NCBI GenBank assembly: GCA_030827745.1 | Contig: JAURDW010000013.1 | Span: 1 to 39,879, forward strand | Origin: Candidatus Poseidonia sp. | GTDB taxonomy: Archaea > Thermoplasmatota > Poseidoniia > Poseidoniales > Poseidoniaceae | Direction of reading: 5' to 3' | Length of the DNA: 39,879 bases | Shown here: one piece after another, positions 1-39,879 of the stretch | How positions within the stretch are numbered: position 1 is the stretch's first letter | How the letters are laid out: every line of letters starts with the position of its first letter | Notes under the pieces: generated by a model | What the model was told of the DNA's origin: nothing | Database searches by the model: none | Seen by the model: the letters and a program-made list of their open reading frames with translations, nothing else | Made by a program: the position numbers and the translations under genes

Positions 1-1
1 C

Positions 2-256
2 GAAATGACCGAGTCTGCACCCCCTGCTGGCGCAACGTTGGCCACTGCCCCGTCGTCCACCCCCTCGCCGCCTCCGGTGGCCCTGCCGACTGCACCCTCA
101 AGTCCTGCCCCCCCACCTGCTCCTGCTCCGACCCTCGTTCGCCACACGTGTTCGGCGTGCGCCGCCGTGTTCGAGGTTGATGTCCCTGCAGGTTTGACAC
201 GCGCCGTGGTTGGTTGCCCCGGGTGCGATGCAGACCAAACCGTCACCACCTTCTGA
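2..256 (+). CDS. C-terminal fragment of a proline-rich zinc-ribbon protein (5' truncated by window)
   Basis: The open frame runs in from the window edge and stops at 254-256, so this is probably the tail of a longer protein, although an ATG at position 5 could start a short one. What is visible is a Pro/Ala/Ser-rich linker of about 40 residues followed by a compact zinc-ribbon with two Cys pairs, CSAC and CPGC, about 20 residues apart. The same linker-plus-ribbon plan ends the subtilisin-like protease that stops at 10230, so the missing part may be another exported protein with a membrane anchor and a cytoplasmic ribbon. That link is inference. The next gene on the same strand begins 74 bp downstream. 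Function unknown. Confidence 0.6.
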   Translation, partial: EMTESAPPAGATLATAPSSTPSPPPVALPTAPSSPAPPPAPAPTLVRHTCSACAAVFEVDVPAGLTRAVVGCPGCDADQTVTTF

Positions 257-305
257 CCGCCGTTCAAAGAGGGCGTTTGTCGGCGCAAGGCAGCGAATGC
301 TTCTC

Positions 306-313
306 AAAGGAGG
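306..313 (+). promoter_or_regulatory. Shine-Dalgarno AAAGGAGG for the 331-4995 gene
   Basis: AAAGGAGG is a strong anti-16S match. It lies 17 nt before the ATG at 331, longer than the 4-7 nt seen in the complex I operon. It supports a start near 331 rather than at the upstream non-ATG codon at 214, where the extended frame overlaps the preceding gene. Confidence 0.5.
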
Positions 314-330
314 AGCCGCGAGAGTCAAGC

Positions 331-3300
331 ATGGATGAGGCCGCGCTACGCGTCGTTCGCTCGGGCGTGGCTCAGCCTCGCCGACGCGCTCGCCTCGCCG
401 TCATGCTCGTCTCGGTGATGCTGCTTTCGATGATGCAACCCGTCTCGGGAAACGTGGCCGTGGCCACGGACGACTTTGGTGTGCTGGAAGCCTTTGCCGC
501 CACCCTTGCCGACCGAGCCCAAGAGAGCGAATCCTTGGTGGCTCTTCAGGGGGCCCAGTCCTCGTTTGCCTTGCTGGACGCCTCCAAGCGAGAGGTTCGT
601 CCCGGTGATGCGCTTGCGGACGCCGAGAGTTACCTTGACCAGGTGGAATTGAGGGACACAACCCCGCTTGAAACCGATCACCCGCGGCCTTACGAGTTCC
701 TTATTGACGTCTCCACTCAGCCCGAAGGTTGGCCGTTCAACCTCTGGGAAACCTTGTTTTCAACGGAAAGTTTGGGTCTTGACAACCTCCTTGGCATCGG
801 CGTCAACACCTACGCGGTCTACGTGAATTTCTCCGCCCGAAACAACGGCCCCTCGTACGAGTCGTGGGATTCAGGCACGTTCACCGGCGAATTGCTGGTC
901 GGTACGAACCTCGTTCTCTTTGAGAACTATATCGACATCGACGGCGACGGTGACGATGACCTCTCGGTGGCCCTTACGCTTGCTGGTCTCACCACACAAG
1001 GCGAAGGTTGGGGCATTGAACTGGGTGGCGGTTTGATTCCAACCCCCACTGAACTGTGGGTCCGACCAACCTTCCAATGGGCCGTGAACGCGTTGAACCT
1101 CAGCGACCCACTCTGGGACGAATTGGAACACCTTGAGGTGTCGTTGATGAAGGGGCTTGCCTTCGACATCACCCTTTCGAATTCGGAATCGTACGCAGTC
1201 GTCATCGACACACGATTCACTCAACCTCCAGCCGATGTGACGTTGGGCGTTGGCATCGAGCGTATTTCGTTTGACCTTGCGGGCACGTTCAACTCAGCAG
1301 CGCAATTGGCCTTGGCCCTGCTTGGGGGGCAGGTCAACTCAACCGACTTGGCGTTGACGGGTATCACGGCGCCTTATGCTGTCCGCCTTTCCAATCCGAA
1401 CGCTGCGGGGGGGAGCCTTCAAACCGATTGCAGCGAGACCTTCAACTACAATCCGCAAACCGATTGGGGCGAAGAAAGTCGGGACCACAAATGCGGCATC
1501 GGTATCGGGGTCGGGTACGTTCATTTCGGGGAGGTTCGCAGTGACAACTCCATTCCTGTGCTCGAATTGGCTTACCTCGACGTTGGTTTTCACCCCGAAG
1601 AGGGGAGCACGCTCATTCCAAGCGAGATTGACCTGACGCTGCGCAACGACAACTACGGCGAGAACACCTTCGACACCGTCGAGATTTTTTCCGATGTGGG
1701 GACCGACGTCTACATCCACTATTACGAGGACCGGTCGAACGTTCCTGAGGGAGAGAGCCCCTTCGGCAACATCACGGATTCTCGGCTTTGGATTCGTGGA
1801 TTGCCTTCGGGGACGCTGCACGACGATGAAATCGCTGCCATCTTCACCACCATCGGGGAAGCACCCGGCTCAGCCAACCTTCCCGGTGAGATTCCCGAAC
1901 GCCTCTCGCTCATCATCGCCATCAAGAACTTCTCAGGCGACGGCACGCAGAACGTGAACGACCCGACGTTGCCGGTGAACCCAGCACAACCGCCAAACAC
2001 CCTGTTTCTGATCGCCGGAACCGAATCCATTGACACCTTCACCTACGTCTCCACCTTCAAACGAATGGGGTACGAGGGCGACACCTCATCCATGCTGGTG
2101 GAGATGGAGAACCTCCCACGGGTCATTGTGATTCAGGGAAGTTTCCAAATCTCTTCAACGGGCATCAGTCGCATCAACTACGACAACCCGAACCTCAACA
2201 CCATCGCCCAGCTTCTCGACAACGCTCTGCTGACCATCATCGAAGTCGTTCTCGACATCGGCACCATCCTCAACGGATTGCCCACGGCCGTGGTCGGCAC
2301 GGCCGGCTCAACGGGGGGCGAAATTGACATTCAATGTTTCAACCAAGTGAAGAAAAGTCTTCCATCGGGAGCAAGGACAACCATGCAAATTGAACACCTC
2401 GTCTTTGCCTTGGCCAGCAGCCCTCAGCCTTGGCTGCCAGAAATGGACCACATCTTGCTTTCGGAAGACACGAACATCAGGGTGGTTGACGGCCGGTTGG
2501 GTCCTGTGGACCCGCTGGTTCCTGTCGCGATGAGCATGCGCATCGGTGGGATCAGCCACGTCCGTCATGACTTCGACCCGGTCAACGAACTCCGAGACAT
2601 GCAACTCAACGGTGAGGCTGCGGGCTCCTTGCTCATTGGCCACATCCGCCACGATGACGGCGATTTGTCCACCGCTGTCAAGCAGTCCACCACGGTTTCC
2701 AACCGCCCGGGTGCCTTCAACATCATCCAGCAAGCTGACGCCCTGCGATACGAAGCAAGCGAGCCCATTGGGACCATCACGTACGGCGGTCAATCGGGTG
2801 ACCAACGCAACGCCATACGGTTGACCGGCCTCCCCGCCTCGTTCACGCTGGTGCTTGGCGACACCGTCGGCTACGTCGCCGATTCACCGATGGACGCCAT
2901 CCAACTTCAGATGACCAACGCCACCACACCGCTGACGATGGACGGGGACCACATGCGTTTCTGGGTCAACGAAGACACCGCCGAGGCGAGTTTGAGTGTC
3001 CAACTTTCGGACATCACTTCCATTCAACGCTTGAGCCCCCTCGTTCCGGGGTCAACGGGCCCGGAAGGCAATTCGTTGGTGGAACTGGTCCGCGCCACAT
3101 CTTCGCCGTTCAGCGTTTCGTTTGAGGACCAATCGAACCACGCCGACCCCTTCTTGGGACTGAACGGTGCCGTGTATTTCGACCCCCTTCCTGCCAACAT
3201 CTCGATGACGTTGCCCTCGGACGTGGACTCGGAGGGCTTGGAACTTCCGACATTTGGAGAAGAGGAGGGCATTGAAGCCCTGTCCTTCTTCCTCGGTGAT

Positions 3301-4995
3301 ATCGTGGACTTTGGCCAAGTCGTCAACGACTTCGTTCACGCCCTTTCGGTGGACGTCGGTGGTGAAATCGGAGAGAGCGAAGACATGAACATCGGCTTGG
3401 AGTTGTTCACCGGTGAAGCCTTCAATATGACCGTTGACCTGAAGAAAGGCTCGAACTTGGAAACCGAACCACCGTGGATGCACGGTTTGGGCATGGAGGC
3501 GCTCGAACAGACCTTGGTTGAGGCCAACCTCTCCCGCATGCCCACTTTTACGCTCTCAAGCCGTGAAATCATGGCCACCATCCTCGAAGACGGACGGATT
3601 GACGAAAGCGAACGCGATCAAGCGATGTCGGTCTTGTTGGCCATCAACATCACGGCCGCCGACGCCCTCGTCATGGCGCTGGAGGACGGGCGCGTGTTCC
3701 CCGGCGAAATGAGCGGCGTGAACATGTCGTTGCTCGAAGAGCAAGGCCTCACGCTGGATGACCGGCGGTCGTGGCACCTGCGGTCTTGGCTCCCTTCGCT
3801 TCCTGCGGGCGAAATCGAACTCGTTTACGACTTCCGCATGCTTGCAGGTGTGCCGACCTACGAGATTGACCTCCGCATGTCCCAATGGCAGCCCAAGTAC
3901 CCTCAACTCACGGTGGTGGCCAACGGGCTTGATGGCCAAGACGTTGAACTCTTCATCGACGGTTTGGACACTTCAATGCCTCGAAATGTGGAGGTGAATG
4001 CCCTCTTCTCCACCCAAGAAAACCTGACCGTCCCGCGTGTTTCGGTCGACATGCACTACGATGCAGGCGTGCGCCTCAAGGCCGCTCATGCCATTCTCAT
4101 CGACCATCAAGCCCTGACACGTGTTGAGGCGCTCGTCGTGGGGATTCCCCAATCGACGGACGTCTCTGCGGTCATTGGGGACATCCTCGTGTTGGATTTG
4201 GTGGTTCCTGAAGTTCACCGCGTCAACGGCCATTCGGCCGACGCTCTGATGCTTCAACAACTCCGTTACGTCGACGGGTTCTGGTGGCCCTCCACCGCCT
4301 ACATGAGGGACCTGCCCGGAGAAATGCACCTTGCGACGGAGCCCGACACGCGATTTGACATCAAGAAACAAACAGCGTTCCAAGGCATGCGAACGCTCGA
4401 TTACGCTTCGAACACCGACGACATGGATCTCTACCTCGAAGCCAGTGGTCGGGCCATTGACGCCAAGGGAGACGTGTTGATGTTGGCAGAGGACCTTCCC
4501 ACCCGATTCGTGTTGGAGTTGACCGACGACTTCGGCATGCGCGTTGACTCCTCCGGTTCCGGTGTGAAGCGGGTCTACGTCCGGCAAACTGACCTGCCGG
4601 CGGCACCGGGCGTCACGATGGACCGCGTGGAGGTTGTGGGGCAGAACCTCAAAGGGGCGACGATTCACATCTACTCCGGGCCTGGCCAGTACCCGCTCAT
4701 CGTCATCGACGACATCACCGACGGGCGTTTGGTGGCCAGCGCTCAAATTTTCATTGAGCCCGGATACGAGGTCCCTCTCTTTGGTGATTTCAAATTCGAA
4801 GGCCGGGGAGTCCTGCTCGACGCTCAGTTCACGGGCATCGTCCCGACGGCATCCTCCATGGGCGTGAACGGCATCGTCACCGACCTTTCGCTGATCGGTT
4901 CGCTCACGGGAGAATTTGTTGAGACCCGTCACATCATGGTGGTTGACCCCATCAGTTCCGCCATCGCCAGTGGGTTGGCCATGCTCTTCGGGTGA
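331..4995 (+). CDS. Very large secreted beta-rich protein, 1,554 aa, unknown function
   Basis: I do not recognise the family. The N-terminus has a basic stretch (RRRAR) and a hydrophobic segment (around residues 22-40, AVMLVSVMLLSMM) typical of a Sec signal peptide, so the protein is probably exported. The rest is rich in alternating polar/hydrophobic residues, Asp, Gly and Thr, as in repeated beta domains. A phrase of the form xxLPxxxxLxL recurs many times (for example LTGLPASFTLVLG, AEDLPTRFVLEL, FDPLPANISMTL), suggesting a degenerate repeat. An Asp-rich DxDGDGDDD loop near residue 202 could bind Ca2+. No clear C-terminal membrane anchor is present; the last 14 residues are only mildly hydrophobic. 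The stop overlaps the GTG start of the next gene (GTGA), so the two are translationally coupled and may form a complex. Start chosen at ATG 331 because it yields the signal peptide and follows AAAGGAGG. Confidence 0.8.
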   Translation: MDEAALRVVRSGVAQPRRRARLAVMLVSVMLLSMMQPVSGNVAVATDDFGVLEAFAATLADRAQESESLVALQGAQSSFALLDASKREVRPGDALADAESYLDQVELRDTTPLETDHPRPYEFLIDVSTQPEGWPFNLWETLFSTESLGLDNLLGIGVNTYAVYVNFSARNNGPSYESWDSGTFTGELLVGTNLVLFENYIDIDGDGDDDLSVALTLAGLTTQGEGWGIELGGGLIPTPTELWVRPTFQWAVNALNLSDPLWDELEHLEVSLMKGLAFDITLSNSESYAVVIDTRFTQPPADVTLGVGIERISFDLAGTFNSAAQLALALLGGQVNSTDLALTGITAPYAVRLSNPNAAGGSLQTDCSETFNYNPQTDWGEESRDHKCGIGIGVGYVHFGEVRSDNSIPVLELAYLDVGFHPEEGSTLIPSEIDLTLRNDNYGENTFDTVEIFSDVGTDVYIHYYEDRSNVPEGESPFGNITDSRLWIRGLPSGTLHDDEIAAIFTTIGEAPGSANLPGEIPERLSLIIAIKNFSGDGTQNVNDPTLPVNPAQPPNTLFLIAGTESIDTFTYVSTFKRMGYEGDTSSMLVEMENLPRVIVIQGSFQISSTGISRINYDNPNLNTIAQLLDNALLTIIEVVLDIGTILNGLPTAVVGTAGSTGGEIDIQCFNQVKKSLPSGARTTMQIEHLVFALASSPQPWLPEMDHILLSEDTNIRVVDGRLGPVDPLVPVAMSMRIGGISHVRHDFDPVNELRDMQLNGEAAGSLLIGHIRHDDGDLSTAVKQSTTVSNRPGAFNIIQQADALRYEASEPIGTITYGGQSGDQRNAIRLTGLPASFTLVLGDTVGYVADSPMDAIQLQMTNATTPLTMDGDHMRFWVNEDTAEASLSVQLSDITSIQRLSPLVPGSTGPEGNSLVELVRATSSPFSVSFEDQSNHADPFLGLNGAVYFDPLPANISMTLPSDVDSEGLELPTFGEEEGIEALSFFLGDIVDFGQVVNDFVHALSVDVGGEIGESEDMNIGLELFTGEAFNMTVDLKKGSNLETEPPWMHGLGMEALEQTLVEANLSRMPTFTLSSREIMATILEDGRIDESERDQAMSVLLAINITAADALVMALEDGRVFPGEMSGVNMSLLEEQGLTLDDRRSWHLRSWLPSLPAGEIELVYDFRMLAGVPTYEIDLRMSQWQPKYPQLTVVANGLDGQDVELFIDGLDTSMPRNVEVNALFSTQENLTVPRVSVDMHYDAGVRLKAAHAILIDHQALTRVEALVVGIPQSTDVSAVIGDILVLDLVVPEVHRVNGHSADALMLQQLRYVDGFWWPSTAYMRDLPGEMHLATEPDTRFDIKKQTAFQGMRTLDYASNTDDMDLYLEASGRAIDAKGDVLMLAEDLPTRFVLELTDDFGMRVDSSGSGVKRVYVRQTDLPAAPGVTMDRVEVVGQNLKGATIHIYSGPGQYPLIVIDDITDGRLVASAQIFIEPGYEVPLFGDFKFEGRGVLLDAQFTGIVPTASSMGVNGIVTDLSLIGSLTGEFVETRHIMVVDPISSAIASGLAMLFG

Positions 4996-5585
4996 CCGCC
5001 ATGACAACGCCAACAGAAGCCGAGTTGCGTCAGGGGGGCAGCCCGCTCGAAGGCGAAGATTTGGAAGCTTGGGAAGCGGCTCAAGAGGCAGCGAAATTGC
5101 TGAGCACGCTCTCGAAGGAGATCACGCCCACGCGCGTGGCGATGGCCGGAGCCGTCCTTTTGCTGCTCATCACCATGACCTTGAGCGGTTGGTACTGGCT
5201 GTTGCCGCGGGATGCCGTGACCGTTGAAACTCAGTACATGCAACGGGGTGGTCATTTGATGATGGCGGAGTTGCACAACGATGGCAGCCGAGCCATCACC
5301 GATGTGGTGCTGGAAATCGAATTCCAAACCCTCGAAGGGGATGTTCTGGACAGCATGGCGCTGGAACTTCGTGAAATGGCGGCCCACACCTCCATCGCCG
5401 GTGATGAGTTGGAGATGATGGTGGTCGGTCATACCGTCTGGGACGAGTACCTTGTGGTGGTGGACATTGAATATCGCGATTATTCGGGCTCGTTGCACGA
5501 GGCGTCGTGGTCGCACACCGTTGGCGTTTGGTCGCAGGAAATTTTCCACGACAAGGCAGACCGGCATGTTTGGCCGTTCAATTGA
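4992..5585 (+). CDS. Single-pass membrane protein with extracytoplasmic beta domain
   Basis: A 197-residue protein from GTG 4992, whose first codon overlaps the previous stop as GTGA; ATG 5001, three codons later, is the alternative start. The first 45 residues are acidic and probably cytoplasmic. One transmembrane segment follows (about residues 49-68, ending in SGWYWLLP), and then about 130 residues of beta-type sequence (VVLEIEFQTLEGDVLDSMAL and similar) that resembles the small FxLYD/DUF3426-like domains found outside membranes. I cannot assign a family. Tight coupling to the giant secreted protein suggests it anchors or assists that protein; this is inference from position. Confidence 0.75.
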   Translation: MTAMTTPTEAELRQGGSPLEGEDLEAWEAAQEAAKLLSTLSKEITPTRVAMAGAVLLLLITMTLSGWYWLLPRDAVTVETQYMQRGGHLMMAELHNDGSRAITDVVLEIEFQTLEGDVLDSMALELREMAAHTSIAGDELEMMVVGHTVWDEYLVVVDIEYRDYSGSLHEASWSHTVGVWSQEIFHDKADRHVWPFN

Positions 5586-5640
5586 ACGCACCATGGCGGC
5601 AAAAGCGAAGCGATAAAACACCGAGGAGAGAGGCGAAACC

Positions 5641-8600
5641 ATGGCAGACAGGTTTGGTTCACGCACTGCCATCCTCCTTGTTTTGGTGCTCCTGACCTCC
5701 ATCCACAGCGTCTCGGTCTACCCTGATGCGAACGAGGGTCCCCGCGCCGATTTGCAACCCGAATGGGTGCGTTTTGATGTGAAAGAGGGTGTCTATTTCG
5801 ATGCAACTGGCACGCTTGATGCGTCCCTCACAGAGGAAGCGAGGGAGACACTGGCCATCGGGCCCTTTGGAACATTTGACGCAAACGGACTCACCCTCGC
5901 CAGGCCCGTCCCCGCTTCATGGCTTGAACCGCGTTTTGACTTGTTGCTTCTCCTCGTTTCCAACGAACAACGCCTCCAAGACGTTCGCAGCGAACTCAGC
6001 GACGTGCCAGGTCTTGCCGTGCGCGAATTCATCGCCCCGTCGGGTCTGCTCGTGCAGGGCACGCCCACGGCGCTCCAAGATGCCGAACGCCACCCTGCCC
6101 TCTTGGCCTCCCATGCGGTGCCGCTGGGCATGCTCGTCGATGGCGACTTGCTGGATGTTGCTCTCCTTTCCGACGGTGAAGAGGCGCTTCAATCCACCCT
6201 AATTCGCTTGGACGGCTGGCGGGACGCTTTCGGTCCGTTGGAAACCGTCCTTCTCCAAGACAGCGATGGCGTCGTGCTTCGGCAAAGTTTGGGCGACGTG
6301 GCTCGGCCGTCACTGGATTCGGTGCGGGCATGGGACAACGGGCGTTACGAAGGGCGGTTGGGCGATGTCAGTCTGACCCAACTCGCCATGCAGCCTTCGG
6401 TCATGCACCTTCGTCCCGACCCGGCCTTTGCTGCGTTCAACGATCAGTCCCGGGGGCACATGCAAACCAACACCATGGCGACCTACTTTACCACCGACCT
6501 TGACGGTTCAGGTCAAATCGTTGCGGTCGCCGATGCGGGCTTGGACGAAGACCACGGAGACTTTGGCAGCCGTGTCGTGGGTTCTTACGACGTGATTGGT
6601 GACGGTTCAACCGCCGACATGCACTCCGGTCACGGGACGCATGTTTCGTGCACGGTGCTCGGCGACGGCTTCCGAGGCGGGTACGGCGGCGTGGCCCAAG
6701 CTGCTGAATTGTACTTCCAAGCCATGGAAAACGACAACACGGGCAATTTCCAGTCGCCCTCGCTCAACAACTTGCTCAACACGGCTTACAACGCAGGAGC
6801 CCGCACCCACACCAATTCATGGGGGTCCTCCGCTGCCAGCCAACAATCCAAGTACAACTCAGAAACAGAGGATGTTGATGACCGAGCCAACAACTACGAC
6901 CGCTATTACAACGGTGCAGAAGGTTTGACCATTCTCTTTGCCGCCGGCAACGATGGGCCGGGCGCAAGCACGGTGTCCCCTCCTGCGACAGCCAAGAACG
7001 TCATTTCGGTGGGCAACCACAAAAACCGATACAGCGGCTCTCCCGACGTCATGATGTCGGGCTCCTCGAGAGGGCCGACCGAAGACGGGCGCATCAAGCC
7101 CGACCTCGTGGCTCCGGGCGGCTATGTGCGTTCGTGCCGAGCCCAAGAAGCGGCCGACACCGGCTCCGCAACGTGGTCCAACACCTACTACCTCGAATAC
7201 ACCGGCACCTCCATGGCGACACCCAACGCTGCCGGTGCAGCGTTGATGATTCGGGAGTACCTCGAAGAGATTGCCCAACGACCTTCGCCTCAAGGAGCGT
7301 TGGTGAAGGCCTTGATGGTGCTTGGCGCCCAAGACATCGGAACGCGAGACATTCCCAACGATGACGAGGGGTGGGGGCGGGTCAACCTCCGCAACACGTT
7401 GGCTCCTTCGAGCGGCCAAGGCATTTGGGTGGACGACCGCTCGGTGATGTCGGGCACGGGAAACAGCAAATCCTACCCGTTCAACGTCACGCAGGCATCG
7501 GGTTTGTTCAAAGTCGTCCTCACGTGGTCGGACGAGCGTGGCTCCCGATTTTCCACGGCGCAACTCGTGAACGACCTTGACTTGGAGGTCACCGCTCCCG
7601 ATGGCACCGTGTATTTGGGGAACGATTTCGCCAACGGACGTTCGGTCACCGGCGGGACGGCAGACGACGTGAACAATTTGGAGGTGGTTCTCATCGATGC
7701 CGCAGCGGCGGGAACGTGGACGGTGAAGGTGAAGGATGCTCAACACAGCGGCTCCAAGACCCAACCGTACGCCGTCGCTGTTCTTGGTTACGGTGTGAAC
7801 GACTTACGGCCTGACCCAAAGGTGGTGCCGGAGGACTTTGCGCTGAACGTCGGCATCCCGCAGGTTGACGACCCGGTCCAAATCACGACGGCGTTCTTCA
7901 ATTTCGGGAACGTCAAGGCAGACCAATTCCCCATCGCCTTTGAGGTCAACGGAAACGAAGTTGACCGGACGTCCATCGCCTTGGGCGCAGGTTCGAGCAA
8001 GGTTGTCCTCTGGCCTTGGACGCCGCAAGTTGCCGGGAGCACCACCCTCTCGTTCATCATCGACCCAGACGATGCGATGGAGGAGATTCGGGAAGACAAC
8101 AACCGTCTGGACGTCGTCGTGAACGTGACCGCCCCTGGCGTGAAACTGGAAACTGAATCACCCAGCAAAGTGCTGGCAAGCAGCGAAATCACGACCACAT
8201 CGTGGAACATTTCGCTCACCAACACCGCCCTGATCCCCACCAACGCCTCCATGCAGACCGGCAGTGTGGTCCATGTTGCAACAGGACAGACGATGCCGTG
8301 GTACGTGGGGAGCACCGATTCGAACTTCAGTATGGAGGGCCAAGCGTCTGAAAACATCACCGTCACCTTGGTCCATCCAGCCCCTCCTGAACCGGGGACC
8401 TACCGAATTGACCTGCTTGGCCTTGACGTGGACAACAGCGTCGATTACCCCTTGAACCTCGAACTTGTCGTCCCAGACCTGCCCGAAGCGGCGATTGAAT
8501 TCGATTACGAGGTGGTCCCCGTCCATCCTTCCGACCCCACCAACCTCACGGTGAGGTTCTACAACAACGGCAACGCCCCCATCGGGTACGACCTCTTCCT

Positions 8601-10230
8601 CGAAGCCCCGGCAGGGTGGAAAGCTGGGTTCACCAACCTCGGCAGCGAGGCCGGCGCCACCTCGGGTTCCACGGGCTTGATTGGCAGCGAGGCCTACCGG
8701 GCTGTTGGCTTGGTGTTCACGCCCCCTCAGGTGATGACGGCTGCAGGTGCTGAACGCTTGATGAAACTGACGGCTGTCAGCCAAACCGAGCAGCAGGAAC
8801 TCACCTTGTTCGAGATTCCCATTGAAGTGCTCACGGTTCGGGAACTGTACGTCAACATCGAATCCTCCATTGGTGTCCAGCGGCCTGATTCAAGCGTCAC
8901 CCTCCGCTATTCCCTCGAGCACAAGGGCAACGTGGACCTTCAGTTGGTTCCTTCGTTCAATCTCCCTCAGGGATGGTCGGTCACCACTCCTCTGACACCC
9001 ATCGACCTGCCGTGGGCCACCAGCAAGAACCTCCTCTACACGCTTGAGGCGGGAAAAAACGCCCGTTCGGGAGACTTCATGCTCAACCTTGACAACGGGT
9101 CAACCCGCTTTACGTGGGAAGGCGAATTGGAAGTGGAACTTTTGCCCGAACCCGAGTTGACGTTTGTTGGCCTTGATCTCGCCGATGGTCGTTCGTTTGG
9201 CGTCCCTCAAGCCGACGGCTCGCACCCGTCGGGGGAATCGATGACGTTTACCTGGTTGTTGAGCAACGCTGCTGAAACGGCCTGGTCGCCAAGCGCCAGC
9301 GTCCAACTCGATTCGGGATTGTTCGGTGAATGCAACCCTGTCGCCACGGTCGGCTTAAACGAGGTCGCTCCGGTTGTTTGTTCGGTGCTCATTGCGGGCA
9401 ACATGGCGCCCATGAGCGAGCCCTCGTTCACGTTGCTTTTGAGCGACGGCGACGTTGAGTTGACCACAACGGTCGGGCTTTTGGTGGCCATCAACGAACA
9501 GGTGGCTTGGGATGTTGGCAGCACGCCGCTGATGAAGACGGGCGAGGAGCGCCAGGTAACGGTGAAAATCACAAACACTGGGAACACGGTGCTCCAGCGT
9601 CAACTCCTGCTTGACGTTCCAAGCGGCTGGGCCGCTTCCGTCGATGGCAACGACGTTGTGGACCTCGCATTGGGCGAATCCGCGCTGCTTCGCATCAATA
9701 TTCGTGCCGATACACCGGGGGCTGCGTCTCTCGGCTTCGAATTGGCCCAAAGCCCATCGTCGTCCTCCACCTTCGCCATCACGCTTCAATCGGAGGGGGA
9801 ACCCATCGGAACGAGCGGAAGTTCGGGTTTGAGCACCACCGTTGCGGTTGCCCTGTTTGGCGCCATCCTGCTCGTGGCCTTTGCCGCGCTGGGTGTTCAA
9901 GCGATGCGTTCACGAGATGAAAAGGGCGCTACGAACTTTGGAACACCTCTTCCGCCTCTGCACGGGGGCGCACCAGCTCTCCCGCCATCCGCCCCCGTCG
10001 TTCAACCAAGTTCGCCGGTGGCTGTTGCAGCAACCCAGCCATCGGTGGGCCATGTCGCAGCGACGCCTCCGCCGGTGTGTTGGGGGTGTCGGCAAGCCAT
10101 CACCACCTCTGCTTTGGGCTGCCCTTCCTGTGGCGCTCGTTACCACGGCGCCGCTGCTGGAGGATGCGCCGCTTCGTTGACGGTTTGCGTGAACTGTCAA
10201 GCCTCGGCTGAGCATTTTGTTCAAGCGTGA
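5641..10230 (+). CDS. Subtilisin-like (S8) protease, multidomain, with membrane anchor and cytoplasmic zinc ribbon
   Basis: A 1,529-residue exported serine protease. A signal peptide (about residues 9-26) is followed by about 240 residues that probably act as pro-region. The S8 catalytic domain (about 285-560) has every key residue: Asp298 (VADAGLDEDH), His331 (SGHGTHV), oxyanion Asn437 (AAGNDGPG) and Ser524 (GTSMATPN). A P-domain-like beta sandwich follows (about 590-715, with LVNDLDLEVTAPDG), as in KP-43-type subtilases, then a CARDB-like domain (about 720-825) and several more Ig-like modules. Near the C-terminus are one transmembrane helix (about 1398-1420), a Pro-rich linker and a ribbon with CWGC, CPSC and CVNC pairs, which should lie inside the cell. 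The likely role is degradation of extracellular protein, or processing of surface proteins, while tethered to the cell. SD-like GAGGAGAGAGG lies just before the ATG. A weak TATA-like GATAAAAC at 5612-5619 could give it its own promoter. Confidence 0.93.
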   Translation: MADRFGSRTAILLVLVLLTSIHSVSVYPDANEGPRADLQPEWVRFDVKEGVYFDATGTLDASLTEEARETLAIGPFGTFDANGLTLARPVPASWLEPRFDLLLLLVSNEQRLQDVRSELSDVPGLAVREFIAPSGLLVQGTPTALQDAERHPALLASHAVPLGMLVDGDLLDVALLSDGEEALQSTLIRLDGWRDAFGPLETVLLQDSDGVVLRQSLGDVARPSLDSVRAWDNGRYEGRLGDVSLTQLAMQPSVMHLRPDPAFAAFNDQSRGHMQTNTMATYFTTDLDGSGQIVAVADAGLDEDHGDFGSRVVGSYDVIGDGSTADMHSGHGTHVSCTVLGDGFRGGYGGVAQAAELYFQAMENDNTGNFQSPSLNNLLNTAYNAGARTHTNSWGSSAASQQSKYNSETEDVDDRANNYDRYYNGAEGLTILFAAGNDGPGASTVSPPATAKNVISVGNHKNRYSGSPDVMMSGSSRGPTEDGRIKPDLVAPGGYVRSCRAQEAADTGSATWSNTYYLEYTGTSMATPNAAGAALMIREYLEEIAQRPSPQGALVKALMVLGAQDIGTRDIPNDDEGWGRVNLRNTLAPSSGQGIWVDDRSVMSGTGNSKSYPFNVTQASGLFKVVLTWSDERGSRFSTAQLVNDLDLEVTAPDGTVYLGNDFANGRSVTGGTADDVNNLEVVLIDAAAAGTWTVKVKDAQHSGSKTQPYAVAVLGYGVNDLRPDPKVVPEDFALNVGIPQVDDPVQITTAFFNFGNVKADQFPIAFEVNGNEVDRTSIALGAGSSKVVLWPWTPQVAGSTTLSFIIDPDDAMEEIREDNNRLDVVVNVTAPGVKLETESPSKVLASSEITTTSWNISLTNTALIPTNASMQTGSVVHVATGQTMPWYVGSTDSNFSMEGQASENITVTLVHPAPPEPGTYRIDLLGLDVDNSVDYPLNLELVVPDLPEAAIEFDYEVVPVHPSDPTNLTVRFYNNGNAPIGYDLFLEAPAGWKAGFTNLGSEAGATSGSTGLIGSEAYRAVGLVFTPPQVMTAAGAERLMKLTAVSQTEQQELTLFEIPIEVLTVRELYVNIESSIGVQRPDSSVTLRYSLEHKGNVDLQLVPSFNLPQGWSVTTPLTPIDLPWATSKNLLYTLEAGKNARSGDFMLNLDNGSTRFTWEGELEVELLPEPELTFVGLDLADGRSFGVPQADGSHPSGESMTFTWLLSNAAETAWSPSASVQLDSGLFGECNPVATVGLNEVAPVVCSVLIAGNMAPMSEPSFTLLLSDGDVELTTTVGLLVAINEQVAWDVGSTPLMKTGEERQVTVKITNTGNTVLQRQLLLDVPSGWAASVDGNDVVDLALGESALLRINIRADTPGAASLGFELAQSPSSSSTFAITLQSEGEPIGTSGSSGLSTTVAVALFGAILLVAFAALGVQAMRSRDEKGATNFGTPLPPLHGGAPALPPSAPVVQPSSPVAVAATQPSVGHVAATPPPVCWGCRQAITTSALGCPSCGARYHGAAAGGCAASLTVCVNCQASAEHFVQA

Positions 10231-10294
10231 GGATGCACCGAGCGTGATGCATTCAAAGCACAGGGTTTTGATAGGAGAACGGCGAGGCCGCCGC

Positions 10295-13189
10295 ATGGTG
10301 CCTTGTGCGACCGCGAACAACGCCGCTCGCCGGCAAGCGCTGTTTCTTGTGGCCCTGATGTTCACGGCTCTGTTGCCGCTGATGGCCCCGGCCGCCTCTG
10401 CCGACGGTGGACGAGCCATTTCGGTTCAATTGACGGCCATTCCAACCGCCCTCGAGGTGAACCCCGGCGAAGGCGGCGAATACACCATCCGCGTCCGGAA
10501 CAACGGCGACAACCCCATCACGGTGCAGCTCTCTAGCGCCAACGAAGGCGGGGATTGCGGCGCTTATGCATCGACCGTTTCCCAAATCACGGGCCCCATC
10601 GACACCGGCTCGTACGAAGAAACCACCCTGAACGTGACCCTTACGCAGAACGCCGAGGGGAGTTGCGACACCACGGTAACGGCCACCATCAACGAACAGG
10701 TCACTCCCCCCGATGTGGCGGAACCCCCAGCTCAGGAATCCGTGACCGTCACCACCACCGCAGGCGACGGCTCGGGCAGCGCCTTGTTTGGTGTGGACCT
10801 TGTTATCTCGGAAAGCCAGCGAAGCAAAACTTGGGCGGGAGAAGATGAACTGAGTTGGTTGGTGACCGTTGAAAACACCGGTCGCACCAACGAAACCATC
10901 AACCTCGCCATCGACGACGGTGACGGACCAAACTGCGCTCCGTCCTCCGACTTGACCGTCACCCTCAGCGATTCAACAGTGAACATTGACGAAGAAGACT
11001 CGGAAACCGTCACCGTAACCGTCGAAATCGACGACGGGCAATCAGCAGAGACGTATTGTTGGGAAATCACCGGCACCGTCACCAACGACCCCCAACAAGA
11101 GGCCAAGGACACCGAAGATTTTGACCTCACGGTGCCCGAACTCAAAGAATGCACCGTCCAACTGAGCAAGACTTCCATCAGTGTGAATCCAGACGCCACA
11201 GCCACCGTCACGGCCACGTACGCGAACACCGGCAATGTTGGCTGGACCGTTTTCGCCGGAGGTGCCGGACCAAAAGCGTCCCAATGGTTGAGCGTCGACG
11301 GCCAATCCTCCGGTTTGTTGCCTTACGACAACGGCAACGGCGAACGGGAGTTCGACTTCATCATCTCTCCCGACGACTCGGTCACGGCGGGCTCGGAGAC
11401 CGTGATTACCATCGTCGGCAAAGAGAGTGCAACAGGCCCCCTCAAGGATGACTGCCAGGCAGACCTTCGGGTTATCGTTGGTCAGTCTCGGGGCGCAAGC
11501 ATCTCGGTGGCCAACGCCTTGCTCTCCAACATTGACCCCGGAAGCAACAAATCCACGACGTTGACCGTGACCAACCAAGGCAATGGCCAAGACAACCTCC
11601 GCATCGCCTCATCCATCGCACCCACCGGTTGGGCAGTCCAACTCGAACAAAGCACGGTTTCGGTTGGTTCTCGTCACGGGAGCGAGAAATCGGTGACGGT
11701 CGGGGTGACGGTTCGCGTTCCAACCAAGGCGCTCGCTACGGAGGAGATTGAGCTGACGTTCAGTGTGCTCCCCTCAAGCGGTGGGGCTGCCTACGACACC
11801 GTGACCTTGCGCGTCACGGTGGCTGCGGTCCACGGCTTCGATATGGAGACGCCCGCAACCGACCAAACCGGTCGGTCCGGCACCGAGGTTCGCTTCCCCA
11901 TCGACCTCATCAACGAAGGCAACGTTCGGGACACCATCGGCCTCTCTGTCGTATCGCAAACCGCCAGCCCGGCCTGGGGGGCGACTTTTGAGAATGTCGA
12001 CGGCATGCCCTTCACCGAAATTGACATCAACCCACAGGCCACCACCCGAGTCTACCTCGTCGTGAGCATTGACGGCGAGGAAGAACTCGAGAACTCCCGT
12101 TTGACGGTACGGGCGCGAAACAAGGACGATCCAAACGGCCAAGACCGTGACAACGACGGCATCCCCGACAACCAACGTCAAGGCGAATTTTTGGCTATTT
12201 TGTCCGACCGGGAATTCTCAATGGACCTGCGACTTCAGGACACCGACACCGCCACCTCCGCCTCGGTGGTCTTGCCGCCCAGCGGCGAGCAGGTCATCGC
12301 CATGTGGGTGAAGAACACCGGTGACGGCAACGACGATGCCGTGTTCACGCTTGGCGGTCTTGAGGGCATTGCGACCCGCTCCATCACGGCTTACGGCATG
12401 CCCGTTACCGGGGAGTTGCCCGTGCCCAAAGGCTTCGGAATTTGGGACGTGACGAACGCGACGTACCTCCTTGAAGCGAGCGGTCAACCGGTGCTGGAAT
12501 CCACGCAGGATGCGGCGGAGTTGAAAATGCTCGAAATGGGCTTGAATTTTGACACCTATCGGGCGCAACCCTTTGAGGTGTATGTGGAACTGACGTTGCG
12601 GGTTAACCCAGGGGCGCAAACAGGCCAGAGTGGTTTGCTTGAAATCTTGGTCACCAGCGTTTCAAACGCGGCAGACCGCAGCGGTTTGGTCGCTGTCTCC
12701 CTTGAAGTAAGCATCGTTCACGACCTCGCTTTTGCCGAGGAAGGAGTTCGTCAAGAGCTCGACATCGTGTACGGGCAGAAAGCGGCCGTCCGCGAAATAT
12801 CCATCGTCAACACGGGCAACGTGCGTTCGGAAATTCGGGTTTTCACCTCCGAGAACCTTCGCGGCTGGTCGGTTGTCCTCGACAGCGACAACTTTGACTG
12901 TTCCACCGAAAACACCGACTTGCTGTGCATGCTCGATGAAGGCGAGCGACTTTACGTGAACGTCACCGTTCGTGCGCCTTACGGAGCAGAAATGGAGGAC
13001 TTGTACAAGTTCACCGTCTCTGCTGAGCCCACGGAAACGGGCGTGCTTGACCGGCAAAACATCGAGTTTGCTGCCCAAGGCATGCCTGAAGACGGTGTCT
13101 TGGGACTCTCCTCCACGACGGTGGCTCAGGCTGCCGGAGGTTTGCTCCTGTTGCTGGTTTTGGCGGCCTTCATCGCTCGGCGAAAGTGA
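10295..13189 (+). CDS. Ig-like/NEW3-type repeat surface protein with C-terminal anchor
   Basis: A 964-residue protein with a signal peptide (FLVALMFTALLPLMAPAASA, about residues 19-38). Its repeated beta-sandwich modules have the signature of NEW3/CARDB-type archaeal surface proteins: each repeat has phrases such as VRNNGDNPITVQLSS, VENTGRTNETINLAI, YANTGNVGWTVF, VTNQGNGQDNL, NEGNVRDTIGL and VNTGNVRSEIRV. It ends with a transmembrane helix and the short basic tail RRK, so nearly all of it is outside the cell. No catalytic motif is visible; a structural, adhesive or S-layer-associated role is likely. Start is uncertain: ATG 10295 gives a normal signal peptide and follows AGGAG (10273-10277); ATG 10247 is in frame and would add 16 residues. 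The preceding protease gene stops at 10230, so co-transcription is likely. Confidence 0.82.
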   Translation: MVPCATANNAARRQALFLVALMFTALLPLMAPAASADGGRAISVQLTAIPTALEVNPGEGGEYTIRVRNNGDNPITVQLSSANEGGDCGAYASTVSQITGPIDTGSYEETTLNVTLTQNAEGSCDTTVTATINEQVTPPDVAEPPAQESVTVTTTAGDGSGSALFGVDLVISESQRSKTWAGEDELSWLVTVENTGRTNETINLAIDDGDGPNCAPSSDLTVTLSDSTVNIDEEDSETVTVTVEIDDGQSAETYCWEITGTVTNDPQQEAKDTEDFDLTVPELKECTVQLSKTSISVNPDATATVTATYANTGNVGWTVFAGGAGPKASQWLSVDGQSSGLLPYDNGNGEREFDFIISPDDSVTAGSETVITIVGKESATGPLKDDCQADLRVIVGQSRGASISVANALLSNIDPGSNKSTTLTVTNQGNGQDNLRIASSIAPTGWAVQLEQSTVSVGSRHGSEKSVTVGVTVRVPTKALATEEIELTFSVLPSSGGAAYDTVTLRVTVAAVHGFDMETPATDQTGRSGTEVRFPIDLINEGNVRDTIGLSVVSQTASPAWGATFENVDGMPFTEIDINPQATTRVYLVVSIDGEEELENSRLTVRARNKDDPNGQDRDNDGIPDNQRQGEFLAILSDREFSMDLRLQDTDTATSASVVLPPSGEQVIAMWVKNTGDGNDDAVFTLGGLEGIATRSITAYGMPVTGELPVPKGFGIWDVTNATYLLEASGQPVLESTQDAAELKMLEMGLNFDTYRAQPFEVYVELTLRVNPGAQTGQSGLLEILVTSVSNAADRSGLVAVSLEVSIVHDLAFAEEGVRQELDIVYGQKAAVREISIVNTGNVRSEIRVFTSENLRGWSVVLDSDNFDCSTENTDLLCMLDEGERLYVNVTVRAPYGAEMEDLYKFTVSAEPTETGVLDRQNIEFAAQGMPEDGVLGLSSTTVAQAAGGLLLLLVLAAFIARRK

Positions 13190-13288
13190 ACCAAGCGGCG
13201 CACCCCTTTGACGGGAAAACCGGTGGCCTGCGTCGCTGTAGATGGGGGGCGAGTTGCCCTGTCCCATCGGGGTCGCTTGACAACGCTT

Positions 13289-13304
13289 ATTGAGGGGCCT
13301 CAAT
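13289..13304. promoter_or_regulatory. Perfect 7-bp inverted repeat upstream of the complex I operon (candidate operator)
   Basis: ATTGAGG-GG-CCTCAAT lies 43 bp before the nuoA ATG in the 158-bp gap after the previous gene. A weak TATA-like element, GCTTATT, overlaps its left edge (about 13285-13291), so a bound protein could occlude TBP or RNA polymerase. No other strong TATA box is visible in the gap. The symmetry is directly seen; the operator role is inferred. Confidence 0.4.
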
Positions 13305-13347
13305 TCGGGACGAATAGAGAGCGTATGCGTTCTCAGAAGGTCGGCTC

Positions 13348-13827
13348 ATGTCAGGACTCGAATCGGTGCCCAGTGCCTACCTCTCCATTGGTTTCTTGAC
13401 GGTTGTCGGCATCATCATGCCGCTGACAAATTTCATCATCACGTGGTTGGTTCGCCCGAAGGTGGACCCGGCTCGTCCGCACGTGACCCGTTCGTACCTC
13501 CTTGAGGGCTACGAACGCGACCACAGCCTCTACCCTCGTCGGCTCACGACGTTTGAGTGCGGCAGTGAACCGGTGGGTGAAGCGATGATTCAATTCCACT
13601 TCCAGTATTACTGGTACGCCATCATCTTCCTTGTTTTTGACGTGGCGTTCATGTTCCTCGTGCTCGGCGGCATGGTCGCCGCTGACGCTACGGCGGTTGA
13701 CGTCGTTGACCGTGCGAGCGCTGTTGAGCAGGCGACCGACGCCCTGCTCATCCTCGGGGCCTTCTTCGCCACGATGTCACTCGGCGTTTGGTACGTGTTC
13801 CGCAAGCGAGGCCGCATTTACATTTGA
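13348..13827 (+). CDS. nuoA: Complex I subunit A (chain 3)
   Basis: A 159-residue membrane subunit of the proton-pumping NADH-dehydrogenase-like complex; it helps form the quinone-access region with NuoH. Three transmembrane helices are evident (about residues 13-35, 85-108, 130-150). The family signature is clear: FECGSEPVGEAMIQFHFQYY, followed by FLVFDVAFMFL with the conserved acidic residue in the second helix. First gene of a 12-gene plus-strand operon. The start at ATG 13348 follows GAAGG; another ATG at 13325 is out of frame. The stop codon forms part of the Shine-Dalgarno sequence of nuoB. Confidence 0.95.
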   Translation: MSGLESVPSAYLSIGFLTVVGIIMPLTNFIITWLVRPKVDPARPHVTRSYLLEGYERDHSLYPRRLTTFECGSEPVGEAMIQFHFQYYWYAIIFLVFDVAFMFLVLGGMVAADATAVDVVDRASAVEQATDALLILGAFFATMSLGVWYVFRKRGRIYI

Positions 13828-13832
13828 GGTGA
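13825..13832 (+). promoter_or_regulatory. Stop/Shine-Dalgarno fusion TGAGGTGA (nuoA/nuoB)
   Basis: The nuoA stop TGA is the first part of TGAGGTGA, a perfect match to the archaeal anti-SD. It lies 6 nt before the nuoB ATG and fixes that start. Confidence 0.7.
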
Positions 13833-13838
13833 GTTGAG

Positions 13839-14432
13839 ATGGCAGGACAACAAGAGAATTATGCAGCCTTCAACAGCCGTGCCCTCGTTGAAATGGTCGG
13901 CGACGTGACCGACGAGGCTCTCAAAGCAACGAAGATCAAACAATTCCTGAGTGTGCTCGCTGGCCGCTACTTCAATTGGGCGGGCCGCAAGTCGTTGTTC
14001 ACTCTCCACTTGGGCATCAAGTGTTGCGCCATTGAGATGGCCGCCGCTGCGACACCCCGCTTCGACGGCGACCGCTTCGGCGTGCTGTTCCGTTCCTCTC
14101 CACGGCAATCGGATGTGCTGCTGGTCAACGGCCCCATCACGAAAAAATTCGCTGACAAAGTCGTTCGTCTCTGGGAGCAAATGCCCGAGCCCAAGTACTG
14201 CATCGCCATGGGCGAATGCGCCATCTCTGGCGGCCCCTATTTCCAGTCGTACAACGTTCTTGAGGGCGTTGACACCGTGATTCCCGTGGATGTGTACATC
14301 CCCGGCTGCCCCCCTCGCCCCGAGGCCCTCATCGACGGTTTCGGTCTTTTGCGTGAAAAAATCATTCGTATCGGCGCAGCACCCAGCAGCGGCCGCAAGG
14401 GCGACAAGCCCGTTATTGTCGGGGAGGACTGA
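13839..14432 (+). CDS. nuoB: Complex I subunit B (N2 FeS cluster subunit)
   Basis: A 197-residue peripheral subunit that holds the terminal [4Fe-4S] cluster N2 and passes electrons to quinone. The four ligands are present in the family pattern: the adjacent pair Cys62-Cys63 (GIKCCAIEM), Cys127 (MGECAISGG) and Cys157 (IPGCPPRPEAL). The N-terminal 50 residues are less conserved. The downstream nuoC start lies 2 nt after the stop. Since NuoE/F/G are not encoded in the operon, NuoB and NuoI form the only visible FeS chain. Confidence 0.96.
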   Translation: MAGQQENYAAFNSRALVEMVGDVTDEALKATKIKQFLSVLAGRYFNWAGRKSLFTLHLGIKCCAIEMAAAATPRFDGDRFGVLFRSSPRQSDVLLVNGPITKKFADKVVRLWEQMPEPKYCIAMGECAISGGPYFQSYNVLEGVDTVIPVDVYIPGCPPRPEALIDGFGLLREKIIRIGAAPSSGRKGDKPVIVGED

Positions 14433-14434
14433 CC

Positions 14435-15088
14435 GTGGGCATGCGCGTGACCAACGAACAAGCCGAGACGGCTGCCGAAGCCGCCGTCAAGAAGGTCAAC
14501 GATCGCTTCAGCAGCGCAGACGTGACCGTCACCGTGGAGCACCACGCCAACGCTCACAAGATGGCCTTTGTCCGGGCCCATGTTCCTGCCCAGCATTGGA
14601 CGGCCGTCGCCAAGCATCTCCGTTTTGATGTCGGCGTGAACTACTGCTCGATGGTGACCGGCACGCACTACCCCGAAGGCGGGGACGAGCGAGGATGGGA
14701 AGTGGTGTACCACCTCATGCGCCAACCCGTCACCGACCAAGCCCCCAACACCAACACCGTCCACGTTGCTGAGTCGCTCCAAGGTGACGATATTCCGCTC
14801 GAAGTTGAGGTCGTCATCACGCTTCCCCAAACCTCGACCCCTACCGTGCCCAGCGTTCAGAGCATTTGGGTCGGCGCAGACTGGAACGAGAAAGAGACTT
14901 GGGACCTCGTCGGCATTCGGTTTGAGGGCCACGAAAACATGCACCGTGTGCTCAACCCTCACGACAGTCCTGAGGGCTTTCACCCGCTGCAAAAGCAACA
15001 CAAAATTCGCTACCACGATTTCAATGAAATGTACGACGACGCCCAAGGCTTCGGACGGAAACCAACCGACGAGGGACGGGTTAAGTGA
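14435..15088 (+). CDS. nuoC: Complex I subunit C (30 kDa)
   Basis: A 217-residue peripheral-arm subunit that packs against NuoD and NuoB. The C-terminal half carries the family signature ADWNEKETWDLVGIRFEGHE followed by RVL; the N-terminal half has the expected alpha/beta pattern (FDVGVNYCSMVTGTHYP). It is separate from NuoD, unlike the fused NuoCD of enterobacteria. Start GTG 14435 lies 6 nt after GGGGAGG at the end of nuoB; ATG 14441, two codons later, is possible. Confidence 0.93.
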   Translation: MGMRVTNEQAETAAEAAVKKVNDRFSSADVTVTVEHHANAHKMAFVRAHVPAQHWTAVAKHLRFDVGVNYCSMVTGTHYPEGGDERGWEVVYHLMRQPVTDQAPNTNTVHVAESLQGDDIPLEVEVVITLPQTSTPTVPSVQSIWVGADWNEKETWDLVGIRFEGHENMHRVLNPHDSPEGFHPLQKQHKIRYHDFNEMYDDAQGFGRKPTDEGRVK

Positions 15089-15093
15089 GGTGA
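15086..15093 (+). promoter_or_regulatory. Stop/Shine-Dalgarno fusion TGAGGTGA (nuoC/nuoD)
   Basis: The nuoC stop codon begins the SD; spacing to the nuoD ATG is 4 nt. Confidence 0.7.
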
Positions 15094-15097
15094 GAAT

Positions 15098-16237
15098 ATG
15101 GCACAAATGTGGATTACAATGGGCCCCCAGCATCCAATGACGCACGGTTTGTGGACCTTGCGAGTCAAGGTCGACGGCGAGACCGTCGTTGACACCGAAG
15201 CCGAACTCGGCTACATTCACCGCGGCGTGGAAAAAATCGCAGAATCTCGCGATTTCACTCAAATCACGCCCTATTGCGACCGACTTTGTTACGTGAGCGC
15301 TATGACGTGGGCCAATTCCTACATTTACGCCGCTGAAGACCTGTTGGAGGTTGAAGTGCCTGAGCGCGCAGAGTACATTCGTCTCATCGCCGCCGAGTGC
15401 CAACGCTTGGCTTCCCATCTGATGTGGCTCGGGGCTTACGGTCCCGACATTGGAAGTCTGACTTTGATGACCTGGTGCATGCGGGACCGCGAAATGTTCC
15501 TCGACCTCCTCCAAGAACTCGGTGGCTCCCGAATGCACTACAACTACCCCCGCGTCGGTGGTGTGAAGCGCGACATCCCCATCGGTTTCGCCGACCGCTT
15601 GGTGGCGAAGGTCAAGCTGTTTGAACACCGCATCGACGAATACGAAATGCTTCTCGATGAGTCCACCATTTGGCTGGTCCGCCTCCAGGGTGTCGGCTAC
15701 GCCAAGGCCGAAGACATGGTCAATGCGGGTGTGTCCGGCCCCAACATTCGAGCCGCTGGCGTCAATTACGACGTGCGTTGGGCCCACCCCTACTCCGTTT
15801 ACGACCAGGTTGATTGGGAGCCCGCTGTGGAAAAGCCGACTTCGGTGAAGGGCGCCGATTGCTATGACCGGTACCGTGTTCGGATGGAAGAAATGCGTCA
15901 GTCATGCCGCATGATTCTCGATGCCATTGAGAAGATTCCAGGTGGCAAGAACACGAACTACGCCAACGGCGACGAGATGATTCTCGCCAAAGCACCCACC
16001 CGAGCACCCGAAGGCGCAACAGGTTTCTCGCACTACGAATGCACCCGCGGAGCCTCCCAGTTCTACATCCAAGGCGGCGGCGATGGCCGTGGGAAGAACC
16101 CTTACCGCCTGTCGATTCGCTCCCCGATGTTCATCACCATTCCCTACGTCGCCAAGACGATGATCGGTTACAAGGTCGCCGATATTCCTGCCATCATGGG
16201 CAGTTTTGACCCGTGCATTGGGGAGACCGACCGTTGA
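15098..16237 (+). CDS. nuoD: Complex I subunit D (49 kDa, quinone-site subunit)
   Basis: A 379-residue peripheral subunit, homologous to the large subunit of NiFe hydrogenases, that forms the quinone pocket with NuoB. The N-terminal signature GPQHPMTHG (His12, His16) is intact and is followed by ELGYIHRGVEKIAE and CDRLCYVSAM, which contains the conserved quinone-site Tyr region. The C-terminus ends in the family phrase GSFDPCIGETDR. The hydrogenase NiFe-binding CxxC pairs are absent, which separates it from Ech/Mbh large subunits. Length is normal. It is preceded and followed by stop/SD fusions. Confidence 0.96.
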   Translation: MAQMWITMGPQHPMTHGLWTLRVKVDGETVVDTEAELGYIHRGVEKIAESRDFTQITPYCDRLCYVSAMTWANSYIYAAEDLLEVEVPERAEYIRLIAAECQRLASHLMWLGAYGPDIGSLTLMTWCMRDREMFLDLLQELGGSRMHYNYPRVGGVKRDIPIGFADRLVAKVKLFEHRIDEYEMLLDESTIWLVRLQGVGYAKAEDMVNAGVSGPNIRAAGVNYDVRWAHPYSVYDQVDWEPAVEKPTSVKGADCYDRYRVRMEEMRQSCRMILDAIEKIPGGKNTNYANGDEMILAKAPTRAPEGATGFSHYECTRGASQFYIQGGGDGRGKNPYRLSIRSPMFITIPYVAKTMIGYKVADIPAIMGSFDPCIGETDR

Positions 16238-16242
16238 GGTGA
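16235..16242 (+). promoter_or_regulatory. Stop/Shine-Dalgarno fusion TGAGGTGA (nuoD/nuoH)
   Basis: The nuoD stop codon begins the SD; spacing to the nuoH ATG is 4 nt. Confidence 0.7.
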
Positions 16243-16246
16243 GATC

Positions 16247-17764
16247 ATGGACGACAAGTACGATTTGGTTGGCTTCTTCTTGAGCAAGGACGGTTTGCTT
16301 CGGTCGGGCATCACCGGCGCCCTCGAAGGCACACCGCTCGAATCAAGTTCAGGCGCCCTCTCCTTCGGCGTCGCCACGTTTGCTCTGGTCAACATCGTCT
16401 TCCTGTTGTTGTTTTTCTCGCAGTTTGCGATTCTTTGGATTGAACGCAAAGCCGTCGCTCGCATGCAAGACCGGTACGGTGCCACGACCGCCCTCCGTTC
16501 GCTTTGGGTCGGTGAAAACGGCGTCACCGCCGGCGAGTGGTGGAACATGTTGCCCTTTGGACTGGGCAAACCCATCGGAGCGGTCAACAAATGGTTGAAC
16601 AAGAATTTCGGCAACCGGGACGAGAACTTTGCCACGGTGGACCGTGTCAACAACCGTTCTTGGATGGGCAAAACCATCGTTCCGGGCTTCTTCCAAAACG
16701 TCGCTGACGGGATGAAGTTCCTCGTCAAAGAACACATGGTGCCTCAGCGAGCCGACCGTCTTATCTTTGAAGTCTCTCCCTTCCTCATCGTGTCTTCGAC
16801 GCTGTTGATTTTGGGCATGATTCCGCTCTCCAGCGGTATTTACGCCACCAACCCCGACCTCTCCATTCTCTACGCTATCGCCATCTTTGGTATCGCACCG
16901 ATCGGCGTCTTTTTCGCCGGTTGGTCGTCCAACAACAAATACACCCTGATTGGGGGCATTCGCTCAGCGGCCCAACTCACGGCTTACGAGATTCCACTCC
17001 TGCTGACGCTGTTGTCGGTCGCCATTCTCTCGGGCACCTTCAACATCGTTGAGAGCATCCACTTCCAACATTCTGCAGGCGCATGGAACATCTTCCTGAT
17101 GCCGCTTGGAGCGGCGTTGTTCCTCGTGACGATGATCGCAGAAGTGGAACGTGTGCCCTTTGACATGCCCGAAGCCGAAGCCGAACTGGTTGAAGGCTGG
17201 TGGACGGAATATGGCGGAATGCGATTTGGCATGCTTTTCATGGCCGAGTACATCCGCACGTATGCGGCTTGTTTCTTGTTCACGCACTTTTTCCTCGGTG
17301 GATGGCACCTGCCCTTCCACGGTACCATCGGCTCTCTGCCGGTGGTCGGTGAAGCCTACCTGTTGATTCCAGGCGCCATCATGACCCTCCTGAAGTCGTG
17401 GTTGGTCTTCTTGGTCGTCTTCGTTTGGGCTCGCTTCGCCTTGGCCCGCATTCGCACGGACCAAATCCTCGAGTTTGGATGGCGCATGCTGCTTCCTTTG
17501 GCCGTGTTGCAAGTTGTTCTCGCCCTTGTGTACCGATTGTACCTCTTCAACCCCGATGGCATGTCGGCCCAAAACGATGTGGCTGGTGGCATGGCGTGGG
17601 ACGCCTTCGGCATCCCTTACCTCGTGCCCTTGCTCACCACGTTGTTCTGGCTGGGCGTCTTCTGGGTCTACCTCAACGATGAGGACAAGTCAGCGATGTC
17701 GGAACGCATGTTCCACGTCCATACCGTAGAGCCCGCGGGAACGGTTGTCCCGGGGCAGGAGTGA
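16247..17764 (+). CDS. nuoH: Complex I subunit H (ND1-like), with an enlarged first cytoplasmic loop
   Basis: A 505-residue membrane subunit that forms the quinone chamber and the start of the proton path; the family is usually about 320-350 residues. The first core helix (about 42-64) ends in ERKAVARMQDRYGA (from Glu66). In typical NuoH only about 15 residues then lead to the ...QxxADGxKxxxKE helix; here about 70 residues (80-147, with GEWWNMLPFGLGKPIG and many Trp/Asn) intervene before GFFQNVADGMKFLVKEHMVP. The remaining core motifs are present (EVERVPFDMPEAEAELVEGW, ARIRTDQILEFGW). The C-terminus also extends past the last helix by about 30 residues. The enlarged loop lies at the membrane/peripheral-arm interface. 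It is followed by a stop/SD fusion into nuoI. Confidence 0.94.
   Translation: MDDKYDLVGFFLSKDGLLRSGITGALEGTPLESSSGALSFGVATFALVNIVFLLLFFSQFAILWIERKAVARMQDRYGATTALRSLWVGENGVTAGEWWNMLPFGLGKPIGAVNKWLNKNFGNRDENFATVDRVNNRSWMGKTIVPGFFQNVADGMKFLVKEHMVPQRADRLIFEVSPFLIVSSTLLILGMIPLSSGIYATNPDLSILYAIAIFGIAPIGVFFAGWSSNNKYTLIGGIRSAAQLTAYEIPLLLTLLSVAILSGTFNIVESIHFQHSAGAWNIFLMPLGAALFLVTMIAEVERVPFDMPEAEAELVEGWWTEYGGMRFGMLFMAEYIRTYAACFLFTHFFLGGWHLPFHGTIGSLPVVGEAYLLIPGAIMTLLKSWLVFLVVFVWARFALARIRTDQILEFGWRMLLPLAVLQVVLALVYRLYLFNPDGMSAQNDVAGGMAWDAFGIPYLVPLLTTLFWLGVFWVYLNDEDKSAMSERMFHVHTVEPAGTVVPGQE
16502..16684 (+). other. Insertion in NuoH between core helices 1 and 2
   Basis: Residues about 86-146 of NuoH have no counterpart in the E. 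coli-type pattern, where RYGPNR is followed closely by LQxxAD. The segment is polar and Trp/Asn-rich with one possible short amphipathic helix (NKWLNKNFG). By homology it faces the cytoplasm next to the quinone entry site. Boundaries are approximate because they come from remembered family motifs, not an alignment. Confidence 0.6.
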
Positions 17765-17769
17765 GGTGA
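17762..17769 (+). promoter_or_regulatory. Stop/Shine-Dalgarno fusion TGAGGTGA (nuoH/nuoI)
   Basis: The nuoH stop codon begins the SD; 5 nt separate it from ATG 17775. This selects 17775 over upstream non-ATG starts as the nuoI start. Confidence 0.7.
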
Positions 17770-17774
17770 ACACC

Positions 17775-18749
17775 ATGCCCATGCATCCACACGCACAGCC
17801 CAACTTCAGAAACCTGTTTTGGTACCCGTTCAAAATCACCTTGATCACAGCACTGCGGACCTTCCCGTTCATCGGCAAGCGTTTTGGCAAGCGATTGGGG
17901 AGCTACCACAACACTTCCCACCCCGAATTTTTGGACGACGGTAGCCGTGCACGTGCAGCCGCTACCGCCGACATGAATGACGTGACCCGTCAAGAGTTTG
18001 CGCCGGACCGCGTGACCTCGGACCTCAAACCAACCTTGTGGAAACCTCAAACGGTGCAGTACCCCTACGAGCGCCTTGAGGACATGGAACCTTGGCTCTT
18101 CGTCCCTGGGAATTACAACGGACGTATTGGCGTGATTTGGGAGACCTGCACCGCCTGCAAGATGTGCGTCAACGTGTGCCCAAACGATTGTTTGCACATG
18201 ACCACCGAATTGCGCGTGGATGTCCTCGACAACGCAGAAGGCGAAAACGCAGGCTTTGGGGCTGACTTGGAGGTGGGCAAATTCGCAGCCGTTGAAGTCC
18301 CTGAAGTCAAGGCCACGCTTGACGGCTTCAACCACGTCACGGCCCACACCAGCACGCCTGAGGAGTGGCGCTTTGCCGAAGTGCTCGACCTCTCCGGCGA
18401 CTCCGCCACCGTCCGTTGGAACGATTCGGGCGAAGAAGCCGTTGTGGCGACCAACGAACTCTTCCCGGCCGACGACCAGATCGTCTCAGGGCGCATCGAC
18501 CTCGGCCGCTGCATGTTCTGCGGCTTGTGCATGGAAGCCTGCGGTTTTACCTCGTTCTTCATGACCAACGAATACGACGGCATGTCCGGATTCACTCGCC
18601 AAGACCTGTGGTTTGATGCCTCCCGCACCCGTGTTCTGCCCGGCGTGCACCAAGAAGCGGTGGACGCCGAACTGGCGAAGCGAGCCTCAAAGGAGCGTGA
18701 CAAGCGAGCCAAGAAGGCTGCCAAGGAAGCCGCCAAGGGGGACGCCTGA
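17775..18749 (+). CDS. nuoI: Complex I subunit I (two [4Fe-4S] ferredoxin-like), with a domain inserted between the cluster motifs
   Basis: A 324-residue peripheral subunit that carries electrons through clusters N6a and N6b; the family is usually about 160-220 residues. The motifs are Cys125-x2-Cys128-x2-Cys131-x3-Cys135 (CTACKMCVNVCP) and Cys246-x2-Cys249-x2-Cys252-x3-Cys256 (CMFCGLCMEACGF; Gly replaces the usual Pro after the last Cys). Normally about 30 residues separate the motifs; here 110 do. The extra part contains an SH3/Tudor-like beta barrel pattern (about residues 197-231). The N-terminus (about 1-110) is also longer than usual, with an amphipathic stretch that probably lies on the membrane. 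The C-terminus is a Lys/Ala/Glu-rich helix. An alternative start is ATG 17781. Confidence 0.93.
   Translation: MPMHPHAQPNFRNLFWYPFKITLITALRTFPFIGKRFGKRLGSYHNTSHPEFLDDGSRARAAATADMNDVTRQEFAPDRVTSDLKPTLWKPQTVQYPYERLEDMEPWLFVPGNYNGRIGVIWETCTACKMCVNVCPNDCLHMTTELRVDVLDNAEGENAGFGADLEVGKFAAVEVPEVKATLDGFNHVTAHTSTPEEWRFAEVLDLSGDSATVRWNDSGEEAVVATNELFPADDQIVSGRIDLGRCMFCGLCMEACGFTSFFMTNEYDGMSGFTRQDLWFDASRTRVLPGVHQEAVDAELAKRASKERDKRAKKAAKEAAKGDA
18237..18470 (+). other. SH3/Tudor-like insertion in NuoI
   Basis: Residues about 155-232 separate the two FeS motifs. Within them, RFAEVLDLSGDSATVRWND followed by EEAVVATNELFP reads as alternating short beta strands with a conserved Trp, the pattern of small SH3/Tudor/KOW barrels. 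This is pattern recognition only. In a normal ferredoxin fold the equivalent is one short hairpin. Confidence 0.5.
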
Positions 18750-18750
18750 A

Positions 18751-19026
18751 ATGGACGTCGCCAGTGCAGCCGAAACCGGCGTGTTCTTTTTGTTCGCCGC
18801 CATCACGTTGGGTGGAGCACTCGGCCTCATCTTCGCCCAACGCGTGGCTCACTCCATGCTCTCGCTGATTTTCTGCTTCATGGCGGTCTCGGGCATTTTC
18901 ATTCTGCTTGGCGCTGAATTCCTTGCGGCCATTCAAATTCTCGTCTATCTGGCGAGTGTTGGGTTGGTGGTGCTGTTCGGTATCATGTTGACCCGTCGTC
19001 AAATCCTTGAGGAGGACTTTGAATGA
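18751..19026 (+). CDS. nuoJ: Complex I subunit J, N-terminal half
   Basis: A 91-residue membrane protein matching the first half of NuoJ (ND6). It has three helices and the conserved stretch GAEFLAAIQILVYLASVGLVV, which contains the pi-bulge helix involved in coupling. The start ATG 18751 follows AAGGGGG at the end of nuoI. The stop overlaps the next start as ATGA, and an internal GAGGAGG serves that next gene. The split into two genes also occurs in some methanogen fpo operons. Confidence 0.88.
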   Translation: MDVASAAETGVFFLFAAITLGGALGLIFAQRVAHSMLSLIFCFMAVSGIFILLGAEFLAAIQILVYLASVGLVVLFGIMLTRRQILEEDFE

Positions 19027-19301
19027 AGTTCATCTCGCTCTTCACCCGACTGGGCCTTCTCGCTCTCGGGTTCATTTTGGTCGCCGCCGTCAACGCAGAC
19101 GGCGTCTGGTCCAACCCCGGTGCCGAAGAGCCCACGACCTCGGGCCCAGATGGCCTCGCAGACACTTTGCTCAACGACTGGGGTTTTGCTCTGCTCATTC
19201 TCGGTCTGTTGATGTCCATGGCCATGATGGGTGCTGCCTACCTTGTTCGGGACGAGCGGATGGAAAACTTGCTTTGGGAGTTCGGAGGTGAAGAAGAATG
19301 A
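19023..19301 (+). CDS. nuoJ: Complex I subunit J, C-terminal half
   Basis: A 92-residue protein with two transmembrane helices (about 6-25 and 53-74) around a polar extracytoplasmic loop. This is what remains of NuoJ after the first three helices. GLADTLLNDWGFALLILGLLM resembles the NuoJ helix 4-5 region. The C-terminal GGE codons supply a perfect GGAGGTGA Shine-Dalgarno (19284-19291) for nuoK, and the stop overlaps the nuoK start (ATGA). The order, the tandem overlaps and the lack of another nuoJ support the assignment. Confidence 0.78.
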   Translation: MKFISLFTRLGLLALGFILVAAVNADGVWSNPGAEEPTTSGPDGLADTLLNDWGFALLILGLLMSMAMMGAAYLVRDERMENLLWEFGGEEE

Positions 19302-19600
19302 TTGATCCAGCATGGGTCTCGGGCCTTTCGGCCTTGTTGTTCGTCATCGGTTTGGCCGGTGCCTTCACTCGAAAGAACGCTATCATTGTCTTGATGTGCA
19401 TTGAGTTGATGCTCAACGCTGCCAACATGCAGTTCGCTGCGGCAGCCGTGCACCACGGCGACACGACGGGATGGGTCTACACCATCTTCGCGATTGCGAT
19501 CGCAGCCAGCGAAGTGGCCATCGGTTTGGCCATCTTCTTGGCGATGTACGGGCAACACGAATCGATCACGCTGGACGATGTGAACGTCCTGAAGAACTGA
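19298..19600 (+). CDS. nuoK: Complex I subunit K (ND4L-like)
   Basis: A 100-residue, three-helix membrane subunit of the proton channel next to NuoJ and NuoN. The two membrane glutamates needed for proton transfer fall at Glu36 (LMCIELMLNAANMQF) and Glu72 (AIAASEVAIGLAI), the same numbers as in E. coli NuoK. Length is normal. The start overlaps the previous stop by 4 bp. Confidence 0.95.
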   Translation: MIDPAWVSGLSALLFVIGLAGAFTRKNAIIVLMCIELMLNAANMQFAAAAVHHGDTTGWVYTIFAIAIAASEVAIGLAIFLAMYGQHESITLDDVNVLKN

Positions 19601-19605
19601 GGTGA
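19598..19605 (+). promoter_or_regulatory. Stop/Shine-Dalgarno fusion TGAGGTGA (nuoK/nuoL)
   Basis: The nuoK stop codon begins the SD; spacing to the nuoL ATG is 4 nt. Confidence 0.7.
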
Positions 19606-19609
19606 AAGA

Positions 19610-22186
19610 ATGGCGGGTACAGGCAGTTCAGAAATCGTTCACAGCACGGCGGCGCAGTACGCGCCTTACATCCTTCTCCTTCCGATGTTGGCCTTCCCGG
19701 TCATCCTTTTCCTCGGCAAGATGCTCAACGGACAAAAGGTTTGGAAAGAGACGCTCAAGGAAGGCGGCCTGATTGCCTTGCCCGTGATGGGGGCCAGTTT
19801 GGCGCTCTCGCTGTGGCTCATCAGCGATTTCATCGGGGCCTACGGCGGCGTTGACAAACTCTCCGATTGGACGTGGTTCACCTCGAGCATGTGGAACTCA
19901 GGCGTGGTGACCACCGAGATCACCTTTGGATTTGGCGTTCATATCGACCACATCACCGTGATGTTGCTTTTCATCGCCTCCTTCCTTTGTTTGCTCATCA
20001 ACACCTTCGCCATCGGCTACATGAACACCGATCCCATCAACGACAACCGAAACCACCGCTTCTATGCCGAGTTCGTGTTGTTCTGCTCCGGTATGCTCGG
20101 GATGGTGCTCGCCGATTCGTTCCTCTGGCTGTTCATTTTCTGGGAATTGATGGGCCTGTGTTCCTACTTGCTCATCGGGTTCTACTACGAACGCCCGAGT
20201 GCCGCTTACGCCGCTAAAAAGGCGTTCTTGACCACCCGCGTAGGCGACGTTTTCCTCATGGTTGGCCTCGCCGTTCTTTGGGACCTCTTCGGCTCTCTTG
20301 ACTACGCCGTGGTCTTCAACGAATACAACATCGACAAGGTCGCCGCTTCCAACCCCGGCACCCTCGCCTGGGCGCTCGGTTTGATGTTCATCGGAGCGGT
20401 TGGTAAGTCGGCTCAATTCCCCCTCCATGTTTGGCTTCCCGACGCTATGGAAGGTCCAACACCTGTTTCGGCCCTTATCCACGCTGCGACTATGGTCAAC
20501 GCCGGCCTCTACCTCGTGGCCCGCATGTTCCCCTTCTTCGGTGCCGAATCCATGCACGGCGAATTGGCTGACTTGGCCTTCATCATCGCCGCCATTGGTG
20601 GAACGACTGCCGTCATGGCCGCCGCCATCGCTTTTGTTCAGCACGACCTCAAGAAGGTGCTCGCCTATTCCACGATGTCGCAATTGGCTTACATCTTCAC
20701 CGGGCTTGGTGCTGCCCTCTACCTTGCCAACACCCTTCACTGGCATGAGTACTTCGCTGATGGCACCAAGAACCCCGATTACTACGTCAACCACGCCATT
20801 GTCATTGTCGCCTTCGGTGCTGCCCTCTTCCATCTGTTCAACCACGCCATGGCCAAAGGCATGCTCTTCATGGCCAGTGGAGCCGTCATTCACGAGGTGC
20901 ATCATGCGCACCATCACCTCCACCCTCACGACGACCATCACCACGAAGAAGACCCGAAAGAACTGCTCATGCTCGCGAACTACCTTTCTGAGACGGGCCA
21001 ATCCGTGTTCGGCTTCTTCAACGCCATCGACCTTGATCAATCGGGAGAGATTGACACCTACGAGTTCCAAAAAGCCCTGAAGGAAGCGAACATCGCTGAC
21101 CTTCCGCCTTGGGAAATGCAGTCGCTCATGAAGGCGCTCGACATGGACGGCAACGGCCGGATCAACGTGCCCGAATTGGAGTTGACCTTGGGTCGGGTTC
21201 ACCTCGCTTCCCTTGCTGGCGACGACCACGGCGACCACCACGACGAGTTCGATGCCCAGTCGATGGACAACATGGGAGGCTTGGCCTCCAAGATGCCGCT
21301 CACCGCCACCGCCATGCTAGTCGGTTCACTCTCCATCATGGGCTTCCCGCTCATCGGTGGGTTTTGGTCTAAGGAAGGCATCATCGCCAACACTTGGCGT
21401 GTGGCGCTGGAAGACCCTCGCTTCTTCTACCCCGCCCTTTGCGTGCTCTTGGGTGCGGGCATGACCGGTTTCTACATGTCGCGCATGTGGCTGAAGACCT
21501 TCGCTGGATCACCCCAAACCGACGTCGCTGCCCATGTTCATCCGACGAACACGTGGATCAAGACGCCGCTGTTTATCTTGACCTTCGTCAGCCTTGCCGG
21601 CATCATTTTCGCCAGCATGGGCTTTACTCACTGGGCTCCCGACATCGGCTACGGCTTGATGTCCGACCACGGTGGTTTGCTCGGTGGTTTGGTTTACGAA
21701 TTGGAGCATGTCTTCGCCAATGAGAAACCCTTCTTTTTCATTCTGACCTACGTGGCGCTGTTCATCGGCGCTGTGGTTGGCCCGGGTTTGGCGCTCTCCT
21801 TGTACGGGGGCAAGCTCGACGAAGGTGAAGCCGTGAAACCGTGGTTCGGTCCCGTTCTCGCTCTGAACGAGGCCATCAAGGGACGGTACCATTGGGACAA
21901 CTCGGCTTTCGGCAAATCCGGCTTTGCAACAGCCCTCGAGAACCGGCTTTATTTTGACCACTACTACGACATGGCCATGCTGAAAATCGTCGCTGCGTTC
22001 TCCAACAAAGCCGCTGAAGCCGACACCAGCGTCATCGACGGTGCTGTCAAGACCGTTGAGCGCACCTCCCAACAACTCTCGTCGACCCTCCGCTCGCTGA
22101 CCACCGGGTCGGCCAGGGATTACATTCTGATGGCAGCGTTGGGAACCTTGATGCTCTTTGCCCTGATTTGGGGGGTGGTCGCTTGA
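19610..22186 (+). CDS. nuoL: Complex I subunit L (proton-pumping, ND5-like) carrying an inserted EF-hand pair
   Basis: An 858-residue antiporter-like subunit; usual length is about 610-690. The proton-path residues are present: Glu179 (FWELMGLCSYLL), Lys266 (VGKSAQFPLHVWLPDA), the His-containing helix LFHLFNHAMAKGMLFMASG, and the Lys in GFWSKEGI. Between AVIHEVHHA and MGGLASKMPL, where relatives have about 15 residues, lie about 120 extra ones. These are a His/Asp-rich stretch (428-448), two canonical EF-hand loops (Asp474-Glu485 and Asp511-Glu522) with flanking helices, and a second His/Asp stretch (538-548). By homology this loop (between helices 11 and 12) is cytoplasmic. The C-terminus has the lateral-helix region and a final helix. 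The stop overlaps the likely TTG start of nuoM. Confidence 0.95.
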   Translation: MAGTGSSEIVHSTAAQYAPYILLLPMLAFPVILFLGKMLNGQKVWKETLKEGGLIALPVMGASLALSLWLISDFIGAYGGVDKLSDWTWFTSSMWNSGVVTTEITFGFGVHIDHITVMLLFIASFLCLLINTFAIGYMNTDPINDNRNHRFYAEFVLFCSGMLGMVLADSFLWLFIFWELMGLCSYLLIGFYYERPSAAYAAKKAFLTTRVGDVFLMVGLAVLWDLFGSLDYAVVFNEYNIDKVAASNPGTLAWALGLMFIGAVGKSAQFPLHVWLPDAMEGPTPVSALIHAATMVNAGLYLVARMFPFFGAESMHGELADLAFIIAAIGGTTAVMAAAIAFVQHDLKKVLAYSTMSQLAYIFTGLGAALYLANTLHWHEYFADGTKNPDYYVNHAIVIVAFGAALFHLFNHAMAKGMLFMASGAVIHEVHHAHHHLHPHDDHHHEEDPKELLMLANYLSETGQSVFGFFNAIDLDQSGEIDTYEFQKALKEANIADLPPWEMQSLMKALDMDGNGRINVPELELTLGRVHLASLAGDDHGDHHDEFDAQSMDNMGGLASKMPLTATAMLVGSLSIMGFPLIGGFWSKEGIIANTWRVALEDPRFFYPALCVLLGAGMTGFYMSRMWLKTFAGSPQTDVAAHVHPTNTWIKTPLFILTFVSLAGIIFASMGFTHWAPDIGYGLMSDHGGLLGGLVYELEHVFANEKPFFFILTYVALFIGAVVGPGLALSLYGGKLDEGEAVKPWFGPVLALNEAIKGRYHWDNSAFGKSGFATALENRLYFDHYYDMAMLKIVAAFSNKAAEADTSVIDGAVKTVERTSQQLSSTLRSLTTGSARDYILMAALGTLMLFALIWGVVA
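20900..21268 (+). other. EF-hand pair with His-rich flanks inserted into NuoL
   Basis: Residues about 431-553 of NuoL. Loop 1 is DLDQSGEIDTYE and loop 2 is DMDGNGRINVPE: both have acidic or Asn/Ser ligands at positions 1, 3, 5, 9 and Glu at 12, Gly at 6 and Ile at 8. The helices before and after (SVFGFFNAI, FQKALKEANI, EMQSLMKAL, ELELTLGRV) complete a calmodulin-like pair. Clusters HHAHHHLHPHDDHHHEED and DDHGDHHDE flank it. The reading frame is continuous and base composition matches the gene. Confidence 0.9.
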
Positions 22187-23820
22187 CGACGGATTGGATT
22201 TCCCTGCCGTTGGTGGGCATGCCGCTCATCAGCAGCGTTGTTTTGCTGGCCTATGTGGCCTACGTTTCTCCAGCAGCGCGTGAACGGATGGGCCCCACCG
22301 TGCGTTTGGTGACGCTCGCTCTTTCCTTGGCGATGTTGGTGCTGACCACGGCGATGTTCCTTGGTGACAATTACATCGAGGGTACGCTGGATTGGACAAC
22401 GCTCTCCTTTGGGTCGTTCAATTACGAGTTCCAATACGAATGGATTGAATCCTTGGGCATTCACTGGTCGGTTGGCATGGACGCTCTGTCCTTCCCCATG
22501 GTGTGGTTGACGACCTTCCTGTTGCCCATCACGATCGTGGCGACCTGGCACGAAAAGAACGCCGCTGTCTACTTCCCGCTGGTCCTGATGATGGGTGGGG
22601 CGCTCATTGGCGTCTTCGTTGCGCTGGACCTGTTCATGTTCTACGTGTTCTGGGAACTGACCTTGATTCCGATGTTCTTCCTCATCCTCAAGTGGGGAGG
22701 TCACGACCGAAAATACGCCTCTCAGAAGTTCTTCATCTACACCTTCACCGCCTCGGTCATCATGCTCCTCGGCTTGGTCACGGTGTATTTCCTGCAACCC
22801 GAAAACCTCGCGCATGCCGGCTCATGGACGGGACGCACGTTCGACATCCCAACCCTGACGGCGCACGCACAATCCGCCAATGCCGGTGGCGAGTGGTTCC
22901 TCGGTGTCGGCCTCCAGAAAGTTCTCTTCGTGATGTTGATGATCGGCTTCCTCGTTAAGCTGCCCTCGGTGCCTTTCCACACGTGGCTGCCCGACGCTCA
23001 CGTTCAGGCACCAACCGGCGGCTCCATGCTGCTGGCTGGTGTGATGTTGAAAATGGGTGCTTACGGCATGTTCCGTCTCCCCTTGGCGTTCTTCCCCCAC
23101 GCTGCCGAACACTTCCAGTTTTGGCTGCTAGCCCTCGGCATGGTTTCCCTTGTCTGGGGCGCCGTGGTTTGTTTGGGCCAAACCAACCTCAAGAAAATGG
23201 TCGCTTACTCCTCGGTGTCTCACATGGGGGTCATCCTCATCGGCATCGCCACCATGCAACCTTTGGGTTGGGCAGCAGCCCTCTTCATGATGTTCGCCCA
23301 CGGCATCATCAGCCCCATGCTCTTTGCCGTCTGCGGGGCCTTCAAGCATCACTACCACAGCATGGAAATCGGGGCCATGCGAGGCATGGCCAAGCATTCT
23401 CCGTGGCTCGCCACATCGATGATGTTCGCTTGGATGGCTTCGCTCGGGTTGCCGCTCTTGGCCGGTTTCGTGGCCGAGTTGATGATGTTCCTCGCCCTCT
23501 GGCACTTCATCGCTGCCGAAGGGTGGAGCGTGCTTTGGATGGTCGGGCCGGCCTTCGTGCTCGCCATCACCGCCGCCTACTACCTGTGGTCCATGCAGCG
23601 TACGATCTTCGAGGGCGGCGAAGCAACGCAACCCCCCGCCAGCCTTCACGGCGAGCCTGTGCCCGACATCACCGATGCAGAGAAGTGGGCCATGGTCATC
23701 ATGGCGGCCTTCACCATCCTCTTTGGTGTCATGCCTTGGATTGCCCTCGACATGATGAACGGTTGGACGGTGGCGTTCTTTGAAACGCTGTTGATTCCAA
23801 TTCTGACGGGAGGTGCCTGA
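22183..23820 (+). CDS. nuoM: Complex I subunit M (proton-pumping, ND4-like)
   Basis: A 545-residue antiporter-like subunit. Its key residues are Glu158 (FWELTLIPMFFLI) and Lys259 (GFLVKLPSVPFHTWLPDAHVQ), followed by APTGGSMLLAGVMLKMGAYG and TNLKKMVAYSSVSHMG; the family signatures are unmistakable. About 35 residues between helices (LAHAGSWTGRTFDIPTLTAH onward) form a longer extracytoplasmic loop than in E. coli. The start is probably TTG 22183, overlapping the nuoL stop (TTGA) and following GGGGGTGG; no ATG is closer than codon 12 (GMPLISS). Confidence 0.94.
   Translation: MTTDWISLPLVGMPLISSVVLLAYVAYVSPAARERMGPTVRLVTLALSLAMLVLTTAMFLGDNYIEGTLDWTTLSFGSFNYEFQYEWIESLGIHWSVGMDALSFPMVWLTTFLLPITIVATWHEKNAAVYFPLVLMMGGALIGVFVALDLFMFYVFWELTLIPMFFLILKWGGHDRKYASQKFFIYTFTASVIMLLGLVTVYFLQPENLAHAGSWTGRTFDIPTLTAHAQSANAGGEWFLGVGLQKVLFVMLMIGFLVKLPSVPFHTWLPDAHVQAPTGGSMLLAGVMLKMGAYGMFRLPLAFFPHAAEHFQFWLLALGMVSLVWGAVVCLGQTNLKKMVAYSSVSHMGVILIGIATMQPLGWAAALFMMFAHGIISPMLFAVCGAFKHHYHSMEIGAMRGMAKHSPWLATSMMFAWMASLGLPLLAGFVAELMMFLALWHFIAAEGWSVLWMVGPAFVLAITAAYYLWSMQRTIFEGGEATQPPASLHGEPVPDITDAEKWAMVIMAAFTILFGVMPWIALDMMNGWTVAFFETLLIPILTGGA
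23808..23815 (+). promoter_or_regulatory. Shine-Dalgarno GGGAGGTG for nuoN
   Basis: It lies inside the last codons of nuoM, 6 nt before ATG 23822, and selects that ATG over an in-frame GTG at 23813. Confidence 0.6.
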
Positions 23821-23821
23821 G

Positions 23822-25519
23822 ATGGAGAAAATTGAACCCTTTGGCGAAGGTTTTGTCTTGGCGCTGGCACCGGAATTCATCCTTGTTATCGGCTTGTTTA
23901 CCTTGATGATCGTCCCCAACCTTGGCGACGCTAAGTTCCGAATCCCGATGACTCAGATCCGCATCCCATGGTTCATGGGTGGGAAGCGAGGCACCCTCGA
24001 CAGCGACCCACGCCTTCCCGGCTTGTTCGCCACGGTGTTCCTCTCGTTGGCCTTTGGGTTGACCGCCATGTCCTTCCTCAACGGCATGACCCGTACCCAA
24101 ATCGTCTCAGGCGACAACGTCATGCTGCAGGTTGACGAGTTCAGCCGAATGTTTGAGCTCATCTTCTTTGGCGCCCTGGCCCTTGCAAGCGCCGCCTCGG
24201 TCAACCGCCTTCCGGCCACCTCAAGGGCTGACCGAAGCGCAAGCGGCCTGTACAACAACCGCCGTCAAGTGGACTTCTACATCTTGCTCATCACCACGGG
24301 CCTTGGTATGTCGGTCGTTGCGCTGGCGCAGGACTTGTTCTTGCTCTTCATCGGGCTTGAGTTGGCGTCGTTTTCGACCTACATCCTCGTGGCCTTCATG
24401 AAAGAAAGCAAGGAAGGCACCGAGGCCGGCATGAAGTACTTCATCGTCGGGTCCGTCGCTTCCGGTGTTGGTCTTTACGGCCTGTCGTTGCTCTACCTGT
24501 GGTCGGGCTCCCTCCAGTTCACGGAACTTACCAGCGCCTTTGCAGCGAACGGCATGGAGTCGCTTCCGCTCATCGCTTTGGGCATGCTCCTCGTCGGCTT
24601 CGGATTCAAGGTCAGCGCCGCACCGTTCCACTTTGCAGCCCCTGATGCCTACGCCGGAGCGACCGCCCCGGTGGCCGGTGTTCTCGCCACGGCCAGCAAG
24701 GCCATGGGTGTGCTCGGTTTGCTTCGCATCTTGCTGGTGGTCGCCTCGCCCGAAGCGACCGAAGGTGCAGCGGTTTGGCTGGTTGCTCTTGGTGTGCTCT
24801 CGGTGGTCACGATGACTTGGGGCAACCTCGCTGCGCTTGGCTCCACCAACCCCAAGCGTATGCTCGCCTACTCCTCGGTGGCCCACGCCGGCTACATGCT
24901 GGCAGCCATCACGGCCATCGGTGCCCTCAACTGGGAGGAAGGTCACGTGAATTTGAGCAACGATGCGGCGTTGGTGGTTGTCACGGCGCTCATCTTCCAC
25001 CTCACGGTGCTGGTGTGCTTCAAACTCGGTGCCTTCCTCGTGCTCTCCTTGCTCGAATCTGAAAAAGGAGGCCACACGCTCGAATCGCTTGGTGGCTTGG
25101 CCAAGCGCGACCCCTTCCTCGCCGTTGCCATGTTCATCTTCATGATGTCGCTGGCCGGTGTTCCGCCGCTCTCCGGCTTCGTCTCGAAGTTGCTTGTGAT
25201 CATGGGTATCGTCAAGGTGGCGTTGCTCGACGTGACGGTCAACAGCGATTTGGCCTTCAGCGACCTCCACTGGGTGTGGTTCCTCGCCCTTGCGATGGTC
25301 ATCAACTCCGCCATCTCGGTGTTTTACTACCTGCGCGTTGGCCTTGTGATGTACTTCCACGAGCCTGAGGAAGGTCGGGAAGGACCCCTCCCGTCCGGCG
25401 GACCAGTTCGCCTCGCCATCCTCGCTTGTTTGGTCACCACGGTGTTCTTCGGCGTCGGCGCTGGTCAACTCATTGCCTTGGCTGAATCGGCTGCCAACGC
25501 ACTGGTCGGCGCATGGTGA
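23822..25519 (+). CDS. nuoN: Complex I subunit N (proton-pumping, ND2-like)
   Basis: A 565-residue antiporter-like subunit, longer than the usual 450-500. Key residues are Glu180 (FIGLELASFSTYILVAF) and Lys263 (GFGFKVSAAPFHFAAPDAY), with KRMLAYSSVAHAGYML further on. The extra length is in polar loops near the N-terminus (about 36-66, with FRIPMTQIRIPWFMGG) and around 135-160. Last gene of the operon; a 79-bp gap with no clear promoter separates it from the aIF1A gene. No NuoE/F/G, FpoF or FpoO gene follows. Confidence 0.93.
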   Translation: MEKIEPFGEGFVLALAPEFILVIGLFTLMIVPNLGDAKFRIPMTQIRIPWFMGGKRGTLDSDPRLPGLFATVFLSLAFGLTAMSFLNGMTRTQIVSGDNVMLQVDEFSRMFELIFFGALALASAASVNRLPATSRADRSASGLYNNRRQVDFYILLITTGLGMSVVALAQDLFLLFIGLELASFSTYILVAFMKESKEGTEAGMKYFIVGSVASGVGLYGLSLLYLWSGSLQFTELTSAFAANGMESLPLIALGMLLVGFGFKVSAAPFHFAAPDAYAGATAPVAGVLATASKAMGVLGLLRILLVVASPEATEGAAVWLVALGVLSVVTMTWGNLAALGSTNPKRMLAYSSVAHAGYMLAAITAIGALNWEEGHVNLSNDAALVVVTALIFHLTVLVCFKLGAFLVLSLLESEKGGHTLESLGGLAKRDPFLAVAMFIFMMSLAGVPPLSGFVSKLLVIMGIVKVALLDVTVNSDLAFSDLHWVWFLALAMVINSAISVFYYLRVGLVMYFHEPEEGREGPLPSGGPVRLAILACLVTTVFFGVGAGQLIALAESAANALVGAW

Positions 25520-25586
25520 GCGCTGTCACCTCATCGTGCCCATTGATGGGTGATGCCTTCAAGAAGGGTGGACCGCTGGGGAGAGC

Positions 25587-25593
25587 AGGTGAG
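25587..25593 (+). promoter_or_regulatory. Shine-Dalgarno AGGTGAG selecting the TTG start of aIF1A
   Basis: It lies 5 nt before TTG 25599. The next candidate start (GTG 25623) has no such element, so the TTG is preferred. Confidence 0.55.
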
Positions 25594-25598
25594 ACTGA

Positions 25599-26306
25599 TT
25601 GGGTCGTAGATTTGAGGAAAAGGTGGACGCGGAAGAACTTGCGCGTCTTGAGAATCCTGAAGACGCGAGCGACGGTAAAATCCGTGTCAAGATGCCCAAC
25701 AAGCGTGTCAACGAAATGTTCGCCCTCGCTCAACAACTTCTCGGCGGTCGCCGTGTTACGGTTCTTTGTGAAGACGGAGAAACCCGCATGGCTCGTATCC
25801 CCGGGAAGATGCGACGCCGACAATGGGTGCGAGAAGGCGATTTGATCATCGTCTGGCCGTGGGATTTTCAAGATTCAAAGGCCGACGTCAAGCACCGATA
25901 CACCAAAACCCAAGCCATGTACCTCTCAAGAAAGGGCGTTTTGCCCGACGATGTTGATATGTTTGGCATGGGGGCCTCCATGGATGAGGACAGCGAACAC
26001 GACGACCTCTTTGCCTTTGGCGATGCTGAAGACGACGAAACCGTTGACGAAGCGATGGCCGATGAAGGCGACGACCTCTTCACCGACGAAGGTGAGGACG
26101 ACGACCTCTTTGCCGATGATGACGAAGACGACGATTTGTTTGCCGACGATGAGGACAACCTCGCTGACGAGGCCGCAGAAGCGTCTGTGGAGGAAGCGGC
26201 GGTGCCTGAAGCCGACGACGGTTCAGAAGAAGAACCCGCTGAGGTCGTTGACGAAGCAGTTGACGATGACGATGACGATGACGACATTGACGCTCTGTTT
26301 GCTTGA
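25599..26306 (+). CDS. eif1A: Translation initiation factor aIF1A with a long acidic DDLF-repeat tail
   Basis: A 235-residue protein; archaeal aIF1A is usually about 100-120. Residues about 28-112 are the S1/OB fold that binds the 30S A site (GKIRVKMPNKRVNEMF, then RIPGKMRRRQWVREGDLIIV and WPWDFQDSKADVKHRY), which identifies it. The rest (about 115-235) is a disordered, highly acidic tail with DDLF at 135, 158, 168 and 178, and the ending DDDDIDALFA. Eukaryotic eIF1A also has an acidic tail, ending in DIDDI, that contacts eIF5B; a similar role here is inference. It starts at TTG 25599 and is followed 16 bp later by rio1, a common archaeal pairing. Confidence 0.93.
   Translation: MGRRFEEKVDAEELARLENPEDASDGKIRVKMPNKRVNEMFALAQQLLGGRRVTVLCEDGETRMARIPGKMRRRQWVREGDLIIVWPWDFQDSKADVKHRYTKTQAMYLSRKGVLPDDVDMFGMGASMDEDSEHDDLFAFGDAEDDETVDEAMADEGDDLFTDEGEDDDLFADDDEDDDLFADDEDNLADEAAEASVEEAAVPEADDGSEEEPAEVVDEAVDDDDDDDDIDALFA
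26262..26285 (+). repeat. GACGAT hexamer repeat in the aIF1A tail
   Basis: Three GACGAT units and one GACGAC encode eight consecutive Asp. A simple repeat of this type can change length by slippage without breaking the frame. Confidence 0.7.
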
Positions 26307-26322
26307 AGCATGAGGGAGCGGT

Positions 26323-27315
26323 ATGGCTCGTGACGACGACTGGGAAGAATTGTCCGGTCGACCAAAAAACCGCAAAAAGCGTCGCCAGCGAAAAACGAAG
26401 CGTTCCAGCATCGAAGACTTGGACGCCGACCACCATCGTGAGGAAGAGAACGCCTTTTTGCGCGACCTGGGTGAGGCTGGTGGCCGCTTTCAGTGGATGA
26501 AAGAAAAGCGTTACAAAACCATGTTTCGCGACATTGAGACCAAGATTCAGGGTGCGATGGGTACGGGAGGTTACGACTGGGTTGACCGTCGCGTTTTCGA
26601 CCAAGTGTTTGATCGTCTCACGCTCATGGCGCTGTACAAATTGATGAAATCCGGCGTGATTGACACGCTTGATTTCCCGGTGGCAAGGGGGAAAGAAGCC
26701 CATGTTTTTCACGGCACGGACATCAACGGTCGGTCGGTTGCGGTGAAGATTTTCCACACCTCAAATGCCGTGTTCAAGAACCTCATCCAATACATCGAAG
26801 GCGATCCTCGATTCACCGGCTTGCGAAGGAAACACCGCGACCTGGTTGAGGTGTGGGTTCGCAAAGAATACCGCAACATGAAACGGCTGGCTCGATGGGG
26901 CTTGGACGTCCCTCAGGCATTGGGGGTGCACAAGAACGTCCTCGTTATGGAATACTTGGGTTCACCAACCTCGCCTTCACCCAAGTTGCGTGAGGTCAAG
27001 GTGGAGGATGCAGAAGGTGTTTACGACCGCCTGTTGCGTTTTCTCGCCGTGGCCTGGCAGAAAGCCGACCTTGTTCACGGAGATTTTTCACCGTACAACA
27101 TTCTCTGGCACAATCATCAGCCATGGGTCATTGATGTTGGTCAAGGCGTCGTGGAAAGTCATCCCAAAGCCCAGGAGTTCCTCGTCCGTGACGTCACTCG
27201 CCTGGTCGAATGGGGGGAAAAGGAAGGTCTCAACGTCACGCTGGAGGAAGCCTTGTACGACGTCCTTAACATGAATCTTGATGACGTGGAGCAACGCTTT
27301 TTGGAAGAAGCGTGA
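26323..27315 (+). CDS. rio1: RIO1-type serine/threonine protein kinase
   Basis: A 330-residue atypical kinase/ATPase needed for late small-subunit maturation. The kinase core has a P-loop (ARGKEAHVFHG), Lys142 (VAVKIFH), the catalytic loop with Asp254 and Asn259 (VHGDFSPYNIL) and the metal Asp271 (VIDVGQGV). The RIO1-specific flexible-loop region (FHTSNAVFKNLIQYIEGDPRF) and KHRDLVEVWVRKEYRNMKRL are present. RIO2's N-terminal wHTH is absent. The N-terminus (about 1-90) is basic and may bind rRNA. SD GAGGGAG precedes the ATG. The stop TGA abuts the stop of the convergent Dim2 gene with no base between. Confidence 0.95.
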   Translation: MARDDDWEELSGRPKNRKKRRQRKTKRSSIEDLDADHHREEENAFLRDLGEAGGRFQWMKEKRYKTMFRDIETKIQGAMGTGGYDWVDRRVFDQVFDRLTLMALYKLMKSGVIDTLDFPVARGKEAHVFHGTDINGRSVAVKIFHTSNAVFKNLIQYIEGDPRFTGLRRKHRDLVEVWVRKEYRNMKRLARWGLDVPQALGVHKNVLVMEYLGSPTSPSPKLREVKVEDAEGVYDRLLRFLAVAWQKADLVHGDFSPYNILWHNHQPWVIDVGQGVVESHPKAQEFLVRDVTRLVEWGEKEGLNVTLEEALYDVLNMNLDDVEQRFLEEA

Positions 27316-28062
27316 TCACTCCTCTTCCCACTGAATGGCTTCGTCCTCGGCGAGTTCCATCATCTCGGCAACGGCGTCTTCGTCTTCCGGGTCAACCTGA
27401 GCGGCTCGCATGCGCCGGTCCCTTCGGTTGGACACATCGGTCAAGCCAGGGACGAGATTCTCAAAGCCACCGAGGTCGGGTCGTGCTTCTTCGCGCTCCT
27501 CGTAAACATCGAGGGAACGGGATTCAAGACGAGCCTGCTTCCGGTCACGCTCAAGAAAGCCGATGACGCTGCCGTGTTCGGAGCCCCCGGCGAGCATCTC
27601 AATGGCGTGGCGTGCAGAGAGGAGGCCGTTTTCTTCGCCCACCAGCACCACGGTGGAATTGTAGATGCTGATTTGGGTCTGCGTTAACTGTTCAATCAAC
27701 TTCCGGATCTTCCCCTGTCGGCCAATAATGCGTGCACGGATGCGGCGTTGCTGATTTGAGCGCTTACCGACATAATCCCGGAGGTCAACGAGTTCGAAGT
27801 AGTGGTCGTCATCGAGCAGGCGGATGGCAGCGTCGGGGGCCATTCCTCGACCGATGGCTTTGATGACATCGGGCAGCTTCATGGCCTTCACAGGGTCGTA
27901 CGTCCCGACTTCACCCCATTCAACCTCGACATCGCCCGTCGTGGAATCGATGATGAATTTCTGACACCCTGCAGCGTTGCGAATCGCCTTGCTCGTCACC
28001 CCTTTTGCACCGATGATGACCGCGATGCGGTCCTTGGGTACACGAGAGAGCGACTGGCGCAT
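27316..28062 (-). CDS. dim2: Two-KH-domain rRNA-processing protein (Dim2/Pno1-like)
   Basis: A 248-residue protein. The first KH domain has VPKDRIAVIIGAKG and the second RIRARIIGRQGKIRKLIEQL followed by ISIYNSTVVLVGEENG, both with the GxxG loop. The overall plan and the ending GSEHGSVIGFLERDRKQARL match archaeal Dim2 (KRR1/Pno1 family), which binds the 3' end of small-subunit rRNA during maturation. The C-terminal 60 residues are acidic. In many archaea this gene directly follows eif1A and rio1 on the same strand; here it is convergent with rio1. It lies 25 bp downstream of a surface-protein gene on the minus strand and may be co-transcribed with it. Start ATG 28062 is where KH homology begins. 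Confidence 0.92.
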   Translation of the reverse strand: MRQSLSRVPKDRIAVIIGAKGVTSKAIRNAAGCQKFIIDSTTGDVEVEWGEVGTYDPVKAMKLPDVIKAIGRGMAPDAAIRLLDDDHYFELVDLRDYVGKRSNQQRRIRARIIGRQGKIRKLIEQLTQTQISIYNSTVVLVGEENGLLSARHAIEMLAGGSEHGSVIGFLERDRKQARLESRSLDVYEEREEARPDLGGFENLVPGLTDVSNRRDRRMRAAQVDPEDEDAVAEMMELAEDEAIQWEEE

Positions 28063-28087
28063 GTGGGCCCGTGAGGCCCACCACTTT

Positions 28088-29914
28088 TCAATCCCTTGTC
28101 TTCCGTTGGAGCAAGGAGAGAGCGAAGCCAACCAGAAGAACAACGAGCAAGGATGGAGCAAAGGAGGGCACCAGGCCGGGGTTGTCCAACGAAGCACCCG
28201 TGACCACGAGGTAATTGTTGTTGTTTCCTTCATCGTATTCGTCAATGACATTGGCAGAATCGATGACCAGGCGGAGGTCAAATTGGCCTGCTCGGGGCAC
28301 GGTGTACTGCCAGACGATGGTTTCTGAACTGTTTGAGAGCGTCCCTGCGGGGAGGTTTCGCGTCTCCATCACGGTCCAGTCCACGCTGGCGGTGCGGTCC
28401 GCAGGCGCAGTTTCAAGCCGTACGATGACGCTGCCGCCGTAGTCCTGGTTGGATTCCAAAACACTCGTGACGGTGACGTTGCCGGTTTGTTCTCCAGGGC
28501 GCACGATGATGCGGTCGACGTTGGTTTGACTGTTGTTCCAATACAGGTCAAGGCCGGGAAGGATTTGGAACGAGGAGGCCTCGGTCGTGAAGGCGTTGCC
28601 GGCTTCGTCCACGAGAACGGCCCGAAGCATCAGGTGTTGGCGTGATTTGGTGGCCCAACTCGTGAGCCCCACCTGTCCGGTGAGTCCGTTGACGCCCATG
28701 TTTAACCAACGTCCTGAAAGGTCGGGCGTTTGGCCCACGCCGTTGGAATCAAAGCCGTATTGAAGGTACGAGGAACCGTTGTCGATGCCTGATTCGGTGT
28801 CTTCGGCATGGAAAACGATGTTCGCTGCCCCGATTCGGCTGGTGGTTAACTCGTCCACCGTCCATGAGAGGCCGACCGGGGCTGTTTCGTCCACTCGCAA
28901 CTGAACGGTGCTGTTGGTGCCGACGTTGCCCACCCGGTCAACCGCCCGCAGCGTGAGGTCGTGCACGCCCTCCTCGAGGGTGAAGGTGATGCTGTCAGCG
29001 GTCGTTTCCGACCAAGCATCGTCTCCAAGGGCGAACTGGACGCTCGCAACGCCGGAGCCTTGGCCGTCCGAGGCTGCCGTGTTCAGACCGCTCACCGTGA
29101 CGGTGGTGGATTGTTGCCATGCCGAACCGTCGCCAACGGTGACGCTGCCGACGGTGGGCCCGGTCCGGTCAATACCGACGAACAGCGTGGCCGTCGCTGA
29201 AAGGCCCGAATGGTCGTGAACCGTGAGGCGGGGCGACCATGTGCCCTCGCTCATGCTGCCGCTGCTCCAGTCCCAGCCATAGGCAAGGCTGCTGGGGCCG
29301 TCTTTTGCAGGGGAACCTGGGCCGGGGACGTTGGAGAGGGTGGCTTCCTTGAGGTCGTCATCGCTCGCTCCCCATCGAAACGACAGCGCCTCTCCCGCAC
29401 CGATGTTGAACCAGGCTCGGTCGGCAGGGCTCGTTCCAGCGCCCGCATCGGGATTGAGCACGGTGAAGGTCGTGATAACGGGGACTTGGTTGACGATGTT
29501 GAACGAATCCGTCGTCGCTGTGGCGAAACTTTCGGTGTCGCTGTCCCATCCCGAGGCACGAAGCGTGTACGAGTCGTTGGTGTGGGCGGTGGTGTCAAAA
29601 GGATAGATCCAAGGGGAAGAGGTAAGGTTGGTCAATTCAACCCACGTTGTCCCGTCGGAGGAAAGTTCGATGAGCAAGGAATCAAGCGTTCCGCTCCCGC
29701 TCACGCTGAAAGAGAGAACCTTGCTTCCCTTGACGTCGTCATCGAGGTTCGGTCCGTTCGAGAAAGCGATGCTCAGGCCTGAGGGGCCGGAGGGGAAAAC
29801 GGTGGGTCCGGAGGCCAGGGCTTGGTCGGGGGACGGTGGAGCAGGAGCGGAGATGGGGACGAGGGCGCAGAGCATGACGGCTGAGAGCCAAACCGCCAGC
29901 GTTCCTCGGCCCAT
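28088..29914 (-). CDS. Exported Ig-like/CARDB surface protein with C-terminal anchor
   Basis: A 608-residue protein with a signal peptide (about residues 5-24, AVWLSAVMLCALVPISAPAP). Several beta-sandwich modules follow, including ones of the bacterial Ig-like type with DRTGPTVGSVTVGDGS and VDETAPVGLSW, and a C-terminal CARDB-like module (FDLRLVIDSANVIDEYDEGN). It ends with one transmembrane helix (SFAPSLLVVLLVGFALSLL) and a basic tail, QRKTRD. No enzyme motif is seen; adhesion or surface structure is likely. Start ATG 29914 gives the signal peptide and follows GGGGAG; upstream in-frame codons would add a non-hydrophobic 32 residues. Divergent from the CARDB zinc-ribbon gene across 161 bp with no clear TATA box on either strand. 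Confidence 0.82.
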   Translation of the reverse strand: MGRGTLAVWLSAVMLCALVPISAPAPPSPDQALASGPTVFPSGPSGLSIAFSNGPNLDDDVKGSKVLSFSVSGSGTLDSLLIELSSDGTTWVELTNLTSSPWIYPFDTTAHTNDSYTLRASGWDSDTESFATATTDSFNIVNQVPVITTFTVLNPDAGAGTSPADRAWFNIGAGEALSFRWGASDDDLKEATLSNVPGPGSPAKDGPSSLAYGWDWSSGSMSEGTWSPRLTVHDHSGLSATATLFVGIDRTGPTVGSVTVGDGSAWQQSTTVTVSGLNTAASDGQGSGVASVQFALGDDAWSETTADSITFTLEEGVHDLTLRAVDRVGNVGTNSTVQLRVDETAPVGLSWTVDELTTSRIGAANIVFHAEDTESGIDNGSSYLQYGFDSNGVGQTPDLSGRWLNMGVNGLTGQVGLTSWATKSRQHLMLRAVLVDEAGNAFTTEASSFQILPGLDLYWNNSQTNVDRIIVRPGEQTGNVTVTSVLESNQDYGGSVIVRLETAPADRTASVDWTVMETRNLPAGTLSNSSETIVWQYTVPRAGQFDLRLVIDSANVIDEYDEGNNNNYLVVTGASLDNPGLVPSFAPSLLVVLLVGFALSLLQRKTRD

Positions 29915-30075
29915 GTGCTCCCCACGCCCACGGACTGCCTTCAACTCTCCCCTGACTTCGGGCCCCAGCAATGTCACCTCCCGCCATCTTGGCGCATCTC
30001 CACCGCTCACAGCATGGCCTGCACACCGTTGTGTTTGGAGATGGGTTCAAGTGCTTTGCACGCTCTAAGGGCTTC

Positions 30076-32901
30076 ATGGAGCGAAGAACCGGTGTGCCGC
30101 TCATTCTGTGCGTGATGCTGCTTAGCATGATGCCCCTTCCCGCTCAGGCTGCCAACAGCGGAGGCGTTGAAGCCACGGTCGCACAGATGTCGTTTTCCCC
30201 CTCGTCGCCGGTGATGGGCGGTTCAGTGGAGATTTCTCTGCTTCTTTCCAACAGTGGCCAGACCGACGCCTTCGGGGTCGAAGTCTCCTTCTACCGAGAC
30301 TACATTACATCCGGAACTGAGCAGCGCCTGAAATTTGAGCAAGTCGACATCCTTGCTGGAGAATTTGTGACGGTAACGGCGACCTGGCCCAACCTTCAAT
30401 TCGGCAACCAAACGGTTTGGGTTGAATGGTTCGCCAGTGGGTCCAGCGCTGCTCGCGTCTCTCAGACCTTTTCCGTTCAGGGCCTGCCAAATTTGAGGGT
30501 TGCCTCCCTTGAGGTCGGCGATGGGTCACCCGTCTTTGCCGGCGACACGGTTCCCGTAGGTGTCTGGGTTCACAACTCAGGACCGGCGGATGCCCTGGCC
30601 TCAACAATGCTGCTCCATGTCCCCGGAACAGCCGATGCAGAACTGAACGTGCCCGCTCTCCTGTCGGGAGAGAAGGTGTGGGCGAACACCACCGTGGTGG
30701 CTCCAAGCAGCGGCGTTCATCCGATCGACGTCACGCTTGATGCAACCGATGTCCTGGCGGAAGCATCTGAAAACGACAACACGGGCAGCACGGACTTGGT
30801 CGTCGCCACCCGAATGGATGTGAGTTTCAAGGAGGATTTGACGGTCACCACTGCAGCGGGCGACCTTGAGGGTCCGTGGACCGTTGAGGGCACCTTGGTC
30901 CGCACGAACGGTACGGGGCCCGACTCGGTTCCGCTTTGGTTGCAAATTGCGAGTCCATCCGGTGGTCTCATCACCAGCCCTCCGTTTTCGGTTGAGTTTG
31001 CCGGCGTAGGGTACAGCGAGCAAGCCTTCAGCGTTCAGTTGAATGCGACCACGCTCAGTTCGCTTCCTGACGGCGACCATGTGGTGGTGGCTAAGGTGAA
31101 CCCCTTCAACGAGGCTGGGTTTGTGCAAGAGGACACCAGCAACGACGAAGCCTCGGGCATTCTCACCATCTTCCCCATCCCTGATGTCTACGTCGATGCC
31201 ATGGCTTTGCCAACCGTCCCCTCGGTCCAATCCGGCGAAGACGTGGAGTGGCGGGTGACGATGGAGAACATCGGTGATATCGGTGTGTCCGGGCGCATCC
31301 AGTACACCTTCGATGGGTTGGAGGGCCAGTCCCCCCCCATCAATCTCGGGGCTGGGCAGGCCTTGACATGGACGGTGGTCTTGTCAACGGCTCTAGGCGC
31401 CCATACAGCAGAGTTTGACGGCCAATGGGTTGCAGCACAGGGAAGTTACGACGCCAACAAGCAGAACTCCTTTGCAAGCGGCACGGTTTTGGTTGAGTCG
31501 AAATTGAAACTTGATTGGGAATACGCTTCGTTGCAAGTCAACGATGTTGAAGGGAATCCGGCGACCATGCCGTTGAGGGACGGCGATGTGTACACCCTCA
31601 CCATCGGTTTGACCAGCCAAGAAACAGGGCAAGCGAACTACACCTGTCAGGACAGTGCCAACACCGTTCTCGAAACGATGGCGGTCACCGTTGAGAACCG
31701 GGGCGACCGGGCTTCCCTTTCCTGCACCTTTAGCGCTACGGCCTCCACCACGACCGTCCGAATGATTCCCGAGGACGCTTCCATCAGCACGGCCTTCCAG
31801 CGCTCCTTCGCCACCCTCGCCCTGACAACCGATGACAACGGTGACGCAGCGTCATCGGGGCTCGGTACCATGACGCTGTTTGGGCTCGGTGCCTTGGTGC
31901 TTATCGGCGTGCTCGTGGCTGCCGTATTCCTGACGCGAGAGCGGGAGGAAGAAGTGGAACGGGACATCTACGAATATTGCCCCTCCTGCGACGGTGAACT
32001 CGAGGGAACCGAAGACCGTTGCCCTCACTGCGTGTTCAACCTCAAAAAGGCCCGCTCCCAGTTCCACGATTGCAACGAATGCGGTGAGTCCATTCCCGAC
32101 CTGATGGAAAATTGCGCCTATTGCGGTGCCTTCCAGGACGTCGCTTCCTACTTTGAACGCCGGGAACGACGGGAGCGCCGCACATCGGTCAAGGAAATCG
32201 TTTCTTTGCCCGAAGAAGAGGACGATGACGATCAAATCGTGACCGGCGACCAGAACTTCGCCGATGCCGTGAAGGAGTTCGGGTTTGACGAAGAACACCT
32301 CGAAGAGGAATGGGACACCAACATCGAAGCGGCGGAGGCTGAGGTGGAAGCGGCTTACGACCGTCGCTACGCTGACGAGCTGGCCGTTGAAGACATGACC
32401 GAGGAGGAGCTTGAAGCCTACAAGTCCCAGGTCACGACGACCTTGCGGACGATGAAGGACGAATCCACCGACCACGATGTTGACGCCTTCCTCTCGGAAA
32501 AAGGGGAACTCAAATCCTTGGGTGAAGACACCGGTGAACTCAGCGCTTCCGATGCTGATATCCGAGAGCGCCTGTTTGAAATCACAGGTGAAGAGGGCGT
32601 GCTCCCCGGGGAGAAGGTCAAGGTAGGCATGACGCTGACCGATTCCTCGTTGGCGGGCAACGAAGTGAGCGAAGCCACCGCCAACTTCACGTTCGATGAC
32701 GATGTTCCGCTCTCGGGTTCAACCAAAAGCGATGCCGAGCTCAAAGAAGAAGCGAAGGCAAGGAAGCCGACACGTCGGCGTGCCCCAAAGCGCCAAGAGG
32801 TGGAGCAACCGGCCGTGGAAACCGATGAGTGCGGTGCCTGCGGTGCCGATTTGCCCGTTGACGCCAACGAATGCACCACCTGCGGGGCGAAGTTTGGTTG
32901 A
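30076..32901 (+). CDS. CARDB-repeat surface protein with membrane anchor and three cytoplasmic zinc ribbons
   Basis: A 941-residue protein. The signal peptide (LILCVMLLSMMPLPAQA) shares VMLLSMM with the giant secreted protein at 331. Outside, about four CARDB-like modules are visible (SLLLSNSGQTDAFGVEVSF, VGVWVHNSGPADALASTML, VTMENIGDIGVSGRIQYTF), plus one domain with a likely disulfide pair (YTCQDS, LSCTFS). A transmembrane helix (about 595-617) is followed by a long acidic cytoplasmic part. That part has ribbons CPSC/CPHC (about 635-652) and CNEC/CAYC (about 666-683), a helical Glu-rich region, and a C-terminal ribbon CGAC/CTTC (about 918-937). The architecture suggests a receptor-like link between surface binding and a cytoplasmic partner, but no function is known. 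Confidence 0.84.
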   Translation: MERRTGVPLILCVMLLSMMPLPAQAANSGGVEATVAQMSFSPSSPVMGGSVEISLLLSNSGQTDAFGVEVSFYRDYITSGTEQRLKFEQVDILAGEFVTVTATWPNLQFGNQTVWVEWFASGSSAARVSQTFSVQGLPNLRVASLEVGDGSPVFAGDTVPVGVWVHNSGPADALASTMLLHVPGTADAELNVPALLSGEKVWANTTVVAPSSGVHPIDVTLDATDVLAEASENDNTGSTDLVVATRMDVSFKEDLTVTTAAGDLEGPWTVEGTLVRTNGTGPDSVPLWLQIASPSGGLITSPPFSVEFAGVGYSEQAFSVQLNATTLSSLPDGDHVVVAKVNPFNEAGFVQEDTSNDEASGILTIFPIPDVYVDAMALPTVPSVQSGEDVEWRVTMENIGDIGVSGRIQYTFDGLEGQSPPINLGAGQALTWTVVLSTALGAHTAEFDGQWVAAQGSYDANKQNSFASGTVLVESKLKLDWEYASLQVNDVEGNPATMPLRDGDVYTLTIGLTSQETGQANYTCQDSANTVLETMAVTVENRGDRASLSCTFSATASTTTVRMIPEDASISTAFQRSFATLALTTDDNGDAASSGLGTMTLFGLGALVLIGVLVAAVFLTREREEEVERDIYEYCPSCDGELEGTEDRCPHCVFNLKKARSQFHDCNECGESIPDLMENCAYCGAFQDVASYFERRERRERRTSVKEIVSLPEEEDDDDQIVTGDQNFADAVKEFGFDEEHLEEEWDTNIEAAEAEVEAAYDRRYADELAVEDMTEEELEAYKSQVTTTLRTMKDESTDHDVDAFLSEKGELKSLGEDTGELSASDADIRERLFEITGEEGVLPGEKVKVGMTLTDSSLAGNEVSEATANFTFDDDVPLSGSTKSDAELKEEAKARKPTRRRAPKRQEVEQPAVETDECGACGADLPVDANECTTCGAKFG

Positions 32902-33050
32902 GCGTCTGTCAGCGTTCATAGGGCTCGTCATCGCCGGAGCTCGGCCTTCACGTCGCTTCATTCAGACAGGTTGACCACGCAGGGGGCCCCCTTTCAATGC
33001 TCGGCACGACGCATCGTCGCCTTCATAGGGCCCAACCCGGTGGTCCACGC

Positions 33051-33614
33051 ATGGGGCATCCAAAGCTCGCAGCAACCTTGTTGTTGGTGCTCTTGATGGC
33101 TTCGACTTCAGGGTGTATGGGCCTCATCGCTGCAAGAGAATCGGTTGAATCGCTCCGTGAGCCAGCCTACGACAGCCTGAAGAACAAGAAAATCACGGTG
33201 GCCCACGAGTTCACCACGCTAACCGATTACTCCAACGAGTATGTGAACAGGTCCACGTTCACGGTGAACGACCAGACCACGGAGATTGACATTTACTTCA
33301 AGGTGACCTTTGAGTTGTCCGAATCTCCCTTTTTCCCCGATCTGTTTTTTGACAACGAGTCGCATTATGTCCGAGCCACGTTGACCGACAGCGAAGGGCG
33401 CGTTCAATGGGAACAGGACATCAGCGAGGACGCTTCGCCTTTGGAGGAACGTCTCCAACCCATCCCTTCGTTTGCTCAAGGGGAGTGGGTTCTCGAGGTG
33501 CGTGCTCGGGGCGGCGGTCAAAACACGGTCGATTCACTGCGCGACCAATTTCTCCTGATCGTCACCGTCACCAACACCTGTGTGCAATATCCGCTGGTTG
33601 ATGATTGCGCCTGA
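33051..33614 (+). CDS. Small archaeal lipoprotein, unknown function
   Basis: A 187-residue protein whose N-terminus is a lipoprotein signal: LLLVLLMASTSGCMG, with the lipobox Cys at about residue 22. The mature part is a single compact beta-type domain (TEIDIYFKVTFELSES, HYVRATLTDSEGRVQWEQDI, GEWVLEVRARGGG) with two late cysteines (TCVQYPLVDDCA) that could form a disulfide. It is probably lipid-anchored on the outer face of the membrane. Start ATG 33051 fits the signal peptide. It converges on the Cas4-like gene with 6 bp between stops. Confidence 0.78.
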   Translation: MGHPKLAATLLLVLLMASTSGCMGLIAARESVESLREPAYDSLKNKKITVAHEFTTLTDYSNEYVNRSTFTVNDQTTEIDIYFKVTFELSESPFFPDLFFDNESHYVRATLTDSEGRVQWEQDISEDASPLEERLQPIPSFAQGEWVLEVRARGGGQNTVDSLRDQFLLIVTVTNTCVQYPLVDDCA

Positions 33615-33620
33615 GGGCAA

Positions 33621-34817
33621 CTAGACGAGGCTGTCCTCGCAGGCGTAACGCCGTGAACAATGACGGCATTTCCCTGCACGTTCGTGATTGCGCGCTGCGC
33701 CACCCTTTGCCATGGTTCGCTGGACGGCTTTCACCGCATCGTAGAGAAGGGTTTGATTGTCCTCGTCCCAGGGGATTTGGTGAAGGTTCTCTTGGCCATA
33801 ACGAACGATGCAATACGGCGGTGTTTTGCCCGTGGTGTTGTCGACCAGCGCTGCGTAGGCCAAAACCTGGACCACATGCGAACGGTGAGGCTTTTGCGGG
33901 ACCTTTCCCGTTTTCTGTTCTACCGGTATCAATTCGCCGTCGATGATGACGATTTGGTCGGGTCGCCCCCTCAGGCCCGTCTTTTCGTCGACCAGCAACT
34001 GGGCCGTCTTCTCGTCGTCCGAATAGGTGACTTGGGTGTCCCCGGCGATGTCGTTCTTGGCGGCAAGAACCTGCGCCTCATGATTGCTGATCAGAGCGCG
34101 CTGAAGCCGCACGGAAGCCAACAACATCCAACCGATGGTCGTCACGGCGAGAACGAACGCCGCTTGGTCTTGGTTGCTCGCAAAGCGCAAGGCCATGGCA
34201 TGCACGGCCAGGACGATGGCTGAGATGAACATCGCTGCCTCGATCCATCCACCTTCCAGCCACCCGCCCTTGAAGTCAACGGGCTCAAAGACGGGGTCGA
34301 CCAAAGGTGAATCTTGAGCATCCCGGATTCGGTCCGGATATTTTGGCCCCACGTTCAGCACTTTCCGCCACGGGACGAAGACGGCGGCCATACCTACCAT
34401 CAAGCACGAGAGGGAGGCCATGGCCATCAGTTTGGAAAATTCAGCGGAGTCAAAATTGATGTTCTCAGCGTTCTGAAACGCCACGGTGTCTATGGTCAGC
34501 ACCACGATGACGCCGAACCACCACTGCCAGATGAGCAGGTTGCGGCGGGTTCGAAACCGATGCTGCTGCATGGTCTCGATGGATTCATGGATGGCCCGAT
34601 GTTCTTCCTTTCCCTGTTCTATCGCCTCGCTTTGTCCCGAATGACCAAGGGTGGAAAGGTGCCACGACATGGGGCAATAAGTGAAGCGTTCAAGATCGCT
34701 TGCGCTGACGGGGAGGGCGTGGCCGTCGGCGTTGCGCCAGATACCGTCCTCCCCCTCCAGCGCTTCGGGGTGCGAGGGTCCACGAGGTGTGGATTCGCCT
34801 TTGTCCCCTCCCGACAT
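33621..34817 (-). CDS. Membrane-embedded Cas4/RecB-like Fe-S nuclease
   Basis: A 398-residue protein with the Cas4-type layout split by a membrane domain. N-terminal part: VSASDLERFTYCPMSWHL with Cys48, then His73/His77 (EEHRAIHE). Next come about 150 residues with four predicted transmembrane helices (about 94-115, 129-149, 191-211, 218-237). The nuclease core follows: Asp287 (LRGRPDQIVI), Glu300-x-Lys302 (PVEQKTG), Gln317/Tyr321 (QVLAYAALV), and finally Cys384-x2-Cys387-x5-Cys393 (CRHCSRRYAC), the three C-terminal [4Fe-4S] ligands. All PD-(D/E)xK and Fe-S residues are therefore present. It should sit on the cytoplasmic face of the membrane and cut DNA. No cas1, cas2 or CRISPR is nearby. Start ATG 34817 follows GGTGGTGG; GTG 34889 is an alternative. 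Divergent from uS2. Confidence 0.85.
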   Translation of the reverse strand: MSGGDKGESTPRGPSHPEALEGEDGIWRNADGHALPVSASDLERFTYCPMSWHLSTLGHSGQSEAIEQGKEEHRAIHESIETMQQHRFRTRRNLLIWQWWFGVIVVLTIDTVAFQNAENINFDSAEFSKLMAMASLSCLMVGMAAVFVPWRKVLNVGPKYPDRIRDAQDSPLVDPVFEPVDFKGGWLEGGWIEAAMFISAIVLAVHAMALRFASNQDQAAFVLAVTTIGWMLLASVRLQRALISNHEAQVLAAKNDIAGDTQVTYSDDEKTAQLLVDEKTGLRGRPDQIVIIDGELIPVEQKTGKVPQKPHRSHVVQVLAYAALVDNTTGKTPPYCIVRYGQENLHQIPWDEDNQTLLYDAVKAVQRTMAKGGAARNHERAGKCRHCSRRYACEDSLV

Positions 34818-34909
34818 AGCACCACCACCGAGGTCTGCTTTTTGACAATTTTTCCTCAAGCAACCGTCACGACTCGGGTTGAAATCCACGAACGCCGCGG
34901 ACGAAGCGG

Positions 34910-34917
34910 TTTAATAT
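34910..34917 (+). promoter_or_regulatory. TATA box of the uS2 gene
   Basis: TTTAATAT preceded by a purine-rich BRE-like AAGCGG (34904-34909) is the clearest promoter in the window. Transcription should begin near 34940, about 11 nt before the ATG, with no Shine-Dalgarno in between. Confidence 0.7.
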
Positions 34918-34950
34918 GGGGGGTCTGTGGGCGGCTTGCTGTGGTTCATC

Positions 34951-35565
34951 ATGTCCGAAGAAACCCAACTGCTCGTGTCCGCTGAAACATACGAGGAGCA
35001 CGCCGTGAACATCGGTACCCAACAGAAAAGTTCCGACATGAGCCGCTTCGTCGACCGTGTTCGGGAAGACGGCCTCTACCTCCTTGACATCCCCACCACG
35101 GACGCTCGCATTCGCTCCATCGCCGCTCTGCTCAACACCTACGACGCCCCCTCCATCATGGTCGTCAGCGCCCGTCAGTACGGGCAGCGCCCAGCCCGCA
35201 AGTTCGCTGAAGCCATCGGTGCCCACTCCGCCGTGGGCCGTTTCATTCCCGGGTCGTTGACCAACCCATCCCTCCGTTCGTACATCGAGCCCGACATTCT
35301 GTTCGTGACCGACCCCGCCAACGACCAGCAAGCCCTCCGCGAAGCGGTCGCTACCGGTTTGCCCATCGTCGGCCTCGTTGACGCCAACAACCACCTTCGT
35401 AACGTGGATATTGCTCTTCCAGCCAACAACAAGGGTCGGAAATCTCTGGCGCTCATCTACTGGCTGCTCGCTCGAGAAGTGCTCAAGGTTCGCGGCGAAA
35501 CCACCGACGAAGCGTGGGCCGCCATGGAAGACAACGATGTCACGGACTGGGAATCGACCTTCTGA
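34951..35565 (+). CDS. rps2: 30S ribosomal protein uS2
   Basis: A 204-residue small-subunit protein of archaeal/eukaryotic type. Diagnostic stretches are HAVNIGTQQKSSDMSRFV, DGLYLLDIPTTDARIRS, ARQYGQRPARKFAEAIGAHS, GRFIPGSLTNP and EPDILFVTDPANDQQALREA, then VGLVDANNHLRNVDIALPAN and KSLALIYWLLAREVL. Length is normal for archaea. The ATG lies just downstream of a strong TATA box and has no Shine-Dalgarno, so translation is probably from a leaderless or very short-leader mRNA. Only 2 bp separate its stop from that of the convergent dus gene. Confidence 0.97.
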   Translation: MSEETQLLVSAETYEEHAVNIGTQQKSSDMSRFVDRVREDGLYLLDIPTTDARIRSIAALLNTYDAPSIMVVSARQYGQRPARKFAEAIGAHSAVGRFIPGSLTNPSLRSYIEPDILFVTDPANDQQALREAVATGLPIVGLVDANNHLRNVDIALPANNKGRKSLALIYWLLAREVLKVRGETTDEAWAAMEDNDVTDWESTF

Positions 35566-35567
35566 GG

Positions 35568-36593
35568 TCAAACCTCGCCCGCCAAAAATTGGCTGATGGC
35601 GTTCGCCATGCCTTCGTTGGTCTCCTCTTGATGCATCAAGACTCGAACCTTTTTTGCACCCGGCAAACCCTTGGTGAAGGCGATGGCGTGCCGTTGCATC
35701 CATTTCCCCTGCAAGCCAACGGTGGCCAAGGAGTGTTCGATGTACCTGTCCCAGCACCATTGGCGCGAGGCAAAGGCCCGACCGCCCTCGTCCAATTCGT
35801 ACCAACCTTCGGTGGCCTTCACCCACGGGACCTCGTCTTCGCTCATCCAGCCTAAGCCGACTTTGATGTCAGAAAACACGCTCGGCCGACCGATGGCCCC
35901 CCGCCCAACCATGAGGCCCGAGGCCCCGGTTTGCTCGAGGCAGGCTGCAGCGCTTGCGGCATCAACCACATCGCCGTTGGCCACCACGGGAACACCTACT
36001 GCGTCGACGGCCTCTTTGATGCTGTTCCAGTCGGCCTCGCCGCTGTAGCGTTGGCGCAACGTGCGGCCGTGAATGCAGAGGCGTTGCGCCCCGACCTCCT
36101 CGAGACTTCGGCAAAGGCCCATGGCGTTGTTCGCCCCCTTCCCGGTACCCAAACGCATTTTTGCCGTGACGGGGAGGTCGATGCGGTCAACGATGGACGC
36201 CACCATGTTGACCAACCGATCCGGCTCTCCCATCAGGGCTGCTCCAGCACAAATATTGGTCACTTTGGGTGCAGGACAGCCAAAATTTAGGTCGATGATA
36301 TCGGCGTTGGGCGCCAGCATTTCCGCCGCAGTCGCCATATCACCGGGGTCGCCGCCAAAGATTTGAGGAATAAACGGGGACTCGCTCGGGTGGGTTTCCA
36401 TCCTGCGCCAGGACGTGGCGGCTTCCCGTGTGAGGGCGGTTGAGTTGGTGAATTCCGTGATGGTGAAATCGGCTCCGCATTCCTTGGCCAGCATGCGAAA
36501 CGGGAGGTCGGTCACCCCTGACATCGGGGCGAGGAAAAGGGGGCGAGGTTGCCCGTCCCAAGCCTCGTGTTTCGCTCCGATGTACGACGCCAT
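35568..36593 (-). CDS. dus: tRNA-dihydrouridine synthase
   Basis: A 341-residue FMN-dependent TIM-barrel enzyme that reduces uridines in the tRNA D-loop. The N-terminal FMN motif LFLAPMSGVTDLPFRMLAKE, DLNFGCPAPKVTNICAGAAL with the catalytic Cys106, PVTAKMRLG, LCIHGRTLRQRYSG, VVANGDV and GLMVGRGAIGRP follow in the family order. Length is normal. It is the last gene of a minus-strand unit; its SD (AGGTGA) overlaps the stop codon TAG of the upstream wHTH gene, so the two are coupled. Confidence 0.96.
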   Translation of the reverse strand: MASYIGAKHEAWDGQPRPLFLAPMSGVTDLPFRMLAKECGADFTITEFTNSTALTREAATSWRRMETHPSESPFIPQIFGGDPGDMATAAEMLAPNADIIDLNFGCPAPKVTNICAGAALMGEPDRLVNMVASIVDRIDLPVTAKMRLGTGKGANNAMGLCRSLEEVGAQRLCIHGRTLRQRYSGEADWNSIKEAVDAVGVPVVANGDVVDAASAAACLEQTGASGLMVGRGAIGRPSVFSDIKVGLGWMSEDEVPWVKATEGWYELDEGGRAFASRQWCWDRYIEHSLATVGLQGKWMQRHAIAFTKGLPGAKKVRVLMHQEETNEGMANAISQFLAGEV

Positions 36594-36597
36594 CCGT

Positions 36598-36604
36598 TCA
36601 CCTA
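36598..36604 (-). promoter_or_regulatory. Stop/Shine-Dalgarno fusion TAGGTGA (wHTH/dus)
   Basis: On the minus strand the upstream gene's TAG stop begins TAGGTGA, 4 nt before the dus ATG: the same design as the complex I junctions with a different stop codon. Confidence 0.6.
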
Positions 36605-37720
36605 CGGCTGTTCTTGGTTGGCCAAGGCCTCATCGAGCAAGCCCGCCACGCGTACCATTCTGCGCAGGACGCGGTCCAAACGGTCCTGCACCATGCGCTT
36701 GACGGCGGCCGGCGTTGGACCGGCCATGCGGTAACCCATCGGCAGTCGCCCGCCGAGCAGGTTCAGCAGCAGCATCTGTTCGCGGGCTTCAACGGAGGCA
36801 AGGTGCTCGTTGAGCACGTCCACCGTCAACACATTGCCCTTCAGTGCCTTGAGCAGGCTTCCCTGCTGTTCGTTGGTGAGGAGGCGCTGGAAACCGCCTT
36901 TCTTGAGCAACCAATCTTCGCCACGGCGCTGATATTGGGTGGTCATCGCGGTCCACAGAGCGGTGCTCAACCGGTCGGTTCGGGGCACCCGTTCAACCAT
37001 GCCCGTGGCTCTAAATCGGTCCAGAATTCGTCCCACTCGGGCTTTGGGTCCGTCGAGGAGTTCCACCGCTTCGTCAAGTGAAAGCGGTGCATCCCGTTGC
37101 AACAACGTCGTGAACAACTGTACGGTGAGGGAATCAGCGGCCAATTCCTTGCCGGGACGTTCCCCTAAAAGGCCAAAATCGTTCATCCAGTGGGACAGGA
37201 CGCTTCCTTCATTTTCTGGGACGGGACGGTGATCGACCAAACCGAGGGTAAACGGTGGTGATTCTTCCTGAGGCAATTCCACCGGGAGGGGGGACGGTTC
37301 TCGTTCCCAATGCGTTTCAAGCAACGCCATTCGCTGCAAGAGCACCAGCGTCGCGTGCTGCTGAAGATGCGCAACAGCGTTGGGAAGCGATCCGCCCCGG
37401 AGGTAGTACTTGCGCCAGCCCTTGCCTTCGTTGGTGTAGCCCACCAACCCCGTTTCGACCATCCGACTGAGATGGTGATTCAACGCAGCGGGCATTTGGG
37501 CGAGCTCATCGGCCAACATTTGGGCGTCCCAGGCCACGTCGGGTTGGCCAAAGAACTGGTCCCGTAGCATTCGATGGACGACGCCAGCCCGTCCTTGATC
37601 GGCGGTTGCTTCACCGCGTTTTCGTACCAGACAGAGGGTCTCGATCAGCCACGCAACCAACCCGTCAACATCCCGGTCCAGCGAGGGCAGCGGTTGCTCA
37701 ACCAAGCGCAACGAGAACAT
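36602..37720 (-). CDS. Protein with two winged-helix domains, probable transcriptional regulator
   Basis: A 372-residue soluble protein. An ArsR/MarR-like wHTH lies at about residues 45-112 (MLADELAQMPAALNHHLSRM, then ETGLVGYTNEGKGWRKYYLR with a typical beta wing). A second helix-rich segment with wHTH character is at about 200-255 (LSLDEAVELLDGPKARVGRI, LDRFRATGMVERV). The last 100 residues are helical and basic and may dimerise. No ligand-binding domain is recognised. It lies between the membrane-tethered regulator (90 bp upstream) and dus (coupled downstream). An ATTAAT TATA-like element and a small dyad lie just upstream, so it may control itself and dus; this is inference. Confidence 0.75.
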   Translation of the reverse strand: MFSLRLVEQPLPSLDRDVDGLVAWLIETLCLVRKRGEATADQGRAGVVHRMLRDQFFGQPDVAWDAQMLADELAQMPAALNHHLSRMVETGLVGYTNEGKGWRKYYLRGGSLPNAVAHLQQHATLVLLQRMALLETHWEREPSPLPVELPQEESPPFTLGLVDHRPVPENEGSVLSHWMNDFGLLGERPGKELAADSLTVQLFTTLLQRDAPLSLDEAVELLDGPKARVGRILDRFRATGMVERVPRTDRLSTALWTAMTTQYQRRGEDWLLKKGGFQRLLTNEQQGSLLKALKGNVLTVDVLNEHLASVEAREQMLLLNLLGGRLPMGYRMAGPTPAAVKRMVQDRLDRVLRRMVRVAGLLDEALANQEQP

Positions 37721-37758
37721 GAAAAAACCGTCTTCGTCAAGGGCCTTTGAAGTTGGCG

Positions 37759-37782
37759 CATTAATTGCTGTCTGAGCGACAG
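37759..37782 (-). promoter_or_regulatory. Candidate promoter and dyad upstream of the wHTH gene
   Basis: On the minus strand the order is CTGTC-GCTCA-GACAG (37768-37782), then CAATTAATG (37759-37767, TATA-like), then about 38 bp to the ATG. The dyad would cover the BRE position. The arms are only 5 bp, so chance is possible. Confidence 0.35.
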
Positions 37783-37810
37783 ATTTTGTATCCGTCTTCA
37801 GTGAGCGGTT

Positions 37811-38476
37811 TCAGCGTCGCTCGTCAACATGGACGTAATCCACGGCCCGCTGGGCCTTGGTGTAAATCTCCAAATCGATGTGCGGCATGAGTTCAATTCG
37901 GTCTTCCCGCAAAATGCCGCGTCGTCGCAGGACTTTGACGGCGCTGTGCACCGTTGCTCGTGTCCGGCCAAGGCGACGAGCAAGCTCGGCTTGCGACCTG
38001 GGGACGCCCTCTCGGTCCAGGTTTTCGAGAATCATTCGCTGAACGGGGGACAGGCCGATGGGGAGTTGTTGTGCCATGCGGTTCTCGCCAACCACGGTGC
38101 TGCGAAGAACTTCGACTTGGCTCGGTCCGCCAGCGAAGTAACACGTCCTCCCGTTGACGGGCAGGACGGTCACGGCTTGGCGACTTTGCAAGACATCGAG
38201 GTGATGGCGCAAGGTGCCGTTCGCCGTGCTCAACACGGTTTGCAACTCACGGTAGCAGAGGCCGGGACGAGCCTCGAGCGTGGTGAGAATGCGCCGGCGC
38301 AACGGGTGCTCGGCCGATGCGGTCGCTTTGGTCGAGATGCCTCCAAGCGCCATGGCACCAACCGTGCCAGCCATCGTAGCAAGTCCGCCCGCGATGCCGA
38401 CCACACCGCTTGCCGCCCCTGCGAGACCGGCCGCCAGCCAAGGGCGCTGACGCGTCCACTGAGCGAGAAGAGGCAT
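37811..38476 (-). CDS. Membrane-tethered double winged-helix regulator
   Basis: A 221-residue protein. The N-terminus has a Gly/Ala-rich hydrophobic hairpin (about residues 13-46, WLAAGLAGAASGVVGIAGGL and ATMAGTVGAMALGG). Two wHTH domains follow: about 56-118 (PLRRRILTTLEARPGLCYRE, TANGTLRHHLDVLQ, wing VLPVNGRTCYFAGG) and about 140-205 (LSPVQRMILENLDREGVPRS, ARRLGRTRATVHSAVKVLRR). DNA binding at the cytoplasmic membrane face is likely, as in other archaeal membrane-bound wHTH one-component regulators. Targets are unknown; the downstream wHTH-dus unit is a candidate. Divergent from the PPP phosphatase gene across 112 bp. Confidence 0.8.
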   Translation of the reverse strand: MPLLAQWTRQRPWLAAGLAGAASGVVGIAGGLATMAGTVGAMALGGISTKATASAEHPLRRRILTTLEARPGLCYRELQTVLSTANGTLRHHLDVLQSRQAVTVLPVNGRTCYFAGGPSQVEVLRSTVVGENRMAQQLPIGLSPVQRMILENLDREGVPRSQAELARRLGRTRATVHSAVKVLRRRGILREDRIELMPHIDLEIYTKAQRAVDYVHVDERR

Positions 38477-38558
38477 GGGTTGAGGTGGAACTTCTCCCCA
38501 AAGAAACCATCGCTTTGTTGCATGTTTTCATCTGCGTCTTCCTGTTTCATTTTCGCCC

Positions 38559-38566
38559 TTAAATAC
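38559..38566 (+). promoter_or_regulatory. TATA box of the phosphatase gene
   Basis: TTAAATAC is centred about 27 bp before ATG 38589, which predicts a leaderless transcript that starts at the ATG. A minus-strand reading (GTATTTAA) could also serve the divergent regulator with a leader of about 60 nt. Confidence 0.55.
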
Positions 38567-38588
38567 CCTCAGCGGTGTTCTCTTGTGT

Positions 38589-39407
38589 ATGACGAGCGAA
38601 AAAAATCATCGCGATGAAGCCCTTGAGGTCACGCTGCAAAAAGCATTGGACGACGGCCACCGGGTTTGGGTCGTTGGAGATGTTCACGGCTTCCATCTCA
38701 CGATGGAGGCCTTGGTTGAACAACTTGCGTTGGAGCCCGAAGACTGGGTCGTTTTCTTGGGTGACCTTATCGACCGAGGTCCCGATTCTCACGGCGTGAT
38801 GGCGGCCGTCAAGGCCCATCCACGCATGACCTCCGTCCTTGGCAACCACGAAGCCATGATGCTCGAACAATTTCACGCAAAACGGTTAGCGACCAACGAC
38901 ATGGATGTTCGTCTCTGGTGGCAGAACGGCGGTTCAACCACCGTGTTCTCCTACGAAAAGGCCCATCGAGGAATCGACGGCAAGGAGGACGACGAGGCCA
39001 TGTACGCCACCGTAGCGCATCATCGCCTCTGGCTTGCTTCCTTGCCGACTCACATCGTGCTCGATGCGTGGCGCTTGGTTCACGCTGGGTACGACCCGGA
39101 ACAGGAACTCGATGAGCAATCTCACGACGAATATCTGTGGATACGCACCCCGTTCCACCGAGCGGCCAACCCGGTGGATAGGCAACGCACGGTGGTTTTT
39201 GGCCACACCCCCACCGTCTCGCTCCCGGGACATGTGCCAGCCGACTGGGGCAAGGTGTGGAACAGTCCCGTTCGCTTGGACGACGGGCGAAGCGCAGCGG
39301 TGGGTATCGACACCTGCCTCTACCACGGGCAAATCGGTCCGAAGGTCCTCACAGCGTACGACCTTCAGACCGGGGCGGTCGTTCAGCAAGAACGCGTCGA
39401 GGGTTGA
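38589..39407 (+). CDS. PPP-family metallophosphoesterase (serine/threonine phosphatase/ApaH-like)
   Basis: A 272-residue cytoplasmic phosphatase with the full two-metal motif set: Asp31 and His33 (GDVHG), Asp59 (GDLIDRG), Asn86-His87 (GNHE), His165 (LVHAG) and His206 (FGHTP). The order and spacing match bacterial and archaeal PPP phosphatases such as PrpA/B and ApaH; substrate (phosphoprotein or dinucleoside polyphosphate) cannot be decided from sequence. Start ATG 38589 fits the TATA spacing; a TTG at 38583 would add two residues. It converges on the HxlR gene with the stops directly abutting. Confidence 0.9.
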   Translation: MTSEKNHRDEALEVTLQKALDDGHRVWVVGDVHGFHLTMEALVEQLALEPEDWVVFLGDLIDRGPDSHGVMAAVKAHPRMTSVLGNHEAMMLEQFHAKRLATNDMDVRLWWQNGGSTTVFSYEKAHRGIDGKEDDEAMYATVAHHRLWLASLPTHIVLDAWRLVHAGYDPEQELDEQSHDEYLWIRTPFHRAANPVDRQRTVVFGHTPTVSLPGHVPADWGKVWNSPVRLDDGRSAAVGIDTCLYHGQIGPKVLTAYDLQTGAVVQQERVEG

Positions 39408-39863
39408 TCACTCCGATTTGACGGACCCTGCAACGATTTTGAGATGAGCGACCAGAGGCGAGAGCAAGCGCCCGCATGTTGTGCCGTGAGCGCTCAACTC
39501 GTACGTGACTTTGACGGGTGGGCCGTCGTTGACCGTGCGCAAGACCAAGCCTTCATCGGCCAGAAACCGGAGTTTGTCGGAGAGCGTTCGACTTGAAATC
39601 CCAGTCAACATGTTCTTCATTTCGTTGAATCGTCGGGGACCGGTGATGTAGAGGGTGGCGAGAATCTCAATGGTCCAGCGCGAACCAAAAACATGGAGCG
39701 CTTCCACCGCTGCTTCGACTTCCCATTCTGCGTTGTACGGCCCAGCGTTGGCGAATTTCCCCAATCGCTGGCGAATCCGTGTGCCTTCGGCGATGGTTTG
39801 CTCAATGCCGTTCTGGACCGCCTCAAAATCTTCGCGTGGGACGTTCATCGGTGGGTCTGGCAT
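39408..39863 (-). CDS. HxlR-family winged-helix transcriptional regulator
   Basis: A 151-residue DNA-binding protein. The HxlR core spans about residues 55-140: ALHVFGSRWTIEILATLYIT, RRFNEMKNMLTGISSRTLSD, KLRFLADEGLVLRTVND and VTYELSAHGTTCGRLL. This matches the family pattern of Gly-x-Trp-x3-Ile-Leu, Arg-Phe-x-Glu-Met, and Ile-Ser-x-Arg-x-Leu. The N-terminal 50 residues are an extra helical segment; the usual N-terminal redox Cys is missing, but a Cys occurs near residue 132. An in-frame stop three codons upstream confirms the start lies at ATG 39863 or 39848. No Shine-Dalgarno is visible. Regulated genes are unknown. Confidence 0.9.
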   Translation of the reverse strand: MPDPPMNVPREDFEAVQNGIEQTIAEGTRIRQRLGKFANAGPYNAEWEVEAAVEALHVFGSRWTIEILATLYITGPRRFNEMKNMLTGISSRTLSDKLRFLADEGLVLRTVNDGPPVKVTYELSAHGTTCGRLLSPLVAHLKIVAGSVKSE

Positions 39864-39879
39864 GCTCGGTCAACGGTTC

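Follow-up and report, generated by a model that had tools for sequence, protein, structure and literature searches.

Regulation of complex I and of ATP synthase is usually ascribed to redox state, proton force, nucleotides and accessory subunits. The type II NADH dehydrogenase, NDH-2, is a non-pumping flavoprotein that is unrelated to NuoL. In the portion of PMC6134880 available, Ca2+ activation is proposed for some of the type II NAD(P)H dehydrogenases that have a putative EF-hand, and the putative Ca2+-binding domain conferred no Ca2+ activation on certain type II NADH dehydrogenases of fungi and Plasmodium. On those cases, a respiratory dehydrogenase with such a putative domain is not necessarily activated by Ca2+. 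In Mrp antiporters and complex I, helix HL is cytoplasmic and the beta-hairpins are periplasmic, according to an excerpt of PMC7419157. For the archaea studied here, calcium-binding domains have been reported in the protein sets specific to Poseidoniaceae and Thalassarchaeaceae, with a suggested role in signalling (PMC9258230, available part), and complex I and an A1AO ATP synthase with putative Na+ motifs have been described (PMC6336850, available part). The word calcium is absent from the main text of PMC6336850, as far as the available version extends, and the available text of a paper on archaeal protein fusions (PMC11237513) contains none of the terms NuoL, calcium and EF hand. An EF-hand complex I, NuoL or A-type ATP synthase was not found in the open-licence literature, judged by titles and the starts of abstracts, and to that extent the view of the initial annotation that there is no described precedent is upheld.

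The window, meaning the whole stretch of 39,879 nucleotides that was analysed, is one contig (C24) of a 1.74-Mb archaeal metagenome assembly, which consists of 117 contigs and is 81.54% complete. The genome belongs to Candidatus Poseidonia, an uncultured genus of marine group II archaea from the ocean, referred to below as g1. All features described lie on the + strand. The gene that bears the insert, nuoL (19610..22186), is a stop-free open reading frame of 858 aa encoding an antiporter-like (proton-pumping) subunit of complex I. Pfam matches NuoL to PF00361 (Proton_antipo_M; 212 bits) and also to PF00662, and the NCBIfam model NDH_I_L is exceeded (437.7 bits, cut-off 407.5), although the equivalog PRK06590 is not reached (462 versus 556). 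Over most of its length NuoL also matches the NdhF chain 6hum_F in PDB by sequence (E 3.1e-78). Upstream are nuoA, B, C, D, H, I, J (two frames) and K (13348..19600). Pfam supports nuoA, B, C, D, H, I and the first J frame; the second nuoJ frame (19023-19301) was assigned by resemblance to the NuoJ2 of L125, and nuoK (19298-19600) by position and size only. Downstream, nuoM and nuoN (22168..25519) both match PF00361 (225.6 and 192 bits) and are named by their order within the operon. None of nuoE, F and G was among the window frames scanned with Pfam. Family HMM and nuo operon context therefore agree on the identity of NuoL, and the assignment to an archaeal complex I made in the initial annotation stands. 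Residues E179, K266, H291, H408, H412 and K588, which via E. coli numbering we take to be the proton path, are invariant or almost so in an alignment of NuoL (A2), consistent with the earlier statement that the proton-path residues are retained.

Window positions 20900-21268 correspond, in frame, to NuoL residues 431-553. An EF-hand pair had been proposed here, in the loop between TM11 and TM12, and it is confirmed as genuine. It covers about residues 447-533 (20948..21208), as defined by Pfam, the secondary structure of a model and an alignment of the module (A1), and includes loop 1 at residues 474-485 (DLDQSGEIDTYE; 21029..21064) and loop 2 at residues 511-522 (DMDGNGRINVPE; 21140..21175). 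When the whole of NuoL is scanned, four Pfam EF-hand families exceed their cut-offs, namely EF-hand_5 (33.7 bits, cut-off 25.9), EF-hand_1 (32.7, cut-off 25.4), EF-hand_6 (31.1, cut-off 25) and the pair model EF-hand_7 (31.7, cut-off 30, residues 468-523). EF-hand_8 is below its cut-off of 28 in whole NuoL (24.3) and above it in a 123-aa piece (32.3). Other than antiporter and EF-hand families, the only Pfam match in NuoL is Dockerin_1, which is below its cut-off. The top sequence match of the 123-aa piece in PDB is a plant CDPK, 2aao_A (E 2.1e-11), followed mostly by calmodulins. The term calmodulin-like, used in the initial annotation, is appropriate for the fold and not beyond it. The NuoL insert is one pair inside a membrane protein and does not have the four EF-hands in two lobes of a soluble calmodulin.

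Structure prediction, proposed there as a check, tentatively agrees at the local level. AlphaFold yields a poor model for the full subunit (mean pLDDT 47.9), and only local secondary structure is taken from it; its Foldseek matches to NuoL chains (rmsd about 16-25 A) were excluded from the evidence. The EF stretch is among the better parts, with 10-residue blocks over 451-530 at pLDDT 62-72, and contains helices and short strands (480-482 and 517-519) typical of an EF pair. The predicted helix-loop-helix pair, with its short beta contact, is at 466-535, where pLDDT is mostly 62-72 and falls to 43 over 531-540. In total, NuoL has about 112 residues at a site where NdhF 6hum_F has about 4. The figure of about 15 loop residues previously given for relatives did not hold for near relatives, where the loop is longer. 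No EF pair is present in any of the 24 NuoL copies read from 17 other genera, and the HLFNHA and MGGL motifs in these copies are 39-65 residues apart, with a spacer that is mostly His/Asp-rich.

The insert is genus-wide, which goes beyond the initial annotation. Among 30 g1 genomes searched, the NuoL loop could be read in 28, giving 29 copies (two from the G009 bin), and the EF pair is present in 29/29. The remaining genomes are G008, with no NuoL match, and G018, with a fragment that begins at query residue 543, past the EF pair. In one copy (G026) the frame is broken by a stop. Loop positions 1, 3, 5, 9 and 12 are occupied by ligand-type residues in both loops of all 29 copies, except that one copy could not be read at position 5 in loop 2. 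Position 6 is Gly in 29/29 copies for loop 1 and in 28/29 for loop 2, the exception being Glu. As the same architecture is found in 28 g1 genomes, and in named records of separate projects, an assembly chimera or error was ruled out. None of the outcomes that the initial annotation named as refuting was seen, since EF-hand HMMs match, both loops persist in relatives within the genus, and the insert recurs in many assemblies. An artefact of assembly or annotation could draw only on the window's origin in a single, fragmented and incomplete metagenome assembly and on the broken G026 frame, and with a stop-free nuoL frame in the window its probability is negligible. A viral source was also considered and rejected: when viral contigs were scanned using the EF alignment, 600 stretches matched a pattern, none of which encodes a relative.

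Selection was assessed from pN/pS in 27 sequences, leaving out the two G009 copies, which contain unread bases. The EF loops (0.144) equal the NuoL backbone (0.144), and are thus roughly as constrained, though pS is 0.63-0.88, close to saturation, and all of these ratios are rough. The EF pair as a whole (0.234) and its helices (0.271) evolve faster than the backbone. The values for the first and second His-rich linkers are 0.096 and 0.170, respectively.

The TM11-TM12 loop had been placed in the cytoplasm by homology. Hydropathy segments, K/R-rich loops and homology agree on this location, although the hydropathy scan alone leaves some helices unresolved; TM7 and TM10 of NuoL were placed from the known fold. 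The insert starts about 20 residues past the TM11 histidines (408 and 412) and ends about 35 residues ahead of the TM12 lysine (588). The same genome encodes a protein of the Na+/Ca2+ exchanger family, making a low cytoplasmic Ca2+ plausible. We favour, with moderate confidence, the reading that an EF pair under selection, exposed to the cytoplasm on the distal pump NuoL, modulates pumping or docking when it binds Ca2+. In such a mechanism, a rise in cytoplasmic Ca2+ would lead to binding by the EF pair, which would open or change shape. Placed between TM11, with its conserved histidines, and TM12, with its conserved lysine, the pair could then pull on TM11/TM12 or, alternatively, the conserved surface of the LPPW linker could be offered to a docking partner. 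The outcome would be a modulation of pumping, or of the docking or association of complexes. What is predicted here from sequence is that the pair binds Ca2+ in the cell, changes conformation and thereby affects energy coupling. The long His/Asp-rich linkers could leave the EF domain mechanically uncoupled from the pump, which is an argument against control by Ca2+. The 24 copies without the pair, the faster EF helices, the near-saturated pS, the module tree, which shows no recent origin common to the carriers, and the type II dehydrogenases in which a putative Ca2+ domain gave no activation were likewise counted against it.

A second family also has an EF pair at this site of NuoL, which the initial annotation did not include. 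It was found in all four copies read (L039, L040, L172 and L173) from g14, a genus of the sister family, taken as Thalassarchaeaceae. The first loop of the g14 module has no central Gly, and the one g14 NuoL module compared shares only 30% identity with that in the window. A class-wide search with NuoL (339 genomes) recovered unbroken matches that span the EF pair only from g1 (29) and g14 (8), among the matches listed, which do not extend to weaker ones such as those of the third family. In a NuoL tree with the loop excised (33 rows), g14 is found with its own family and g1 is next to g20, and the host genes of g1 and g14 therefore look vertical. The presence of the EF pair requires at least two changes on this tree. 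The tree of the module itself (95 columns) is weak, and in an AU test one clade of the g1 and g14 NuoL modules was not rejected (p 0.224). A single origin of both insertions is disfavoured by the host tree, which needs at least two changes, yet the AU test permits one module clade. The inserts in g1 and g14 are either independent, or transferred, or an old gain followed by many losses.

Related modules, also not part of the initial annotation, are found on NuoJ, on ATP synthase subunit a/I and on an oxidase-fold protein. A search with alignment A1 found matches at E <= 1e-15 in 171/318 genomes of the order and 12/22 genera, which are the full 11 in the family of the window (f1) and, in f2, g14 alone. 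On the second NuoJ (NuoJ2), the EF pair is at or near the C-terminus in seven g3 genomes, eight g14 genomes and one g19 bin (G116). The G116 module clusters with those of g14 and probably stems from contamination. Other NuoJ2 matches among those listed end by query residue 96, short of the module. On ATP synthase subunit a/I (AtpI), the pair was found in 3/3 g20 genomes in a search of 97 genomes, and none of the matches listed from outside g20 crosses the insert site. The AtpI module is also present at 24 of 80 genome_contigs loci kept (121 found), including one on the closed MG-II chromosome CM001443.1. The insert directly precedes the region of AtpI that can be aligned to the V-type ATPase subunit I membrane domain (8wci_P).

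The fourth carrier, M660, is a membrane protein of about 660 aa (longer in some copies) with the EF pair in its C-terminal part in all 11 f1 genera; f2 matches to M660, among those listed, reach query residue 561 at most, which is short of the EF part. Its membrane part has no sequence match in PDB, Pfam finds only EF-hand families in the three copies scanned, and the oxidase fold is visible solely via structure prediction and Foldseek. The model (pLDDT 76.6) has as its top Foldseek match the cbb3 oxidase 9g83_t (E 3.0e-9, TMt 0.77), and also matches nitric oxide reductase and other heme-copper oxidases. As modelled, M660 has the heme-copper oxidase subunit I fold. Histidine is common (at least half of rows) in only three columns, two in the membrane part (28/28 and 23/28) and one in the C-terminal linker (27/28). 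With two common membrane His columns, M660 cannot hold the usual six heme/copper ligands. A separate COX1 is encoded in the window's own genome. Further EF modules are carried by soluble or other proteins, some of which include zinc ribbons.

The module tree does not support a recent common origin across different carriers. Grouping of the g1 NuoL module with the modules of g1 oxidase-fold protein (p 0.358), AtpI (p 0.475) or NuoJ2 (p 0.381) was not rejected by AU tests, nor was grouping of the g14 NuoL and g14 NuoJ2 modules (p 0.17). In the trees the g1 NuoL module is apart from the g1 oxidase-fold module, and this separation is not significant. The EF modules on NuoL, NuoJ, ATP synthase a/I and the oxidase-fold protein of Poseidoniales are best explained as a related set. 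Calcium may influence energy-making in these cells. We suggest only tentatively a wider proposal, namely a Ca2+-regulated Poseidoniales respiratory chain in which one cassette has been placed on the cytoplasmic side of complex I (NuoL, NuoJ), of ATP synthase (subunit a/I) and of a non-catalytic protein with the oxidase fold, and in which the machine tied to this shared intracellular signal differs between genera.

The EF pair of NuoL is flanked by His/Asp-rich segments, read from the codons, at residues 428-447 (20891..20950) and 537-547 (21218..21250), and a segment similar to the first is present in most relatives without an EF pair. In AtpI without an EF pair, a short His/Asp-rich linker is found at the site of the g20 insert in 27/27 copies (g1, g3, g4 and g17). 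These linkers may be permissive or attractive sites for insertion; alternatively, binding metal may already have been part of their role. On one rival view the EF pair is a passenger, persisting with little function in the pump in a loop that accepts insertions; the EF pair might have landed there via repeat-like codons. This is what the linkers of most of the 24 NuoL and of all 27 AtpI copies without the pair would suggest, together with the position of the pair inside such a linker in NuoL (g1 and g14) and AtpI (g20). We nevertheless consider a passenger improbable, given the ligand-type residues in 29/29 copies, loops constrained as the backbone is, retention throughout the genus and recurrence on other respiratory subunits.

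Another rival view is a sensor or buffer for another metal, in which the His-rich flanks and the EF pair would bind Zn2+, Ni2+, Mn2+ or Mg2+ in place of Ca2+. The abundance of His and Asp in the flanks, and in most relatives without EF-hands, fits this idea. However, both loops close with Glu at position 12 (E485 and E522), the usual bidentate Ca2+ ligand, and no comparable His run was seen beside the module in the NuoJ2 and oxidase-fold carriers read. We regard another metal as quite improbable, and we read the module as one for a divalent cation, probably Ca2+.

The linker between the two EF-hands contains the motif LPPW (residues 498-501; 21101..21112). Counted over distinct modules of at least 75 residues, with shorter ones dropped, [LF]PPW is present in 28/32 NuoL, 26/26 AtpI, 9/16 NuoJ2, 52/84 M660 and 2/12 other modules. 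This conservation exceeds the needs of ion binding and hints that the linker surface has a further use. It also favours a rival reading in which Ca2+ or Mg2+ is a permanent structural ion of the EF pair, and the pair forms an attachment surface for a common partner, with no signal involved. Clustering of respiratory complexes would be one example. Related modules on different complexes suggest a common partner. That NuoJ2 and the oxidase-fold protein carry the module at or close to their C-terminal end was counted in favour of this reading as well. However, all four carriers were found together in no genus read, so the module does not universally join the same two complexes, and the motif is missing from the four g14 NuoL modules and from g3 NuoJ2 and g1 M660 modules. 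A constitutive dock or scaffold is possible and, in our judgement, somewhat unlikely.

If the EF pairs built into core subunits of complex I and of ATP synthase act as the favoured reading proposes, energy coupling would be directly connected to cytoplasmic Ca2+ in a prokaryote, and in archaea that are abundant in the surface ocean. Related genera, which differ in the complex that carries the module or have no module there, would then constitute a natural experiment, and a small soluble domain makes the question of Ca2+ signalling in archaea testable.

Among known systems, the protein sets of PMC9258230 are from the same organisms, but no respiratory subunit is named in the part of that paper available. 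The plant NDB and fungal NDE type II NAD(P)H dehydrogenases resemble the system described here in having a putative Ca2+-binding domain in a respiratory dehydrogenase (PMC6134880, available portion). However, the two Rossmann folds, with FAD and NAD(P)H, of type II NADH dehydrogenases were not found in NuoL with Pfam, and the EF domain here is in the pumping arm. Calmodulin, centrin and plant CDPK share with the insert two 12-residue EF loops with flanking helices, whereas here there is one pair only, within a membrane pump and with an LPPW linker. The closest relatives of the host protein are NuoL/NdhF/Nqo12, which it resembles in its subunit-wide sequence match (6hum_F), family domains and conserved ionisable residues, and from which it differs in the absence of nuoE, F and G from the window frames scanned and in the long insert, with an EF-hand pair, that it carries between TM11 and TM12.

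The oxidase-fold membrane protein of about 660 aa that bears an EF-hand pair in its C-terminal part (on the plus strand at 1411-3393 of locus L059, genome G000, contig C31) has a heme-copper oxidase fold in its predicted structure, lacks the conserved histidines, and is a putative non-catalytic oxidase relative. It was present in 94 of the 97 genomes searched. The raw matches numbered 96, and those in genomes G006 and G016, which covered only the EF module of NuoL, were excluded. Some oxidase-fold proteins contain tandem EF pairs, two per protein (252-2555 in locus L180, and a minus-strand frame in L062).

EF pairs were also found with zinc-ribbon-like N-termini on proteins of loci L064, L063 and L126 in the Poseidoniales genomes analysed; the Pfam analysis covered L063. 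These proteins are candidate soluble calcium-binding partners.

In the window, NuoJ is encoded by two separate frames (18613-19301), the first with Pfam Oxidored_q3 and the second, NuoJ2, short. In genera g3 and g14, the counterpart of this second frame carries an EF pair at or near its C-terminus. Some g14 proteins have a further C-terminal stretch beyond NuoJ2-EF (L168, 1699-2724; L169, 1337-2368; L170, 1384-2430), which we take to resemble a helix-hairpin-helix domain. As bin G116, assigned to genus g19, holds both a g14-like NuoJ2-EF and a module grouping with genus g20 (contigs C39 and C132, loci L175 and L174), this bin is probably mixed.

The Pfam match on the window NuoH (16247-17764, a frame of 505 aa) is confined to 146-426, leaving long N- and C-terminal extensions. 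The window NuoI (17745-18749) differs from the compact NuoI known elsewhere: it is 334 aa long and has its two 4Fe-4S motifs roughly 100 residues apart.
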